Assembly (NCBI GenBank): GCA_002698995.1
Contig: PAAX01000026.1
Location: 310,001-374,000, forward strand
Source of the DNA: Ignavibacteriota bacterium
GTDB taxonomy: Bacteria; Bacteroidota; Ignavibacteria; Ignavibacteriales; Melioribacteraceae
Length of the DNA stretch: 64,000 nt
Direction of reading: 5' to 3'
Made by a program: the position numbers and the translations under genes. This document shows positions 1 to 64,000 of this stretch, piece by piece. Each line of letters begins with the position of its first letter. Within the stretch, counting starts at the first letter, position 1. The notes beneath the pieces were generated by a model. It did not search any database. It had not been told where the DNA came from and saw nothing but the letters and a program-made list of their open reading frames with translations.

Positions 1-1
1 T

Positions 2-1294
2 GTTCAGAATACAAAACTTTGCACACTTAAATTGAGCAGAAGGTTATATCCCGATTTACCAAGTAAATCTTTAGGTAATTTAGTAAAGAAATTTAGAATT
101 AGACACAGAGATGTGCACCGAGGATTAGGAGATGCAACTGTTACTGCAAAACTATTTCTAAAGATAGTTAAGGATTTAGAGAGAGAAAAAAGTATTTCAA
201 AATTATCACAAGTATTGGCATTCCAAAACCTTCCTTCTCAAAAGACTTCAGTTAAATTAATAAAGAAAAAAATTGCTTTTGAATATTCAAATCTTCCAGA
301 TCATCCCGGAGTTTATTTTTTCAAGGATAAATCTGAACAAATAATTTATATAGGTAAGGGAAAATCATTAAAGAAAAGAGTTGCAAATTATTTTACAACT
401 TATGCAGAGAGTAAAGCAAAAAAAATATCAAGAGAAGCGTATAATTTAGGTTATCAAAAAACAAATTCTGAGCTGACCGCATTATTAGCAGAAACAGATT
501 TTATCAAAATTCATGATCCTAAATTCAACAGATTCTTAAAAAAGTATCCACAGCAATTTTTTGTTAAGGTTAATCTGGATAAAGAATATCCGATGCTGAA
601 GCTCTCTACCACATTTGATTTTGACGGGAACGATTATTTTGGACCTTATTCAAATAGAGATATTGTTAAAACTATTATCAGTATTGTAGATAAAACTTTT
701 GAATTAAGAGAATGCACCGAGAGAGAATTTTCAAAAAAGAAAGGATGTTACTTAAAAGATATTAACAGATGCTCCGCTCCCTGCATTAATAATGATAAAG
801 ATTTATATCAAGAAGAACTTAATAGAGTTTATAATTTTCTTGAAGGAGATAATCAAGTTGCTGTAAACAGACTTTTGGAAAGGATGAAATTATATGCTGA
901 GAATCAAAAATATGAACAGGCCGGAGAAACAAGAGATACAGTTAATATGCTGTTAAATCAGCTTACAAGAACAACTATACTTTCAGAACCAATTAATAAA
1001 TGCAATGTTTTGATAGAAATTAATGAAGGTTACGGTAAAGATTATATTTTAATGAATGAAGGAAAGATGTTTATTAAAGATCACATTGCTGATAAAAAAG
1101 ATCACTTAATTCCAGCTTTAGAGGATTACTTTTACGGTACAATTTCAATAAATGATTTTCCCGAAGAAAGACATTTAGAACATTTCAAGATTTCTTTGAG
1201 CTGGCTGGTTAGAAATAAAAACAATGCCAGATTTTTTTATTTAAAGAATTACAACTCAATTGAAGAACTTTTTACTGAAGTAAATATAAGTTGA
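2..1294 (+). CDS. DnaQ-like exonuclease / GIY-YIG nuclease fusion, 5'-truncated by window edge
   Basis: The frame is open to the left edge (the codons before base 32 read VQNTKLCTLK), so the TTG at 32 is not the real start. The first ~60 residues are the end of a DEDDh 3'-5' exonuclease domain: LSRRLYP, then HRGLGDA carrying the ExoIII-type H-x4-D pair. A GIY-YIG domain follows (GVYFFK ... IYIGKGKSLKKRV), then a UvrC-like part with a Cys cluster (KGCYLKDINRCSAPC) and a UVR-like helix (AGETRDTVNML). Fusions of this kind, related to Cho and the DNA polymerase III epsilon subunit, are known in bacteria and are thought to act in excision repair. The visible part is the last 431 codons. The domain calls are firm; the repair role is inferred from the family. 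Confidence 0.88.
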   Translation, partial: VQNTKLCTLKLSRRLYPDLPSKSLGNLVKKFRIRHRDVHRGLGDATVTAKLFLKIVKDLEREKSISKLSQVLAFQNLPSQKTSVKLIKKKIAFEYSNLPDHPGVYFFKDKSEQIIYIGKGKSLKKRVANYFTTYAESKAKKISREAYNLGYQKTNSELTALLAETDFIKIHDPKFNRFLKKYPQQFFVKVNLDKEYPMLKLSTTFDFDGNDYFGPYSNRDIVKTIISIVDKTFELRECTEREFSKKKGCYLKDINRCSAPCINNDKDLYQEELNRVYNFLEGDNQVAVNRLLERMKLYAENQKYEQAGETRDTVNMLLNQLTRTTILSEPINKCNVLIEINEGYGKDYILMNEGKMFIKDHIADKKDHLIPALEDYFYGTISINDFPEERHLEHFKISLSWLVRNKNNARFFYLKNYNSIEELFTEVNIS

Positions 1295-1399
1295 TGTAGA
1301 GACACCACATATTTCCTATCTACCTTTCAAAATTTTTTCTATCCGAAAAAATGTCTATTCCATTTTACGTTATGAAATAATTCTTGACATGATAGAAAC

Positions 1400-2053
1400 T
1401 CAATAGTTAAATCCAATTCCAATTTTTATGAATGGATTTACATCATTTCCAAACAATTTAATTAAATTGTTTACTCCCCCTTCAGTTTGTATGTAAATAT
1501 CATTTTTGATTTCAAATCTGATTCCCATTATAATATCGTTTAAAAAATTTCCTCGCATTGGGAATGTATAACCAAGACCTAAATTTGTACCTAAATAAAT
1601 ATTTCTCCTTAAGAAGTAAATAAGTCCAATTTTGTATTACACCTGAAAGGAATTGATTCCAAACTCATTCACTAAACCAAAGTCTGCTTCTTCTTTTGTA
1701 TGACTAAACGAGGTAAAATACTGATAATTAAGATTAACAAAATATTTATACTTTTTATAAGGGAAATAAGAGAGACTATAATCTACAGAACTATTATAAC
1801 CTACATAAAGATTAATTTTTGAATTAGAATAATAATGCACACTATCCTTCGTAAAATTCAAATCAGCATTATTTGCATGGAAATAATTATCGATGTAACG
1901 GATTCCGAGTCCAAGAAATAGTTTACAGCTGCTGTTGTCCGAAACTCTAAAATTTGAATTTGTTCGAGACAATTTTCGATCTTCAGCAAAGTTTTTTTGA
2001 AATAATGCTATAAATAGTAAAAACGAAAAGATAATTAATAGTTGTTTTTTCAT
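1400..2053 (-). pseudogene. Secreted/outer-membrane family protein interrupted by an in-frame TAA
   Basis: The ATG at 2053 is preferred over an upstream Met because AAGGGACAA sits just before it and a signal peptide follows (MKKQLLIIFSFLLFIALFQ). The reading frame stops at TAA 1639-1637 after 138 codons but continues in the same frame for 78 more residues to TGA 1402-1400. That tail looks like a beta-barrel end (YKIGLIYFLRR ... FIKIGIGFNY). One CAA-to-TAA change would explain the break. The N-terminus is nearly the same as that of the gene at 2719-3255 (FQKNFAED, FLGLGI-YID), so they are paralogues. Function is unknown; an outer-membrane barrel is inferred from the signal peptide and the aromatic C-terminus. 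Confidence 0.72.
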
Positions 2054-2178
2054 TTGTCCCTTATCATTTATATTGAAGTAACGAACCATTTTCATAACTT
2101 CAACGATTCCTCTAATTCATTCACAAAATGGTTTATGACAGCCATAGAATTTTGATTGAGAATGAATTCATAATACTA

Positions 2179-2710
2179 TTAATTAAATGCCCAGCCAGCA
2201 CTAAGTCCACCATAAAAAATAGATTTGCTGTTAGATAAATTATAAAATTGGGTAAATGACAATCTAAATAAAAATCCGCCGTTTTGGTTTATATCATTTT
2301 AATCCTAAAGTGAAAGAAATTAGGGTACCCTCTTCACCAATAAGATCATTTGACATCATATTTGAAACAGACAACAAACCTATTCCTAATTCAAGCTTAG
2401 GTTTTTCAAAAAAGTAGTAATTCAGCATTATGGGAAAAGTTAGTCCGGAATAACCCGCAGTTCCAGCACCAATTCTAATTCCTACCTTTTCATTAAGAAG
2501 ATGTTCATAATTTATTGATAGAAGAACTCCATTTCCTCCAACTTCAGCGAATATAAAATTTTTGCCCATCTTGGAACTAGGTAAATTTAATGTGTCAGTA
2601 TCTTTAAATGAATTGATTTCTATTATTGGAGAATTACTCAATTGCAATTTTTCAGCATAGATTGTTGTTAAGAGTGTAGTATAGACTAGTAGATAAAATA
2701 TTTTTTTCAT
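2179..2710 (-). pseudogene. Secreted/outer-membrane family protein, frameshifted near its C-terminus
   Basis: It starts at ATG 2710 behind a good ribosome site (AGAGGAACAA) with a signal peptide (MKKIFYLLVYTTLLTTIYA). The first frame ends with TGA 2296-2294 after FTLGLK. Shifting by one base at the preceding run of four A's opens a 37-residue tail that runs NDINQNGGFLFRLSF ... GGLSAGWAFN and stops at TAA 2181-2179. The tail has the alternating pattern and aromatic residues expected of the last strands of a small barrel. An indel in the A-run is the simplest cause. The gene follows the paralogue at 2719-3255 with only a few bases between, so the two were probably co-transcribed. No function is recognised. 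Confidence 0.66.
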
Positions 2711-2718
2711 TTGTTCCT

Positions 2719-3255
2719 CTAGATATTTAAATAAATGCCAATCTTAAGTGATGGTGCAACCCATGTCTTGTAGGTTGTGGAATTTGTTAAAACAGCAAGC
2801 CCAAGGGAATAATAGAGTGTTATTAGCCTCGTATTAATTCCCTCTTTAGAAGCTGTTTATTCAAATGCGGTGGTTTTATCTCCACTGCTGTTAGAATAGC
2901 CAAGTTCCATATTTACAGAGTTTAGGCCAAGAAATCCCAAACCAGATTTAATATGTTTTGTTACACGGATACCAACTATTGGATATAAACTTGGAAAAAG
3001 TCCCGACTTATTTTCAGGAGCATACATATTTGCTGTTAATGAAGCGCTATAGTTGTCATTTATTTGATAACCCAATCTCGCGTTCAAAACATCGATGTAA
3101 CCTATTCCGAGTCCAAGAAATACTGTACGGCTGCTGCTATCCGGAATACTATAATTTGAATTTGTTTGAGATGATTTTTGATCTTCAGCAAAGTTTTTTT
3201 GAAATAATGCTACTAAAAGTAAAAGCGAGAAGATAATTAATTGTTGTTTTTTCAT
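2719..3255 (-). pseudogene. Secreted/outer-membrane family protein interrupted by an in-frame TAA
   Basis: ATG 3255 follows AGGGAACTA and opens a signal peptide (MKKQQLIIFSLLLLVALFQ). Translation stops at TAA 2859-2857 after 132 residues. The same frame continues for 45 residues (TASKEGINTRLITLYYSLG ... LKIGIYLNI) to TAG 2721-2719, right at the ribosome site of the next gene. CAA to TAA would again explain the stop. It shares its leader and first mature segment with the gene at 1400-2053 (FQKNFAED, FLGLGIGYID) but differs afterwards. It is a small envelope protein of unknown function. Readthrough or a sequence error cannot be excluded from this window alone. Confidence 0.7.
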
Positions 3256-3762
3256 TAGTTCCCTATCTTTTTGCCTAAGTCATTAATTATATAAGTCATT
3301 TTATAATTAGATTTACTAGTCCTATTTTAAAGCAAAAAAAATGTTTACTATCACAAAATTCTAAAACCGGTTATCATTAAATTTATTTTTCGTCAAACAG
3401 CATCGTTAACCTAAATCATAATTTCAATTGAATGTGAATTATCAATTAACAATTACAATATAATAAATTTTGACATATCAAAAAAAAAGATCAGAGTTCT
3501 CTTAAAAAATTGCTAATCGACTGAGTCTGCTGTTTTTAGTAGGAATCAGTATTGTGAGTTTTTCTATGAAATTAAAAAATTCGAAAGTATTATTTACTTC
3601 TTTCTCGAAATTATTCATGACAGCTCTTTAAATTATTACATTTTATTACATCTTATTACATTAATTCATATTTACTTCAAGTATATTATAATTATAAGTC
3701 TGATATTTGTTGCCAAGTTCTTATGAGAGAAATTATTAATTAATTATAATAAAGGAGAGAAG
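3256..3762. other. 507-bp intergenic region without a supported gene
   Basis: This AT-rich stretch lies between the divergent broken envelope gene (minus) and the small protein gene at 3763 (plus). No reading frame with a ribosome site is visible. It holds three spaced copies of TTATTACAT (listed separately). It probably contains divergent promoters, but no box stands out enough to mark. Confidence 0.6.
3632..3661 (+). repeat. Three TTATTACAT direct repeats, 10-bp period
   Basis: TTATTACAT occurs at 3633-3641, 3643-3651 and 3653-3661, so one motif recurs on the same face of the helix every 10 bp, about 100 bp upstream of the start at 3763. The arrangement resembles a cooperative regulator site, but in AT-rich DNA a short tandem duplication is an alternative. 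Confidence 0.5.
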
Positions 3763-3963
3763 ATGAAAGTAAAATTATTTATGAACACGGGTAAATATTT
3801 TAAGAAACCTAACCTTTCTAATGAACTAGAAAATGAAATTAATCAATGGCTTGAGGTTAATAAACAAATTGAAATTAAAGAAATAAAACAGGCATGCTGT
3901 GGTGGTAGTTTAGAACCAGCTTTAACAGTAATTTCTATTTGGTATGATGATAAGAAAAATTGA
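3763..3963 (+). CDS. Small protein, possible Cse60/DUF2758-like
   Basis: A 66-residue cytoplasmic protein starting at ATG 3763 behind a strong ribosome site (AAAGGAGAGAAG). It begins MKVKLFMNTG, has an acidic helix (LENEINQWLE), a short strand rich in Lys and Ile, a CCGG turn (residues 46-49) and ends in ISIWYDDKKN. The overall pattern (strand, helix, IKxIKQ strand, final strand with IWY) resembles small proteins annotated as Cse60-like. That is only a resemblance, and the CCGG turn is not something I know from the family. The gene stands alone and is followed by a clear terminator. The gene is well supported; the function is not known. Confidence 0.75.
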   Translation: MKVKLFMNTGKYFKKPNLSNELENEINQWLEVNKQIEIKEIKQACCGGSLEPALTVISIWYDDKKN

Positions 3964-4005
3964 TAAAAGCTTTCTTCTAAAAACTTAAAAATTAGATAAA
4001 TTTAT

Positions 4006-4042
4006 AGGCTGTCTCCATAATTTATGACAGCCTCTTTTTTTT
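4006..4042 (+). terminator. Rho-independent terminator of the small gene
   Basis: AGGCTGTC (4006-4013) pairs with GACAGCCT (4026-4033) and is followed by C and eight T's. It lies 43 bases after the stop of the gene at 3763 and just beyond the stop of the convergent minus-strand gene ending at 4049. The T-run is only on the plus side. Confidence 0.85.
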
Positions 4043-4048
4043 CATGAT

Positions 4049-5335
4049 CTAAAACGTCATAAAAATGAAAATGTAAATTATGCTTAGAGCAAGTAGAATT
4101 CCGAATCCGGTTAATGTATATTTCCTCATTTCCACTGCTCCTAAGAATGAAGAAATAAAACCTTTCACTAAAGAGTTTGCAGTTGCCGCAATTACAATTC
4201 CAACTGCGGCAGTATCTAAGGTAATATTCTGTTTTGTTAACTGGGTTAAAGAGAGAACAATAGCATCAACATCTGCAAATCCACCAAAAATACTTGATAT
4301 GTAAATTCCTTTATCACCAAAATAATGCTGTGCGGCACTTGAAATAAAAAGAATTACAGCAAATAAAATTCCAAACTTAACAGCAAACATAATTTTAAAA
4401 GGATTTTTAATTTTTACTTTTTCAACTGCTTTGGTCTTAGTTCGTTTCCATAGTATAGTACTATAAATAATTCCGCTTAAGAAAAATATCATAAACGGTA
4501 CTGATACTTTCAAAGCCAATTCCAAATTCAAAACGGCAATTATTAGAATTACTCTAGGAAACATAATTGAAGATGCCATTAAAATTCCGGCAGCATAAGA
4601 TTTCGAAAGTTGTTTATGTTCTTTACTTAATGACGTAAATGATAAAGTTACAGCAGTGCTGGAAGCAATTCCTCCTAAAAATGAAAGTAATTGGATTCCC
4701 TTTTTCGTTCCGATAATTTTAAATAATACATAACCTACAAAACTTACAGCAGCAATCAACACAACTAAATACCAGATTTTCTGCGGATTAATTACATCAA
4801 AAGGATCATAAGTTTTATTTGGCAGAAGAGGAAGAACAATTAGAGTTATCAATGCAAATTTTATTGTCGCATACATATCTTCTTGCGAAATTTTATCCGC
4901 AAAATGATGAAGCTGAGATTTGAAAGTAAGAAATATTACCATTACTAAAGCTACTATTGCAGAAAGAAGAACATAATCCAAGTATACAAGATAACCCAGA
5001 ATAAAAACCAGTATTAAACTGATTTCACTAGTGCCGCCAATATCAATTCTTTTAGCTCCAAAATAATATGAAGTAACTACTAACAATCCATACACAATAA
5101 AAATTGCAATAAAAGCACCGTCAGAAGTTTTATTAGAAATTAATCCGCTTAAAAAACCAAGAATTGCAATCATAGGATAAGTTCTAATACCGGCAAAAAT
5201 TTGAACAGCATCTTTAAGATTTCTTTCACGCTCAACCCCAATTAATAATCCAATAAGTACAGTAATTAATAATCTTAAGAATAGATCTTCAGTAGGATTT
5301 GAAGAAAAGACATGTGTAAATAGTGAATCCTTCAT
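4049..5335 (-). CDS. MgtC/SapB family membrane protein with DUF4010-type C-terminus
   Basis: About ten hydrophobic segments. The N-terminal part carries the MgtC hallmark LLIGVERERN and a GIRTYP motif; the C-terminal two thirds match the DUF4010 kind of extension (GGIASSTAVTLSF, GFADVDAIVLSL). Proteins of this type sit in the inner membrane; MgtC members are linked to magnesium or acid stress, while the longer DUF4010 forms have no proven substrate. The ATG at 5335 is preferred (MKDSLFTHVF) because a GGGAC element lies upstream; an in-frame TTG at 5365 is a weaker alternative. The start is directly preceded by the hairpin at 5341-5374, whose 3' arm includes that GGGAC. Confidence 0.85.
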   Translation of the reverse strand: MKDSLFTHVFSSNPTEDLFLRLLITVLIGLLIGVERERNLKDAVQIFAGIRTYPMIAILGFLSGLISNKTSDGAFIAIFIVYGLLVVTSYYFGAKRIDIGGTSEISLILVFILGYLVYLDYVLLSAIVALVMVIFLTFKSQLHHFADKISQEDMYATIKFALITLIVLPLLPNKTYDPFDVINPQKIWYLVVLIAAVSFVGYVLFKIIGTKKGIQLLSFLGGIASSTAVTLSFTSLSKEHKQLSKSYAAGILMASSIMFPRVILIIAVLNLELALKVSVPFMIFFLSGIIYSTILWKRTKTKAVEKVKIKNPFKIMFAVKFGILFAVILFISSAAQHYFGDKGIYISSIFGGFADVDAIVLSLTQLTKQNITLDTAAVGIVIAATANSLVKGFISSFLGAVEMRKYTLTGFGILLALSIIYIFIFMTF

Positions 5336-5340
5336 AATAT

Positions 5341-5374
5341 AAGTCCCGGAAAATAAATTTATCAACCGGGACTT
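5341..5374 (-). terminator. Hairpin after the duplicated htpG 3' end (probable relic terminator)
   Basis: AAGTCCCGG (5341-5349) is perfectly complementary to CCGGGACTT (5366-5374), with a 16-nt loop. On the minus strand it follows the stop codon of the htpG fragment, as the GGGGAAG/CTTCCCC hairpin follows intact htpG. It also lies 5 bases upstream of the MgtC-like ATG and could mask that gene's GGGAC ribosome site. There is no T-run, so the terminator role is tentative. Confidence 0.5.
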
Positions 5375-5403
5375 AATTTAAAAGAAAATAGCTTATTTGC
5401 AAC

Positions 5404-5478
5404 TTATATCTTTTTTACAGATGTGTACCAATCGCTTGATTGATTTAGAAGTTTGTTTATTCTTGTAATTAGATCATT
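5404..5478 (-). pseudogene. Fragment: duplicated 3' end of htpG
   Basis: Bases 5404-5463 match the 3' end of htpG at 6206-6265 at 58 of 60 positions. In the minus frame they encode RINKLLNQSSDWYTSVKKI and a stop, identical to the HtpG C-terminus. For a few codons further upstream the fragment reads NDLIT where HtpG has HELVG, so it looks like the end of a slightly different htpG allele, then homology fades. It is a remnant, not a gene. It forms the outer flank of the BrnT/BrnA insertion. Confidence 0.85.
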
Positions 5479-5586
5479 TCTACTTTTGCGTTATTTCACA
5501 TAACATCGTTTTACTATTTTTGTCACAAAAAGATTGGTAATAACTTTTTAATTAACATTGCATATTTATTCGAAATAAAATATATT

Positions 5587-5603
5587 TTATCATTATATGA
5601 TAA
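5587..5603. promoter_or_regulatory. Perfect palindrome, candidate BrnA operator
   Basis: TTATCATTATATGATAA is a 7-3-7 perfect inverted repeat ending 13 bases before the brnT start codon. BrnA-type antitoxins are ribbon-helix-helix proteins that repress their own operon, so a palindrome here fits autoregulation. The position and symmetry are seen directly; the binding is inferred. Confidence 0.5.
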
Positions 5604-5616
5604 TTATTATAGCTAC

Positions 5617-5907
5617 ATGGAAAGAATTCATTTTGAGTGGGATCCATTAAAGAATAAGCAGAATATAAAAAAGCATAAGGTTTCTTTTGAGGAAGCTAAA
5701 TCAGTCTTTTTTGATGATAATGCAAGAGTTATTCCGGATATGGAACATTCAAAAACTGAAGAGAGATTTATAATTTTAGGTTTATCTTTTAAACTAAATT
5801 TACTTGTGGTTGTTCATACTTATAGAGCCAATGATGAATTAATACGAATTATTTCCGCTAGGAAAGCTGTTAAAAACGAGATAAAATATTACAACGAGGT
5901 AAAATAA
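5617..5907 (+). CDS. brnT: BrnT family toxin
   Basis: A 96-residue protein with the BrnT signature: FEWDPLKNKQNIKKHKVSFEEA at the start (residues ~5-26), a central strand pair (ERFIILGLSF, LLVVVHTYR) and the C-terminal IRIISARKA element. BrnT is a RelE-like ribonuclease toxin that blocks translation and is neutralised by BrnA. It is the first gene of a two-gene operon and its stop abuts the brnA start. No strong ribosome site is visible before ATG 5617. The palindrome at 5587-5603 is a likely operator. The pair sits between htpG and a duplicated htpG end, which points to acquisition by insertion. Confidence 0.93.
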   Translation: MERIHFEWDPLKNKQNIKKHKVSFEEAKSVFFDDNARVIPDMEHSKTEERFIILGLSFKLNLLVVVHTYRANDELIRIISARKAVKNEIKYYNEVK

Positions 5908-6117
5908 ATGAAAAAAGAATATAATTTTAGCGGTTCAGTTAAAAATCCATATTCAAAGAAATTAAAAAAACAGATTTCGATTAGAATAGAAGATGATACT
6001 GTTGAGTATTTCAAAAAGTTAGCTTCAGAAATTGGAATTCCCTATCAGAATTTGATGAATATGTATTTGACAGAATGTGCTGAACAAAATAAAAGACCTG
6101 TAGTTAGCTGGAAATGA
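5908..6117 (+). CDS. brnA: BrnA family antitoxin
   Basis: A 69-residue protein starting immediately after the brnT stop (TAAATG), so probably translationally coupled. It has a basic N-terminus, a ribbon-helix-helix core (KKQISIRIEDDTVEYFKKLA, then GIPYQNLMNMYLTECAE) and the short RPVVSW-type tail typical of BrnA. It should bind and neutralise BrnT and repress the operon. The gene is intact, with all core elements present, so the module is likely functional. Confidence 0.92.
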   Translation: MKKEYNFSGSVKNPYSKKLKKQISIRIEDDTVEYFKKLASEIGIPYQNLMNMYLTECAEQNKRPVVSWK

Positions 6118-6157
6118 TTTTCTTTTTCGGAAGTTGATTCGATATGATTAAATCAAG

Positions 6158-6189
6158 TCGGGGAAGACCAAAACACCGGACTTCCCCAC
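6158..6189 (-). terminator. Hairpin between brnA and htpG
   Basis: GGGGAAG (6160-6166) pairs with CTTCCCC (6181-6187) around a 14-nt loop, between the convergent ends of brnA and htpG. The following T content is modest on both strands, so it may serve either gene. The similar CCGG-containing hairpin after the htpG fragment suggests the two were once the same terminator. Confidence 0.55.
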
Positions 6190-6205
6190 TTTAATTCTTT
6201 AATTA

Positions 6206-6265
6206 TTATATCTTCTTTACAGATGTGTACCAATCGCTTGATTGATTAAGAAGTTTGTTTATTCT
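6206..6265. repeat. Right copy of 60-bp direct repeat (htpG 3' end)
   Basis: This copy lies inside intact htpG; its partner is at 5404-5463. The two differ only at two bases. The ~740 bp between the copies hold brnT and brnA and nothing else. This is the geometry left when a cassette enters the 3' end of a gene and restores it, but no integrase is present. Confidence 0.85.
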
Positions 6266-8119
6266 ACCAACCAATTCGTGAGGATCTTGCAAATAACCTT
6301 CTAACAATAAAGCTGATTCATATAATTGTTTAACAACATCAGTTATGTAATTATCATTTGAATCTGCTTTAAATATTTTTAAAAGGTTTCTCATCAAAGG
6401 ATGATTTTTATTTACTTCCATTATTTTTTCTGGTATTGATTGATCTTTATTCATAATCTGCATAATCTTCTGCATTGAGCCGGACATTGAATTATCGGGA
6501 TTTACAAGAACTGCCGGACTATCTTTCAATCTTTTTGATTCACGAACTTCCTTAACTTTTTCACCAAGAATCTCTTTCATTTTAGACATCAAACTGTCAA
6601 AATGTTTTTCATCATCTTTGGTTAATTTTTCTGATTCGTCTTTCTTTTCAACAACATCATCCATTTTTTCAATTTTTGATAAGTCAGCTTGATCGACAGA
6701 TTTAATATCAAAATCTTTGTATTTATTTAATGAACTGATAGCAATTTCATCAATCGGATCATAAAGATAGAATACTTCAATTCCTTTTGATTTGAAAATC
6801 TCCAAATGCGGATCGGAATTTATTGCTTGTCTGCTGTTGCCTAGTACATAATAAATTTCTTTTTGTTTATCTTTTTTACGGTCGACATATTCTTGTAAAG
6901 AAACTAATTCTTTTTCATCATTACAAGTTGATGAATTAAATCTGAGCAGATCAGCCCACTTTTCTTGATTTGTAAAATCCATATAACCGAGTTTGAATAT
7001 CTTGCCATGTTCTTTCCAGAACTCGGCATATTTTTCTTTCTCATTCTTTGCCATATCAGCTAAAAAGCTGAGTACTTGAGATGTAACGCTTGAAGAAATT
7101 TTATTGAATATCACATTTTCTTGTAGTGTTTCTCTTGAAATATTTAGTGGAAGATCTTCAGAATCCACAACACCTTTAACAAAGCTCAAGTATTCAGGTA
7201 ATAAATCTTTATTTTGATGCTGAATTAAAACTCTTCTAACGTATAGATCGAGCCCGTAATTTTCTCTGTTATAGCCGAAGAAATCATTATACTTTTTAGG
7301 AATAAAAAGAAGTGCGTTAAACTGAATTGGTGCATCAACAGATTTATGAATAACAGAAAGAGGTTCATCATTATCATAAGTTAAAAATTTATAAAATTCG
7401 TTGTACTGTTCTGGTTTTACATTCGATTTAGGTTCACGCCATAAAGCAGCAACATTATTTACTTTTTCCTTTTCAACAAAAATCGGGAACTGAATAAAGT
7501 TGGAATGTTTTTTAACAATAGATTCTAAGCGATATTTTTCAGCAAATTCTTTTTCATCTTCCTTAAGATGAATTAAAATTTCCGTTCCTCTTTTTACTTT
7601 ATCATCTTCAATTTCTTGAATTTCGTAGCTTCCTAATCCGTCTGAAATCCATTTGTAAGTTTTTTCATCTTTCTTGAATGAACGAGTAGTTATCTCAACC
7701 TTTTCGGCAACCATAAATACCGAATAAAATCCTACACCAAATTTTCCAATAAGATTTGATGTGTCCCCTTTTGCCTGAGATATCTGCTTAATAAATTCTG
7801 AAGTACCTGATTTTGCAATGGTACCAATGTTTGTTATGATTTCTTCTTTAGTCATACCAATACCGGTATCGGCAATGGTAATCTGTTTTTTCTTTTCGTT
7901 AAATCCAATTCTAATTTCCAGCGGAAGGTCTTTGTCTAAAATTTCAGTGCCCCGCGTGGACTCAAATCTAACTTTATCTAAAGCATCAGAGGCATTTGAA
8001 ACTAACTCTCTTAAAAATATCTCTTTATTTGTATATAATGAATGGACCAAAATATCGAGAAGCTGTTTTATTTCAGCTTTAAACTCGAAGGTGCTGGCAT
8101 TTTTTACATCAGAACTCAT
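6206..8119 (-). CDS. htpG: Molecular chaperone HtpG (Hsp90)
   Basis: A full-length 637-residue Hsp90. It opens with the ATP-binding GHKL domain (FLRELVSNASDALDK, DTGIGMTKEE, GKFGVGFYSVFMV), followed by the middle domain with the catalytic Arg region (PLNISRETLQ) and a C-terminal dimerisation domain. It assists folding of cytoplasmic client proteins under stress. ATG 8119 follows a perfect AAGGAGGA ribosome site. It is a single gene with its own downstream hairpin. The last 60 bp are duplicated at 5404-5463. Confidence 0.98.
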   Translation of the reverse strand: MSSDVKNASTFEFKAEIKQLLDILVHSLYTNKEIFLRELVSNASDALDKVRFESTRGTEILDKDLPLEIRIGFNEKKKQITIADTGIGMTKEEIITNIGTIAKSGTSEFIKQISQAKGDTSNLIGKFGVGFYSVFMVAEKVEITTRSFKKDEKTYKWISDGLGSYEIQEIEDDKVKRGTEILIHLKEDEKEFAEKYRLESIVKKHSNFIQFPIFVEKEKVNNVAALWREPKSNVKPEQYNEFYKFLTYDNDEPLSVIHKSVDAPIQFNALLFIPKKYNDFFGYNRENYGLDLYVRRVLIQHQNKDLLPEYLSFVKGVVDSEDLPLNISRETLQENVIFNKISSSVTSQVLSFLADMAKNEKEKYAEFWKEHGKIFKLGYMDFTNQEKWADLLRFNSSTCNDEKELVSLQEYVDRKKDKQKEIYYVLGNSRQAINSDPHLEIFKSKGIEVFYLYDPIDEIAISSLNKYKDFDIKSVDQADLSKIEKMDDVVEKKDESEKLTKDDEKHFDSLMSKMKEILGEKVKEVRESKRLKDSPAVLVNPDNSMSGSMQKIMQIMNKDQSIPEKIMEVNKNHPLMRNLLKIFKADSNDNYITDVVKQLYESALLLEGYLQDPHELVGRINKLLNQSSDWYTSVKKI

Positions 8120-8191
8120 AGGTTGTCCTCCTTATTTTCATAAATTCTTTAATTTTAGGATTATTAGATAAAATTAAGTGATGAAAAGTTT

Positions 8192-8470
8192 CTATGAAAT
8201 AAATCTTTTAATAACAAAATTTATTATGAAACCTGAAACTACAGCTAAAGCTATATATATTGCCAAAGTTTCTAACGATTCTGTTGTAAGAATAATCGTT
8301 GATTTATAACCGCGCCATCCGCAGTTTTTGCATCTATAAAGCTTAAAAATCGTGAACTTTTTTACAAACTGCTCCCAAGCTCCTCTTGCTCTTGATTTAT
8401 GAAGAGTTCCAACCGAATTACAACTGGAACATTTACTGAAAATAGGATTTCTCTGAATTAAAACTTTCAA
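8192..8470 (-). CDS. Small zinc-ribbon protein with one C-terminal membrane segment
   Basis: A 92-residue protein starting at TTG 8470 with GGAG five bases upstream. Two CxxC pairs (CSSC near residue 14 and CKNC near 47) suggest a zinc ribbon, and a hydrophobic segment (LAIYIALAVVSGFIINFVI) anchors the C-terminus. The stretch between is basic (KSRARGAWEQFVKK). I do not recognise a family. It lies between htpG and the S41 protease in the same orientation. The gene is likely real given the ribosome site and motif conservation pattern; function is unknown. Confidence 0.7.
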   Translation of the reverse strand: MKVLIQRNPIFSKCSSCNSVGTLHKSRARGAWEQFVKKFTIFKLYRCKNCGWRGYKSTIILTTESLETLAIYIALAVVSGFIINFVIKRFIS

Positions 8471-8532
8471 TCATTCTCCAATTATTTTGGGTCTAAATTT
8501 ATGAAAATTTTCCATCAAGAGCTTTGTTCATA

Positions 8533-10185
8533 TCAAAATTTGCCAAACGCCAAAAAACTATTGTAAATTTTTTCGTCTTTTAGAAGTTTTATTGCTGTTG
8601 CAAACTGCTTATCATTAATTAATGACTGCATAATTCTTCCTTTATCACCATTTATTCTAGCAGCAATTTCTTCTTTTATTTTACCTAATATTTCTTCTTT
8701 GTTCTTTTCTAATTCTCTTATTCTTTCTTTCACAATTTCTTTTTTAAGATTGTTAATCTGGTTTAATATGTCGGCATTCAATTCAGATTCTTCTGCTGTT
8801 TTATATAAATCTTCAATTAATTTTTCTGATCTGGTTTTATACTCGAATGATTGTTCATCAATATAACTTAAAAACTCTTTGAAAATTTCGTCATCTTTTA
8901 TTTCAGCTAGATTAGCAGTATTATTTACATTGAAGTAGTTAGTTGCAAATTTAAAGAACAATCCTTGCGCAAGAAGATGCTTCATTTGTTTTGAATCTGA
9001 TGAATTTGAAATAATAGAATCGGGCAGAATTCCACCGCCGGAATATACAGTTCTTTGGTTATCAGTCTTAAACTCTGAGGAATTAAGTGATGTAATAGGA
9101 ATAATTACATCATTCTCTTTTGCATAATCAATTTTCTGGATGCATCTTCCGCTTGGAGTGTAATATTTTCCGGTTGTAATTTTTAAAGAAGTATCATAAG
9201 ATAATGGAATTAATGTCTGCACAAGACCTTTGCCAAAAGATTGATCACCAACAATCACTCCTCTATCATGATCTTGAATAGCACCGGCAACAATTTCAGA
9301 AGCTGAAGCTGAGCCATTATCAACAAGAACTACAAGTTTTGTATTTCCTGCAATCGGCTGTTCATTTGAAAAATATTCTTTTTTATCTAATGTATCTCTG
9401 CCAACTACAGATACAATCAATTGTTTATTCTCAAGAAATTTTTCAGAGACATCAATTGCTGCATCTAACAGACCCCCGGGATTACCTCTCAAATCAAGTA
9501 CAATTGATTCAACTTCCTTCTGTTTATTGAGATTTAAAAGTGCATTTTTAACTTCTTCTCCAGCAGTGCGGGTAAATCCACTTAATTTTAGATAAACATT
9601 ATTGCTGTTCTCGGGATAAAATCCGGCGAAAGATAAGTTTTTAATCTCAATTTCTTCTCTAATAAGTTTGAATATTATCGGTTCATCAAATCCTTCTCTC
9701 TCAACTTCAATATTTAATTCTGTTCCGGGTTCACCTTTCATATACTTGCTTAATTCATTATAGTTTCCTCTGGAAACAGAAACCGAATCAATTTTTTTTA
9801 TTACGTCACCAATTCTCATTCCTTGTCGTTGTGCAGGATAACCTTCAATCAAATCAACAATAGTAACATTTTCATTCTGTACTCCAACAGTTGCACCAAT
9901 TCCGCCGTATTTACCGTCTGTTAAAAGACTTATATCTTCTTTCTTATCTTCTCCCAAATAAACTGTATAAGGATCTAAAGCCGAAAGCATCCCTTTAATT
10001 CCGGCATTCATAAACTCTTCCGGATTTACATTATCAACATAGTTAAGAGCAACTTCTTTATAAATTCTTCCAAATAAGTCGATACTTTTTGACATTTGGA
10101 AATAAATATCATTGTCACTTCTTACAAATCCGCTTAAAAGTAAAACTGTAATTAAAACTGCAATTGATCTATAAACATTTTTCAT
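8533..10185 (-). CDS. S41 family C-terminal processing peptidase
   Basis: A 550-residue exported protease. Signal segment at residues 5-20, a CtpA-type N-terminal helical part (ALNYVDNVNPEEF, LDPYTVYL), a PDZ domain (~85-170, GYPAQRQGMRIGDVIKKID) and the tail-specific protease domain with VLDLRGNPGG, the catalytic Ser in NGSASASE and Lys in GDQSFGKGLVQT. A long charged coiled-coil-like C-terminus follows. Such enzymes trim C-termini of envelope proteins in the periplasm. The start overlaps the tmk stop as ATGA, so the two are coupled. Confidence 0.95.
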   Translation of the reverse strand: MKNVYRSIAVLITVLLLSGFVRSDNDIYFQMSKSIDLFGRIYKEVALNYVDNVNPEEFMNAGIKGMLSALDPYTVYLGEDKKEDISLLTDGKYGGIGATVGVQNENVTIVDLIEGYPAQRQGMRIGDVIKKIDSVSVSRGNYNELSKYMKGEPGTELNIEVEREGFDEPIIFKLIREEIEIKNLSFAGFYPENSNNVYLKLSGFTRTAGEEVKNALLNLNKQKEVESIVLDLRGNPGGLLDAAIDVSEKFLENKQLIVSVVGRDTLDKKEYFSNEQPIAGNTKLVVLVDNGSASASEIVAGAIQDHDRGVIVGDQSFGKGLVQTLIPLSYDTSLKITTGKYYTPSGRCIQKIDYAKENDVIIPITSLNSSEFKTDNQRTVYSGGGILPDSIISNSSDSKQMKHLLAQGLFFKFATNYFNVNNTANLAEIKDDEIFKEFLSYIDEQSFEYKTRSEKLIEDLYKTAEESELNADILNQINNLKKEIVKERIRELEKNKEEILGKIKEEIAARINGDKGRIMQSLINDKQFATAIKLLKDEKIYNSFLAFGKF

Positions 10186-10814
10186 TTAATACCTCTTTTC
10201 ACTTCTAACATGAAATTAATTTTTTCTTTAATTTCATTATGTATTTCATCTATTGATTTTGTTCCGTCAATTCTAAAAAATCTTTTTTCTTTTTCAGCTG
10301 AATATAAATATCCATTTCTAACTTTTTGATAAAAATCATCATTAGAAATTTCAATACGATCTAAATTAAAAAACTGATTTTTCTCTTTTCTTTTCTTTGC
10401 TTCTTCAACAGTAATATCAATAAAAAAAGTAATATCGGGCAATGCATTTTGAATTACAAAACTGTTTAGTTTTGTAATGAAATCTAAATCGATTCCTCTG
10501 CCGAATCCTTGATAAGCAGTTGTTGAATCATGAAATCTATCTGATATAACAATAAATCCTTCATTTAATTTTGGAATAATAACATCTCTTACAAGCTGTG
10601 CTCTACTTGCACTAAATAAAAGAAGTTCGGCTTCCATAACCATTCTGGAATTTTTCTTATCTAAAAGTATATCTCTAATTTTTTCCGAAATCTCAGTTCC
10701 GCCCGGTTCTCTTAATAGCAAAGTTTTTAATGAGATTGATTCCAGATAAGCTTTTAGTAAACTTACTTGCGTGGATTTTCCGCAAAAGTCAAGACCTTCA
10801 AAAGTAATAAACAT
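10182..10814 (-). CDS. tmk: Thymidylate kinase
   Basis: A 210-residue P-loop kinase converting dTMP to dTDP in the cytoplasm. It begins MFITFEGLDFCGKSTQ, where the P-loop has the slightly unusual GLDFCGKST in place of the common GxDGxGKST. LREPGGTEISE and the DRFHDSTTAYQG substrate segment follow. The length is normal for the family. It overlaps the S41 protease gene by four bases and follows the YbbR gene by one base, forming an operon. Confidence 0.97.
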   Translation of the reverse strand: MFITFEGLDFCGKSTQVSLLKAYLESISLKTLLLREPGGTEISEKIRDILLDKKNSRMVMEAELLLFSASRAQLVRDVIIPKLNEGFIVISDRFHDSTTAYQGFGRGIDLDFITKLNSFVIQNALPDITFFIDITVEEAKKRKEKNQFFNLDRIEISNDDFYQKVRNGYLYSAEKEKRFFRIDGTKSIDEIHNEIKEKINFMLEVKRGIK

Positions 10815-10815
10815 T

Positions 10816-11727
10816 CTATAGCTGCTTAATTATGTATTGTAAACGGTTTGGTTTTTTATTTATCAATTGAACTCCATCAGGTAATTCAATTGTAGGCTGC
10901 AACGAACCCAATGTGTCATCAACTGCTTGTCTGTATGTTATAAAAGCTTTTATTTGATCATTCCTTAACTGTCCGAGCTGATTTATTCCGCCTCTGACCG
11001 ATATTGAAATTCGAGATGGAAAGAAAATCAATTCGCGTGAAGGAGGTATATTTCTAGGTTCAACAACAATATCTGTAATTTCTTTATCAACAATTTTCTG
11101 TACATCAAAAAATATTTTTGTTGAATTTATTGAGTAGTTGATAAATTCAAATTTATCAAGAGTTACAAAAGTTTCTACAGGTTTGTCAACAGAAGTTAAT
11201 TCTATTGGTTTTGTTAATACTTCGGATAACTCTTCAATTCTGCTTTCTGCTCCCATTACAATTACTGTATCAGGACTAATTTCCACTTTTGATACTAAAC
11301 CATAACCCTCTTCAAATTCTATCTTAAGATTTGGAGTTATAGGAAGTTCTTTTTCAATTTTTCTTTCTACCAACACTTCTATGGTTTCCGGATTGATTTC
11401 AACAACCTGAAGATTAGATCCAATAATTCCGGCTTTTTCAATAATATTTCTAACAGAAATATTTTGGCGTCCCAATTTATCATTGACAGGAATTTTTAGT
11501 TCAGGTGAACTGCCGAATGTAATCTGAGTTAATTGCCACCCTTGTCCTTTTACACTAACAACTATTTGATCATCAGAAACTAATCCAATTGCTCTATTAT
11601 TTGAAGTCAACTCAAAATTCAAAGGAATAACTTCAGTAGTGAAGTAATCCCCGGAAAGAGATACTGATCCCCATAAAAGAATGGAGAAAATAGTAATTAA
11701 TGTTATGGTTACTATCTTCTTTTTCAT
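10816..11727 (-). CDS. YbbR-like domain protein
   Basis: A 303-residue protein with one N-terminal membrane segment (VTITLITIFSILLWGSVSL) and a series of short beta-rich repeats facing the periplasm, each with the YbbR-type pattern (PLNFELTSNN ... VVSVKGQG; LKIEFEEGYGLVSKVEISPDTVIVMG; IVVEPRNIPPS). In Firmicutes the YbbR protein CdaR regulates the diadenylate cyclase CdaA; no cyclase gene is visible here. It sits directly upstream of tmk. Family assignment is good; role here is open. Confidence 0.82.
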   Translation of the reverse strand: MKKKIVTITLITIFSILLWGSVSLSGDYFTTEVIPLNFELTSNNRAIGLVSDDQIVVSVKGQGWQLTQITFGSSPELKIPVNDKLGRQNISVRNIIEKAGIIGSNLQVVEINPETIEVLVERKIEKELPITPNLKIEFEEGYGLVSKVEISPDTVIVMGAESRIEELSEVLTKPIELTSVDKPVETFVTLDKFEFINYSINSTKIFFDVQKIVDKEITDIVVEPRNIPPSRELIFFPSRISISVRGGINQLGQLRNDQIKAFITYRQAVDDTLGSLQPTIELPDGVQLINKKPNRLQYIIKQL

Positions 11728-11779
11728 GAATATAAATTAATAAAAAAAATGAAAGTAAAGTAAGTAAAATAAAAGGTTG

Positions 11780-12658
11780 TTAAAGAGATTTGAAGTAATC
11801 TATAAGAGTTTGTCTGTTTGCTTTAGAAATTTCTCTTCCTTTAATAGGAAAGTCTTCGGTAGCTCTGGCAAGTTTTCTTAATTCGTGAACATTCATATTA
11901 TCAAATTCTGTTCGCTCTGATAAATCATCTTGTGATTCAGATTCATATTTTTCCTCAATGATCTCTTCATCACTTTCAATTTCATCAAAATTTTCATCAG
12001 ATTCATTTGCCTCAGATTTATCAATCTGAGGTTCTTCGAATTCAGGTTCTTGATCTTCAAATTGTCCAGGTTCTGTTTCTTTCTCTACTTCTTGATCCTG
12101 CTCTTGGTCTTCTTCTTGATCTTGATCTTCTTCTTGATCTTGATCTTCTTCTTGATCTTTTAATTGTTCTTGATCTTGAACTTCTTCTTGTTCTTCATCC
12201 TCAACAGCTTCATTCTCTATAGTATCAACAATATCTTCAGAAGAAACTGAAATTTCCTCTTCTTCAAAACTAGCTGTCTGCTGGGATTCAGGTTCAACAG
12301 GATTTTCATGAATAGGATCAAAAAGAGAAAATTCTTCTGTAGATTTTTTCTTTTTAGGAGGATTTTTCTTGGTTGATTTTTCTTCATCAACAAATTTAAT
12401 AATGCTTTCAATTTGATCATCAGGTCTGGGAATAACATGAGCAGAGATTAGCTGTCCAACTCTTTGAGCTGCAGCAGCACCGGCATCAACCGCAGATTTA
12501 ACAGCAGCAACTTCACCAATAATTTCAACGGTTACTAAAGCTGCAGTAATCTTTTCTTTGTTAACCAGTTTAACATTGGCTGCCTTAAGCATAGCATCGG
12601 CAGCCTCAATTGCTCCAATTAAACCTTTGGTCTCAATAAGACCTAACGCCAAAAGCAT
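11780..12658 (-). CDS. BMC shell protein with acidic linker and Rho_N/SAP-like C-terminal motif
   Basis: Residues 1-92 form a Pfam BMC domain ([41 protein letters not shown]). Where canonical hexamers have a glycine-rich pore loop, this one has KITAAL. Residues ~93-250 are low-complexity and very acidic, including a DQEEDQ tandem repeat. The last ~40 residues ([13 protein letters not shown] ... [13 protein letters not shown]) resemble a Rho N-terminal or SAP helix-extended-loop-helix motif, which usually binds nucleic acid or proteins. ATG 12658 lies two bases after the stop of the canonical shell gene, so translation is coupled. EutK, a BMC protein with a C-terminal helix-turn-helix, is the nearest known analogue. 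No cargo enzymes are nearby. Confidence 0.85.
12108..12158. repeat. 18-bp tandem repeat in the acidic linker of the shell protein
   Basis: On the plus strand TCTTCTTCTTGATCTTGA occurs at 12108-12125 and 12126-12143 with a 15-base partial third copy at 12144-12158. In the minus frame it encodes a DQEEDQ unit. Exact copies suggest recent slippage-type expansion of the linker. Confidence 0.85.
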
Positions 12659-12660
12659 AA

Positions 12661-12942
12661 TTATTTAGAACGTTTAGGTATGATCAATTCAACATCTGAA
12701 TGCGGACGTGGGATCACGTGAACAGATACTAATTCACCAACTCTTTGAGCTGCTGCTGCTCCGGCATCTGTGGCAGCTTTAACAGCACCAACATCACCTC
12801 TTACCATAACGGTAACAAATCCACCGCCAATTGTTTCTTTTCCGATTAATTCAACTTTAGCTGCTTTTACCATTGCATCTGCAGCTTCTATTGCACCAAC
12901 TAAGCCTTTAGTTTCAATCATTCCAAGTGCATCAAGTGTCAT
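12661..12942 (-). CDS. BMC-H shell protein (PduA/EutM type)
   Basis: A 93-residue single BMC domain, the standard length for a hexamer-forming microcompartment shell protein. Recognised by [20 protein letters not shown], the glycine-rich pore segment [26 protein letters not shown] and [12 protein letters not shown]. It should tile the shell facets of a bacterial microcompartment. The start at ATG 12942 has GGGAG upstream. It is followed at once by the tailed shell gene. The pair stands alone between ruvX and the YbbR/tmk operon, so it is a satellite shell locus whose enzymes, if any, are elsewhere. Confidence 0.96.
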
Positions 12943-13029
12943 AAATTATGCTCCCAAATTTGGTTTAAACTCTTTTCGAAAATAATTTTTACCCTTATAA
13001 ATGTCAATCTAAAATAGTACTGAAACATA

Positions 13030-13449
13030 TTATTTGATACTATTTAAATAATCTTGCAGCATCACAAATGCAGCATTTTTATCCACAAGTGATTTATCCC
13101 TTCTTTTTTTCTTTGAAGGAACAGTTTCTAAAATCATCTGCTTTGCAATTTCTGAGGAATACCTTTCATCTACAAATTCTGTTTTCACATCAAATACTGT
13201 TTTAATTTTGCTTTCAAATTTCTCTATCTGCTCAATTATTCTGCTTTTTTCACCACTTTCCTTCAACGGATAACCAATCAAAACAAGCTCAATAGAATAC
13301 TCACCGAAAATTTTTTTTAATCCATCAAATAAAAAATTGTTATTTAGTATTGTTGTTAAAGGATAGGGAAAAATTCTAAGCGGATCTGTAATTGCTAATC
13401 CAATTCTTTTCTCACCATAATCGATTGCTAAAATTCTTTTTTCTTCCAA
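13030..13449 (-). CDS. ruvX: Putative Holliday junction resolvase / pre-16S rRNA nuclease RuvX (YqgF)
   Basis: A 139-residue RNase H-like protein: ILAIDYGEKRIGLAITDP at the N-terminus with the first catalytic Asp, LVLIGYPLKESGE in the middle, VDERYSS and a C-terminal DKNAAFVMLQDYL carrying further acidic residues. YqgF proteins are implicated in 16S rRNA 5' maturation. The start is TTG 13449, one base past the rel stop; no Met is available before the conserved start of the fold, and there is no clear ribosome site, so it likely depends on coupling to rel. Confidence 0.93.
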   Translation of the reverse strand: MEEKRILAIDYGEKRIGLAITDPLRIFPYPLTTILNNNFLFDGLKKIFGEYSIELVLIGYPLKESGEKSRIIEQIEKFESKIKTVFDVKTEFVDERYSSEIAKQMILETVPSKKKRRDKSLVDKNAAFVMLQDYLNSIK

Positions 13450-15621
13450 TTAACTTGCATCGAATCTCTCTACCGAAAAGATTCCCTTATTTTTTTTGAG
13501 TCGTTCAATTAATCTGTTTAAGTGATCTAAATCCTCTACAAATACTGTAATAGTACCGGTAAATAGTGAATCATGAGTATTGATGTTTATCGATTTTATA
13601 TTGGAATTTTTATAAGAAGTAATTGAGTTAGAAATTTCCTTCAAAATTCCGGGCATATCTTCCCCTTCAATTGAAAGACCGGCAACAAACTTAGAACCAT
13701 TTGTTTTTGGCCATGTAACCGGAACAAGCTTTTCAGGTTCTAATTTTGCCATATTCAAAACATTAATACAATCTTTTCTATGAATTTTTATTCCTTCCCC
13801 TTTGGTTATAAAACCGACTACAGGATCACCTGGAATTGGATTACAGCATTTTGCAAAAGTATGCTGAATTCCTCTTGTATCCCCCTCAACAATTAAATCA
13901 CCTGCTTCCTTTCTAACGGTTTGAGCAAATTTATCAAACTCTAATTCTCTTATTTCATCTTGCTCATCTTTTTCCGGTGGATTTAATATTTCATCAACAT
14001 CAAATTTATTTTGAGATACAGCTTTAAAAAATTGTCTTTGATTATCATACTTTAATTTGTGGATTAATCTGTTCAGCTCATCTGAATTAAAGGTTAATTT
14101 GTGCTTCTTAATTTTCTTTTCCCAAATCTCCCTTCCAATTTCTATAATCCTATCTTCTTCTTTATTTAGATATTTTCTAACATTTGCTTTTGCTTTGTGT
14201 GTCTGAACAAATTGGAGCCAGCTTTTATTAGGATGTTGATTTTTTGAAGTAATAATTTCTACTTGATCACCGCTGTTTAATACTGTATCCAGCGGGACAA
14301 TTTTTCCGTTAACCTTTGCTCCAATACAATGGAATCCAACATTTGTGTGAATTTCATATGCAAAATCAACCGGTGTAGAATTTAATGGAAGCCTAATTAG
14401 ATCCCCTTTGGGTGTAAAAATGTAAATCTCATCTTGGTATAAATTGAGCTTAAAGCTTTGAAGAATTTCATGTGTAGCTTCATCTTTTGAAGCATTCTCA
14501 AAAATATCACGAACCCAGTTAACCCAGTCTTCCAATTCTTGATCGGTTGAAACCAGTTCCTCTTTGTATTTCCAATGAGCTGCAACACCTTTCTCAGCAA
14601 TTTCATGCATTTTTCTTGTACGGATTTGAATCTCTACAAGTTTACCGTCAGGACCAATTACAGTATTATGAATAGACTGATAATTATTCTTTTTAGGAAC
14701 TGAAATAAAATCCTTAAATCTATCCGGAATAGGTTTGTAAAGCTGATTTATAATTCCAAGAACATAATAGCAATCATTTGAATCGTTGTCTTCTAAAATA
14801 ATTCTAACTGCAAGCAGATCATAAATATCTTCAAAAGGTTTATTCTGCTTAATCATTTTTCTGTAGATTGAATAGAGATGCTTTGGTCTTCCCCCTATAT
14901 CAAAATTTTTGATTCCATTTTCAATAAGTTTTGCTTCAATCGGTTTAATGAATTTACTTAAATAACTTTCTCTTTCTTTTCTTTTATTTTTAATTTTTTT
15001 TGCGATATCATTATAAGCTTCTTTGTTGAGGTACTTAAATCCGAGATCTTCAAGTTCCCACTTAACTCTACCCAAACCAAATCTGTGAGCAAAGGGAGCA
15101 TAAATTTCTACAGTTTCTCTTGCAATTCTTCTCTGCTTTTCGGCCGGAACAAACTCAAGAGTACGCATATTATGAAGACGATCAGCAAATTTTACAAGAA
15201 TAACTCTAACATCTTTAACCATTGAAAGGAGCATCTTTCTATAGTTTTCAGCTTTTGTAATTTCCTGACCCTTAAATACACCACCTATTTTAGTAACACC
15301 GTTAACTATATCGGCAACTTCGGAACCAAATTCTCTCTTTACAAATTCTAAAGTATATTCAGTATCTTCAACAACATCATGGAGTAGAGCAGCAATTACA
15401 GAAATATCATCAAGAGGTATTTCTCTGGCTACTACTAAGGAAACTTCATAAGGATGATTAAAATAAGGCTCTCCCGAAGCTCTGAAATGATTTTTATGAG
15501 CTTCTTGACTCAGTTTGAATGCCTTTTCTATTAGTTCTTCATTAACGTTTCGCAGATTTTTTTTGCATACGTCAATCAAGTCTTCAAGCATTCTTTTATG
15601 TCGTGTACTAATAAGAGCCAT
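13450..15621 (-). CDS. rel: Bifunctional (p)ppGpp synthetase/hydrolase (RelA/SpoT family)
   Basis: A 723-residue long RSH protein with all domains: HD hydrolase (~45-200; HPYEVSLVVA, LLHDVVEDTEYT), synthetase (~240-370; GGRPKHLYSIYRKM, EIQIRTRKMHEIAEKGVAAH), TGS (~395-460; FTPKGDLIRLPLNSTPVDFA), a helical and Cys-containing region (AKCCNPIPGDPVVGF) and a C-terminal ACT domain. HDxxED is intact, so hydrolysis should work. It makes and degrades the stringent-response alarmone at the ribosome. It lies between ruvX and a TPR protein gene in one apparent operon. Confidence 0.97.
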   Translation of the reverse strand: MALISTRHKRMLEDLIDVCKKNLRNVNEELIEKAFKLSQEAHKNHFRASGEPYFNHPYEVSLVVAREIPLDDISVIAALLHDVVEDTEYTLEFVKREFGSEVADIVNGVTKIGGVFKGQEITKAENYRKMLLSMVKDVRVILVKFADRLHNMRTLEFVPAEKQRRIARETVEIYAPFAHRFGLGRVKWELEDLGFKYLNKEAYNDIAKKIKNKRKERESYLSKFIKPIEAKLIENGIKNFDIGGRPKHLYSIYRKMIKQNKPFEDIYDLLAVRIILEDNDSNDCYYVLGIINQLYKPIPDRFKDFISVPKKNNYQSIHNTVIGPDGKLVEIQIRTRKMHEIAEKGVAAHWKYKEELVSTDQELEDWVNWVRDIFENASKDEATHEILQSFKLNLYQDEIYIFTPKGDLIRLPLNSTPVDFAYEIHTNVGFHCIGAKVNGKIVPLDTVLNSGDQVEIITSKNQHPNKSWLQFVQTHKAKANVRKYLNKEEDRIIEIGREIWEKKIKKHKLTFNSDELNRLIHKLKYDNQRQFFKAVSQNKFDVDEILNPPEKDEQDEIRELEFDKFAQTVRKEAGDLIVEGDTRGIQHTFAKCCNPIPGDPVVGFITKGEGIKIHRKDCINVLNMAKLEPEKLVPVTWPKTNGSKFVAGLSIEGEDMPGILKEISNSITSYKNSNIKSININTHDSLFTGTITVFVEDLDHLNRLIERLKKNKGIFSVERFDAS

Positions 15622-16635
15622 TTATAAATTTTCTTTAATTTTTTCTGATAATTCTTTTGTCATTTCAATTCTTTTGATGATAACATCATCGCTAGTTTTT
15701 GTTTGGGCATAATCGCTTAACAATTTACTGCAAATATCACCAGCTTTTTTGTAATTCTTCAATTCAAAATAAAGCTTTGCAACTCTGTAATTCAATATAA
15801 TTTTATTTCTGCCGTTTAATGCATTATCTTCAACCAGGCTTGATTTTATTTGATTCAAAATTTCTATCGATTTTTCTTTATCCAAATAATAGTATGCACT
15901 TGCCAAAGCTCTTTTTACAAACCGGTTATTTGGATATTGATCAAGAATTTTTCTACTCAAATTTACTGCATCTTGAAATCTCTTCTCATTGATATAAACC
16001 CAGATCAAAGTATAAACAGCTAATTTTCTGCTGTATGTTGTTTCTTCAACTGCTCTTTCAAGAAATTTTATCCCTTGATCAGTATTATCTTCAATAAAAG
16101 GGAACCATTCTAAAAATTCTGTTTTTTTTGATTTCCAGTAAAGATAATTTCCAATAATTACAAATGCTTCAGCAAAGTTTTTATCAATCTCAAGACAATT
16201 TTCAAAGCTTTTAATTGATTCAATTCCATCAAACATTCCGGATAAATAATCTTTCTGCTCAATACTATAGTAAGATTTATAACCATTAACAAGTGCAACA
16301 AAATAGTGATACCAAAGATTCTCGCCGTATTTATCTTTATAATTTTCGGTTATCTCTTCAGCATTTTCAAACAGCAAATCCAGTTTATCTTCATTAAGTT
16401 CAAAATTATAATCGGTTGCTTTCGAAATATTTACAGCAGCTAAAAAAATATTTCCTAAGGGGAGGTCAGGGAATTGCTGATTTAGAGATTGAAAATTCTT
16501 TTCGGCTGAATTATAATCTTCTAAAAGAATAAAATTAATTCCGTTTGTTAAAAGACTATCAACTGTGGGATTTGGAAATCTTTGAGCAGATAAACTTAAA
16601 AACAGAAATAGAAATAAAATATTAAAGCGTACCAT
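15622..16635 (-). CDS. Secreted TPR-repeat protein
   Basis: The chosen start is ATG 16635 (MVRFNILFLFLFLSLSAQ), which gives a clean signal peptide and overlaps the end of upp by 14 bases. The mature part is helical with TPR-like pairs (INFILLEDYNSAEKNFQSL, AVYTLIWVYINEKRFQDAV, YRVAKLYFELKNYKKAGDI). It is probably a periplasmic scaffold protein. The stop abuts the rel start. I do not recognise a specific family; TPR character is inferred from spacing of aromatic and small residues. Confidence 0.82.
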   Translation of the reverse strand: MVRFNILFLFLFLSLSAQRFPNPTVDSLLTNGINFILLEDYNSAEKNFQSLNQQFPDLPLGNIFLAAVNISKATDYNFELNEDKLDLLFENAEEITENYKDKYGENLWYHYFVALVNGYKSYYSIEQKDYLSGMFDGIESIKSFENCLEIDKNFAEAFVIIGNYLYWKSKKTEFLEWFPFIEDNTDQGIKFLERAVEETTYSRKLAVYTLIWVYINEKRFQDAVNLSRKILDQYPNNRFVKRALASAYYYLDKEKSIEILNQIKSSLVEDNALNGRNKIILNYRVAKLYFELKNYKKAGDICSKLLSDYAQTKTSDDVIIKRIEMTKELSEKIKENL

Positions 16636-17248
16636 AAGTTCTATCGCCGGCATCTCCTAATCCGGGTAAAATAAATCCATTTTCATTAAGTTCTCTATCA
16701 TAAGCTGCGGTATAAATTGGAACTTCAGGATGATTCTTACTGAGTTTTTTTACTCCTTCTGGAGCAGAAATTAAACAGCAGAATATCAAATCGTTTGCTC
16801 CCCTTTCTTTAAGAAAACTTAAAGCTGCAGAAGCACTTCCACCGGTTGCAAGCATTGGATCTAAGACAATAACTTTAGATTGATTCAAATCCTTTGGAGT
16901 TTTATAATAATAATCAACCGGCTGCAGAGTTTCTTCATCTCTTTGAAGTCCGATATGACCGACTTTAGCATCAGGAATCATATCTATAAAAGAATTAACC
17001 AAACTCAATCCGGCTCTTAAAACCGGAACCAAAACTATTTGTTTAGTAATCTTATAACCCTTTGTAGTTTCAAGCGGAGTTTCTACTTCGATTTCTTCCA
17101 ATTCAAACTTCTTACTTATTTCCGAAACTAATGAATAAGCAATTCTTCTTAGCGCAAGTCTAAATTGATACTCCTTTGTTTCCTTGTTCCTAAGGTATGT
17201 TATATCTCTTTTAATAAGAGGATTTTCCACTAAAAAAAAATTGTCCAT
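16622..17248 (-). CDS. upp: Uracil phosphoribosyltransferase
   Basis: A 208-residue cytoplasmic enzyme converting uracil and PRPP to UMP. The PRPP-binding loop VLDPMLATGGSASAALSFL and the C-terminal uracil site GLGDAGDRTYGT are intact; LVPVLRAGLSLV is also typical. Length matches the family. It lies just downstream of the flavoprotein gene and overlaps the TPR gene. Confidence 0.97.
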   Translation of the reverse strand: MDNFFLVENPLIKRDITYLRNKETKEYQFRLALRRIAYSLVSEISKKFELEEIEVETPLETTKGYKITKQIVLVPVLRAGLSLVNSFIDMIPDAKVGHIGLQRDEETLQPVDYYYKTPKDLNQSKVIVLDPMLATGGSASAALSFLKERGANDLIFCCLISAPEGVKKLSKNHPEVPIYTAAYDRELNENGFILPGLGDAGDRTYGTL

Positions 17249-17253
17249 TTAAC

Positions 17254-18603
17254 TTAATTCCTTTTTATTTTTCTACCCAGTACAGAGAGTAAATTTATAA
17301 AGGGTGAATTTGGGGGTGTATAATTGTAATTAATTTCCGATAGAATAGATGCCTTGGCATTTTGTATAATTTGTGACGAAATTAAATCTGCGTATCCAAT
17401 AACTTCCGAACCGCCAAAAAATGAAGCACCTAAAAGTTTTGATGTGAATTTTTCGTAGATAATCTTGCCAAAAACTTTTCTACTTGAAGGAATAACTTTA
17501 ACTAAATTTGGAACTACCGCAGTTACTTCTTCAAAATTAATTTTCTGTTGATATGCTCCCGAAGAAGTTAATCCAACAGAAGAATAAACATTTTCAAAAA
17601 TTTTGACAGCAATATTTCTCACAATTGGACTAACAGAAAAATGTGCTCCCGCAGCATTTGCTCCCGCAATATGTCCATATTCATGAGCTAATGTGGCAAG
17701 AGGAAGATACATCGGTTTATTTGTGACTTTGTTAATAACTTCAATATTATCTCCGGCAGCAAAAATGGAAGCATCAGAAGTTTTTAATTTAGAATCCACT
17801 TTAACTCCTCCAAATTCACCGATTTTAATTCCACTTGATAAGGCTAAAAAATTATTAGGTTCAAATCCAATTGCTGAAATGACCAAATCTGTTTCTATAA
17901 TTCTTCCATCAATATTAAGTGATTTCACTTTATTGCTTGTAATTAAAGGAGTTAGCTTATTTACATTCCCAATATAGTTTATATTGTTTTTTTGTATAGA
18001 TTCTAAAATTAAATTCTGAATTTCAATTTCAGATCCATTCATTGGTAATGGATTTTTTTCAACTAATGTTACATTTAAACCTAGAGAATGAAAAGCTTCA
18101 GCAGTTTCTAATCCAATATATCCTGCTCCAATAATTATTACATTTCCTATCGTGCTCCCATTAAGAAAACTCAGGATATTTTTAATATCCTGTACAGTTT
18201 TTACTGTAAATAGATTATCAATATTTTGATCAAAAATCGGTAGTTTTTTAGAGCGTGCTCCCGTGCATAGGACTAATTTATCATAACTAAATTCTTTTTT
18301 ATTTCCATTTTTATATGAAACATTTATCAATTTATTCTTTCTATCAATTGACTCAACAAAAGCATTAGTATGAACAGAAACTCCTTTTTCTTCTTTAAAT
18401 TTTTCAGCATTATAAAAAACAATTTCATCCGGATTTTTAACTAATCCTGATAAGACATAAGGAAGTTCACACGTACCGGTTGAAATATATTCTGAGGATT
18501 CGAACATTAAAACTTCAGCTGAGGGATCAACTCTTTTTGCTTTTGCTGCTGCACTTGGACCTGCAGCATTTCCCCCGACAATAATAATTTTCTTGTTCTT
18601 CAT
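17254..18603 (-). CDS. FAD/NAD-dependent disulfide reductase, CoA-disulfide reductase / NADH oxidase type
   Basis: A 449-residue flavoprotein. N-terminal FAD Rossmann motif IIIVGGNAAGPSAAAKAKR, then the single redox Cys (C45) in STGTCELPYVLSG, as in CoA-disulfide reductases and Cys-type NADH oxidases. A second nucleotide motif (VIIIGAGYIGLETAEAF) and SIFAAGDN for the flavin follow, with a C-terminal dimerisation domain. It probably reduces CoA disulfide or a related persulfide or peroxide substrate with NAD(P)H. Close homologues differ in substrate, so the exact reaction is open. Confidence 0.88.
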   Translation of the reverse strand: MKNKKIIIVGGNAAGPSAAAKAKRVDPSAEVLMFESSEYISTGTCELPYVLSGLVKNPDEIVFYNAEKFKEEKGVSVHTNAFVESIDRKNKLINVSYKNGNKKEFSYDKLVLCTGARSKKLPIFDQNIDNLFTVKTVQDIKNILSFLNGSTIGNVIIIGAGYIGLETAEAFHSLGLNVTLVEKNPLPMNGSEIEIQNLILESIQKNNINYIGNVNKLTPLITSNKVKSLNIDGRIIETDLVISAIGFEPNNFLALSSGIKIGEFGGVKVDSKLKTSDASIFAAGDNIEVINKVTNKPMYLPLATLAHEYGHIAGANAAGAHFSVSPIVRNIAVKIFENVYSSVGLTSSGAYQQKINFEEVTAVVPNLVKVIPSSRKVFGKIIYEKFTSKLLGASFFGGSEVIGYADLISSQIIQNAKASILSEINYNYTPPNSPFINLLSVLGRKIKRN

Positions 18604-18650
18604 AGCAGCTTAGTTTTATTCGATTCAAATATAATGAAAAGGATATACTT

Positions 18651-19964
18651 TTACTTATCTCTAAAACTAATTGTCATTGGAATACCTGAATAACCATAGT
18701 GTTTCCTAATTTGTTTTTCAACAAATCTTCTGTAATGATCAGGTATTGTATTGGCATGATTTGCAAAAAGTAAAAATATAGGATAGAACTTTCCGACTTG
18801 AGTAATAAATTTAATCTTTACTTCTCTACCCGTTGAAGTAGCAGGTGGTGGATTTTTTTCAAATTCAGGTAATAAGGTATCATTTAATTCATTTGTTGGT
18901 ATATTCTTGCTTCTCTCTTGGGCAATTGATTTTCCTAATTCAATTAATTTGTAAATTCTCTGTTTAGTTAGGGCAGAGACAAACATAATCGGAATATAAT
19001 CCAGGCTTCCAAGTTTATCTTTTATTCTAAGTTCAAATTCGCGCGCTGTATTAGTTTCTTTTTCAATTAGGTCCCATTTGTTTACTGCTATAATAATTCC
19101 TTTTCTTCTTCTAACAGCTTCATCAATTATTTTTTGATCCTGCTTTTCTAGTCCGAGTTCTGCATCCAACATAACAACAGCAACATCGCACTCACCTATT
19201 GCTTTGAAGGTTCTAACATTGGAATAAAATTCTATATTTTCCTTAACTTTTGTTTTTCTTCTTAATCCTGCTGTATCAACTAAAATAAATTCTTCACCAT
19301 AATATTTTAGAACTGAATCAATACTATCTCTGGTTGTTCCGGGAATATTTGTTACAATACTTCTATCATAGCCTAAAAGTGCATTGGTTAAAGAAGATTT
19401 ACCAACATTCGGTCTTCCCACTAAAGCAAATTTAACTCTTGTATCTTCTTCTAATTCAGATTCGGAAAAAGTAAGCGAATCGATAACTAAATCAAGCATA
19501 TCTCCCAAATTTCTGCCGCTAATGGCAGCAACATCATAAACGTGATCAAAGGCTAAAGAATAGAATTCGGAAACATTTAATCCCATTTCTGTATTATCAA
19601 GTTTATTTACTAAAAGAATAACTTTCTTATTAGCTTTGCGAAGAATATCCGCCATTTCTATATCAACCGGAGTAACACCTACCCTTCCATCTACCATAAA
19701 TAAAATTAAATCTGCTTCTTCAACTGCAAATTGGATTTGTTCTTTAATTGCTATTTCAAAAAGATCATCACTATCAGGAACGTATCCGCCTGTATCCATA
19801 ACCTTAAATATTTTACCATTCCATTCGCATTCACCGTAAATTCTATCACGAGTAACACCACTGAAATCGTCAACAATTGCATTTTTGCTTTTTGTTAATC
19901 GATTAAAGAGAGTCGACTTTCCAACGTTCGGTCTTCCAACAATTAAAACTAGAGGTGTTTTCAT
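18651..19964 (-). CDS. der: Ribosome-associated GTPase Der (EngA)
   Basis: 437 residues with two tandem GTPase domains: GRPNVGKSTLFNRL at residue ~10 and GRPNVGKSSLTNAL at ~180, each with DTGG or DTAG and NKLD or NKWD motifs, then a C-terminal KH-like domain ending in HYGYSGIPMTISFR. It is needed for 50S subunit assembly. The length and domain order are standard. Confidence 0.98.
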   Translation of the reverse strand: MKTPLVLIVGRPNVGKSTLFNRLTKSKNAIVDDFSGVTRDRIYGECEWNGKIFKVMDTGGYVPDSDDLFEIAIKEQIQFAVEEADLILFMVDGRVGVTPVDIEMADILRKANKKVILLVNKLDNTEMGLNVSEFYSLAFDHVYDVAAISGRNLGDMLDLVIDSLTFSESELEEDTRVKFALVGRPNVGKSSLTNALLGYDRSIVTNIPGTTRDSIDSVLKYYGEEFILVDTAGLRRKTKVKENIEFYSNVRTFKAIGECDVAVVMLDAELGLEKQDQKIIDEAVRRRKGIIIAVNKWDLIEKETNTAREFELRIKDKLGSLDYIPIMFVSALTKQRIYKLIELGKSIAQERSKNIPTNELNDTLLPEFEKNPPPATSTGREVKIKFITQVGKFYPIFLLFANHANTIPDHYRRFVEKQIRKHYGYSGIPMTISFRDK

Positions 19965-20063
19965 ATTTTTATATTTCTATATTTTATTAAAATTCAGTTT
20001 GTAAAAATAGTAATTTATTAGCAAAACAACTTCTTATGATTTATTAAGTTTTTGCATTGAATA

Positions 20064-20102
20064 AATAAAAAACGAAGAATCCATATTAACCGGATTCTTC
20101 GT
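20064..20102 (-). terminator. Rho-independent terminator after the gene at 20130
   Basis: ACGAAGAATCC (20072-20082) pairs with GGATTCTTCGT (20092-20102). On the minus strand the stem is followed by TTTTTTAT. It closes the transcript of the secreted protein gene at 20130-20564 and separates it from der. Confidence 0.88.
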
Positions 20103-20129
20103 ATTAACAAATCACAATTAAAAATTCAT

Positions 20130-20564
20130 TTAGCTTTTATGCCAGCTTGCTATCTTCCATTCACTATTTTCATCAATGTTAAAGTAGATTGAATGCCAAT
20201 AGGATTTTTCATTTTCACTCTTTGTTTCTAATACCATATAAGCATTTTCTTGATTATTAGGAATAATTAACCGCATAACACCTAACCTCACATTTTTACT
20301 TTCAATAAATTTCGCTTTTTCAACCGGATCATTAAACACTTCAAAAACACTCAAGTAAGAATCACTATTGATTAAGTATGCGTCTGGTGTAAAATTAGAC
20401 TTCAAATCATTAATAGGATTATCTTGAAGAATTGATAAAACTGTGTTTAGAACTTTTTCCGGGATATTCTGATCCAAAAAATTCTCTTCAGAATTTTGAG
20501 AAGATTGTGCAGAGACTGAAATTGAAAAAAGAAATATGAGCGCAATAAGACAATTTTTGAACAT
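20130..20564 (-). CDS. Secreted protein of unknown function
   Basis: 144 residues with a signal peptide (MFKNCLIALIFLFSISVSAQ). The mature part ends in a strand-rich stretch (YMVLETKSENEKSYWHSIYF, EWKIASWHKS), the pattern seen at the end of NTF2-like or DUF4783-like small secreted proteins, but the match is not strong enough to name. It has its own terminator and lies downstream of an unrelated secreted protein. Confidence 0.75.
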   Translation of the reverse strand: MFKNCLIALIFLFSISVSAQSSQNSEENFLDQNIPEKVLNTVLSILQDNPINDLKSNFTPDAYLINSDSYLSVFEVFNDPVEKAKFIESKNVRLGVMRLIIPNNQENAYMVLETKSENEKSYWHSIYFNIDENSEWKIASWHKS

Positions 20565-20648
20565 TACTACCTCCCTTTTATGGTGAAAAATAATTCTAAC
20601 TAATAAAGAGATAGTAAACTTTTACCCATATTAACCTATTTGAGAATT

Positions 20649-21530
20649 CTAAAATCTGAGTTTAAGATTTAGCTGCGGATAATATTCAGTATAAAATCCG
20701 ATATTTTGTTTTTCTAAACTAACTTTTGTTTCTAAGGATTTATTATAACTGTTTGCACTTAAAGCCGCATCTACAGCACTGATAATGTGATTTAAAATTA
20801 CTATTGTAACGGCAGTTTTAGCAACACTATAAAAATCATTTGCTTTAGAACGCTCGCCGGAATAATACTTAAATTTATCAGTTACCTTGTAATTATCAGG
20901 ATCATATGGTTGAAACGGTTGATTTCCAAAATCATCCCAGCCGGGATTGAACTGGTGATACTTCCCAATCACTTCATAATATTGCTGAGTTCCAAACGGA
21001 TCAAGCTGATGTGAATAATAACCGCCAATCAACTGTTCCATTCTATTTAATATATTGTAATTCAATTCACCATTATTGAATAAATTATTTTGATAGTAAT
21101 TCAGATCACTTTCGGAAATTGATGGAGCTAAATTCTGAAGATTATCTAAAGACCACTGTGCGTATCTATCGGGACTCCAATGCGTATTAGCATAATTTTC
21201 AAACATAGTTGTTTGATCATTTCCCTTATTATCATAAATAACTGCAGTAGTAATTGCTGCTGCCTCAATTGCTAAAAATAATCCGGCTTTAAGATAATTT
21301 CCCGTATAAATTTCACCGGCACCTGGAATAACAGCCGACATTAATCCGGCTAAAAAGACAGATTTCTTTTTATCACTTAATTCTAAATTATTATCATTCA
21401 ATTCCACTAATTTATTAGCTTCATAACTATCTAAATTCAGAATTCCGGTTAATTCAGAATTGTTATTTTGCGAATAATAATTATTACTTAGAAAAAATAA
21501 TGATAGAACAATAAAAGAAAACAATTTCAT
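20649..21530 (-). CDS. Exported membrane-associated protein, possibly DUF5683-like
   Basis: 293 residues with a signal peptide (FIVLSLFFLSNNYYSQ). The central hydrophobic part (KKSVFLAGLMSAVIPGAGEIYTGNYLKAGLFLAIEA) resembles the P-G-x-G-x-x-Y-x-G motif of DUF5683-type proteins that often accompany envelope biogenesis genes in this group. A second hydrophobic stretch (AVTIVILNHIISAVDAAL) is near the C-terminus. It lies eight bases downstream of the gluzincin-propeller-barrel gene and is probably co-transcribed. Function unknown. Confidence 0.78.
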   Translation of the reverse strand: MKLFSFIVLSLFFLSNNYYSQNNNSELTGILNLDSYEANKLVELNDNNLELSDKKKSVFLAGLMSAVIPGAGEIYTGNYLKAGLFLAIEAAAITTAVIYDNKGNDQTTMFENYANTHWSPDRYAQWSLDNLQNLAPSISESDLNYYQNNLFNNGELNYNILNRMEQLIGGYYSHQLDPFGTQQYYEVIGKYHQFNPGWDDFGNQPFQPYDPDNYKVTDKFKYYSGERSKANDFYSVAKTAVTIVILNHIISAVDAALSANSYNKSLETKVSLEKQNIGFYTEYYPQLNLKLRF

Positions 21531-21538
21531 AATAATCT

Positions 21539-24500
21539 CTAATTTATGATTGTGAAATCAAAAGTAATACCGCCGTAGAAATTCCATTCTTTACCATAAA
21601 CAATTCGTTCACCTCTAATAACTCTGTCTGTTTCATCAAATGCATAAGCAGCACTCACAAAAAAGCTGGTCGGGAAAAGATAGAAAGAATTTAATTTAAC
21701 TCTAAGTTCTGCACCGACTCCTTTTTTGAACTTACTAATTTCCGGCATCTTTCCATTCCAAGCATTTCCTAAATCAGCAAACAAACCAAAAAATATTTTA
21801 TCTAAATAAAGGTGTCCGGCTCTTGCATCAATATTTTTGAATAATGGGAATCTATATGAAAGGTTAAGCCACATTAATTCGTTACCGCTTATCGCATAGA
21901 AAGGATAAGCTTTCATTCCAATTAATCCACCGAGATAATAATCGAAGAAATCGGGTTGTGTTGGGCCGAATATGGTTCCACCGCGGAATCTGCCGCTTAA
22001 TGTATGCCCTTTACCAAGAGACATATGTTCCCAGTAATTTAATTCTATTCTGTGGAAATTAAAGTCTTGATATACCGGAAGAAGAGCACCGTCAACTACT
22101 TCGTATTCACCATCTTTATTGTATTTATTGAATTCATAATTGTATTGAAGTTCTAATCTTCTGCCTACTGGTGAAATATCAGAATCAATATGAGGAATCA
22201 AATACTCAGTTGTGTACTTCAATTGAAAATTTCTACCAACAAAATATTTATCCTTTGTTGTTGGATAAAGGATTGAAGTTTGAGGAAGAATAAAACTTCC
22301 AATAGTAGCAACATATTGACTAAATATAAATCTTAATTCAAGTTCGTTAGCTTCATTAAATATTTTATGTTTAGCTACCAAATCAACTTCAAACAAATCA
22401 TAACTTACATCGGTTTTTGCAACTTGATTTGCAGAAAGAGAATCGAAGATTATATCAGTGTCCGCTTTTCTGCTAACACTGTAAATTTCTAAACCAAGAT
22501 CAGGTTTTAATCCTATATCAAAAAGGAGCGGAAGTTTATTTCTATATTCAAACTGCAGAAAAAGATCTCTTTCAAATCTAGAATTTATTGAACCGCCGGC
22601 GAATAAACTATACCTGTTCAAAACATCATTTGATGCAACATATACACCAGGTTTAAGCTTCTCTAAGAAATTATTTGTTGTATTATAATTATCAAATCTG
22701 ATCATCGGGAAGAATGTCAGTTTAGAGAAGAAACCAGAATATTTTGATTCTTCATAATCCGGAGTCTTTGAATCATCAAAATTTGCTAATCTTTCTAAAT
22801 TGAATTTTTGAATATCCCCGTTTGGAATTTTCTGTTCAAGCGGAGGATTTGATAACCATTCATATTTTCTAGTATCATCAACTTTTGATTGTTCATTATT
22901 AGTAACATAAAAAAGTTTGTATCCACTTGAAGTATAACCGGCATAAGCAATATTACCATCAGCTTTTACGGAAGGCATAAAAGCACCGCCAATTACATTT
23001 GTAATTCTTTTGCTCTGCTTAGAATCTAGGTTATAAGTATAGAGATTAAATATTCCAGTTTGATCTGAAGAATAAACAAATTCATTTTCATTTATGAAGT
23101 AAGGATTTCTTTCATCGTAATCGGTTGCAATAATTTTTTCAAAACCACTTCCGTCAAGATTAACTTTTGCAATATCTCTTCCATTATGTACTGAATAACC
23201 GAAGATAACATAATTATCATCTGTAGAAAATTTAGGATTATAAACCTGCTCACCATTAGCAAATACTGTTAACTGCTTGAAGTTTTTTCCGTCAATATCA
23301 ACGGTTCCAAGATTTGTTGTTCCATCTTTCTGGAAAAGGAAAACAATTTTTTTACCATCATGAGAGACTGCAGGATTACTTGCTCTTAATCCAAATGTTA
23401 ATCTTGTACTTTCATCTTCGCTTATATCATAAACAAAAAGATCATGAATATTTACCCAGTTTTTATTTTCTTCGGTAAGTTTAGCATATATTAGTTTATC
23501 ATCATCCGCCACAACACCAATTGTCGATCTCACCCCATCAACCAGACTTTTTTCTTTCTTTGTTTCTAAATCATATTCATAAATTGAAGAAAGACCAAAA
23601 TAATCAGCTCCTTTATTGGATACATAATAAATTTTAGTACCATCTTTGCTAAACTCCGGATAGAAATTTCCAAAGCCTTCTTTTACTATTTCTTCACCTT
23701 GAACTAAATTATCTTTAACCTCAGCTATTCTTTTGGTGTAATCTTCTTTTAAGAAAGCAGACCATTCATTGTAAATTTCATCTCCATCTTTTCCTAAAAC
23801 ATCTTCAAAAGCTGCATCAATAGTAAAGTTGCTTAGTTTACCTAATTTTTTTGTTACTTCCCTAAGTTTATCTTCGCCGTATTTTTGTGCAATGTATCTT
23901 GTAAGTGCAAATCCGGAATTATAAACAGATTCGTTTCCAAGACTAGTTTTACCAAACACACCCATTTCATTCCAAGTAAGCATATTATTATCAAGTGCGT
24001 ATGATCTTAAAATCATATCACGATGAGTATCCCAATTATCATAATTAAATTCTTCTCTCATGTACTGGGCCGTTCCTTCTGCAAACCAAGCGGGCATATT
24101 GATTGTAGCGAGAGGATAAGAAACTATTACATTAGGAAATCCATATAAAATATCAGGTCTTCTTTTATCTTCATAATTAAGCCATTGAAGATAAAAAGCT
24201 GGAAGAGTTCTTGTTAATTTCATTCCGGCTTGAATTTGAACAAGATGAGTAAACTCATGAGAAATTACGTTACGCAACCAATTGTGAGTTCCTCTTAAAT
24301 CAAAATCTAAAGCCGATGCCCAAATTTCAATCTTATTATCAAAGAAATATGTTGCGCCGTTTGCATAATCATCAATATCTTTAATTACATAATGAACTGT
24401 TTCAGGTTCATATTCATAGAGTGAAGTTATGGGTCCCCAAACTTCATCAGCAATTTTAGCTACAACTCTAGCTGTTCTTTCTGCCTCAGGGTGAAAATGG

Positions 24501-24619
24501 ACATAAATCTTTTCCCCTTTTATTGTAAGCCAGTCATATTCGGGATAAAACTCGTTGAATTGTGCTGAAAGATTAATAATTAAAAAGAACAAAAAAATTG
24601 ATATACGCAATAATTTCAT
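21539..24619 (-). CDS. Gluzincin peptidase-like / TolB-type propeller / outer-membrane barrel fusion
   Basis: 1026 residues. After a signal peptide comes a zinc-metallopeptidase-like domain with HEFTH at 121-125 and a downstream glutamate at 181 in WFAEGTAQY, the gluzincin arrangement. Residues ~310-590 carry WD40/PD40 repeats (GFGNFYPEFSKDGTKIYYVS, NPAVSHDGKKIVFLF, NPKFSTDDNYVIFGY). The last ~400 residues look like a BamA/TamA-like barrel with a glycine-rich end (GAELRVKLNSFYLFPTSFF ... FYGGITFDFTI). It would place a peptidase and propeller at the outer membrane. It lies in a run with a dead M6-like protein, porV and porU, so a role in secretion or processing of surface proteins is plausible but unproven. 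Confidence 0.83.
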   Translation of the reverse strand: MKLLRISIFLFFLIINLSAQFNEFYPEYDWLTIKGEKIYVHFHPEAERTARVVAKIADEVWGPITSLYEYEPETVHYVIKDIDDYANGATYFFDNKIEIWASALDFDLRGTHNWLRNVISHEFTHLVQIQAGMKLTRTLPAFYLQWLNYEDKRRPDILYGFPNVIVSYPLATINMPAWFAEGTAQYMREEFNYDNWDTHRDMILRSYALDNNMLTWNEMGVFGKTSLGNESVYNSGFALTRYIAQKYGEDKLREVTKKLGKLSNFTIDAAFEDVLGKDGDEIYNEWSAFLKEDYTKRIAEVKDNLVQGEEIVKEGFGNFYPEFSKDGTKIYYVSNKGADYFGLSSIYEYDLETKKEKSLVDGVRSTIGVVADDDKLIYAKLTEENKNWVNIHDLFVYDISEDESTRLTFGLRASNPAVSHDGKKIVFLFQKDGTTNLGTVDIDGKNFKQLTVFANGEQVYNPKFSTDDNYVIFGYSVHNGRDIAKVNLDGSGFEKIIATDYDERNPYFINENEFVYSSDQTGIFNLYTYNLDSKQSKRITNVIGGAFMPSVKADGNIAYAGYTSSGYKLFYVTNNEQSKVDDTRKYEWLSNPPLEQKIPNGDIQKFNLERLANFDDSKTPDYEESKYSGFFSKLTFFPMIRFDNYNTTNNFLEKLKPGVYVASNDVLNRYSLFAGGSINSRFERDLFLQFEYRNKLPLLFDIGLKPDLGLEIYSVSRKADTDIIFDSLSANQVAKTDVSYDLFEVDLVAKHKIFNEANELELRFIFSQYVATIGSFILPQTSILYPTTKDKYFVGRNFQLKYTTEYLIPHIDSDISPVGRRLELQYNYEFNKYNKDGEYEVVDGALLPVYQDFNFHRIELNYWEHMSLGKGHTLSGRFRGGTIFGPTQPDFFDYYLGGLIGMKAYPFYAISGNELMWLNLSYRFPLFKNIDARAGHLYLDKIFFGLFADLGNAWNGKMPEISKFKKGVGAELRVKLNSFYLFPTSFFVSAAYAFDETDRVIRGERIVYGKEWNFYGGITFDFTIIN

Positions 24620-24631
24620 CTGTGATTTTCT

Positions 24632-27595
24632 CTATTTAATAACGGCAATTTTAATGATTTTGTATGCAGATTTACCGCTTGAAGATTTAACTTCAAGATG
24701 AGCAAAGTAAACTCCGCTTTGAATATTTTGAACATTCCAAGTTATTTCGTTTTCCATTCCGCCTATTGCTTTAGATGAAAGTTCACCAACTAAATCACCG
24801 GCTAAATCAAATATTTTTATTTCTGCATTCGAATCATCAGAAACATAGAATCTTATATAAGTTTCATTATCATAAACCGGATTTGGCCAGTTGTAAGCTT
24901 TGGTATCGGGGAAAAATTCAGTAATTATATTAGAATTTTTTGCTGCAGCAAAAACAGAATTGTTTGCTGAATTTCCATATTCTTCTGAATATAATATTGT
25001 AAAATTATTAGGATAATTCAGATTGTAAATTCTGTAATTACCATTTTTATCTAATAAGAATAATCCTGGAACCGAAGAATTATCAAAAAGAATCGGATTA
25101 TGACCTAACTCTTCTCCAATGCTTAAAGGAAAGTTATAAATCAATTTTCCATCTTTGGATGAAACCAAATAAACATTTCCCATTTTATCATAGAATAAAA
25201 TCTCGGCAGATCCATCGTTTTGTAAATCCAAAACATTAATAAAAGGAGATAATTCATAATCAACAATGTATGGGAAATTATCAACAGAAGCGCCGTCAAG
25301 ACTAACAATATTAAGTGATTTATCTGATGTAAATATTATTTGATTTTCACCTGAACTTAAAACATCTGCAATAGCAAATGATATAACTTCTTTTTTATTA
25401 ACCGGCGTAAATTCGGAAATTACTTCGTCATTCTTTAATACTCTAAACGAATTATCATTGAGAAGAATAACAGTAATAATTTCTGAGTTAGAATTTGAAT
25501 AAGTAGAAAAGTACTTTATATCGGAACTGAATTGATGATTACCAACAAGTGAATTCTGACTTATCAATTCATTTTGTGCTGCTATGAATAATCCATCAAG
25601 GTAAGCAGTTTGACTAACTTTTTTAGCGGCATTAAAACTATTTTGAAGTGTTAATACTTCAGCAGTATTTGGATCAAAAACAAATTGATGAACATTATTA
25701 TCATCACTGGAAACAATAACTATATCCTGATTATTAACTTTTACAATTGCAGGAACTGTTGAGGAATTTGAACTAAGTTGAACAGTTTTTAATAGAACAG
25801 CATCGCCGTCTCTATAGACATTCAGTTTATTATCAAAAACACCAAATAAATATCTTTCATTATTATTGAATAAGGAAGCTGGTTTCACTTTTGAAAAGTC
25901 AGCTATATTAGCGAAAATAGTTGGAAGCATTTGTGAAAAAGGAACCACTAATAAATCGTTATCCTTTAATCCATAGATTTTCATATTGTTTACTGCAAAA
26001 ACTAGATTGTGATCATAATTACCTTCAAATTGCAATTCAACATTTTCAGATGCAAATGAGACTTTGAAAGTCATAAGATTAGCAGATTCAGAAAAGTCTG
26101 TAAAACTAATTAAACTGTTGGCACCAGAATTTGTATTCGTATTAGGTTTTGAAGTCGGATCAAACTTGTTTTTATAAAGTTCTGCTCTATTACCTTGATA
26201 CCAAAGATCTTGATCACTTCCTTCACCAATAATTACATCGCCAAAAATTGTTGTGAACTCTTCTCCAATATCCTGAATACCATCTGCTTCTTCAACATCA
26301 ACACCGCGTCTGGCCTTATCATTATTGATACTGTTTGAAGCAAGCTTTTCATTAATTACATTTTCATCAATGTGCCAGATTAAAATTCCACTTCCTGGAA
26401 GAGCCCAATCATATTCATCTACATCAATTACTACTCCGGATACATCGCTGATATCAAAGCTTTCATAACCTGTAGTATCTTTAGGGAAATTAATTGATTT
26501 TACTTCACCATCTGAGAAATATGTTATTGTTGAACCATCTTTGTTAACATCTCTTTGTCTATTTTCAACAAGATAATACTCAGATGATGATAAAGGAATT
26601 TTATAAATTTTTGGAGCAATATCATTTGCCATACTAGCTGCAAGATCAAGAGAATTAGTTCCGTAAGAAACGACAACAGGAGTTTCCCAGCTTAAATAAA
26701 TTTTTTCCCAAGCAGAAGGTTCAGGAGGAAATAATCCGCCGTAACCAAAAATTGCCTGTCCATCCATCAAACCAAATCTACCAATTGCACTCTTACCGGT
26801 TTCTGTATCAAAAAGATCTGGCAGACCTAAATGGCTGGCAATACTTGCAACTATTAGTCCGTTAATACTTAACTCAATAAGCACTGAACCGCCAATTCCT
26901 TCAAGTTCTCTTGATTCGGTTGACGGTAAAATCATTGTGTTATTAATCAATTTTCCATTTGATTGAAAACCATTAAATCCCTCACCAAAAACAGATGAGA
27001 GAGAATTTGGACTTAAATAAACAGAAGGAATATCTCTTTCGTTGCCAATACTGCCGGGGAGACTAATATCTCTACCAACACCGGCATGAAAAACTGCAAA
27101 GAGATCATAATCTGAGAAATCATAATCTTTTTGATCTGCAAGTTCCCAAACCTCTTTGGCAAAATTTGCAACATTCGTAAGATCACTGCTCTGCACTTCA
27201 GGCGAGTAATTTCTAATGGTTTTCGAAACCGTTATTATTTCGGGAAGAACTTTAAAATCAATAATCACATTTCCTTTAGAAACTCTTGAATAATAATTTT
27301 TTGCAAACTGAAGATGATTGTCAAAATAATTTTTATCAAAAGGGAGAGGATCAATTATTGAGCTTCCATAATCTTCAGTATAAATTGAACCGAATTTACC
27401 ATTGCCAAAAGTGGTTGGATCGTTATCCTGTTGAAACTCCACCATAACTGCAAGAATCTTCAAAGTATCATTTGAGGAAAGCTCTAATGGGTTTTCAATT
27501 GGATAAGGATTGATTTTACCGACAAAATTTTGGGCAGTTAAACTGCCCAAAATCATAGCTTGTATTGCAACAAAAGAAATTATTTTTTTAATCAT
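24632..27595 (-). CDS. M6-like metallopeptidase homologue lacking the zinc motif, T9SS sorting tail
   Basis: 987 residues with a signal peptide. Residues ~45-400 resemble M6/immune-inhibitor-A peptidases (ILAVMVEFQ, YYSRVSKGNV, LGLPDLFDTETG, GRFGLMDGQAIFGYGG, PSAWEKIYLSW). The zinc motif HExxH expected just before LGLPDL is replaced by ASIAS (250-254), so both His ligands and the Glu are missing. A propeller-like middle follows. The C-terminus is a T9SS/FlgD-like tail (WPNPVYDNETYIRFYV ... SGVYFAHLEV). It lies two bases from porV, in the same operon as porU. Likely a surface or secretion-related scaffold rather than an enzyme. Confidence 0.84.
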   Translation of the reverse strand: MIKKIISFVAIQAMILGSLTAQNFVGKINPYPIENPLELSSNDTLKILAVMVEFQQDNDPTTFGNGKFGSIYTEDYGSSIIDPLPFDKNYFDNHLQFAKNYYSRVSKGNVIIDFKVLPEIITVSKTIRNYSPEVQSSDLTNVANFAKEVWELADQKDYDFSDYDLFAVFHAGVGRDISLPGSIGNERDIPSVYLSPNSLSSVFGEGFNGFQSNGKLINNTMILPSTESRELEGIGGSVLIELSINGLIVASIASHLGLPDLFDTETGKSAIGRFGLMDGQAIFGYGGLFPPEPSAWEKIYLSWETPVVVSYGTNSLDLAASMANDIAPKIYKIPLSSSEYYLVENRQRDVNKDGSTITYFSDGEVKSINFPKDTTGYESFDISDVSGVVIDVDEYDWALPGSGILIWHIDENVINEKLASNSINNDKARRGVDVEEADGIQDIGEEFTTIFGDVIIGEGSDQDLWYQGNRAELYKNKFDPTSKPNTNTNSGANSLISFTDFSESANLMTFKVSFASENVELQFEGNYDHNLVFAVNNMKIYGLKDNDLLVVPFSQMLPTIFANIADFSKVKPASLFNNNERYLFGVFDNKLNVYRDGDAVLLKTVQLSSNSSTVPAIVKVNNQDIVIVSSDDNNVHQFVFDPNTAEVLTLQNSFNAAKKVSQTAYLDGLFIAAQNELISQNSLVGNHQFSSDIKYFSTYSNSNSEIITVILLNDNSFRVLKNDEVISEFTPVNKKEVISFAIADVLSSGENQIIFTSDKSLNIVSLDGASVDNFPYIVDYELSPFINVLDLQNDGSAEILFYDKMGNVYLVSSKDGKLIYNFPLSIGEELGHNPILFDNSSVPGLFLLDKNGNYRIYNLNYPNNFTILYSEEYGNSANNSVFAAAKNSNIITEFFPDTKAYNWPNPVYDNETYIRFYVSDDSNAEIKIFDLAGDLVGELSSKAIGGMENEITWNVQNIQSGVYFAHLEVKSSSGKSAYKIIKIAVIK

Positions 27596-27597
27596 AA

Positions 27598-28767
27598 TTA
27601 AATACCGCGTGGAAATCCTTTAGTTTTATCCGGAGTTGAACCCCAGCCGATTAATAGTGTAAATCTTAGTGTATCAGACAATGGGTGATTTTCACCACCT
27701 TGGAAGACATCGGTAGTTATATATGAGAAATCAAATCCGTATAAATCATATCTGATACCGGCACCAAGAGTAATAAATTTTCTATTTCCGTATGAAGGAT
27801 CTTCATAAAAGAATCCTGCTCTTAACGCAAACATAAAATCTTTAGGATCGCCGTACCAATATTCTAATCCCATAGAAGTAACAATATCACGTAATTCTTC
27901 ACTCATAGGATCATCAGCCCATGCAGTAAAAATTGAACTATACCATTTTGTTCTATCACCTGAAGATTGTGTTGTATCTATTCTATCAACTAACAGTTTA
28001 GAAAAATCTAAAGTATATGTTAAAGAATTATAATCATCCTGAAGTAATCTCAATGCAAATCCAAGTCTAAAGTTTGTTGGTATAGGATCAGCCTGAGCTT
28101 GATCTATATAATAGATTTCGGGACCAATGTTGCTTAGATTAGCACCGATGCTTAATCTATTTCCAAAATCACCGATAAAAGGAATATTTAATTCTTGAGG
28201 ACGCCACATTGCAGCAAGGTCAAATGATACAGAAGTAGCAACACCGCTTCCCTGCTCTTCACCGGCACCTTTATCAGCCAAACGACTATGAATAACTCTA
28301 AAGTTAAAACCTAATCCCCAGTCACTATGAACTTTAGTAGCATAACCAAGGGTTAAAGCTGCATCAAATGAACGGAAAGTCCCTATAATTTCCGGTGAAT
28401 TTTGACCTGTTCTTGCAAATTCGCCAAAATTCATATATGTGATACTTGCGGTAACACTTCCGCCAAGTTCTTCAACATATTGTCTGTAAGTGAGATATTC
28501 GTAGAATAAATCCAATTGAAATTGCGGCAGCCAATTGGCATGTGTAAAACTAATTTCAGAACCTGACAAAAATGCAATACCAGCAGGATTCCAAAAAATA
28601 GCAGCTGAGTTGTCTGCTAATCCACCGCCAGATTCACCAATTCCTCCGGCTCTTGAATCGGGAGCCAATAAAAGGAAAGGTACTGCTGCTTCACCCTGAG
28701 CATTTGTTTTAACATTATAACCTATCAATAACATAAAAATCATTAACAACAAAGACATTCTTTTCAT
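27598..28767 (-). CDS. porV: T9SS outer-membrane protein PorV (PorV/PorQ family)
   Basis: 389 residues with a signal peptide and a FadL-like barrel. Typical PorV/PorQ features: FLLLAPDSRAGGIGESGGG, NSAAIFWNPAGIAFL, SITYMNFGEFARTG. PorV shuttles T9SS cargo from the SprA translocon to the PorU sortase at the outer membrane. It is immediately downstream of porU, the order expected of a functional pair. Confidence 0.94.
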   Translation of the reverse strand: MKRMSLLLMIFMLLIGYNVKTNAQGEAAVPFLLLAPDSRAGGIGESGGGLADNSAAIFWNPAGIAFLSGSEISFTHANWLPQFQLDLFYEYLTYRQYVEELGGSVTASITYMNFGEFARTGQNSPEIIGTFRSFDAALTLGYATKVHSDWGLGFNFRVIHSRLADKGAGEEQGSGVATSVSFDLAAMWRPQELNIPFIGDFGNRLSIGANLSNIGPEIYYIDQAQADPIPTNFRLGFALRLLQDDYNSLTYTLDFSKLLVDRIDTTQSSGDRTKWYSSIFTAWADDPMSEELRDIVTSMGLEYWYGDPKDFMFALRAGFFYEDPSYGNRKFITLGAGIRYDLYGFDFSYITTDVFQGGENHPLSDTLRFTLLIGWGSTPDKTKGFPRGI

Positions 28768-28819
28768 TTATTTTTCCTCCAAATAGATTTCATTTTTCCA
28801 ATTTGTACAAACTTTAATT

Positions 28820-31800
28820 TTACCTAATTACTGCTAATTTTCCAAGTATATTTTCAGTAAGAGAACCATCAATAGTTTTAATATTTAATTTATAAAGATA
28901 AGTACCGTTTGCAAGTTGATTACCGTCTTCATCCCTTCCATCCCAAAATACTTTAACAAACTTATCATTAATTCCATATGAATTAATCTCTTTAATCAAC
29001 CTACCGGCAATTGTATATACTTTTATATTTATGTCAACGGTTTCAGTTAAATTATGCTGAAATGTAAAATAAGTAGTATTACTAAAAGGATTGGGATAAT
29101 TGTAAACATCGCGGATTGCCAAGCCATCTGCACCAACAACACTAAAATATTCTTCTGAAGAAGAGAGATTATTAAATACATCCCAAGCTTTAATTTTTAT
29201 TTTATAATCCCCTTCAGAATAATTGCTGAATTTATAATCAATTAAACCGGATTTACCACCGGCATCCAAATCGCCTATAAAATAATTTGTTAAATCAATA
29301 GGATCATCATTATCGTCATTTATAATTCCTTCAAGTTTATGCCCAATGCCGGTTCCGGTTGTATTTAATCCAGTTTCATCACTAAGTTTTACTAATAGAT
29401 TAAAATCTTTATTAACCAGATAAGCGTTAGTATAAGAAAGATCATCAAAATAAATTTCTATTTCAGGACCGCTTCCGTCATTTGTTACTGTTGAATCAGT
29501 TCCACCAACAATAATATTTTCAGTTACTCCAATTCCGTCTGAATTATTGTTGAATAAGTAAGCAATAATTTTACCATTTTGATTTTCATAAGAAATATCT
29601 TTAGGAACGGTAAAGGAAGTTGCGAATTCCCCATTATTTATCGATACTTTTCCTCTAAAAATTAATCCGCCTTGATATTCAACATTGTAGCTAATTTCTT
29701 CCAAAAACACTTTTCGTTTAGAATCAAATACTGTTATAATTCCTTCACCGTTAAATGAAGTATTGTTTGAAGAATCAGAATTAATAACATTACCTTTAAT
29801 TGTAACATTACCCAGAGCATTTATTTGAACATTAGTTGTTAAGTTCTGACCATTAACTTCCGATATTTTAACCGGATTTTTAGGAACCGCAAGAATTAAT
29901 CCCGGATCACAGAAAAGATGAAATCTTTCATCATTAGCAGTAGTTGATTCGGTTTTTGTTCTTTGATATCCGTTCCCGATTCTAATTGGGAAATTTGTTG
30001 AACTAAAAAGATTAGAATAGAACTTTTCATTTAATCTAGCATTTTGATTTGAGTAAACCGGTCTAACTGCTGTAAATACTCCAATCAATCCGGCATTAGG
30101 AAGAAATAATAAATCCTCAGCACCACTTTCAACAGTAGGATCATCATATTTGCCAAAATCACAGGTTGCTGCTGTTAAGAAAGGATACACACTATTTGAA
30201 AGCTGTGGTATTGTACTTGATCTTTCAAAAATAAATTCATGTGCCCAAACATCGGGATTACCATGCCCAATATAATTCAGTAGTATAGTTCCATTATTAA
30301 ATGCATTTACCAATGCTTGATTGACAGTAGGTTTACGTCTCCCTAATCCGGTTACAACAGCGGGATAATCAGCTAAATATATTTTCTGCTGATCAAAATA
30401 TGAAGGGACAAAATCTCTTGATAATTCTTCAGACTGTCTGGTATGCAGACTTCCGTCATCACCTGTTGTTGTATAACCGTCGTCAGCAACTAAGGTAATT
30501 CTATTTCTCCAAATACCTTCAGTTTTAGTAGATTCATAATCAATAATTTTATCAACTACTATTTCTGCTTGCTGAACAGAGTTAACGGGTAATCTTCCTA
30601 AAGCTAAATCGGCAGATTCATCAGCATTGGAACCGTTAATTCTTCCAAAGAAATCATCAAAAGGATAAGAATCGATTTCGTGAAAAGTTTTTAATAATGT
30701 TTGGAAAGTCGGAATATAATTATTATTTCTTTCTTCAGTATTGAGATAATCATAAGTACCTCCCCCTAAAAAGAAAATATAAAATGGTTTTGTATTCCAA
30801 TTATCGTATGCATATTTTAGAAAATCTCTGATTGCAGTCGGATCTTTAATCCCCGAACTGAATTCATTAAAAATTTCATCTATATAAAATACCTTTGACG
30901 ATAAAGGAAAATCGGAACCGGTACTTCTGAATTCAGCTAATCTTTCAGCCGGAGCTTTAAAATCTTTATGAGTTATAATAACATGTTCGGCACCTTCTGA
31001 TTCTGCTCTAACAAATGAATTATCAATTTTTTCAAAACCTGAAGGAGTTTTATAATTGCTTGTGTTTAATGCATAAAACTTCGAAACTTTATTTGCTGAT
31101 TCACTTTTTTGAAATCTTAAATCTCCGCCGCTAATAAAACTTGGATTAATTAGTTTAACTGTAGTAAAATCAGTCACATCAAAAATTTGATTAGAACTAG
31201 TTGAAAAATTTGATAGTCTGTACTCAACTGTTCCATTTTGATTATTGGAGAAAAAAACTAATTCATTTTCTATTGCTTTAAGACTTCTTTGATATTCAAT
31301 TTCATAAAAGTCTAAATAGCCTCTTGAAACCAAGTTTGTGGTGTTGTAAGTAAATTTGAGAACACTTCTTGAATCGGTAAAATTTCCGTTATAAATAACA
31401 GAGCCGCTTTCTAAAACACCAAGTTCGTATAAAGAAGTAACTGGACGTCTGAGAGTTTTAGTTAAAATATTATTTCCACTTTCTTCAATTATTAATTGAA
31501 CTGCTGATTCACCAACATTGCCGAAAGAATAATTATACTTAACCTCAGTTCCCGAAATATGATCCATTATAGGAGTTATGTATGTATAACTAATTTTACT
31601 TGATGAATACTCGTCACTTACATAAACTAATCCGGATTTAATTACATTAATGTTATCTTCATCATTAAATTCAAAAGCTAATGTACTTGTTTGTATTTGT
31701 GGATTTGATGAATTTTCACTTTGAACTGTATTTATACGTTTACCTTGACTTCCGCCAAAAGTAAGCCAAAAGTAATTTTCTCTGGTATACCAATTTTTAT

Positions 31801-32779
31801 TTCTAATTATTTTTGATTCACTTTCACTGTAATCCCAAAAATCAACTCCTCTTCCGTAAAAAAGTATATAATCATTTTCATTAAAGGAACCGTCATTTTC
31901 CCCTTCAACTTTTATAGCTAATTCCTGAAGATCGTTTGGTCTTTCAGCATTTTTCAACCATGGAAGAATTTTGCCGCCATTGTTGTAAATCTTGATTGTT
32001 CTTGGATCTAAACTGCTTAGATTTATTCCCATTGAAGTTAAAAGCGCAGCATCGATTTTATAAATTCCCTCTTCTGTGATTGGGAATTTGAACCAAGTTC
32101 CATTGGCTAAAACGGATGGTACGGAAGTCTGATTTGATTTTGCAAAAACATTTTTGGCAAACCATTCTTTGGCTTGTTCACTATTAATAACATTGTTAAC
32201 GGCATATTCATCTAATGGTGTAACTTCTGTTAATGAAGTCTGATTTGAGAGGTTTACTTCTACAATAACTTTCTCATACAATTTTATTGTTTCCGAATCT
32301 TCATCATAATGAACTGGATTTATTCTTAAATATTGTACAGGCAGATTTCTAACAAAACCAAATTTATCAGGAAAGATTAATTCTTTATTCTCAACTCTAT
32401 AGTTGTCTTCAATTATTTTATAATCATTTACAAAAAAATTATTTTCTTTTTTAGTGTAAGGAATAGGAGAAACTTTGCCTTTAAGAATTTTATAATTGGA
32501 AGCAAGTACTCTAAAAGTGTTGCCAAATTCATTTTTAACACCAATAGGAAATACTCGTGATCTAAGATCAGGTTTGCCAAAATTTTGATTTTCAATTTCA
32601 GCAAAATTAAAATCAATCAACAAATAATTTTGATTGTCAATTTTGATTGTGTCAATTGAATAAACCGGTTTGAACTCAAAAACTACGGAGTTATCCGAAG
32701 TTCTTAAAATTTTGTAATCTTGTGAAAAAATAGATGTGAAAATCACAAGAAGACTTAACACCGATAATTTGCTTTTCAT
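28820..32779 (-). CDS. porU: T9SS sortase PorU
   Basis: 1319 residues with a signal peptide. The C25 (gingipain) catalytic domain holds the His in NYIGHGNPDVWAHE (about residue 839) and the Cys in TAATCDFGKYDDP (about 871). N-terminal beta-rich domains precede it. The C-terminus has NYPNPFSNTTYFTF and ends SLTENILGKLAVIR, a FlgD-like T9SS tail. PorU removes the sorting tail of T9SS cargo and attaches it to the surface. Catalytic residues are present, so it should be active. It heads a run with porV, the dead M6-like protein and the gluzincin fusion. Confidence 0.95.
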   Translation of the reverse strand: MKSKLSVLSLLVIFTSIFSQDYKILRTSDNSVVFEFKPVYSIDTIKIDNQNYLLIDFNFAEIENQNFGKPDLRSRVFPIGVKNEFGNTFRVLASNYKILKGKVSPIPYTKKENNFFVNDYKIIEDNYRVENKELIFPDKFGFVRNLPVQYLRINPVHYDEDSETIKLYEKVIVEVNLSNQTSLTEVTPLDEYAVNNVINSEQAKEWFAKNVFAKSNQTSVPSVLANGTWFKFPITEEGIYKIDAALLTSMGINLSSLDPRTIKIYNNGGKILPWLKNAERPNDLQELAIKVEGENDGSFNENDYILFYGRGVDFWDYSESESKIIRNKNWYTRENYFWLTFGGSQGKRINTVQSENSSNPQIQTSTLAFEFNDEDNINVIKSGLVYVSDEYSSSKISYTYITPIMDHISGTEVKYNYSFGNVGESAVQLIIEESGNNILTKTLRRPVTSLYELGVLESGSVIYNGNFTDSRSVLKFTYNTTNLVSRGYLDFYEIEYQRSLKAIENELVFFSNNQNGTVEYRLSNFSTSSNQIFDVTDFTTVKLINPSFISGGDLRFQKSESANKVSKFYALNTSNYKTPSGFEKIDNSFVRAESEGAEHVIITHKDFKAPAERLAEFRSTGSDFPLSSKVFYIDEIFNEFSSGIKDPTAIRDFLKYAYDNWNTKPFYIFFLGGGTYDYLNTEERNNNYIPTFQTLLKTFHEIDSYPFDDFFGRINGSNADESADLALGRLPVNSVQQAEIVVDKIIDYESTKTEGIWRNRITLVADDGYTTTGDDGSLHTRQSEELSRDFVPSYFDQQKIYLADYPAVVTGLGRRKPTVNQALVNAFNNGTILLNYIGHGNPDVWAHEFIFERSSTIPQLSNSVYPFLTAATCDFGKYDDPTVESGAEDLLFLPNAGLIGVFTAVRPVYSNQNARLNEKFYSNLFSSTNFPIRIGNGYQRTKTESTTANDERFHLFCDPGLILAVPKNPVKISEVNGQNLTTNVQINALGNVTIKGNVINSDSSNNTSFNGEGIITVFDSKRKVFLEEISYNVEYQGGLIFRGKVSINNGEFATSFTVPKDISYENQNGKIIAYLFNNNSDGIGVTENIIVGGTDSTVTNDGSGPEIEIYFDDLSYTNAYLVNKDFNLLVKLSDETGLNTTGTGIGHKLEGIINDDNDDPIDLTNYFIGDLDAGGKSGLIDYKFSNYSEGDYKIKIKAWDVFNNLSSSEEYFSVVGADGLAIRDVYNYPNPFSNTTYFTFQHNLTETVDINIKVYTIAGRLIKEINSYGINDKFVKVFWDGRDEDGNQLANGTYLYKLNIKTIDGSLTENILGKLAVIR

Positions 32780-32938
32780 TAATTCCTCAATAAATCCTAA
32801 TTAACGCCGATAAAGCTATAAGAAATCATTTACAATTCAATCAAAAAAAAACAGTAGCAAATTACCCGATATTTATTTGTCTCCTTTATTTTAAGCGCAA
32901 AGTTAGATAATAAATGCAATTAATGTCAAGTCAATTAA

Positions 32939-33367
32939 TTACTTTATTAAATTGTTGAGAATAAAATCAGTACCTTTATAAAACAAGGGATTTACAGAAT
33001 TTTCATTAATAATAAATCCATCTTCGGAAATTAAAACTAGTTTTCTTTGAGACATTCCCAAAAAATTTAATGCATTATATTTTTTTGATACTTCTTTTTC
33101 TTCATCACTTAAAATAGGAAACTTAAAATTATGTTTTGAATGAAAGCTTTTATGTGAGGTTATTTTGTCAGTACTAATTCCGACAATTTGTATTCCCTTT
33201 TCTAAAAATCTTTCAAAATTATTGTTATAACTGCATAACTGTTTTGTACAAACTAGAGAATCATCCTTCGGGTAAAATACTAAAAGAATTTTCTTCCCTA
33301 AATTTTCGGAAAGTGTAAAACTTTTTCCATCTTGATCTAATAAAGTAAAATCATCAGCTTTATTCAC
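32939..33367 (-). CDS. Peroxiredoxin, BCP/PrxQ type
   Basis: A 142-residue thioredoxin-fold peroxidase. The peroxidatic Cys lies in YPKDDSLVCTKQLC (PxxxSxxC form), with a possible resolving Cys five residues later as in PrxQ. FTLLDQDGKSFTLSE and VGISTD are typical. It reduces hydrogen and alkyl peroxides using thioredoxin. The stop codon lies two bases after the start region of the following HD gene's end, so the genes are close together. Confidence 0.9.
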   Translation of the reverse strand: MNKADDFTLLDQDGKSFTLSENLGKKILLVFYPKDDSLVCTKQLCSYNNNFERFLEKGIQIVGISTDKITSHKSFHSKHNFKFPILSDEEKEVSKKYNALNFLGMSQRKLVLISEDGFIINENSVNPLFYKGTDFILNNLIK

Positions 33368-33368
33368 T

Positions 33369-33932
33369 TTACAAACCTAATAATTCTTTTTCTTTTTTCA
33401 TCGCATTAATGCAGAATTGAATATGTTCATCAAGCTCAATTCCTAATTCTTCGGCACCATGTTTAATATCTTCTCTGCTTACTGCTTTTGCAAATGCTTT
33501 GTCTTTCATTTTCTTTTTTACTGATTTAACTTCTACTTCTTCAATAGATTTATTTGGGCGGACATAAGTAACTGCAGTTATAAATCCAGCTAATTCATCG
33601 CATGCATATAAAGTTTTTTCCAAAAGAGTTTCTCTTTTAACACCGGTATAATCTGCATGAGAAAGAATTGCTTTTCTAAACTCATCAGAAAATCCTTTTT
33701 CCTTCAAAATCTCTGAACCTTTATATGGATGTTCATTTTCTGACGGAAACATTTCATAATCAAAATCGTGGAGCAGAGAAACACAACTCCAAAAATCAAC
33801 ATCTTCATTAAATTTCTCTGCATATGCTTTTACGCACGCTTCAACAGCGAACGCATGTTTTAATAAACTATCACTTTTAGTATATTCTTTAAGAATTGAT
33901 AAACATTCATTTCTATTTCTCATTAAATCCAT
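33369..33932 (-). CDS. HD domain phosphohydrolase-like protein
   Basis: The start at ATG 33932 (MDLMRNRNECL) is preferred over one inside nth because AAAAAAGG precedes it. The HD fold shows H in LLKHAFAVEACVKA, HD in LLHDFDYEMFP and H in ILSHADYTG, followed by DELAGFITAVTYVRP. Such proteins bind divalent metal and hydrolyse phosphoesters; the substrate is unknown. Related uncharacterised HDIG proteins are common in bacteria. It follows nth closely and is probably co-transcribed with it. Confidence 0.85.
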   Translation of the reverse strand: MDLMRNRNECLSILKEYTKSDSLLKHAFAVEACVKAYAEKFNEDVDFWSCVSLLHDFDYEMFPSENEHPYKGSEILKEKGFSDEFRKAILSHADYTGVKRETLLEKTLYACDELAGFITAVTYVRPNKSIEEVEVKSVKKKMKDKAFAKAVSREDIKHGAEELGIELDEHIQFCINAMKKEKELLGL

Positions 33933-33946
33933 TTTAAAAACCTTTT

Positions 33947-34591
33947 TTAAGATTTGGAAAAACTTGGGCATAAATTTGCGATTACACACTCAGGGCATTT
34001 TGGTCTTCTTGCAATGCAGACTTTTCTTCCGTGCGTTGCAAGCCAATGTGATGAGTTAATCCAATAAGATTCAGGTAATAATTCTTTTAATCTAATCTCT
34101 ATCTTATCCGGATTCTGCGAATCAATAAAATTCAATAAATTTGATAATCTTTTTACATGAGTATCAACTGCAATAGCAGGAATTCCGAATGCATTTCCAG
34201 CTACTACCGAAGCTGTTTTTCTTCCAACTCCGGATAACTTCACTAATTCATCAAAATCTTTTGGTACTTCTCCATTGTGATTTTCAATTAGTTCATTGCA
34301 GCAGTTTCTTATACTTTTTGCTTTCTGCTTATAAAAACCGGTAGAATAAATATCTTTTTCTAATTCTTCAGAACTTACTTTTAGATAATCTTTTGGAGAT
34401 TTATATTTTTTGAATAAATCTTTAGTTACAATATTAACTCTTTCATCGGTACATTGAGCCGAAAGGATTGTTGCAATTAATAATTGAAACGGCGAGTTAT
34501 AATCCAATGCAGGTTTAACATTAGGATAAGCTTTACTCAAAATATCAAATATTTTTTTTGCACGATTTTTTTCTTTTGTTTCGCTATTCAT
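33947..34591 (-). CDS. nth: Endonuclease III
   Basis: 214 residues. The helix-hairpin-helix LVKLSGVGRKTASVVAG contains the catalytic Lys and the catalytic Asp is in AIAVDTHVKRLSN. The 4Fe-4S ligands fit C-x6-C-x2-C-x5-C (CIARRPKCPECVIANLC). It removes oxidised pyrimidines from DNA in base excision repair. The start overlaps the end of the ferredoxin gene. Confidence 0.97.
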   Translation of the reverse strand: MNSETKEKNRAKKIFDILSKAYPNVKPALDYNSPFQLLIATILSAQCTDERVNIVTKDLFKKYKSPKDYLKVSSEELEKDIYSTGFYKQKAKSIRNCCNELIENHNGEVPKDFDELVKLSGVGRKTASVVAGNAFGIPAIAVDTHVKRLSNLLNFIDSQNPDKIEIRLKELLPESYWINSSHWLATHGRKVCIARRPKCPECVIANLCPSFSKS

Positions 34592-34919
34592 CTTTATTAA
34601 ATCTTTTGTCTTTAATTTTTAACCGCTCTACCGGTTTGTTATTTATAAGATGAGAATTTATAATTTCATCTACATCATTAATGGTAACATTTCCATACCA
34701 AATTTGCTCGGGATAAACTACTAAGGCGGTTCCAAATTCACATGCATCTAAACATCCCGCTGAATTTGCCCTAAATTGATGTTTAATACCAAGCTCTTGA
34801 AATTTCTGTTTGAATAATTTTTTAACTTCAGAAGAGTTTTTATCTGCACAGCATCCTCTTGGATGCCCTGCTTCTCTTTTATTTTCACAGATAAAAATAT
34901 GTTTTTCAAATCTTTTCAT
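34584..34919 (-). CDS. (2Fe-2S) thioredoxin-like ferredoxin
   Basis: The start at ATG 34919 (MKRFEKHIFIC) is chosen because the fold begins there; a Met eight codons earlier lacks a ribosome site. Cys residues in HIFICENKRE, RGCCADK, SAGCLDACEFG provide the 2Fe-2S ligands of the thioredoxin-like ferredoxin family. ALVVYPEQIWYGNVTINDVDEII is the usual C-terminal part. It carries electrons in the cytoplasm; partner unknown. It overlaps nth by eight bases. Confidence 0.9.
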   Translation of the reverse strand: MKRFEKHIFICENKREAGHPRGCCADKNSSEVKKLFKQKFQELGIKHQFRANSAGCLDACEFGTALVVYPEQIWYGNVTINDVDEIINSHLINNKPVERLKIKDKRFNKDE

Positions 34920-34945
34920 AATGATACTTTCATGAATTATCATAA

Positions 34946-34978
34946 AAACAAAAAAAGGGAAATAAATATTTCCCTTTT
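34946..34978 (-). terminator. Terminator of tRNA-Glu
   Basis: AAAAGGGAAAT (34953-34963) pairs with ATTTCCCTTTT (34968-34978) with a 4-nt loop. On the minus strand it follows the tRNA 3' end by four bases and is followed by seven T's. Confidence 0.88.
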
Positions 34979-34982
34979 CCTG

Positions 34983-35056
34983 TAGCGCGTACGGGATTCG
35001 AACCCGTGATCTCCGCCTTGAGAGGGCGGCGTCCTAAGCCGCTAGACGAACGCGCC
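34983..35056 (-). tRNA. tRNA-Glu (CTC anticodon)
   Basis: 74 bases from GGCGCGT to the discriminator A. The acceptor stem pairs GGCGCGT with ACGCGCT (the first pair is G-U). The anticodon stem CCGCC/GGCGG holds the loop CTCTCAA, anticodon CTC, which reads GAG. The T-arm CGGGTTCGAATCCCG is canonical. CCA is not encoded. It is transcribed from the minus strand with a terminator right behind it. Confidence 0.96.
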
Positions 35057-35067
35057 CTTTCAAATAA

Positions 35068-35814
35068 TTATTTTTTGGTAATTGTAAATTCAACTCTTCT
35101 GTTTTGTTCTCTGCCGTATTCAGTAGAATTGGTTGCAATTGGTTTTGATTCACCATAACCTTTTGATGTTATTCTTGCATCAGCAACACCGTTGCTAACC
35201 AAATAATTTTTTACAGAATTTGCTCTGTCTTGAGAAAGTTTCATATTGAAATCATCTGCACCTTTGTTATCAGTATGACCTGAAACTTCAATTTCCACAG
35301 AAGGATTACTCTTCATAAAATTAACAACTTTGTTTAATTCATCATTTGATTCAGGAAGAATATCTGATTTACCAAATGCAAAGAAAACGTTTCTTAATTG
35401 AATTGTTTCACCAACTTTTACTTTTTCTTCTTCAATAACTAATTCTTCATAAGAAGCCATCCAGCTGCCGGCAATTGCGTTAATTTTAGTATCGCCCCAA
35501 GTAGCTACTTTAACTGAAAAACCATCTCTAGTAACCATATAAGGTTCTAAAGAGTATCTGATTGGAGAACCATCGGTTTTATCAATTAACTGAACACCAA
35601 CAAACACTGTTGGAACACCTTTGAATGGAGGATTAAATTTAACTTCATAACTAAAAGAACGGAGTCCGCTGCCGTTATTTAAATTATAACCGCTTGTGTT
35701 AGCATCTAAATAGAAACCGCCACTTTGGTTTAATTCAATTTTTTTAGTTGTTTGAGCAAAATTAAATGAAATGAATAATCCAAGAATTAATGATAATACT
35801 ATTACTTTTTTCAT
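35068..35814 (-). CDS. H-type lectin-like / OmpA fusion, secreted
   Basis: 248 residues with a signal peptide (VIVLSLILGLFISFNFAQ). Residues ~25-118 resemble an H-type lectin domain (YEVKFNPPFKGVPTVFVGVQ, MVTRDGFSVKVATWGDTKI, GSWMASYEE). Residues ~135-248 are an OmpA-like peptidoglycan-binding domain (SGHTDNKGADDFNMKLSQDR, GYGESKPIATN, NRRVEFTI). The OmpA part should hold the protein at the cell wall while the lectin part may bind sugar or another envelope component. I do not know this combination as a standard family. Confidence 0.85.
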   Translation of the reverse strand: MKKVIVLSLILGLFISFNFAQTTKKIELNQSGGFYLDANTSGYNLNNGSGLRSFSYEVKFNPPFKGVPTVFVGVQLIDKTDGSPIRYSLEPYMVTRDGFSVKVATWGDTKINAIAGSWMASYEELVIEEEKVKVGETIQLRNVFFAFGKSDILPESNDELNKVVNFMKSNPSVEIEVSGHTDNKGADDFNMKLSQDRANSVKNYLVSNGVADARITSKGYGESKPIATNSTEYGREQNRRVEFTITKK

Positions 35815-36063
35815 GAAAGCCCTCGTTGTTTGTTAGCTAGACAAAAATAATATTCTAGTTAATTATATCCAATTATTATAGGTAAAAAGAATAAAATAAT
35901 TTGATAAAATTCAAATGATAGAGTAACAATCGAGTTAAATAAGATTGATAAGTAGTTAATACATAAATAAATAGATAATTGGTTTTATTTAACGGAACCT
36001 TCTTTAAAGGAGTGCGTCTTAATAACTGAGTTTCAAAAAAAATTATTTTACCGGGGGGATAAA

Positions 36064-36459
36064 ATGAAAGCATTAGTAACATTATTAGCAGCTGGGTTTT
36101 TACTCAGTACAATTACCGCAGGTGAGCCGCCTGCCGCAAAATTAAAACTTCAGGCCGCAGAAGTTAATTTTCTAATCGGATTAAATTCCGAAAATGACGG
36201 ATTAAAAACTTCCTCAGCATACAATCTCGGCGAACTCCAATCTCAAAAAGCAGTAATTCCTCTTCTAAAAATGTTAAGAAATGATGAAAAAGAATGTAAT
36301 AGAATAATGGCAGCACTTGCTCTTTATAAAATAGGTGATGCAAGAGGAATGAACGCTATTAAACAAAGAATTAGATTTGATAAATGTGAGCGTGTCCGCA
36401 AAATGTGTTCAACCCTATATGCACAATATTTGCTTAACGGCAAAAGCGAAAACGTGTAA
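36064..36459 (+). CDS. Secreted HEAT-repeat protein
   Basis: 131 residues behind a strong GGGGGG ribosome site. Signal peptide MKALVTLLAAGFLLSTITAG. The mature part has two HEAT-type helical repeats (TSSAYNLGELQSQKAVIPLL; IMAALALYKIGDARGMNAI) and paired Cys near the end (CERVRKMC) that could form a disulfide. Proteins like this serve as protein-protein interaction modules in the periplasm. It is a single gene with a clear terminator. Confidence 0.86.
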   Translation: MKALVTLLAAGFLLSTITAGEPPAAKLKLQAAEVNFLIGLNSENDGLKTSSAYNLGELQSQKAVIPLLKMLRNDEKECNRIMAALALYKIGDARGMNAIKQRIRFDKCERVRKMCSTLYAQYLLNGKSENV

Positions 36460-36480
36460 GATCTCTTGTTAGTTAGTTGG

Positions 36481-36510
36481 AGCTTCCTTAGAAATAAGGA
36501 AGCTTTTTTA
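36481..36510 (+). terminator. Rho-independent terminator of the HEAT-repeat gene
   Basis: AGCTTCCTTA (36481-36490) pairs with TAAGGAAGCT (36495-36504) with a GAAA tetraloop and is followed by six T's. It also meets the end of the convergent ATPase gene. Confidence 0.92.
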
Positions 36511-38589
36511 TTTTAAAACTCTTGTTGCGTTCAAAATTGCAATTATTGCTACTCCCATATCACCAAAAACTGCTTCCCACATCCCGGCTATTCCAATAGT
36601 ACCAAGAATAATAAATACTCCTTTTACAGTTAACGCAAATATGATATTCTGCCAAACAATTCTTCTAGTCTTTTTAGATACTTCAATTGCTTCAAATATT
36701 TTGTTTGGTGAATCATTCATAAGAACCACATCAGCAGTTTCAATTGCGGCTTGCGAGCCAAGGGCTCCCATTGCAATCCCCACATCTGCTCTGGCTAAAA
36801 CCGGCGAATCATTTATCCCGTCACCAACAAATGCTACTTTCCCCTTTTGCTTGTATTGAGCTAAAATTTTTTCCAAATGATCTACTTTTTCTTCCGGCAA
36901 CAATTCGGCGTAATATTTATCAATTCCTAATTCATTAGCAATAAATGATGCTGTAGAGTGATTATCTCCGGTAAGCATATAAGTTGAGATTTTACTTTCA
37001 TGAAGATTTTTTATTGCTTCTTTAGAATCATCTTTAAGTGAATCAGTAATTAATATATATCCTGCTAATTTTTTATTTACAACTATATTAGCTACAGTTG
37101 CATTGAACTCACAATCAGTATGTTCGATTTTTTCTTTATGAAGCAGTTTATCGTTTCCTACAAGAATTTCATCCTCATCAATAATCGCTTTAATACCGAA
37201 GCCCGAAATATCTTCGAATGACTTAATCCTCAATTCATCAATTGACTTATTGTATTTTATTTTTATTGCCTCAGCAATAGGGTGATTTGAATTTTTTTCA
37301 GCATAAGCAGCATACTCGAGCAATTGTTCCTCAGAAAATCCGTTAACAGTTTTTATTTGGGAAACGGAGAATTTTCCTTTTGTTAAAGTTCCGGTTTTAT
37401 CAAAAACCACGGCTTTAATTTCAGTCAGCGCATCAAGATAATTTGAACCTTTTACCAAAATCCCTTTTCTAGAAGCACCTCCAACTCCCCCAAAGTAACC
37501 AAGGGGAATGCTGATTACCAAAGCACAAGGGCAAGAAATAACAAGTACTACTAATGCTCTATAAATCCATTCTTCAAAAGTTTGTGATGTAAACAATAAA
37601 GGAGGAAGAACTGCAATTAATAGAGAAGAAAAAACAACAAATGGAGTATAGTATCCGGCAAATTTTGTTATGAATTTTTCAGTGTTCGCCTTTTTATTTG
37701 CGGCATTTTCAACAAGATCTAAAATTTTTGAAATTGACGATTCATTAAAACTTCTTGTAACTCTAACTTTTATCAAATTAGTTTGATTAATCATTCCGGC
37801 CAGTACAGCTTCTTTTTCTTTTACTTTAACCGGTTTCGATTCACCGGTTAATGCTGCTGTATCAACAAATGTTTCCCCTTCTACAATTTCTCCATCAAGT
37901 GGAATTTTTTCTCCAGGTTTAACTAAAAGTAAATCCCCAATTAATACTTCTTCCGGACTTACTTTGCTGCTTGTTCCGTCTTTAATTACATTCGCAAATT
38001 CAGGTTTTATTTCCAACAAAGATTTGATTGATCTTCTTGAACGATTGACCGATATATCTTGAAAGAATTCACCTACCACATAAAAAAACATTACTGCAAC
38101 AGCTTCGGGAAGTTCATTAATTGCAATAGCTCCTAATGTAGCTATCGACATCAAAAAATTTTCATCAAATACTCTTCCTTTAGTAATATTTTTTAATGCT
38201 TGTAATAAAACTTTATACCCGCTAATTAAATAAGCTGTTATAAAGATTATGTACCTGCCAATTTGATATGGTGTATTTTCTAGAAAATCAGAGAATAAAA
38301 ATCCAATTGATAAGAGCATCGCAACCAGCAATATTTTAATGATTTCATTTCTACTTTCCATTAACTCTGATTTTGAAATAACATTACTTTTAATTTCCTC
38401 AATTGAAGCACCAGGTTCAATTTCATCAATTTTAGATTTAACAAGGTCAAGATTTTCAGTATCTATTGTTATTGAAGAGTTAGCAAAATTAACAGAAACA
38501 AATTTTACTTCTTCCATTTTAGAAAGGTCTGATTCAATTTTAGCAGCACAATTTGCACAGTCTATGTTTTTGAGATTGTATTTCTTCAT
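36508..38589 (-). CDS. Heavy-metal P-type ATPase, Zn/Cd/Pb export type (CadA/ZntA)
   Basis: 693 residues. An N-terminal HMA domain with CxxC (NIDCANCAAKIES), membrane helices, TGES (AALTGESKPVKV), the CPC motif typical of Zn/Cd/Pb pumps (VISCPCALVISIPLGYFGG), the phosphorylated Asp in DKTGTLTKG, the HP motif (NSNHPIAEAI) and the hinge GDGINDSPVLARADVG. It exports divalent metals from the cytoplasm. No regulator gene lies beside it. Whether Zn or Cd is the main substrate cannot be read from the sequence. Confidence 0.95.
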   Translation of the reverse strand: MKKYNLKNIDCANCAAKIESDLSKMEEVKFVSVNFANSSITIDTENLDLVKSKIDEIEPGASIEEIKSNVISKSELMESRNEIIKILLVAMLLSIGFLFSDFLENTPYQIGRYIIFITAYLISGYKVLLQALKNITKGRVFDENFLMSIATLGAIAINELPEAVAVMFFYVVGEFFQDISVNRSRRSIKSLLEIKPEFANVIKDGTSSKVSPEEVLIGDLLLVKPGEKIPLDGEIVEGETFVDTAALTGESKPVKVKEKEAVLAGMINQTNLIKVRVTRSFNESSISKILDLVENAANKKANTEKFITKFAGYYTPFVVFSSLLIAVLPPLLFTSQTFEEWIYRALVVLVISCPCALVISIPLGYFGGVGGASRKGILVKGSNYLDALTEIKAVVFDKTGTLTKGKFSVSQIKTVNGFSEEQLLEYAAYAEKNSNHPIAEAIKIKYNKSIDELRIKSFEDISGFGIKAIIDEDEILVGNDKLLHKEKIEHTDCEFNATVANIVVNKKLAGYILITDSLKDDSKEAIKNLHESKISTYMLTGDNHSTASFIANELGIDKYYAELLPEEKVDHLEKILAQYKQKGKVAFVGDGINDSPVLARADVGIAMGALGSQAAIETADVVLMNDSPNKIFEAIEVSKKTRRIVWQNIIFALTVKGVFIILGTIGIAGMWEAVFGDMGVAIIAILNATRVLK

Positions 38590-38694
38590 GAATAGATATT
38601 TTTATGATTTTACTATTACTTTTAATATAAAAATAAAGAAATAATAATTGGATTTGAAGTCCATTAGAAAGAATAAAATTAAGTTTGATTTGAG

Positions 38695-38765
38695 CTGCCC
38701 CGCTAGGATTCGAACCCAGACAAACAGATCCAGAGTCTGCTGTGCTACCATTACACAACGGGGCA
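38695..38765 (-). tRNA. tRNA-Gln (CTG anticodon)
   Basis: 71 bases. Acceptor stem TGCCCCG/CGGGGCA; D-arm GTG ... CAC; anticodon stem GCAGA/TCTGT holding loop CTCTGGA, anticodon CTG, which reads CAG. T-arm CTGGGTTCGAATCCTAG; discriminator G. CCA is not encoded. The first pair is U-A, as is usual for tRNA-Gln. Confidence 0.94.
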
Positions 38766-39002
38766 AAATTGTTATTTAAAAATAATATGTTGATACCTCT
38801 TTCTGCAAGTGGAAAACTTGATATTGTTACAACTTATTTTGAATAATCAAATATTTTTTTGTAAAGCTGTCCTCTCTAAAAATCAAATAAGATGAACTAC
38901 ATAAAATAAAATCATGATAATTATCATAGTACGGAAAAATGGATTTTATTATTTTTCATTTCGAAATTGGATTAATTTGTCCACTATTTTTTTGGAGGTA
39001 CC

Positions 39003-40241
39003 GTGAAACCATTTATTTATATTTTGCTGATTTTTTCACAAAGTTTATTTTCCCAGGATTTTTGGGTTAAGACAAATTTTCCGACTGACAATTCTTCCCT
39101 ATTCAGTATTTATTCGATAATAGAAAACAATACAAATGAAATATTGGTTGGGACATTTGCAAAAGGAATCTTCAAAACCACCGACAATGGAGTCGCTTGG
39201 AGTCAATCTGGTTTAAATAATATGTGGATAACTTCTTTGGCAAAAGATAATTCCGGAAATATTTATGCTGGAGCAATTGGTTCACAATTTGGCAGTGGAA
39301 TATTCAAATCAATTGATGATGGAAAGACTTGGACAAAGATATTTGAGATTGAAACGGGAATCAATAAAGTTTATGTAAGTTCAGAAAATGAGATTTATAT
39401 AGGATTGAATTATACTTCTGAACAATCCGGAATTCATTATTCTTCTGACGGAGGAAATAGTTGGCAGAAAATTTTTAACGAATCGGAAAACGTTTATACT
39501 ATAATAAAGCTGAACACTGGAAGAGTTTTAGCTGCGTCTTACGGCAAGATTTATTACTCCGATAATAATGGAATTAATTGGCAAAGTACCAGTACAGGTT
39601 TAACTTCATCAACCCCTTCTTCATTTGCAATCAATTCAGAAAATAAAGTATATCTTGCCACTTTAGGCTATGGCATTTATGAATCTAATGATAATGGAGT
39701 AAATTGGACAAATAAAACGGGTGCCGGCTGGGAGTATTCTGATTTGGAAATTGACAATAATGAAATTATGTATGCTTCAACTAGAGGAAACTGGGTTTAT
39801 AAATCAGATGATAATTGGAACAGTTCAGTTTTAATTAATTCAGGTATGGGACAGGATAAGTACGTGCTCGATCTTTATATTGATAAAAACGGTTATCTTT
39901 TTGCGGGAATGGATTATTATGGATTTTATAGAAGTAATACACCGGTTGTAGTTAGTGTTGAAAATGATAATCTTTTACCAAGTTTTTATTTATCCCAAAA
40001 CTATCCGAATCCTTTCAATCCATCAACTAGTATTGAGTATTCAGTACCGAATAATGATTATGTTAATCTGAAGGTGTATGATGTATTGGGGAATGAAGTA
40101 GCATCATTAGTAAATGAAAATAAAAATGTTGGCAAATATAAAGTTACTTTTAATGGAAGTGAGTTAAGCAGCGGAATTTACTTTTATAAATTACAGATAG
40201 GAAAGTTAAATCAAGTTAGGAAAATGGCACTTTTAAAGTAG
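39003..40241 (+). CDS. T9SS-exported BNR/photosystem-assembly-like repeat protein
   Basis: 412 residues from GTG 39003, placed by GGAGG four bases upstream. A signal peptide (FIYILLIFSQSLFSQ) is followed by about five beta-propeller repeats of BNR type (GIFKTTDNGVAWSQSG, GIFKSIDDGKTWTKI, GIHYSSDGGNSWQKI, KIYYSDNNGINWQS). The C-terminus is a canonical T9SS sorting tail (QNYPNPFNPSTSIEYSVP ... SSGIYFYKLQIG). It should be released or anchored at the surface through PorU. Ligand unknown. Confidence 0.92.
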   Translation: MKPFIYILLIFSQSLFSQDFWVKTNFPTDNSSLFSIYSIIENNTNEILVGTFAKGIFKTTDNGVAWSQSGLNNMWITSLAKDNSGNIYAGAIGSQFGSGIFKSIDDGKTWTKIFEIETGINKVYVSSENEIYIGLNYTSEQSGIHYSSDGGNSWQKIFNESENVYTIIKLNTGRVLAASYGKIYYSDNNGINWQSTSTGLTSSTPSSFAINSENKVYLATLGYGIYESNDNGVNWTNKTGAGWEYSDLEIDNNEIMYASTRGNWVYKSDDNWNSSVLINSGMGQDKYVLDLYIDKNGYLFAGMDYYGFYRSNTPVVVSVENDNLLPSFYLSQNYPNPFNPSTSIEYSVPNNDYVNLKVYDVLGNEVASLVNENKNVGKYKVTFNGSELSSGIYFYKLQIGKLNQVRKMALLK

Positions 40242-40398
40242 TATAATATAAAGTCTGCAATTTCATAAATGGAGTATTATCAAATAGTTTTATCTTCAGT
40301 ATTTTTTATGAATTCTAAGCAAACAAAAAAAAGACTTATGGTATAATATCCAAAAATTCTTGAAGAGATTTAGTTTGATTATTGTGTTGAATGAATAA

Positions 40399-41919
40399 TT
40401 ATTTCCAGTCAGCCATAATTCCACCAGAGGTAATTACTCTTCTTTGTCTTCCCATCAAATCCATAATCACTAAATCTGGTTGTTTGTTATTATTATTCAC
40501 CACATTATTAAAAATTATATAAGCACCGTCGGAAGATATTCTTGGATTTAAATCATTTGTACCATCAATTTTATTTACGGAAATATCCTTAATTTCCATT
40601 GAGGTAAGATTCATTACAAAAATATGTGAATTAAGCTGTCTTCCATCCAATGATTCATAACCTGAAATATCTCTAGTGAATAAAATATTTTTCCCGTCAA
40701 TTGTAAAACTGGGTCTTTCAATTATTCCGGGAAGATTATCAACAAGAAGTTTTAATGTATCAACAGATTGATCGTAAAGGTAAATTTCAGAATCATACTG
40801 ATTTATACCGACTGTCAACACTACAATTTTATCTTCAATGGGAGAATAATCAGATTCTCTAAAATTTCTATCTGCAGGAGCTTGAATTAACATTTTTCTG
40901 TTAAATCCGTTTATGTCTACTTTATACAATTTATCGTAATAAGGATAAACTAAACCTCCGCCGTCATTAGTCCAGCAAAAACCAAATCCATTATTGTGAT
41001 AACCGGAAACGGGAAGATTTGTAACTTTTGTGGTAAGATCAGTTTTCAAATCTTTAATAAAAATTTCTGCGCTCCAGCCATAATTGCTGCAATAAGCAAT
41101 AAATCTTTTTTCATTATTATATCTCGGCCAAAGTTCATTTCCCGAAAGTGCAATTACTTCAACCTTATCATTACCATTTTCATCTATTGAGTAAATATCG
41201 TATTGATTATCAATCATTAAGCTGAATAGTATTGGATTTAACGGAGGTACCTTCGTTTTGAAATTCCAAATCTCACTTCTTGTTTTATTCGAATAATTAT
41301 CAAATGCTTCTACATACCAAAAATAGACATGGTTATATTTTAAGTCGGTTACTTCTAAAGTAGTATCTCTTAAAGAAGTTCCAACTTTTCTGCAGTCAGT
41401 AGATAAAGCATCATAAAGAAATACATCATAATAAACCGAATCATTCTGATTATTTACTCCGGATGTCCATTTCAAAATAATTTTAACTTCATTTTGGGTG
41501 GAGCCGTTTACCGGTTCAGAATTTTGAGGCATCGAAGGGGGATTTATTACCGCTTCACTTTTATGTAAGAACAACATTGCAACAGTTTCATATTCTTCCA
41601 AGACGGAAACTGAAATTTGTTCTTTTTCGTATCCAAACTTTTTACAGATTATCGTATAATTTCCAACCGGAATCGATTCTATTTTATATTTCCCTTCATA
41701 ATCTGTTGTTACCGAACTGGAAGCAGGATTAGTGCTTATTGAAGCACCATAAAGAGGTTCGTTTGTTTCAGCATCAACTACTTTACCTTGTAATGATCCA
41801 TAAAATATCGGTTCTATTGAAGCTTCTTTGCAGTTAATAAATATGAAAACAAAAAGAGTTATTGAAATAATTATGCCCGTTCTTTCAATTAATGAAAGAT
41901 AATTTTTCAAGTTTGTCAT
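40399..41919 (-). CDS. Lipoprotein with carboxypeptidase-regulatory, Fn3-like and TolB-propeller domains
   Basis: 506 residues. The lipobox-like FIFINCKEA gives a lipidated Cys near residue 30. Residues ~42-115 are a CarboxypepD_reg-like beta sandwich (GSLQGKVVDAETNEPLYGAS, YKIESIPVGNYTIICK). An Fn3-like module (~130-220) and TolB/WD40 repeats (LWPRYNNEKRFIAYCS, RPSFTIDGKNILFTR, NPRISSDGAYIIFNN) follow. ATG overlaps the stop of the third curlin gene as ATGA, so it is the last gene of the curli unit. A role in anchoring or assembling the fibre at the outer membrane is plausible but only inferred from position. Confidence 0.84.
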   Translation of the reverse strand: MTNLKNYLSLIERTGIIISITLFVFIFINCKEASIEPIFYGSLQGKVVDAETNEPLYGASISTNPASSSVTTDYEGKYKIESIPVGNYTIICKKFGYEKEQISVSVLEEYETVAMLFLHKSEAVINPPSMPQNSEPVNGSTQNEVKIILKWTSGVNNQNDSVYYDVFLYDALSTDCRKVGTSLRDTTLEVTDLKYNHVYFWYVEAFDNYSNKTRSEIWNFKTKVPPLNPILFSLMIDNQYDIYSIDENGNDKVEVIALSGNELWPRYNNEKRFIAYCSNYGWSAEIFIKDLKTDLTTKVTNLPVSGYHNNGFGFCWTNDGGGLVYPYYDKLYKVDINGFNRKMLIQAPADRNFRESDYSPIEDKIVVLTVGINQYDSEIYLYDQSVDTLKLLVDNLPGIIERPSFTIDGKNILFTRDISGYESLDGRQLNSHIFVMNLTSMEIKDISVNKIDGTNDLNPRISSDGAYIIFNNVVNNNNKQPDLVIMDLMGRQRRVITSGGIMADWK

Positions 41920-42494
41920 CTAATATATCCATTTATAATTATTGTATTTATGCTTTCCCCGGTTTGATTAACAATCAAACCAATTCCATCATTTGTTTTA
42001 TCGATATGATAAAGTGAGTTGCAATTTCCGATTTGATTTACTTCATAAAAAGCAGAGTTGGATTCGATTAGTTGATTAACATTATTGTTATATCCAAATT
42101 GATTGATTATAAAATCATTTTCATTTCCGCTGTTTACAATATTTTGAATATTCATTAATCCCCTTTGCTGAAAATTATAATTGTTTATCATTCCCTCATT
42201 TTGGATATCGGAATAGTTAAAAATTCCTTTTTGAATTATTACACTTTTGTTTAATTGGTTTTCTTCTGACGAGTCGAAATCTGAATAATTGATATGATTA
42301 CCAATTCCATTCTGCTCAGACAAGAAATAATTTTCATTTCCCTGCTGAAAAGCTGAGCAGTAATTCATAATGCCGGATTGTAATATTTCAATATCATTAC
42401 AATTCCCGATTTGTTTTATGATTCCGGAATTACTCTGCGCTGAAACTGAACTACAAGCCGCTATTATTACTAGAATTATTATTAACTTTTTCAT
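41916..42494 (-). CDS. Curlin-repeat protein, third and shortest subunit
   Basis: 192 residues with a signal peptide (KKLIIILVIIAACSSVSAQ). It contains irregular curlin repeats of the x-Q-x-G-x-x-N form (IIKQIGNCN, FLSEQNGIGN, IIQKGIFN, FIINQFGYNN, YEVNQIGNCN). Repeats are more divergent than in the two upstream subunits, so a minor or nucleator role (CsgB-like) is possible. It is separated from the second subunit by a terminator hairpin and overlaps the lipoprotein gene. Confidence 0.85.
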   Translation of the reverse strand: MKKLIIILVIIAACSSVSAQSNSGIIKQIGNCNDIEILQSGIMNYCSAFQQGNENYFLSEQNGIGNHINYSDFDSSEENQLNKSVIIQKGIFNYSDIQNEGMINNYNFQQRGLMNIQNIVNSGNENDFIINQFGYNNNVNQLIESNSAFYEVNQIGNCNSLYHIDKTNDGIGLIVNQTGESINTIIINGYIR

Positions 42495-42506
42495 TTAATA
42501 AGTCCA

Positions 42507-42539
42507 TAAAAAACTCAGAGGCTTTTTGAGCCTCTGAGT
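42507..42539 (-). terminator. Intercistronic terminator between second and third curlin genes
   Basis: ACTCAGAGGCT (42513-42523) pairs perfectly with AGCCTCTGAGT (42529-42539). On the minus strand it follows the second curlin stop by ~14 bases and is followed by TTTTTTA. It would make most transcripts end before the third curlin and the lipoprotein. Confidence 0.9.
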
Positions 42540-42553
42540 ACACCTTAAGGAGA

Positions 42554-43354
42554 TCAATTTTCTTGATTTACAACAGAATTATTATTCCTTCCATCCTGTC
42601 TTATATCCGATTGATTGCTTAAACCGAATTGATTTACAAAAGAATAGTTCCCATCGTTATATTGTCTGAGATAAGAAACGTTTGAGATTCCATCTTGAAA
42701 AACAAATCCGTTATTAGCAATACCATGCTGTTTTAGAAGAGAAGAATTGAAGTCATAATTTTCGGAAACATAAGCAGTATTTTCATTATCAAATTGCTCA
42801 ATAAATGATGAGTTGTTATTTCCGCTTTGTTTATTATTTGCAATATTGTTGTTTCCTTTAATTGTAACATCCGAAAAATTGTAATCTCCATTAAGCCATT
42901 CAATTGTTGAATTTTTAATACCGGTAATACCGATGATCGAATTGTTCCAATCACCAATTTGATGCTGGGCAGTATTATTTTCATTACCGTAAATTTCAAG
43001 AAAAGATTCATTATTACTGCCGGATTGAAGCAGTGTCAACTCTTGATGATTGAATCCTGGAAATTGTAAAACCGGATTTACTTCATAACCATTCTGATTT
43101 CCGATTGTTATACTGTAACTATAATTCTTATTCCCATTTTGTGAAGCATTACTAATGTTTTCTTCACCTATTTGATTAATTCTTACAATATTCATCGTAC
43201 CATCTTGAATGGTGTTACCGGCATTAAGAAATCCATATTGATTAATATGGGCACGGTTATAAGCCCCGCTTTGTAATGTATTATTTATGTTGTTTTGAGC
43301 AGCTGCCGTGCCGCATATTATTAATATTATCAGTATTGCCAGTATTGTTTTCAT
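42554..43354 (-). CDS. Curlin-repeat protein, second subunit
   Basis: 266 residues with a signal peptide (KTILAILIILIICGTAAAQ). About twenty repeats of the curlin form (HINQYGFLN, RINQIGEEN, ASQNGNKN, NKQSGNNN, FIEQFDNEN, FVNQFGLSN, DIRQDGRNN) rich in Asn, Gln and Gly. Such repeats stack into a beta-solenoid amyloid. It is followed by a terminator. Export should be through the CsgG pore encoded upstream. Confidence 0.92.
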   Translation of the reverse strand: MKTILAILIILIICGTAAAQNNINNTLQSGAYNRAHINQYGFLNAGNTIQDGTMNIVRINQIGEENISNASQNGNKNYSYSITIGNQNGYEVNPVLQFPGFNHQELTLLQSGSNNESFLEIYGNENNTAQHQIGDWNNSIIGITGIKNSTIEWLNGDYNFSDVTIKGNNNIANNKQSGNNNSSFIEQFDNENTAYVSENYDFNSSLLKQHGIANNGFVFQDGISNVSYLRQYNDGNYSFVNQFGLSNQSDIRQDGRNNNSVVNQEN

Positions 43355-43408
43355 TTTGTTTACCTAACTGTTTTACTCTTTTTTTAATGAGTAATTATTT
43401 AACAAGAA

Positions 43409-44218
43409 TTATGGAGTTGCAAATTGCTGAACAACTACAGCAGTATTTGTTAAACCATCCTGCCATACAGTTGAAATATGATCCATACCGATTTGAGTTA
43501 CTTCAGCTAAGTTTCCACCGATATGTTGTTCAACTGTTGAATAGTTACCGAAGCCGGATTGTTTTACATAAGATTCGTTTGCAATTCCCATTTGATCAAC
43601 TAATGAATAATTTGCACTTCCAAGTTGAGAAACGCATGCTACGTTAAATTGATCAAACTGAATAATTTGTGATTCGTTGAAATCGCCTCTTTGTTCGTTG
43701 CATGCAAGGTTATCGTCACCTTCAATAGTAACATCAGAATAGTTTCCGTCACCTTGTTGAACAATTACTGAAGCATTTTGTGAACCGGCTATTGTAGCAG
43801 TAACAGCAACGTTTCCATTACCTTCTTGATATTGTGCCAAATTGTTATAGCTTCCTACAACATCAATTTCAGCTACGTTTCCATCACCTAATTGGAATTG
43901 TTTCCACAAAGGTATAAATTCAAAATTAGGGGGTTCAGGTGTTGCAAATGTATTTCCATCACCTAGTTCAGTGCTGGATGCATAGTTTCCTTCACCTTCT
44001 TGATAAGTTGTATTGTAGTTTTCGTTACCAATTTGACCAATAATAGCTTCGTTTAAATAACCATATTGTTCAATTAATGCGGTGTTTAAATCACCTTTTT
44101 GTAATACATCAGCAATGTTGTCATCACCATCTTGAATAACATCACTAACATTGTTCGGCTGTGCTACTAAGCTTAAGCTGAGTAATAATACAGCAAACAA
44201 TATTGATAGCTTTTTCAT
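43409..44218 (-). CDS. Curlin-repeat protein, first (probably major) subunit
   Basis: 269 residues with a signal peptide (KLSILFAVLLLSLSLVAQ). About twenty curlin-type repeats of ~11 residues (DVIQDGDDN, DVLQKGDLN, LIEQYGYLN, IIGQIGNEN, VIVQQGDGN, YVKQSGFGN). It is the most regular of the three and lies first after the csgEFG terminator with its own leader and GGAG ribosome site, so it is the best candidate for the main fibre subunit. Its repeats are more acidic than those of E. coli CsgA. The naming as major subunit is inference. Confidence 0.93.
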   Translation of the reverse strand: MKKLSILFAVLLLSLSLVAQPNNVSDVIQDGDDNIADVLQKGDLNTALIEQYGYLNEAIIGQIGNENYNTTYQEGEGNYASSTELGDGNTFATPEPPNFEFIPLWKQFQLGDGNVAEIDVVGSYNNLAQYQEGNGNVAVTATIAGSQNASVIVQQGDGNYSDVTIEGDDNLACNEQRGDFNESQIIQFDQFNVACVSQLGSANYSLVDQMGIANESYVKQSGFGNYSTVEQHIGGNLAEVTQIGMDHISTVWQDGLTNTAVVVQQFATP

Positions 44219-44274
44219 TTTATACTCCGTTTTGTTTTTAAATTCTTTTTTTTAGCACTTCTGCATAAGGAGCT

Positions 44275-44310
44275 ATTTCATCACATAGTATAAATCATAA
44301 TTGATGAAAT
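44275..44310. promoter_or_regulatory. Inverted repeat in the leader of the first curlin gene
   Basis: ATTTCATCA (44275-44283) and TGATGAAAT (44302-44310) are perfect inverted repeats with an 18-base spacer, 57-92 bases upstream of the first curlin ATG. The spacer contains TATACT in the minus orientation, so it may overlap a promoter. It could be an operator or a leader hairpin. Confidence 0.45.
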
Positions 44311-44333
44311 GACATTCTGCTAATCGGGAATTC

Positions 44334-44393
44334 AAAAACCCCAGCAAAATCTAAATTGATAATGAACTTAATTTTATTTAGTTTGCTGTTGGG
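44334..44393 (-). terminator. Terminator between csgG and the curlin genes
   Basis: On the minus strand CCCAACAGCAAACTAAAT pairs with ATTTAGATTTTGCTGGG (small bulges), with an AT-rich loop, and is followed by GTTTTT. It ends the csgEFG transcript and separates secretion genes from subunit genes. Confidence 0.75.
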
Positions 44394-44436
44394 TGGCGTT
44401 AGAGTCTGTCGAAACTTTTAGATGAATTTTATTCAT

Positions 44437-44496
44437 TTAAAAGATGATTTCTAGCGCTGCCTTAAAATTCCCAACTGCCTTTAATAATTTTTTCAT
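44437..44496 (-). CDS. Possible 19-residue small protein between csgG and curlin genes
   Basis: ATG 44496 opens MKKLLKAVGNFKAALEIIF and stops at TAA 44439-44437. A perfect AAGGAGG lies upstream, but about 15 bases away, longer than usual, so initiation is uncertain. The sequence would form a basic amphipathic helix. It lies in the csgEFG transcript just before its terminator. It may equally be chance; only conservation would decide. Confidence 0.3.
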   Translation of the reverse strand: MKKLLKAVGNFKAALEIIF

Positions 44497-44563
44497 CTTT
44501 TTTCTTTTCACCCTCCTTCCGTGAAATTTAATTTATTGTTAATTGGTTATTTAGTTATAAGAG

Positions 44564-45961
44564 TTAGAGTGAGAAATAAAACATAAAGCCTAACCTCCCA
44601 CCCCAGTAGTAGTCGTTATATTCACCTAGTTTTAATCCGTCTAGTTTGTCATCAAAATAGTAATGATTATCAATCATCAAATTGATTCCGAAACTTCTTG
44701 ACACTAAATATTCTATTCCAATTCCGGATACAAAATGAGGAAGCCATTTACTTATTTTGTAATCATTGTTTTTAGTCTTATCAATTAATCTGCACTGAGT
44801 TATTCCAAAACCAATTTTTATTACAGGAGAAAATTTGCTTTGTGATAAAAATCTATAATCAAGATTTGCTTCAATATTATCTATGGTAGAGGTAAAGAAT
44901 TTTCGGCTTGCAACTTGTCCTCCTAAGTAATTAAAGGTAAGTGCTAAATTTTCATCAAGAGCAGTTTTAATATTTAGATCACCGGAAGTTTTATATATAC
45001 TATTCGAAATATCTCCGGAATAAAGCTGCACGCCAAAGCTAGTTCCAATGCCGAAATTATGTCGTGACATATATTCTCTATCATAAACATCAGTTGTAAC
45101 AGTACTTTCTTTTTCTTGAAGATAATCTTTAATAATTTTAGAATTTATTTCAGTAGAATCGTTAAGTGACCAAAGATTTTTTAATGTCCCTTCAATTATC
45201 AAATTCTGTACTGCCTTTTCAATAGCTTCTTTAACGCACATTTCAGCAGGTTCGTTATGACTGTATCCCGTTTCTGCTTCTAGTAATTTTTTGAATTTCA
45301 CAAACCTAAAAAAGCTTACATCTATCAATTGAGATAGTATAGTTTTACTGGTGTAAACCGTTAACAGTACTCTTCCGCTTTGTGTAGATATTGCACGAAG
45401 ATAAACAGTTATTCTATCTTCTCTGTATTGATTTGAAGCTCCAGCTCCAAAATATTTTAATCCTGCACCACCGGTAAGTATGTTCGAATCATAAGAAATT
45501 ATTCCTCCTTCAAGAATAATACCGGCATACAATAATGGAGGCAGAAGCTGTGTATTTTCTTCTCCCAAATCACTTTGATAATTTGCTCTGCTCGATCTTA
45601 TAATTTTTCTTTCATTAAGAAGATTGGATAAACCTTCTCGTTCAATTACTATAAACCAATTAGATTCTTCCAATGCTTTAATTAGAATAGACGTTGCCCC
45701 TTGGGTTACCGCTGTTGACCAGCTGCCGCCGGTTTCTGTATTTTTATATTGTCCTGTTTGATCTCTAAATTTATAAACCGTTGCAACTATTTTTTCTTTT
45801 GGAAGAGGAAGCGATGTAAGCTGTTTGTTTAACCTTGTCTCTTCTCCGGTTTTTGCTAGCGAAGGTTCAATCGGCTGGAAAGCAGCACTGCAGCCGCTTA
45901 ATATTGCTAAAGCTATTAATATTAGTAAATGAGGAAAATATTTTTTCATTTTCTTTTTCAT
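44564..45961 (-). CDS. csgG: CsgG curli secretion lipoprotein with barrel-like C-terminal extension
   Basis: ATG 45961 is preferred (MKKKMKKYFPHLLILIALAILSGC); an in-frame TTG lies four codons earlier. The lipobox Cys is followed by a full CsgG domain (IVATVYKFRDQTGQYK, GATSILIKALEESNWFIVIERE, GLSNLLNERKIIR). CsgG forms the nonameric outer-membrane pore for curlin subunits. E. coli CsgG is ~277 residues; this one has ~160 more (NFGIGTSFGVQLYSGDI ... GGRLGFMFYFSL), with the alternating pattern of a small beta-barrel. It follows csgF directly. Confidence 0.94.
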   Translation of the reverse strand: MKKKMKKYFPHLLILIALAILSGCSAAFQPIEPSLAKTGEETRLNKQLTSLPLPKEKIVATVYKFRDQTGQYKNTETGGSWSTAVTQGATSILIKALEESNWFIVIEREGLSNLLNERKIIRSSRANYQSDLGEENTQLLPPLLYAGIILEGGIISYDSNILTGGAGLKYFGAGASNQYREDRITVYLRAISTQSGRVLLTVYTSKTILSQLIDVSFFRFVKFKKLLEAETGYSHNEPAEMCVKEAIEKAVQNLIIEGTLKNLWSLNDSTEINSKIIKDYLQEKESTVTTDVYDREYMSRHNFGIGTSFGVQLYSGDISNSIYKTSGDLNIKTALDENLALTFNYLGGQVASRKFFTSTIDNIEANLDYRFLSQSKFSPVIKIGFGITQCRLIDKTKNNDYKISKWLPHFVSGIGIEYLVSRSFGINLMIDNHYYFDDKLDGLKLGEYNDYYWGGRLGFMFYFSL

Positions 45962-45973
45962 TTTATTAACCAA

Positions 45974-46396
45974 TTAGAAATAAGGAATTATAATTTCTGT
46001 TTGATTACCATTGGAGACATCAATAATTCTTACGCTTAATCCTTCTGAAACAGAAGAGATTTCCACATTGAAATTATCAAACTCGTAAACCCCTTCATTC
46101 ATCATACCTTCACCAAAAGTATCATTTAATATTTTTTTTGATAATTGGCTTAATATTGATCTATTTAATGAAGTTGAAAATTCTTCTAGAATATCCCTCT
46201 GAAAAGTTGTTTTTGCATTGGGATCATTAATATCATTCTGAGCTTGTGCATGTGCTAAAAGCCATGATGCATTGAATGAATCTCCTAATGCAAATGAAGG
46301 ATTGATTGGTTTATAAACCAATTGCTGTGCATTTAACTGGATGGAAATAATCATAAATAAAATTAATGCTGCTATATGCCTTTTATTAATTTTCAT
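45974..46396 (-). CDS. csgF: Curli assembly protein CsgF
   Basis: 140 residues with a signal peptide (IAALILFMIISIQLNAQ) and the CsgF N-terminal signature: LVYKPINPSFALGDSFNASWLLAHAQAQND corresponds to the segment that plugs the CsgG channel. CsgF couples the pore to the nucleator at the surface. It lies between csgE and csgG. Confidence 0.93.
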   Translation of the reverse strand: MKINKRHIAALILFMIISIQLNAQQLVYKPINPSFALGDSFNASWLLAHAQAQNDINDPNAKTTFQRDILEEFSTSLNRSILSQLSKKILNDTFGEGMMNEGVYEFDNFNVEISSVSEGLSVRIIDVSNGNQTEIIIPYF

Positions 46397-46411
46397 CTTT
46401 ACCTCTTGATA

Positions 46412-46885
46412 TTAATAAATTCCTGTTCCTTTAAGATCATCTGATTCAATTTCCTGTTGAACTTCTTTATAATATTGTAAGTGACTTGATGCAACTTGAA
46501 GAGCCAGCATAACCATTTCTTCAATCTTATCGTACCTTGGTTGAACCAATTGCTGAAATATTAAAAGATCATTTATTGTAATTGATACTTGGGTGCCAAA
46601 ACCTGGACTCGTTTTTTCTTCTAATAGAATATCATAAGAAAAGCTTACTTCAGGCGGAGCCCATTGAGTAAAGAATAGTTCGTAAAATTCTTTACCGATT
46701 TTTGACTGAGTTTTATCTATAATTAAACCTTCAATTTCAAGGTTATCAATTCTTTGTTTAACGGTAAGGGAATCATTTTGATCTAACTTTTGTCCTGAAG
46801 AAAAATTAAAACCCCCCGTAAAAATCAATATTATTAATGCTAGTTTTACACTCATACTTACTATCAATTTAATTTTATTTTCCAT
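46412..46885 (-). CDS. csgE: Curli assembly protein CsgE
   Basis: 157 residues with a signal peptide (LALIILIFTGGFNFSSG). The CsgE core is visible (LEIEGLIIDKTQSKIGKEFY, FFTQWAPPE, ILLEEKTSPGFGTQVSI, LLIFQQLVQPRYDKIEEMV). CsgE caps the periplasmic side of the CsgG pore and guides subunits into it. ATG 46885 has GAGG ten bases upstream. First gene of the curli operon. Confidence 0.92.
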   Translation of the reverse strand: MENKIKLIVSMSVKLALIILIFTGGFNFSSGQKLDQNDSLTVKQRIDNLEIEGLIIDKTQSKIGKEFYELFFTQWAPPEVSFSYDILLEEKTSPGFGTQVSITINDLLIFQQLVQPRYDKIEEMVMLALQVASSHLQYYKEVQQEIESDDLKGTGIY

Positions 46886-47350
46886 CTAACACTTACCTCA
46901 ATATGTTCATGAGTTTGTCAAATTACATACCAAGTAAAATGTTTGTTATTCAAAGCAAAATTGGACTTTAAGAATTTATCGACATTTTTTATTCGATAAA
47001 AAACTTTACCTTAAATAAAAAAAGTATACTTCCATTATGAGTTATTCACTCTATTATCAACAATTGTGGATAATTTTTTTGTCAAATTCTTTGATTGAAA
47101 ATCGATCGATCTAATTCGATTGAATGGAAGAGTAAAATAATTTTACTTTTCTTACTTGTTCAGTATGATCTGATTTCTTTGTGTGAAATGAATAAAAAAC
47201 TAGGTGGGCTTTTTAGAATGATTTCTAAGTTTTTATTAATGAGTTGTAAAAATTTTTTACTATCAATTACTATAAATATTATAACGTATAAATATTTTCT
47301 AAGATAAAAGAGTAAAGTTTTATTACCAATTCAATTATGCAATAAAGCGG
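46886..47350. other. 465-bp region upstream of csgE without a supported gene
   Basis: Very AT-rich. On the minus strand a TTTGACA element lies ~40 bases before csgE, and an imperfect inverted repeat (TTTTTATCGA/TCGATAAA-like, 46979-47003) is near it, so the csg promoter is probably here. A 70-codon plus-strand frame at 47095 has no ribosome site and looks spurious. Confidence 0.5.
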
Positions 47351-47716
47351 TTATGAATTTCCTTTTAGTATATACTCAATTTCATCAACAAAGTTATCTT
47401 TGCATATGTAACCGTCTGCTCCGGCATTTTCTGCATCCGTCTTATATAAGTTTTCTTTATTGATCGAAAGAATAAATACTTTAGTCGAATTAATTCTTTC
47501 TTTTATGAATTTTAGTGCTTCAATTCCATTTTGAACCGGCATTGAATAATCAACAAGAATAAAATCAAATTCATTATTTAAGTTTTTTTCTTTGAAATCA
47601 TTTAATGAAAGTGACCAGCCGATTGATTTTACTGCTTTATGCGAATTCAAATATGTTACTGCTTTATCCAAAAATATTGGATTATCATCAATGATATGAA
47701 ATTTAAAGGATTCCAT
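47351..47716 (-). CDS. Stand-alone response-regulator receiver
   Basis: 121 residues, a receiver domain only. Acidic pair D10-D11, phosphoacceptor D56 in FILVDYSMPVQNG, Ser in VFILSINKE and Lys in GYICKDNF are all present, so it should accept phosphate. There is no output domain. It lies 154 bases downstream of another receiver and just upstream of the curli operon. It probably relays or buffers phosphate in the kinase system. Confidence 0.9.
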   Translation of the reverse strand: MESFKFHIIDDNPIFLDKAVTYLNSHKAVKSIGWSLSLNDFKEKNLNNEFDFILVDYSMPVQNGIEALKFIKERINSTKVFILSINKENLYKTDAENAGADGYICKDNFVDEIEYILKGNS

Positions 47717-47870
47717 GCTTACTCCATTTTAAAGTTTGAGATTTCCGAAAACAAAATAAATGGAGTACAAGAGTGTAACAATCGGGTAAACCCTTATTAT
47801 AATTACTCTTTTCCCTTATTGAATTGATGTTATTTGGTAAGATTGTGCGAAGTGTACTTTTAATGCGGCT

Positions 47871-48311
47871 TTAGATGTGATTATTTTTCAAAAAATTTAG
47901 TTTTTCTTTTATTCTTTTTCTTGCAATCGGTCGAAATTCTTTTGTAAATAAATTGTTTATTGAAGGAATTAATTTTTCACTTATATCTCCCTTCCAAATA
48001 AAAGCATCTGCTTTTACCGAATTTGCCATTTTTATATATTCTTCAGAATTGTGAAATGATACTAAAATTATTTTTGGTTTTTTCTTTACCGATTGAAGTT
48101 TATAAATCATACTTATTCCCCCCATAATAGGAATAGATATCTCAATAATTATTAAATCTGGCTGCGATTGAATAATTAACTCCATTGCTTTTTCAGCATT
48201 ATCAGCAATTCCAACAATTTTATGCAAGCTGTTTTCGGCAATTAAACTGCACAACGATTTAATAAAAATCTGGTTATCATCAACAATAAATATTGTTTTT
48301 CTTTTATCCAT
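47871..48311 (-). CDS. Stand-alone receiver with Glu replacing the phosphoacceptor Asp
   Basis: 146 residues. The acidic pair D11-D12, a Ser in IILVSFHNSEE and Lys in AFIWKGDISEK are present, but the residue at the phosphorylation site is E57 (LIIIEISIPIMGG). A Glu there often mimics the phosphorylated state. A short basic C-terminal helix (RPIARKRIKEKLNFLKNN) follows. It sits twelve bases after the LuxR-type regulator in the same operon. A constitutively 'on' or phosphate-independent partner is likely. Confidence 0.9.
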   Translation of the reverse strand: MDKRKTIFIVDDNQIFIKSLCSLIAENSLHKIVGIADNAEKAMELIIQSQPDLIIIEISIPIMGGISMIYKLQSVKKKPKIILVSFHNSEEYIKMANSVKADAFIWKGDISEKLIPSINNLFTKEFRPIARKRIKEKLNFLKNNHI

Positions 48312-48323
48312 AACCTCCTCTTC

Positions 48324-49004
48324 TTATTCGGAAGAAATTAATCCGGTCTTAATTGCGTATTTAACAAGTCCTTGCAAATTGAAAATCTGCAGTCTTTCCA
48401 TAATTTGTGCACGGTGAGTTTCGATAGTTTTTATACTTACATGAAGTTTATCGGCAATTTCTTTAGTTGAATTTCCTTCAGCAATAAGCTGCAGTACTTC
48501 TCTTTGTCTTGCAGTAAGCAAATCAAAAACGCCTAAATCTTTCTCGGTATCAGCATCGGCATCGGAAACTCTTTTAAGATAATCGGTAACAAGTTTTTGG
48601 GAAACGGTTGGACTTAAATAGGTTTTTCCTTTCATCACAGATTTAATTGCAATTTCCAATTCGGAAGGAAGTGAATCTTTAAGTAAATAACCGGAAGCTC
48701 CGGCTTTAAGCGCTTGAACCACATATTCTTCATTAGAGTGCATAGATAATATTATAATTAACACGTCCGGATATTCTTTATTTAATCTTGCAGTCACTTC
48801 CAATCCGTTTAATTCTTTCATCTTAATATCTAAAAGAACTATATCCGGTTTTAATTCTATAATCTTATCAATTGCTTCTCTTCCATCTTCAGCTTCACCA
48901 ATAACTTCAATTCCGCTGAATTCACTAATAAGCGATTTAATTCCGGCTCTTATTAAATTATGATCATCCGCAAGAAATACTTTTATTTTTGTTGAATTAA
49001 ACAT
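48324..49004 (-). CDS. NarL/LuxR-family response regulator
   Basis: 226 residues. Receiver with D14-D15, phosphoacceptor D59 (IVLLDIKMKELNG) and a conserved Lys (GYLLKDSLP), then a LuxR-type DNA-binding domain (LTARQREVLQLIAEGNSTKE ... SIKTIETHRAQIMERL). It should bind DNA when phosphorylated by the kinase encoded four bases upstream. The curli operon next door is a likely target, by position. Confidence 0.95.
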   Translation of the reverse strand: MFNSTKIKVFLADDHNLIRAGIKSLISEFSGIEVIGEAEDGREAIDKIIELKPDIVLLDIKMKELNGLEVTARLNKEYPDVLIIILSMHSNEEYVVQALKAGASGYLLKDSLPSELEIAIKSVMKGKTYLSPTVSQKLVTDYLKRVSDADADTEKDLGVFDLLTARQREVLQLIAEGNSTKEIADKLHVSIKTIETHRAQIMERLQIFNLQGLVKYAIKTGLISSE

Positions 49005-49008
49005 TTTA

Positions 49009-50925
49009 CTACTTCCGTAAATGTGCTTTTATAAGCGTTCCCTTTCCTTCCTTAAAATTGTTAATAGTTAAATATCCCCCCATTAATTCAGCCCGTTCAA
49101 TCATACCTAAAATACCCATGCTTTTCCCTTCATGTGCATTTTTAACCACATTTTCAATATCAAATCCAACACCATCATCTATAATTACAATTAAAATCTC
49201 TTCTTTTTTTTCTAAAATATCTATCCAAACATTTTTGGTATTAGCATGCCGAATAATGTTAGTAACACCTTCTTGAATAATTCTGTAGCAGGTAATTTTT
49301 AATTCGGAAGAAATACTTATTGAATGAAACTCGGAATTAAATTTTATATTCAAGTTATTTCTCTGTCCCTCTTTATCTAAAAACCAACGAATAGCGGGAA
49401 TTAATCCAAGATCGTCAATTATACTTGGGCGTAGATTCATTGACATATCCCGTGAGCGGTTAATCGTATAATCTACTAATGAAATTCCCTCTTTCAGATG
49501 ATTAACAATTCTTTTTGATTTTATAAATCTTAATGCAGATTGTAATTCGATTTTAATTGCAGTTAAAACTTGTCCAATTTCATCATGTATTTCTTTCGAA
49601 ATATAACTTCGTTCTCTCTCCTGAACATTTAATAAATACTTTGAGAGTAATCTTAACCTCTTTTCAGTTTTCTTAATTTTTCTTAAATGAATCTCTCTTT
49701 CATTTTCAATTCTTTTTTGATTAGTAATATCTTCTACTAACGCAATACAATACTTGGGATCTTCCTCTGCACTTCTAATCAATGAAATCGTAAACTTCCA
49801 CCATAATATTTCACCTTTTTTATTTCTAACCTTTACTGCTTTTTTTAGATAAATTCTTTTCTGCTCAAAAATCTCGTCAATTCTGTAATTTAAGGTTTTA
49901 CTCCCCGGTGAAAGAACTATTTCTTCCAAATCGAGATTTTTAATTTCATCAATATTATACTGGCATAATTGGAGCAAAGCCTCATTCACTTCTATAAAAC
50001 GTTTCTTATTATTTAGTATAGCTATTCCAATATCAGAACTTTCAAAGACCGCTCTGAATCTGCTTTCCAAGCGTTTTATTGTTTCTTCTATCTTTAAATT
50101 CTCAGTAATATCGGTAAATGATATTATTACTTTACCATATTCTTGATCATGGTTTAGGATAGTTGTAATGTAAACTTTAGTAGTAATCTTTTTTTTGGTA
50201 ATTGTTCGTGCAGTAATGGTAAAATTAAATTTCTGTTTATTCGTAATTAATGATGCAATAAATATTTTAAATGAATTAAAATTTTCTACATCAAAAAGAT
50301 TATTAATAATTAGATCAACATCCTCATATTTTTCAGTATGGAACAGCTTTAAGAATGCTCTATTAACAAATAGAATTTTTATCTTAGAAAGAATATTATA
50401 GATATTTTTTATTACCTCTTTTGATTTTAGCGATAATTCGTTCTCACTCTTTATCCCCAAATTGTTCAATTCATTAATAAGATTTGAAACATCAGTTATA
50501 ATTATTGCTTCATGAAAGTTTTCCAATAAAAGCTGAAAGCAGCATTCGCTTATATCATCTTTTGAAAGTGCTTCCTCATTGATACTTAATGAAATCAATA
50601 CTGTTTTACCAACAGTTTTTTTTCTTAATAGAATAATCTTTTTTATTCTGGTTTGATCCTTTTTAAAAAATGAAAATTCCTCAATTACCAGAGTTTCCAT
50701 TTTAGATTTTATAAAGTTTACAATCTTTTGATGAGAGCCTTTACTTACTATTTCAGTTATAAAAACTGATTTTTCATGTTGAAAATCATAATCCAGCATT
50801 TCAAGAAATATGTTATCTAAAAAGTAAATTTCTAAGGAGGACGCACTAAAAATAATTTTTCCTTTAAGAAATTTAGATAATAAATCATTTTCCAAATCTT
50901 TGGGAATTTTTCTTATCGAATTCAT
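49009..50925 (-). CDS. Cytoplasmic PAS histidine kinase (HisKA_3)
   Basis: 638 residues without membrane helices. An N-terminal region of unclear fold, PAS-type modules in the middle (RFRAVFESSDIGIAILNNKK, FEQKRIYLKKAVKVRNKKG), a coiled coil, then the HisKA_3 dimerisation segment with the phosphorylated His in ISKEIHDEIGQVLTAIKIEL (about residue 447) and a NarL-type ATPase domain (IIDDGVGFDIENV, GKSMGILGMIERAEL). It senses a soluble or redox signal through PAS domains and phosphorylates the NarL-type regulator immediately downstream. Confidence 0.93.
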   Translation of the reverse strand: MNSIRKIPKDLENDLLSKFLKGKIIFSASSLEIYFLDNIFLEMLDYDFQHEKSVFITEIVSKGSHQKIVNFIKSKMETLVIEEFSFFKKDQTRIKKIILLRKKTVGKTVLISLSINEEALSKDDISECCFQLLLENFHEAIIITDVSNLINELNNLGIKSENELSLKSKEVIKNIYNILSKIKILFVNRAFLKLFHTEKYEDVDLIINNLFDVENFNSFKIFIASLITNKQKFNFTITARTITKKKITTKVYITTILNHDQEYGKVIISFTDITENLKIEETIKRLESRFRAVFESSDIGIAILNNKKRFIEVNEALLQLCQYNIDEIKNLDLEEIVLSPGSKTLNYRIDEIFEQKRIYLKKAVKVRNKKGEILWWKFTISLIRSAEEDPKYCIALVEDITNQKRIENEREIHLRKIKKTEKRLRLLSKYLLNVQERERSYISKEIHDEIGQVLTAIKIELQSALRFIKSKRIVNHLKEGISLVDYTINRSRDMSMNLRPSIIDDLGLIPAIRWFLDKEGQRNNLNIKFNSEFHSISISSELKITCYRIIQEGVTNIIRHANTKNVWIDILEKKEEILIVIIDDGVGFDIENVVKNAHEGKSMGILGMIERAELMGGYLTINNFKEGKGTLIKAHLRK

Positions 50926-51131
50926 ATTTAAATCGGCATTACTCTTTATGTTGATTGCTTAGATTTTTTCATGACTGAGGTATTAGGTATGATATATCTA
51001 ATATTTCTGTAATTAATAAATGAGGTTAATCAAAGAGCGATTTCAGGACATCCCCGATTGTTGCGCCGTGATTCAAAATCTATGTTGCACGCAGATGTTT
51101 AATCAACAAAAATCGAGATGGAGGAATCGCG

Positions 51132-54100
51132 ATGAAACAAAATATCCTTTTCACATTAATTCTAATTGTAATTCTTTCGGTTGGAAACTTATTTGCCGAA
51201 AATTATTACATAGATGCAACAAACGGGAATGATGCCAATAACGGACTTTCTCCCAATGCTGCATGGAAAACACTCAATAAACTTAACAACTCTTGGTCTA
51301 TCATTAAACCTGGTGATAATATTCTCTTTAAAAGAGGCGAGGTTTGGAGACCTTCAGGAATTAGTAATGCACTTATTGCCCCGCCAAATAGCGGACTTCA
51401 CGGAACAGAAAATGCCAGAATTATTTTTGGCGCCTACGGTGAAGGAGCTAAACCAATAATAAGCAGAAAAAACTCATCTTCAGCTAAAGCTTTTTACGCA
51501 AGAAATATTTCTTACGTAACAATACAAGATATCGAATTCCGAGGAGACGTTTGGTTTTATGGCTCTTTAACCATGCCTAGCAGAATTCATCATATTCAAT
51601 TATTAAGAATCACTTTAGACGGGAACGCTCCAAATGATGCTACCGGCGGAAGCATCGATTTTTACGCTCCAGCAGTTGAAGGTGCTGCCGAGCAATGGAA
51701 TCAATCTGAAATACATAACATTGAAGTTGGTTACTCACTTATTAAAAATACTTCTCACACTGGTTTACAGATTTACGGACAAGGAAACAATTGGGTGCAT
51801 CATAATGAGTTATATAACCTTGCTCAATCAGGAATTAATTTTGCCGAAGGTGATAATAATATAATTGAGTATAATATTGTTTCCGGTGCTGTTGGACCGG
51901 GAATAAAGCATAGTGTTCATTCACATACTGCAAATAACATTGTAATTAGAGGTAATCTTTTCCTCAATACCAGAAAAGGAGGAATTGCAGTTTATAATTT
52001 AACCAACTCGAAAATTTATAATAACACCATCAGAGTATTTGGAAATGAATCTGCTATTTTCGGATGGACAACTCAAACTCCGGTTCCAATCAGTAATTTA
52101 GGAACAACTGGTTTTGATAATAACTTAATACAGAATAACATTTTTTACGGCGGACCAATTTATTTATGGAAAGCAGAAAATGTGAAAATCACTTATAAAG
52201 ATGGAACAACAATTACTTACCGGCAAAACGAACTTTGGGATGATAACATTTTTAGAAGTAACATTTATTATGATCCCGGTACTACTAATCAAATGTTCTT
52301 AAGAGATTTTGTTGAAGGAACAACCGTTTATTATAATTCTTCTGCTGCCGGTACTTATTCAAATACTATTTCAGTCAACGATTTTTATGTAAAGAACAGC
52401 ACTTTCGATTCTTTCTGGAAAACAAAAACCAATGTTATAAACGATCTTAATTCCGATCCACTATTTGTCAACGGCAATTGGAGTTCACCGGAAAATTATG
52501 GTGATTATAACTTACGCTCAAATTCTCCCGGTATTAATGCAGGAGCAGCTTTAGGTTATTATTCGGTTGATCTTGCTGGAAATTCTGTTCCAACTTCCGG
52601 AAGTATAGACATAGGAGCATTTCAATCAAATTCTGCAGATGCAGTTCAGCCTGCTTTGCTGGGTGCTCAATTAAACGATCCTAATACTCTGTTGCTTTCC
52701 TTTTCTGAAGCAGTAAATTCATTCAATGTATCAAATACTGCAAATTACTCCATCTCGGGAGGAATAACTGTCAACTCTGCTCAACTTTCCCAAAATCAAA
52801 TGCAGATTCTTCTTAAGTCCAGTTCGCATAATTACAATCAAACTTATACTGTTGTTGTTAGTAACTTGACTGATTTGGCTGGTAACGTAATCAATCAAAA
52901 TGCGGACAGTTTTAATTATTCAATTTCTGCACCTTCTGATGTTATTCCTCCTAATTTAGTTGATGCACAATTAAGTAATCCAACAACTCTGAGATTGTCT
53001 TTCTCAGAAGGATTAGAAAAAATGTCGGCTGAAAATGTAAATAATTATCAAATAACAGACGGCACTACAAATACAAATCCCAACTTATTTGAAACAGGCA
53101 AAGGAAGTTACGAAAATGATACTGAAGGTTGGGTTCCATATTCAAGCAACACTATTTCTACTTCAACTTTATTTGCAAGTGAAGGAAGCAGGTCATTAAA
53201 AATTACTTTTGTTAATAGTGCCGGAGGTGCTTATTTATATTTAGCAGAAAGAACAGATTTAGTTTCTGATTTAACGGCAGGTAAACAGTACACTGTTTCT
53301 TTTAGTGCTATGGTAGATAACGGTGAGGCAGTATTTGCATTATCAGGCGGCGGAATGTCGGCTATAGATATTCCACTTACCAATAATATGACACAATATC
53401 AAATAACATTTACAGCACAATCTGCAAATATGCACTTTTTAAGATGTGCAGGCTTAGGAAGCGGTGAATCAGTATATGTAGATAAAGTTGAAATTAGAGA
53501 GACTTCATCTGCAAGAAACAGTTTAGGAATAATCTCGGCATCAATTTCAGATGATAATAAAGAAGTAATATTAACTACAACAGAGCACAATATTAATACA
53601 ACTTATACAGTTTCCGTAAATAATGTAAGTGATGAATCGGGAAATGAAATAAATGCATCGGCAAATTCAGTAAGCTATATTTTAGAACAGGCTGCTGATA
53701 CAACTCCTCCTGCTGTAAACAATGTTTACTTAAGTGACAGTAAAACTTTGAAAGTGAAATTTTCAGAACCAATTCAAGATAATGATGCTTTAAATGTTGC
53801 TAACTATCAAATAACAAGCAATAATACAGCTGCAGTCAATTTATTCCAAGAAGGAAAAGGAACTTTTGAAAACGGAACCGAATCATGGACAGCATACGGA
53901 AGCAATCTTATTGAATCAACTTCGGAATCTTTTGTATCCGGCAGTAAATCTTTGAAAATTACTTATGTAAATAGTGCCGGTGGTGCTTATTTATATTTAT
54001 CTAATGCAAAGGATTTATCTTCTAACTTAGAAGTAGGTAAAGAATACACACTATCTTTCTGGGCAAAAGTCAATCAAGGTGATGTAAAATTTATTCTCTC

Positions 54101-55046
54101 CGGTGGAAGATTAAGACCAATTGCACTTGATCTTACGAATTCATTTCAAAAATACGAAATTAAATTTACCGCTCTTTCACAAAACAGACATTATATTAGA
54201 TTCGCTTATTTAAGCAGAGGTGAATCAGTTTATTTGGATAATATTTCGTTAACCGGAAGTGAGACAATATCAGAAAATATTCAAATACTCAGCGCAGCGT
54301 TAAATTCATTAAAGGATGAAGTTACACTTTCAACTTCAGAGCATTCATCAACTTCTTCATATTCATTAAAGATAAGTAATATTAAAGACTTAGCCGGAAA
54401 TAGTATCAGTCCGGCTGAAAGTACATTTGATTATCAATTATTCCAGAATATAAATAATGGAAAACCGTCAATTCTAAATACAGAACTTGCTGATAATTCA
54501 ACCTTAATTATTGCTTTCTCAGAAATGATTTCTAACGAATTTTTAAGTAATATAAGTAATGTATTTATTTCTGATGATATTACCGTTGACAGAATGGAAT
54601 TGTCACATGATTTATCTCAGCTGGTCATTTACACTAGTAAGCATGATATGAATCGTAATTATACAGTTGAATTATCTAATATATCCACTCTTGACAATGA
54701 ATTCTTTGAAACTGATTCATTGATCAAATCATACTCAAGTGAAACAATCACTGATCTAAATGATAACACAATTGATATTCCGAGTAAATATGAACTATAT
54801 AATAATTATCCTAATCCGTTTAACCCTAGTACAGTTATATCATTCGGATTACCTGAAAACAGTTTAGTAAATATAAAAGTGTATAATATCCTTGGTGAAG
54901 TTGTTAGTGAAATAATAAATAAAGAACTAAACGCCGGTAAACATCAAATTACTTTTGATGCATCTAACTTAAGTTCAGGAATTTACTTGTACACAATTAA
55001 AGCCGGTGAATTTGTACAGACAAAGAAAATGATTTTAACCAAGTAA
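51132..55046 (+). CDS. T9SS-exported right-handed beta-helix protein with Ig-like and CBM-like modules
   Basis: 1304 residues from ATG 51132 behind GGAGG. Signal peptide; residues ~25-500 a parallel beta-helix of polysaccharide-lyase/right-handed helix type (YYIDATNGNDANNGLSPNAA, GINFAEGDNNIIEYN, NSKIYNNTIRVFGN). Then four SbsA-like Ig modules (LLGAQLNDPNTLLLSFSEAV and repeats) alternating with two CBM-like sandwich modules (ENDTEGWVPYSSNTIS; ENGTESWTAYGSNLIE). The end is a T9SS tail (NNYPNPFNPSTVISFGLPEN). It probably binds or degrades extracellular polysaccharide; catalytic residues cannot be assigned from the sequence alone. Confidence 0.92.
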   Translation: MKQNILFTLILIVILSVGNLFAENYYIDATNGNDANNGLSPNAAWKTLNKLNNSWSIIKPGDNILFKRGEVWRPSGISNALIAPPNSGLHGTENARIIFGAYGEGAKPIISRKNSSSAKAFYARNISYVTIQDIEFRGDVWFYGSLTMPSRIHHIQLLRITLDGNAPNDATGGSIDFYAPAVEGAAEQWNQSEIHNIEVGYSLIKNTSHTGLQIYGQGNNWVHHNELYNLAQSGINFAEGDNNIIEYNIVSGAVGPGIKHSVHSHTANNIVIRGNLFLNTRKGGIAVYNLTNSKIYNNTIRVFGNESAIFGWTTQTPVPISNLGTTGFDNNLIQNNIFYGGPIYLWKAENVKITYKDGTTITYRQNELWDDNIFRSNIYYDPGTTNQMFLRDFVEGTTVYYNSSAAGTYSNTISVNDFYVKNSTFDSFWKTKTNVINDLNSDPLFVNGNWSSPENYGDYNLRSNSPGINAGAALGYYSVDLAGNSVPTSGSIDIGAFQSNSADAVQPALLGAQLNDPNTLLLSFSEAVNSFNVSNTANYSISGGITVNSAQLSQNQMQILLKSSSHNYNQTYTVVVSNLTDLAGNVINQNADSFNYSISAPSDVIPPNLVDAQLSNPTTLRLSFSEGLEKMSAENVNNYQITDGTTNTNPNLFETGKGSYENDTEGWVPYSSNTISTSTLFASEGSRSLKITFVNSAGGAYLYLAERTDLVSDLTAGKQYTVSFSAMVDNGEAVFALSGGGMSAIDIPLTNNMTQYQITFTAQSANMHFLRCAGLGSGESVYVDKVEIRETSSARNSLGIISASISDDNKEVILTTTEHNINTTYTVSVNNVSDESGNEINASANSVSYILEQAADTTPPAVNNVYLSDSKTLKVKFSEPIQDNDALNVANYQITSNNTAAVNLFQEGKGTFENGTESWTAYGSNLIESTSESFVSGSKSLKITYVNSAGGAYLYLSNAKDLSSNLEVGKEYTLSFWAKVNQGDVKFILSGGRLRPIALDLTNSFQKYEIKFTALSQNRHYIRFAYLSRGESVYLDNISLTGSETISENIQILSAALNSLKDEVTLSTSEHSSTSSYSLKISNIKDLAGNSISPAESTFDYQLFQNINNGKPSILNTELADNSTLIIAFSEMISNEFLSNISNVFISDDITVDRMELSHDLSQLVIYTSKHDMNRNYTVELSNISTLDNEFFETDSLIKSYSSETITDLNDNTIDIPSKYELYNNYPNPFNPSTVISFGLPENSLVNIKVYNILGEVVSEIINKELNAGKHQITFDASNLSSGIYLYTIKAGEFVQTKKMILTK

Positions 55047-55063
55047 TCAATTTAAAATAATTC

Positions 55064-55103
55064 AACCCGGAAATAGTTTTGAGCATCGAACAATTTCCGG
55101 GTT
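55064..55103. terminator. Bidirectional terminator between convergent beta-helix genes
   Basis: AACCCGGAAAT (55064-55074) pairs with ATTTCCGGGTT (55093-55103) around an 18-nt loop, between the ends of the genes at 51132-55046 and 55120-56631. T-rich sequence follows weakly on both strands. Confidence 0.8.
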
Positions 55104-55119
55104 AACAATAAAGCATCTT

Positions 55120-56631
55120 TTAGTTTTGTATTGCGCCTATATTAGGAGTGTAATTAGGGGGGATAATATTTCCTAATAAATCATAGTAATTATTGTCAAG
55201 ATTTATTCCTTTTGATTTGGCAGGTGAATCTTCCTTTAATGAAAAATCACCATAATCTTCTGAAGAATTCCAGTAACTATCAACAAACTTCGGATCGCAA
55301 AATTTATCTCCATTTACATTTTTTTTGCTTAACCACTCTTCATTTAGATCATTCTTTTTAATATAAAATTCCTTCCAAACTAGTTCCGCTCTGTAAACTC
55401 CACCATGTATTTCATCATAATAAACCTTTGTACCTTCTTTATATTCTCTCACATAAATAATATTCTCACTGTAAGGATTAAAGAAAATATTATTATGAAA
55501 ATTATTATCACTCCAGATTAATTTAGTTTTATAGGATTCTATAATTGTGCCGTCTTTATATATCAGTTTCACATTATGCGGAGTTGAAAGCCACCCCGAT
55601 CTTCCAACAAAAATATTATTTGCAATCAAATTATTATTAAATCCGTATTTCCCTTTTCCGCAGTATGGTACTGGGTTCTGCGGATTCCATCCAAAAAAGA
55701 ATGAATAATTATTCTGAGTAACAACAGTATTATTGTAAATTTTTGAATTGGTTAAGTTTACCAATTGCAAACCAATTCCATTTGTCTGTAAAACAACGTT
55801 GCACCTAATTATTGTGCTGTCTGCACTTCCTGAATGAACACTATGTTTAATACCAGCACCATAAGTTCCCGAGATCAAATTAAATTCAATTGTATTTTTA
55901 TTTCCTTCTGCAAAATTAATTCCACTTCTGCCCGAGTTATAAACTTTGTTATGATGAATCCAGTTGGAACCTTGACCATATAATTGAATACCAAGATTTA
56001 ATTGCTGGATAGAATTTTTTACTGTACAATATCCAATCTCAATATTATTCATAACCGCTTGATTCCATTTTTCGGCACCAATCTCAACCGATTGAGCATA
56101 AAAATCAATCCCGCTTCTAACCTCATTTTTAACAGCACTCCCCGATGAAACACAATAAAGCAGTTTTACATTTTTTATAACAGAATCAAAATTGTTCAGA
56201 TAATTATGAAATTTTATTTCACCAATGAAGTGTATGTTTTTAATTATAACATAAGAAATGTTTGATGCAAATAAGGCTGTTGATGTTCTGGAGTTTTCAC
56301 AGCTTATAATTGGTTTATTTCCCGGACCGTAAGCAGAAATAACAATAGGATTAATTTCAGTTCCATGTAATCCTTTTCCAGTAATATTTATAACGGCATT
56401 TAATAGATCTAATGGCCGCCATTCTTGATTTCTTCTGAATAGAATTGTATCTCCCGGATTGAAGGACTGCCACATTGTATTTAAATGTTCAATCGATCTC
56501 CAAGCTTTCCAAGGTGCTTTACCGGAATTGTCATCAGAACCGATTTTGCTATCTATATAAAAACATGAACAGTTCAGTTCCATATTTATGAGAAAAATAG
56601 AAGCAATAAAATATTTAATGACAGTTCGCAT
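55120..56631 (-). CDS. Secreted right-handed beta-helix protein without T9SS tail
   Basis: 503 residues. Clear paralogue of the N-terminal third of the gene at 51132: FYIDSKIGSDDNSGKAPWKA, NPGDTILFRRNQEWRPLDLL, GIKHSVHSGSADSTIIRCNV, NSKIYNNTVVTQNNYSF. Signal segment at residues 5-22 with Cys (ELNCSCFY) that could make it a lipoprotein. It lacks the Ig, CBM-like and T9SS modules. It sits between its paralogue (convergent) and the psd-like gene (same strand, 12 bases upstream), so it may belong to the latter's operon. Confidence 0.88.
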   Translation of the reverse strand: MRTVIKYFIASIFLINMELNCSCFYIDSKIGSDDNSGKAPWKAWRSIEHLNTMWQSFNPGDTILFRRNQEWRPLDLLNAVINITGKGLHGTEINPIVISAYGPGNKPIISCENSRTSTALFASNISYVIIKNIHFIGEIKFHNYLNNFDSVIKNVKLLYCVSSGSAVKNEVRSGIDFYAQSVEIGAEKWNQAVMNNIEIGYCTVKNSIQQLNLGIQLYGQGSNWIHHNKVYNSGRSGINFAEGNKNTIEFNLISGTYGAGIKHSVHSGSADSTIIRCNVVLQTNGIGLQLVNLTNSKIYNNTVVTQNNYSFFFGWNPQNPVPYCGKGKYGFNNNLIANNIFVGRSGWLSTPHNVKLIYKDGTIIESYKTKLIWSDNNFHNNIFFNPYSENIIYVREYKEGTKVYYDEIHGGVYRAELVWKEFYIKKNDLNEEWLSKKNVNGDKFCDPKFVDSYWNSSEDYGDFSLKEDSPAKSKGINLDNNYYDLLGNIIPPNYTPNIGAIQN

Positions 56632-56643
56632 TGTAAAAAATTA

Positions 56644-57450
56644 TTATGTTAATTCGGCAATTCTTGTTAATCCTGCTTTCACATAATCATTTTCTTTAAC
56701 CAATATTTTTATAGAATCGGATTGAGGGAGAATTAAATCTACTTGTGAACCAAATCGTATTTTTCCAATTCTGCTTCCTGCTTCAATCCATTGATCCGGC
56801 TTAACAAATAGAACTATCATACGTACAAGTCTTGAGGCTATTTGTACAAGTCCGATATTTATATTCTTACCTTCAATAACCATAACTGTTCTTTCATTTT
56901 CCAAAATCGATTTTTGATGCTTGAGGGATTTGAAACTCCCTTTAATATGATTAATAATTTTTACCTTTCCCGAAATTGGAGATCGATTAACATGCACATC
57001 AATAAAGCTCATGCCAATACCAATATGGTAAGCAGAATTATTTAAGTATTTTGTATGAGTAAAATCCTCAATTTTATAAACACTGTTCTTTTTTTCAGAA
57101 AGGATTGAATTTCCTTCTTTTATTCTTTTTATGTAAAGTATTCTTCCATCAGCGGGTGAATAGATTACTTTCTCATTTGGACAGGTTATTCTATCGGGAT
57201 CACGATAAAATTTCCAAAGTAATAGTGAGATTGATATTACAGCCGTTAAAAATATTTGAAACAGAACAACGGCAATAATAGGCAGTTTCCAGAAAATCAA
57301 TACTGCATACATAATTACTATTATCAGCGGAATTAGGTTTATTAAAAATATTATTACAGATTTCATTGGTAATTCCCATTTATATGAAATAGGAACTACC
57401 ATGATAACTGCGATTGCAATTGTTGAAATTACTAATTCAATTAAGTTCAT
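56644..57450 (-). CDS. Phosphatidylserine-decarboxylase-like protein
   Basis: 268 residues. N-terminal two or three membrane segments (residues ~5-75), then a short-type PSD core: IYSPADGRILYIKR, GIGMSFIDVHVNRSPISGKV, and the self-processing site RFGSQVDLILP with Ser at 235, which becomes the pyruvoyl group. The classical enzyme decarboxylates phosphatidylserine to phosphatidylethanolamine. Here it closes an unusual acyl/ATP-grasp cluster and may act on a related serine or amino-acid lipid. It is preceded by a 133-nt inverted-repeat element. Confidence 0.9.
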   Translation of the reverse strand: MNLIELVISTIAIAVIMVVPISYKWELPMKSVIIFLINLIPLIIVIMYAVLIFWKLPIIAVVLFQIFLTAVISISLLLWKFYRDPDRITCPNEKVIYSPADGRILYIKRIKEGNSILSEKKNSVYKIEDFTHTKYLNNSAYHIGIGMSFIDVHVNRSPISGKVKIINHIKGSFKSLKHQKSILENERTVMVIEGKNINIGLVQIASRLVRMIVLFVKPDQWIEAGSRIGKIRFGSQVDLILPQSDSIKILVKENDYVKAGLTRIAELT

Positions 57451-57462
57451 AGTTTCTATCGT

Positions 57463-57595
57463 GGATCCGACTTCTGCTGTTCACTAAAGGAATTAATTAT
57501 CCAGCCAAATAATTAGTTGAGCTGCCTCCGGGCAAAAGCAGTTCAAATTTCCTTTTAAAGAGGGTGCTTTTTGTGTGATTTACAGAAGCGGATCC
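57463..57595. repeat. 133-nt inverted-repeat element between carrier/transferase fusion and psd-like gene
   Basis: GGATCCG-A-CTTCTG (57463-57476) pairs with CAGAAGCGGATCC (57583-57595), one-base bulge. AAAGGAA (57486-57492) pairs with TTCCTTT (57549-57555), and GAGCTGC (57519-57525) with GCAGTTC (57538-57544) through one G-U. The element fills the gap from 5 bases after the fusion's stop to 12 bases before the psd-like ATG. It could be a leader RNA controlling the psd-like gene, or a short mobile element with terminal inverted repeats. One G-U/A-C position favours plus-strand pairing slightly. Confidence 0.7.
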
Positions 57596-57600
57596 TAATT

Positions 57601-58380
57601 TTATTTTATGATATGCTCGAAATAAAGAAAATTTATAATTACTGAAATTATCAGCAGGAATAATTCTATTCTCTTTTTAAAATCATACTTTACTTCGATT
57701 TTATTTTCGTTTGAATCTTTATCTTCTTCTTGAATCAAAGTTTCTTTTGGTCCATAAAGATGATCACTTTTCAAAATTGCTACCGCAGTTACGTAATCAT
57801 TTGTATGCGAAATTGAAATCGATATTTCATCATTATAGTAAGGAACTCCATCCTTCCTATTTAATATTTCAATTTCCTTTAATGAAATATTTTGCGAACT
57901 GCTTAGTATTTTTTTTACAGCCTCCTTAGCGGCATACTTACCGGCAAAGCTTTCTTTAGGATTTTCTTTTAATAAACAGTACGATATTTCATTATTAGTA
58001 AAATTGGAAGAATAAAATTCATCAGTCCAATAATCATTACAATTTGGGAGATTATTTATCAACTCAATATCAATACCAATTGGGTTAGAGGTTTTAATTT
58101 CTTTATTTGATTCAGAAATTCCGGTAGTACTTTTAATAAATGGTAAATTCTCGGGATTTAAATTTACATCAATACACAGATGATTTTCTAATTCACCAAA
58201 AGTTTTAATCCCCCAGTAATTATTTATCTTAAGACCGATCCGTGAGAGTTCGGAGTACATTCTAGCAGTTAAAATTGATCCACCTAATTTTGATTGTCTG
58301 ATATCTGTTTTAGAATTGATCTCATTAACGGAGCAATTTAAAAACTTAGAAACAATATTTTTAGCTTGATAACTTTCCAT
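57601..58380 (-). CDS. Carrier-like domain / 4'-phosphopantetheinyl transferase fusion with membrane anchor
   Basis: 259 residues. Residues ~1-70 look like an acyl- or peptidyl-carrier domain, with LGGSIL (32-37) where carriers have LGGHSL or DSL; S35 may be the attachment Ser. Residues ~100-205 are an AcpS-type transferase: IGIDIELI (101-108), FAGKYAAKEAVKKIL (145-159), ISISISHTNDYVTAVAI. A charged linker and one hydrophobic segment (LFLLIISVIINFLYFEHII) end the protein. Carrier and activating enzyme in one membrane-anchored chain is unusual. It lies four bases after the E2-like gene with GGGG ten bases upstream. Confidence 0.84.
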   Translation of the reverse strand: MESYQAKNIVSKFLNCSVNEINSKTDIRQSKLGGSILTARMYSELSRIGLKINNYWGIKTFGELENHLCIDVNLNPENLPFIKSTTGISESNKEIKTSNPIGIDIELINNLPNCNDYWTDEFYSSNFTNNEISYCLLKENPKESFAGKYAAKEAVKKILSSSQNISLKEIEILNRKDGVPYYNDEISISISHTNDYVTAVAILKSDHLYGPKETLIQEEDKDSNENKIEVKYDFKKRIELFLLIISVIINFLYFEHIIK

Positions 58381-58384
58381 TTTG

Positions 58385-59632
58385 CTAATTCCCCAATAAG
58401 CAGTTAATACAAATGAAATCTATTTTACCATCACTATTAATAATTCTTATCAACCCCTTACCGCTGAGTTTGCTTTCCTCTCTTAAAGAAATCAAACACT
58501 TTGAACAGATTATTATTTCCTTCAAATCAGATTTGATATAAACCTCTATTCTTTCAGCCAAATCATTAAGAAATTTTTGAGAATACTTTCCGGTTACAAC
58601 TCGATGATCAAATGAGAGAATTAAATTAATTTGATTCTCAGTTTTTCCAATTCCTAATATTGCCGATTGATTTTTGTTTATTAACGGTATAAAAAATGTT
58701 GAACGCTCAGAAGTCAAATCACTAATAGTGAAAGTAGAATTTGTTAAGTCCTCTTTGGTAAGTTCATCTTCCAAATATTTTTCCGAAAGATTTATTATTT
58801 CGGTTTCTACTCTTGGATAAGTTTTTTTATCTGCATTATAAATGGTTAACGACTTTAATCCTTTCTCCAAATCAATTGCAAAACCAATATTTACGTATTG
58901 ATAGAAGTGAATCTTGTCCTCGGAAAAATAAGAATTCAAATACTTGTATTTTTTTAGAAGTCTAGATGACTCAAAAACAATAAGCGGGAGAACCGATTGC
59001 GGCAGTGCGGTTGAATTAGTATTTATCCAGTTGTTAAGATTTTCAATATGAATTGATTTGGCTACAACACTTGTAAGATTACTGCTTTGAACTCCCCTTA
59101 AATTATCTATTTCCCTTTTCTTTGTATTTGATATTTCTTCCGTAAAAATGTCCTTATTTTCTGTGTTTAATTTTTCTTGGTCGCTCTTGTCATAATCTTT
59201 AAATCCATTATTATCTAACAAATTTGATGAAATATCTTTTGATGTAACAAAGCTAAAATTCTGAAATTGTGTATAAGGTATTTTCTTTTCGTTAATTAGT
59301 TTTTCAGCTTTTTTTGAAAACCTAGTTTTAGATGAAGTATTTATTTTTGTTGGTTTTTCTACTTTCATACTACTTTGCTTTAAGTCATCTATGTTTTGAA
59401 ATAATCTAATAATAGTTTCACCTGGCTTTATTTCGTCACCCGATTTACATAGGTATTTGATATAACCAATATTCTCCGAAGCATATTCTACATCAGCTTT
59501 TGATGTTTCATATTCGATTAAAATATCATTCTGTTTTACTTCATCACCATCATTGAAGGGGCACGATAAAATTCTTACAAATTCATCATTCACATTATCT
59601 TTGGGAAGTTTAATATCAATTGTATTATTCAT
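58385..59632 (-). CDS. 2-oxoacid dehydrogenase E2-like acyltransferase with altered active site and zinc ribbon
   Basis: 415 residues. Lipoyl domain with Lys 45 (YETSKADVEY), a peripheral-subunit-binding domain at ~104-135 (RFSKKAEKLINEKKIPYTQF) and a shortened catalytic domain. The motif HRxxDG reads HRVVTG (343-348), so the usual Asp is Thr while His remains. The C-terminus adds a zinc ribbon with CSKC (376-379) and CINC (408-411). It should receive an acyl group from the E1 encoded upstream; because the active site is changed, the acceptor may not be CoA. The start overlaps the E1 gene by eight bases. Confidence 0.87.
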   Translation of the reverse strand: MNNTIDIKLPKDNVNDEFVRILSCPFNDGDEVKQNDILIEYETSKADVEYASENIGYIKYLCKSGDEIKPGETIIRLFQNIDDLKQSSMKVEKPTKINTSSKTRFSKKAEKLINEKKIPYTQFQNFSFVTSKDISSNLLDNNGFKDYDKSDQEKLNTENKDIFTEEISNTKKREIDNLRGVQSSNLTSVVAKSIHIENLNNWINTNSTALPQSVLPLIVFESSRLLKKYKYLNSYFSEDKIHFYQYVNIGFAIDLEKGLKSLTIYNADKKTYPRVETEIINLSEKYLEDELTKEDLTNSTFTISDLTSERSTFFIPLINKNQSAILGIGKTENQINLILSFDHRVVTGKYSQKFLNDLAERIEVYIKSDLKEIIICSKCLISLREESKLSGKGLIRIINSDGKIDFICINCLLGN

Positions 59633-61571
59633 GGATTAATTCACTTATCTCACTTATAACTTTCTGTTCATTTGGAATTACAAAATTCTCTAATTCAGCT
59701 GCTGAAGGAATTGGAACCATCTCCGCTGCTATTCTTTTTATATTTAATCCTACTTTAACTTTTTCAATTATTGTAGAAATTATTTCACTTCCTATTCCTC
59801 CTTCAAGTTTTCCTTCTTCAAGTGTTATTAAATTTTTTGTAATTACTGCCGATTCAATTATAGAATCTACTTCAATAGGAGAAAGCTTTGAAATAACAAA
59901 TACTTCACTGAAAAGCTCATGTTCATAAAATATTTCATCGATTACTTTTTTTATAAGTGAAACTGAACCGCCGTACGTAACAATTGTTAAATCTGGTTTA
60001 TGGTTAACCGGACTGATTTTAACCGTGGGATATTTCTCATTACTTTTTGTTATTTCATAATTTTCTAATTCTAATATCGAATTAAGTTTATTGTAATCGG
60101 TTTTATTTTCAATTACTATTACCGGCTGGTCATATTCATTATAAATAGTTTCATAAATTTCATAAGGATCAATCAAAGTATTTAATGCTATCACTTTTAC
60201 ATTATCAATTCCTATTAAGAATTTTTCCAATGACTGCGAATGAGTCGGACCATAACCTCTTCTTCCTCCCATAGGAGTTCTTATAACAACGGGACATTTA
60301 ACTTGTTTGTTATACTGATGATAAAATTTTCCGGCATGATTAATTATTTGATCCATACATAGGGTTATAAAATCACCAAACATAATTTCAACAAATGGAT
60401 GATATCCCATTAACGACAGTCCAATTCCGAAACCTGTTATCGCCGATTCACTAATAGGAGTTTCAATTACTTGAGTGGGATACAGCTTTGATAAATCTCG
60501 GGAAATCTTAAACGCACCACCATAAGGGTATTTTACATCTTCACCAATCATAATTACTTTTGAGTCTTTTTTCATGTAATCATTAAAGAATTTATAAATT
60601 CTATCTGATATTTTTTGATTAGTATATTCTATTTTGCCCCACTCAATATTATTCTGCTTATGATTTTTAGTTATATAATTTTCTATATCAAGAGTATTTA
60701 ATGATTCAAGCTTAGAAGCAATATCTTTAATTTCATTAACGGCAGTTTGATACATTTTATTATATTCATCCGGATTTGATATTTTGTATCTATTTATTAA
60801 ATCTTTTTGTTTATATAATTCAATTTCTTTAGGATCTCTGTTATCATCCCCTTTTGAATGTGCATTTAATCTATAAGTATTAATTAGTAAAAAGGCCGGT
60901 TTTCTTAAATTGCGAACAAAGGATACTGCTTCATCGGAAGCAACAATAAGATTTTCTAAATCCCAAGTATCAGTTTGGAAGGTTTCAATCGCAAAGGATT
61001 TCACTCTGTATATTATATCACCTGCTAAGTGTTCTCGCAATGGTGTAGCTTGAGCATAAAAATTATTTTCACATATGACAAGTAAAGGGAGATTATATAG
61101 TGAGATTAAATTCAAGCTTTCATATAATGTACCTGATCCGAAAGTTCCATCACCAATAAATACTGCAACAATATCATCTTTAGATTCATTTTTCTTTGCA
61201 AAGGAAATGCCTGCTGCAATTGGGACAATTCCACCCTGGATTCCATTCGATAGAAAATTTTTATTGAATAAATGCTGACTGCTTCCAATTCCGCCGCATA
61301 TTCCATTTTGTTTCCCCATTAATTCAGCTATTAATCCACTAAAATCATTCTTAAATGCTAAATAATGTCCGTGACATCTATGATTAGAGACAACAAAATC
61401 ATTATCCCTTAAGCAGTTGCAGACAGCAATTGCGTTGAACTCTTGTCCAACACAAGTATGAATAGTGCCGTTTAACTTCCCTTCTGAGAATAACTTTAAA
61501 AATAGTTCTTCGGTCTCTCTAATCTTTACAGCTTCTTGGAATAGAGAAGTAAGAATTTCACTTTGCAGCAT
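59625..61571 (-). CDS. Fused E1 alpha-beta 2-oxoacid dehydrogenase (thiamine-dependent)
   Basis: 648 residues. Alpha part ~1-320 with TPP motif GDGTFGSGTLYESL ... CENNFYAQATP and RLNAHSKGDDNRD; beta part ~330-648 with MIGEDVKYPYGGAFK, ETPISESAITGFGIGLSL and RRGYGPTHSQSLEKF. It decarboxylates a 2-oxoacid (pyruvate-, branched-chain- or acetoin-type) and passes the acyl group to E2. The two subunits are usually separate genes. No E3 gene is visible. It starts one base after the radical-SAM stop. Confidence 0.93.
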   Translation of the reverse strand: MLQSEILTSLFQEAVKIRETEELFLKLFSEGKLNGTIHTCVGQEFNAIAVCNCLRDNDFVVSNHRCHGHYLAFKNDFSGLIAELMGKQNGICGGIGSSQHLFNKNFLSNGIQGGIVPIAAGISFAKKNESKDDIVAVFIGDGTFGSGTLYESLNLISLYNLPLLVICENNFYAQATPLREHLAGDIIYRVKSFAIETFQTDTWDLENLIVASDEAVSFVRNLRKPAFLLINTYRLNAHSKGDDNRDPKEIELYKQKDLINRYKISNPDEYNKMYQTAVNEIKDIASKLESLNTLDIENYITKNHKQNNIEWGKIEYTNQKISDRIYKFFNDYMKKDSKVIMIGEDVKYPYGGAFKISRDLSKLYPTQVIETPISESAITGFGIGLSLMGYHPFVEIMFGDFITLCMDQIINHAGKFYHQYNKQVKCPVVIRTPMGGRRGYGPTHSQSLEKFLIGIDNVKVIALNTLIDPYEIYETIYNEYDQPVIVIENKTDYNKLNSILELENYEITKSNEKYPTVKISPVNHKPDLTIVTYGGSVSLIKKVIDEIFYEHELFSEVFVISKLSPIEVDSIIESAVITKNLITLEEGKLEGGIGSEIISTIIEKVKVGLNIKRIAAEMVPIPSAAELENFVIPNEQKVISEISELIHE

Positions 61572-61572
61572 G

Positions 61573-63033
61573 TTAGTTTTGTTTTAATATGTATGTAGAA
61601 TTTTTCTTTAATAGATTGTTATAACGAATTTTCTCAAAAATATTTCTGAGAAATAAATTCTTAAAGAAGAGCTTTTCAAAAAAATCAACATAGAAAAAAT
61701 GTTTAATTAAAAACCTAGAAAATGGAATCTTCTTAAACATTCTGATTGCTGTATTTTTCATGACTTCAATTTCAACTTCGTGACATAATTTCAACATCTT
61801 TCTTCTTACTTTTGCCGGAAGTTCAGGGGTTTCAAAAACCGGGTAATTTTTTTCTTCTGTAGCTTCATTTAGATAGACTTCAGGCTGAACAATAAAGAGA
61901 TTATTATCTTTAACATAATCGAACATTTCCGTACCAGGATAAGGTATTGCATTATTAAAATTTACTCTTGCAATAGGATATTTTCTTGCAAATTTGATGC
62001 AGTCATATATGTCATCAACTGTTTCTTTTGGTGTACCAACTATTATAAATGCTTTTACATCAAGTCCTAATTCACAAGCTGTTTTAACTGCGAATTCAAT
62101 CTGCTCAAAGGTTTCCCCTTTCTTTAAATCTTTTAATACTTTATTGTTACCTCCGTCAACTCCAAATCCTACTTCTCTAACACCAATATCCATCATGCGT
62201 TTAAGCATTTCTCTATCAACTCTATCAGCTCTAATTCCGTTAGAACACCTTATTAGTAAATCATTTAATCCTCTATTCTCAATTTCTTCGCATATTTCAA
62301 AAACTCTTTCCTTAAGCAAAGTAAAATTGTCATCATCAATTGCAAACTGCTTGTAGCCATGTTTTCTCCAGTATTCAATTTCATCAACAAAGTTATTTAC
62401 ACTTCTCTTTCTAAATTTTCGTCCCAATAGTTTATTTGGACAAAAAGTACAAAGTTGAACGCATCCTCTACTCGAGCTTATTGGTATTTGTTTTGAGTAA
62501 TGACTGAGATCAAATTTGTAATATCTTGGAAAGCTATAACTATCCAAATTATTTTGTAATTCCCTATAACCATTAAATACAATATTACCGTTTACTCTAT
62601 GAATAACTCCTTTGATATTACTGATTTCTTTTTCACCTTTACAAATTTCTACAAGAGTTTCTTCTCCTTCGTGAACTACACCTAAATCAATACTGCTGCA
62701 TTCATTAAGTACTTCCTCTTTTAGAATTGTAACATGATGTCCACCAACAACTATATCTATATCTGGAAAATCTTTTTTGATTGTATCAATTAATTTGTAA
62801 GTATGTTTATAACCTAGAGTAATCATGCTTACACCTATTAAATCCGGTTTTAATGATTTGATTACCTTTGATAAGTAATTATATGAGTAACCAATCCTCA
62901 TATCTACATAACCGTAATCAATTTCTTCATTAAATAAAGCTTGTGCTAAATAGCCTATTCCGGCGGGAACTCTTAATCCCCCATATCTGCTGTTTGATGG
63001 AGGACTGACAAATAATACTTTCTTGTATTTCAT
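61573..63033 (-). CDS. B12-binding radical SAM enzyme
   Basis: 486 residues. N-terminal cobalamin-binding Rossmann domain (KKVLFVSPPSNSRYGGLRVP, DIDIVVGGHHVT at ~92-102, VVHEGEE), then the radical SAM domain with C181-x3-C185-x2-C188 (RGCVQLCTFCPN), QFAIDDDNFTL and FIIVGTPKET. A C-terminal helical part follows. Such enzymes methylate or rearrange unactivated carbons. It is in one operon with E1, E2 and the carrier fusion. The substrate is unknown. Confidence 0.93.
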   Translation of the reverse strand: MKYKKVLFVSPPSNSRYGGLRVPAGIGYLAQALFNEEIDYGYVDMRIGYSYNYLSKVIKSLKPDLIGVSMITLGYKHTYKLIDTIKKDFPDIDIVVGGHHVTILKEEVLNECSSIDLGVVHEGEETLVEICKGEKEISNIKGVIHRVNGNIVFNGYRELQNNLDSYSFPRYYKFDLSHYSKQIPISSSRGCVQLCTFCPNKLLGRKFRKRSVNNFVDEIEYWRKHGYKQFAIDDDNFTLLKERVFEICEEIENRGLNDLLIRCSNGIRADRVDREMLKRMMDIGVREVGFGVDGGNNKVLKDLKKGETFEQIEFAVKTACELGLDVKAFIIVGTPKETVDDIYDCIKFARKYPIARVNFNNAIPYPGTEMFDYVKDNNLFIVQPEVYLNEATEEKNYPVFETPELPAKVRRKMLKLCHEVEIEVMKNTAIRMFKKIPFSRFLIKHFFYVDFFEKLFFKNLFLRNIFEKIRYNNLLKKNSTYILKQN

Positions 63034-63051
63034 TTAAGTTTCCTATCGTTT

Positions 63052-64000
63052 TTAAAAGCCTCTCTTTTTCCACAAGTAAGGGATAATAATAAGTTCGATG
63101 AAAAATGGGAGCGGATCCTTTAACGAAAAAACTGCAAATTCTTTTTTCCCTCTTAAGGATTTTATATAATCGGTAATTTTCAGTCTTCTATGAAAAATTT
63201 CTTTAATAACAGTAACACTGTCAGTAGTTAATCTTATCCATTTCATTTGCTTTTTAGTTTTGATATCGGGTAATTTTTTACCGGTTTCATCAAGAAATAA
63301 AAGATAAGGGAGATCGGCACCGCTGGCAATTGCTAATGTATGCCAGCCCCATACTCTCGGATTAACTTCAATTAATTTGAACTGCTCTGTTTTTTCATCA
63401 TACATAAATTCAACTTCACAAATTCCTTGATAATTTATTATCGATAAAAATTTAACTGCTAGTTCTTCTAGAATAGGTAACTCTACAACTTCCGCAAAGG
63501 TAGTTGCATGTCCAAAATCCATAGGATGCTGCCGTGATCTTCTGGCAGTTACCGATGCAATTACTTTACCATCCTTAAAATATGGACAGAAAGAATAGAG
63601 GTTTTTTGGTCCTCCATCAATTAATTCTTGAATTAGAATTTCTTCCGAATCAATTATTTTATTTACTTCATTGTAAACTGACTTTAGTTCATCTTGATTA
63701 TTAATTCTGTATGCTTTCTTCTTTACTTTAGAATAAAAATGATCTCTAATTGAAGGTTTTAATACTATCGGATAGTTAAACTCGTAGTCTAATATTTCAG
63801 TAATACTTTTTGAGAAATATGTTTTTGGAATTGGAATATTATTTATTGCACAGGTTTTATAAGTTATTTTTTTATCATAAACTTTCTTTATAGTATCGAT
63901 TGGCGGTACCGGAACTTTGATAAATCTAGAAAGAACATCTTTATTTTTCGAAATGACATAGACTATTTGATCACTGTTTGGAAATATTATCCAATCATAT
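63052..64000 (-). CDS. ATP-grasp ligase, 5'-truncated by the right window edge
   Basis: The frame is open from 63052 to the edge (~316 codons), so the Met at 63522 is internal. Visible motifs: IPIPKTYFSKSI, YPIVLKPSIRDHF, ILIQELIDGG, a metal-binding CEVEFMYDEKTEQFKLIEVN with NPRVWG. This is the carbamoyl-phosphate-synthase-like or carboxylate-amine ligase type, which joins a carboxylate to an amine or thiol through an acyl phosphate. It lies 18 bases upstream of the radical SAM gene and probably starts or continues the cluster to the right. Confidence 0.9.
   Translation of the reverse strand, partial: YDWIIFPNSDQIVYVISKNKDVLSRFIKVPVPPIDTIKKVYDKKITYKTCAINNIPIPKTYFSKSITEILDYEFNYPIVLKPSIRDHFYSKVKKKAYRINNQDELKSVYNEVNKIIDSEEILIQELIDGGPKNLYSFCPYFKDGKVIASVTARRSRQHPMDFGHATTFAEVVELPILEELAVKFLSIINYQGICEVEFMYDEKTEQFKLIEVNPRVWGWHTLAIASGADLPYLLFLDETGKKLPDIKTKKQMKWIRLTTDSVTVIKEIFHRRLKITDYIKSLRGKKEFAVFSLKDPLPFFIELIIIPYLWKKRGF

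Follow-up and report, generated by a model that had tools for sequence, protein, structure and literature searches.

The 64,000-nucleotide stretch of DNA analyzed here (the window) carries a three-gene cassette that, judged from its sequence, is conserved as a unit: a fused thiamine-diphosphate (ThDP) dehydrogenase (E1), a lipoyl acyltransferase (E2) and a carrier-like protein fused to a phosphopantetheinyl transferase (PPTase). The cassette very probably loads an acyl group onto the carrier. It is probable that a sugar is the acceptor of that group, and glycolyl, a two-carbon unit also employed in some antitumor antibiotics, is somewhat favored over other acyl groups. The complete proposal, with about even chances of being right, is that these genes form a self-contained acyl-carrier loading cassette making a glycolyl carrier for glycan acylation in an exopolysaccharide locus. 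The first-pass annotation had already suggested that E1 and E2 load an acyl group on the carrier, and this is supported by the conserved gene order and by a clade shared with natural-product E1 and E2 proteins.

The cassette is part of a run of genes on the minus strand. In transcription order the run contains an ATP-grasp ligase (389 aa; 63052..64000, with a start beyond the window at window-equivalent 64221), a B12-binding radical SAM enzyme (61573..63033), E1 (59625..61571), E2 (58385..59632), the carrier/PPTase protein (57601..58380) and a long-form phosphatidylserine-decarboxylase-like protein (PSD; 56644..57450). A beta-helix protein (55120..56631) lies 12 bases past the PSD and probably ends the run. 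The six open reading frames are on the strand and have the domains named in the first-pass annotation, which also described them as mostly overlapping or within 20 bases of each other. The gaps of 18, 1, -8 (an overlap) and 4 bases agree with that description, but the PSD gene lies 150 bases from the carrier gene. Reading the sequence to the right of the window revealed a large exopolysaccharide locus that includes a gene for a GT/deacetylase fusion, and the six genes are the 3' end of that locus rather than an isolated cluster.

E1 is a one-chain alpha/beta protein of 648 aa with the Pfam domains E1_dh, Transket_pyr and Transketolase_C. E2 (415 aa; Pfam Biotin_lipoyl and 2-oxoacid_dh) consists of a lipoyl domain with an ETSK motif (59399..59632), a linker that by eye resembles a degenerate binding domain, an acyltransferase core (58541..59143) in which the E2 core fold is present, and a C-terminal zinc ribbon (58388..58516), all on the minus strand. 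When 72,556 plasmids were searched, the best match of the window E1 was RenH (42.7% identity over the full length, 492 bits), while non-Ren E1s reached no more than 36.1% identity and 383 bits among the matches of that listing; in a further listing one match had 41.0% identity over 16% of the query. The best plasmid match of the window E2 was RenI with 157 bits, and the next kind scored 102 bits. In the E1 tree, from which L058 was omitted since a contig end interrupts its E1, the cassette family grouped with RenH with support of 98/95. The family, RenH and three more E1s from natural-product clusters formed a 100/100 clade apart from 13 other E1s, and this split persisted in a tree without the long branches, from which L045, L059, Pinh_fused, own_PDH and Leis_BCKDH were omitted. 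Twenty-nine residues were near-fixed in the 26 clade members and were found in at most 2 of the 13 other E1s. Likewise, the E2 tree, calculated without L045, L059, L049 and own_PDH, placed the cassette family with RenI (SH-aLRT 99) and apart from 10 other E2s. A canonical pyruvate dehydrogenase (PDH) or an acetoin dehydrogenase was rejected on the basis of the E1 and E2 trees.

The description of E2 at first pass as altered and carrying a zinc ribbon was correct on both points. The active-site motif is HRVVTG in place of HRxxDG in the window, HRVLTG in RenI and HRx(T/S)EG in 20 relatives, so that the aspartate expected of a CoA-type 2-oxo acid dehydrogenase is replaced by T in the window and by E in the 20 relatives. 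HRxxDG was found in 29/29 comparator E2s of the phylum. A search of 296 genomes of the phylum with E2 matched 183, the best match besides its own gene having an E value of 4e-21. Outside the clade the motif could be read in ten E2s, and the position was D in eight, T in one (Legionella adelaidensis) and N in one (a gammaproteobacterium); the genome's own second E2 gave no motif in the motif search and so was left uncounted. PDB titles name Asn614 in an E2, presumably that of Azotobacter, and in two plasmid sets where an ACP adjoins, the E2 motif retains D. The T and N exceptions, the Asn614 and the ACP-adjacent sets with D all weaken the idea that loss of the aspartate strictly identifies carrier loading. 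The zinc ribbon (CxxC...CxxC) was invariant in 17/17 family E2s of one alignment, as were Lys45, His343 and Cys376/379/408/411. The family alignments (A1 and A2) were made without L045 and L059 (near copies), L049 and L055, and thus hold 17 of 20 carrier rows and 17 of 21 E2 rows; by eye, L045, L049 and L059 have the ribbon, and in L055 it is cut off. The ribbon is absent from RenI and from two other aligned natural-product E2s.

The third protein (259 aa), which had been called a membrane-anchored carrier/transferase fusion, comprises a carrier-like domain, an AcpS-type PPTase domain and a hydrophobic C-terminal helix. The PPTase domain (57760..58095, minus strand) is supported by a Pfam ACPS match in 17/17 members and an AcpS fold (VIA-align Z of 15.6 to AcpS and the fungal FAS PPT, with 101-111 residues aligned). 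A C-terminal hydrophobic helix is predicted at residues 231-258 (57607..57690, minus strand) and is probably a membrane anchor; by eye, a hydrophobic C-terminus is found in most relatives and is missing in L050. The carrier-like domain (58156..58380, minus strand) is below Pfam detection, with no Pfam carrier family matched in the 17 members. Beside the fusion to a PPTase, its assignment rests on the predicted helices and an invariant Ser35 at the start of a helix predicted at residues 35-47. Sequence comparison gave no significant match for this domain: its best PDB sequence match was an ACP (E value of 0.44), and hhalign against natural-product ACPs gave a probability of 3%. The PPTase part took up the Foldseek and VIA-align lists for the fusion, which therefore say little about the carrier part.

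Twenty-two further cassette loci were found, 21 in Bacteroidota and one in a planctomycete, with E1 identities of 46-52%; L060 was excluded from the family at 33% identity. Carriers of the cassette include Pinibacter aurantiacus (L042) and Pollutibacter soli (L039). E2 is the next gene after E1 in 20 of the 21 loci with sequence beyond E1, and the carrier/PPTase gene is next after E2 in all 19 loci with sequence beyond E2. It should be noted that most of these loci come from one family and hence are not independent. A profile search for the carrier/PPTase protein in the family to which the Segetibacter genome belongs, which overlaps partly with the genomes of the first scan, gave 13 places in 12 of 294 genomes. 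E2 was directly upstream in 10 of the 13, and one full-length carrier/PPTase was found without E1 and E2. Polysaccharide genes recur around the cassette in other loci too. Upstream of E1, no more than three genes away, 20 of 21 loci carry a hexapeptide (LbH) acyltransferase gene, and in six a cluster-14 (Acyl_transf_3) gene intervenes. By eye, these LbH genes fall into three dissimilar types, and LbH genes are common in such polysaccharide loci. The annotated genes of the planctomycete locus include sugar-type ones, and no glycosyltransferase is among them.

Sets with the same components are known from natural-product pathways. QncN/QncL/QncM, NapB/NapD/NapC and SclQ1-4 (quinocarcin, naphthyridinomycin and scleric acid) resemble the cassette in combining a ThDP E1, a lipoyl-acyltransferase E2 and a carrier. 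PMC6335953 states that QncN/L/M direct how a glycolyl unit is made and attached, proposes that SclQ1-4 do likewise from a ketose phosphate, and places a PPTase in the scl cluster, as in the cassette. The same paper reports that sclQ1-4 deletion left residual product, for which its authors blame glycolic acid from elsewhere. A glycolyl function is likewise given for the dnacin and NapB-NapD proteins in PMC7570522. However, the Qnc, Nap and Scl sets feed an NRPS line whereas the cassette sits among polysaccharide genes, and the cassette differs from them in its one-chain E1, its zinc-ribbon E2 and its carrier and PPTase in one protein with a hydrophobic tail. RenH and RenI stand in for these sets in the trees, and the likeness to Qnc, Nap and Scl rests on their descriptions. 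In the renieramycin cluster of the Ca. Endohaliclona plasmid, a fused E1 (RenH) is followed directly by E2 (RenI), as in the cassette, and RenI and the window E2 are alike in a TDLS/SDLT stretch. RenH and RenI presumably act in the renieramycin pathway, a natural-product setting unlike the surroundings of the cassette, and neither a PPTase nor a carrier was found in the three smaller neighbors tested (RenC, RenD and RenJ). For the pepteridine E1 and its E2-T-C fusion (plu2796), PMC5384830 proposes that E2 primes a carrier in place of CoA with the help of a host E3, which resembles the cassette, though there the carrier is fused to E2, the proposed source is an alpha-keto acid and the acceptor is a pteridine. 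Pyruvate and branched-chain dehydrogenase complexes share the E1/E2 domain order and the E2 core fold, but the cassette differs from them in the replaced HxxxDG aspartate, its separate clade, its dedicated carrier-like protein and in that no E3 was found in the locus (two queries gave no match in 25 sequences that covered the window, the adjoining 32 kb and the 22 loci). No polysaccharide use of such E1/E2/carrier sets was found in the literature searched. The zinc ribbon on E2, the T or E that replaces the HxxxDG aspartate and the probably membrane-anchored carrier fused to its own PPTase are new features.

The first-pass annotation suggested, as one reading, that all six genes form a membrane-lipid or acyl-carrier pathway, in which an acyl group is loaded, changed by the radical SAM enzyme and coupled by the ATP-grasp enzyme, with a PSD-type decarboxylation of the head group. 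The single same-strand run and the predicted hydrophobic helix of the carrier protein fit this idea, but a search for co-conservation did not. Within the 4.5-21.9 kb examined per locus, neither the ATP-grasp nor the PSD was matched in any of the 22 other cassette loci and the radical SAM enzyme was matched weakly in two; several of these loci end at contig ends, so that absence applies to the sequence examined. The ATP-grasp and the long PSD also occur together without E1 and E2 in similar-looking loci of two relatives. Because of this poor co-conservation and separate occurrence, the six-gene unit was rejected. Even the pairing of ATP-grasp and PSD is loose: an ATP-grasp search of 345 genomes matched 22 at 1e-30 and five ATP-grasps had E values below 1e-70, and a PSD was near three of these five (the window's and those of the two relatives) but absent in G066 (16.0 kb examined) and G123 (6.2 kb examined). 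The PSD itself matches its Pfam family with an E value of 1.1e-41, the GS motif at which the pyruvoyl group would form is unchanged across three long forms, and a second PSD of 219 aa is found elsewhere in the same genome. The radical SAM enzyme matched 13 of 296 genomes at 1e-40, its own included, with the best other match at 36% over partial length, and its single nearly full-length relative (G259, L126) adjoins different genes. In addition, a pyruvoyl decarboxylase requires a free amine, which rules out attachment of serine by that group, and coupling of serine followed by PSD-type decarboxylation is chemically awkward. With polysaccharide surroundings and a second PSD also against it, a lipid pathway of six genes is highly improbable.

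Two other alternatives keep the cassette but change its fuel or its product. E1 could decarboxylate a 2-oxo acid (pyruvate, 2-oxobutyrate, a branched-chain acid or hydroxypyruvate) and place acetyl or another acyl group on the carrier for glycan acylation, which is possible but rather unlikely. Alpha-keto acids are the proposed substrates of the pepteridine E1/E2-T sets, with a branched-chain acyl-ACP enzyme also mentioned in PMC5384830. The best curated matches of the window E1 are pyruvate dehydrogenase models, all below their cut-offs, and by eye it retains the loop His and the equivalents of E59-beta and H128-beta of pyruvate E1, as given in PMC2663715. Against this, E1 and E2 group with RenH/RenI and the natural-product sets, and the 13 E1s and 10 E2s from which they are separated include pyruvate- and branched-chain-annotated proteins. 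It is improbable that the cassette yields a small, diffusible natural product and adjoins polysaccharide genes by chance. Its nearest relatives outside the family do sit in natural-product clusters, but the polysaccharide genes recur around it, and tblastn with three NRPS-type queries (the L064 condensation-domain protein, RenE and RenF, the last two taken to be NRPSs) gave a single adenylation-like match, in L038, across the same 25 sequences.

For the favored glycolyl cassette, the following sequence of events is suggested. The fused PPTase would modify its own carrier domain with phosphopantetheine at Ser35. E1 with thiamine diphosphate would then draw on a ketose phosphate for a two-carbon glycolyl (dihydroxyethyl) unit and pass it to the lipoyl-lysine (Lys45) of E2, and E2, with its altered CoA-side active site, would hand the acyl group to the carrier thiol and not to CoA. 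The membrane-tethered glycolyl carrier may serve an acyltransferase, most likely the upstream hexapeptide enzyme, that acylates a repeat-unit sugar. The lipoyl group would be reoxidized by the general E3 of the cell, since no E3 was found in the locus. An extended version, which is unlikely, adds the remaining genes to a glycan-decorating line. The radical SAM enzyme would rebuild the acyl chain on the carrier or the sugar, for instance by C-methylating glycolyl to lactyl. An amino sugar made available by the GT/deacetylase fusion would receive it from the hexapeptide enzyme, and a further substituent would be added and decarboxylated by the ATP-grasp and PSD-like enzymes. To our knowledge, this would be the first natural-product-type acyl-carrier line dedicated to a polysaccharide.

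The usual view is that bacterial polysaccharides receive their acyl groups from acetyl-CoA or fatty acyl-ACP. If the glycolyl proposal is true, central sugar phosphates would be linked directly to glycan decoration via a private carrier, and a glycolyl or similar ester or amide would be expected on the polysaccharide. The zinc-ribbon E2 and the carrier-PPTase fusion with a hydrophobic tail may serve as markers for locating such loci. The nearest named relatives of the cassette are found in antibiotic-type clusters, and the organisms that carry it are scattered Bacteroidota and a planctomycete.

All six open reading frames of the first-pass annotation were present on the minus strand as described, in the 4.23-Mb genome that supplied the window (contig C31, positions 310001-374000). 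Reading 32 kb to the right of the window showed that they are not a unit of their own but the end of a large exopolysaccharide locus, in which an undecaprenyl-sugar transferase, aminotransferases, Wza/Wzc-like proteins, a flippase, a polymerase/ligase-like protein and glycosyltransferases were named, mostly from ORF reading with Pfam run for five. A glycosyltransferase/polysaccharide-deacetylase fusion (706 aa) and a hexapeptide (LbH) acyltransferase (151 aa) are encoded just upstream of the ATP-grasp gene (63052-64000, start outside the window), the gaps here being 1 and 29 bases. Thereafter the order is radical SAM (61573-63033), fused alpha/beta E1 (59625-61571), E2 (58385-59632), carrier/PPTase (57601-58380), a gap of 150 bases, PSD (56644-57450) and, 12 bases on, a beta-helix gene (55120-56631, minus strand). 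The latter is tail to tail with a larger paralogue (51132-55046, plus strand; 44% identity over 503 aa), and one of the two combines carbohydrate-binding domains with a type IX-type secretion tail; the smaller protein may have the polysaccharide as its target. The exopolysaccharide locus also contains a second, RimK-like ATP-grasp (C31:379916-380980; L003:13916-14980), with remote relatives in loci L124, L125 and L152.

The proposal that the six genes form one lipid pathway was not supported. When their co-conservation was checked by BLAST at 22 loci carrying the E1, neither ATP-grasp nor PSD had a match (E 1e-3) in the sequence covered, and radical SAM had weak matches at L050 (E 2e-17) and L053 (E 0.001). 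The planctomycete locus L050 has two B12-binding radical SAM genes (1005-3086 and 19280-20782), of which the second is the closest that any of the 22 loci comes to the window's radical SAM (23% identity). PSD was found in all 38 genomes searched, with two copies in three, the source genome and its order-level relatives G152 and G180. The second copy in these three is a long form, which adjoins a relative of the window's ATP-grasp in G180 and lies one gene away in G152, at loci without E1/E2 that are exopolysaccharide-like by eye and, for L125, by Pfam. The ATP-grasp family extends beyond this pairing. A block made up of a ~708-aa bi-domain oxidoreductase, a ~388-aa protein (the L125 copy has no Pfam match), ATP-grasp and a DUF354 protein recurs in relatives (L124, L125 and L152), with a long PSD in two of the three. 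PSD-type pyruvoyl enzymes make an imine with the free amine of their substrate; a serine linked via its amine is therefore implausible as a substrate, and a phosphoserine-type diester is plausible.

By comparison of window proteins with locus ORFs, E1, E2 and carrier/PPTase form a rare cassette of scattered occurrence whose genes stay closely linked. An E1 scan of 84,980 species, one genome apiece, gave 23 loci. Identity is 46-52% in 22 of these, which come from 21 Bacteroidota (Chitinophagaceae for the most part) and one planctomycete of the Phycisphaerales. Where the contig extends beyond E1 (21 loci), E2 lies directly 3' of it in 20; the remaining locus, L038, has an IS110-type transposase there. 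Carrier/PPTase directly follows E2 in 19 of 19. A carrier/PPTase profile, run on 294 genomes from the family to which the Segetibacter genome belongs, matched 12 genomes, some of which also came up in the E1 scan, at 13 places. E2 was directly upstream at ten, with E1 at all five of these for which longer sequence was fetched; the others were two short PPTase-only genes and one full-length carrier without E1/E2. This lone carrier/PPTase gene (L095:8955-9713) and a 107-aa PPTase-only relative (L097:8139-8462), the latter near hexapeptide acyltransferase-like and AMP-ligase-like genes (by eye), are in exopolysaccharide-like loci, and alternative loading routes for such carriers may exist.

The carrier-like domain shares one protein with an AcpS-type PPTase (Z 15.6), and most members have a hydrophobic tail helix. 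This domain had no significant sequence match. Its predicted helices (2-14, 35-47 and 61-69), with an invariant Ser35 at the head of the second long helix, appear to match the layout of acyl carriers. At its C-terminus E2 carries a four-cysteine zinc ribbon, invariant across all 17 family members aligned and absent from RenI (the renieramycin-cluster E2) and the two other natural-product E2s in the alignment. At the aspartate position of HxxxDG the window E2 has T and 20 relatives have E; RenI has T and the three other natural-product E2s have N, and all 29 E2s fetched from the phylum keep D. Loss of the aspartate is suggestive of carrier loading but not decisive, because two of ten non-clade E2s with the motif (Legionella and a gammaproteobacterium) also lack the aspartate that the other eight have. 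In E1/E2 sets outside the clade (L077:2919-6077 and L060:9878-13971) the E2 has HRAVTG or HRVLNG. Plasmids of Streptomyces and Tropicibacter (L071, L072) carry sets of acetate-CoA ligase, E1, E2 and ACP in which E2 keeps the aspartate.

Among the matches listed from 72,556 plasmid records, E1 was closest to RenH, the renieramycin-cluster E1 (42.7% full-length, 492 bits; at most 36.1% for the 36 non-Ren matches), and E2 to RenI (157 bits versus 102 for the next kind). Further high-ranking E1 matches were Paenibacillus and Streptomyces sets of ACP, E1 alpha, E1 beta and E2, with genes of PKS/NRPS type next to them. In an IQ-TREE analysis of 39 E1s the window family formed one group (100/98). RenH branched next to it (98/95), and the three other natural-product-cluster E1s after that (100/100); of these three, the one from S. 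cattleyicolor (L063) is unannotated and was assigned by kinship. Thirteen other E1s, including annotated pyruvate/branched-chain enzymes and the source genome's second E1, stood apart. This split was unchanged with long branches omitted, and at 29 positions a single residue occurred in at least 25 of 26 clade members and at most two of 13 others. The E2 tree agreed (family plus RenI, SH-aLRT 99), though several of its branches are long.

Of the 21 loci with any upstream gene, own locus counted, 20 have an LbH acyltransferase gene on the same strand, no more than three genes upstream of E1. Between the two is an Acyl_transf_3-cluster gene in six loci and a methyltransferase-cluster gene in two (one member of each cluster was compared with Pfam). 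This link calls for caution, since the loci are for the most part related by descent and the LbH genes fall into three unlike kinds. Annotated neighbours at L057 (GDP-mannose dehydratase-type, epimerase-type, glycosyltransferase and CpsB/CapC-like genes) are of a type that recurs as clusters in other Chitinophagaceae. In 25 sequences that cover the window, 32 kb beyond it and 22 loci, two E3 queries gave no match and three NRPS-type queries gave one, an adenylation-like ligase in L038.

Published natural-product sets handle glycolyl. QncN/L/M make and attach a glycolyl unit, and SclQ1-4 are proposed to do the same starting from a ketose phosphate; some product remained after deletion of sclQ1-4 (PMC6335953). 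The dnacin paper describes NapB/NapD homologues likewise as glycolyl sets (PMC7570522). Glycolyl is thus a first guess for the acyl group, but the kinship runs through RenH and RenI, whose presumed role is in renieramycin biosynthesis. The cassette is a putative carrier-loading E1/E2 system of the RenH type, with a new architecture and in an unexpected polysaccharide setting.
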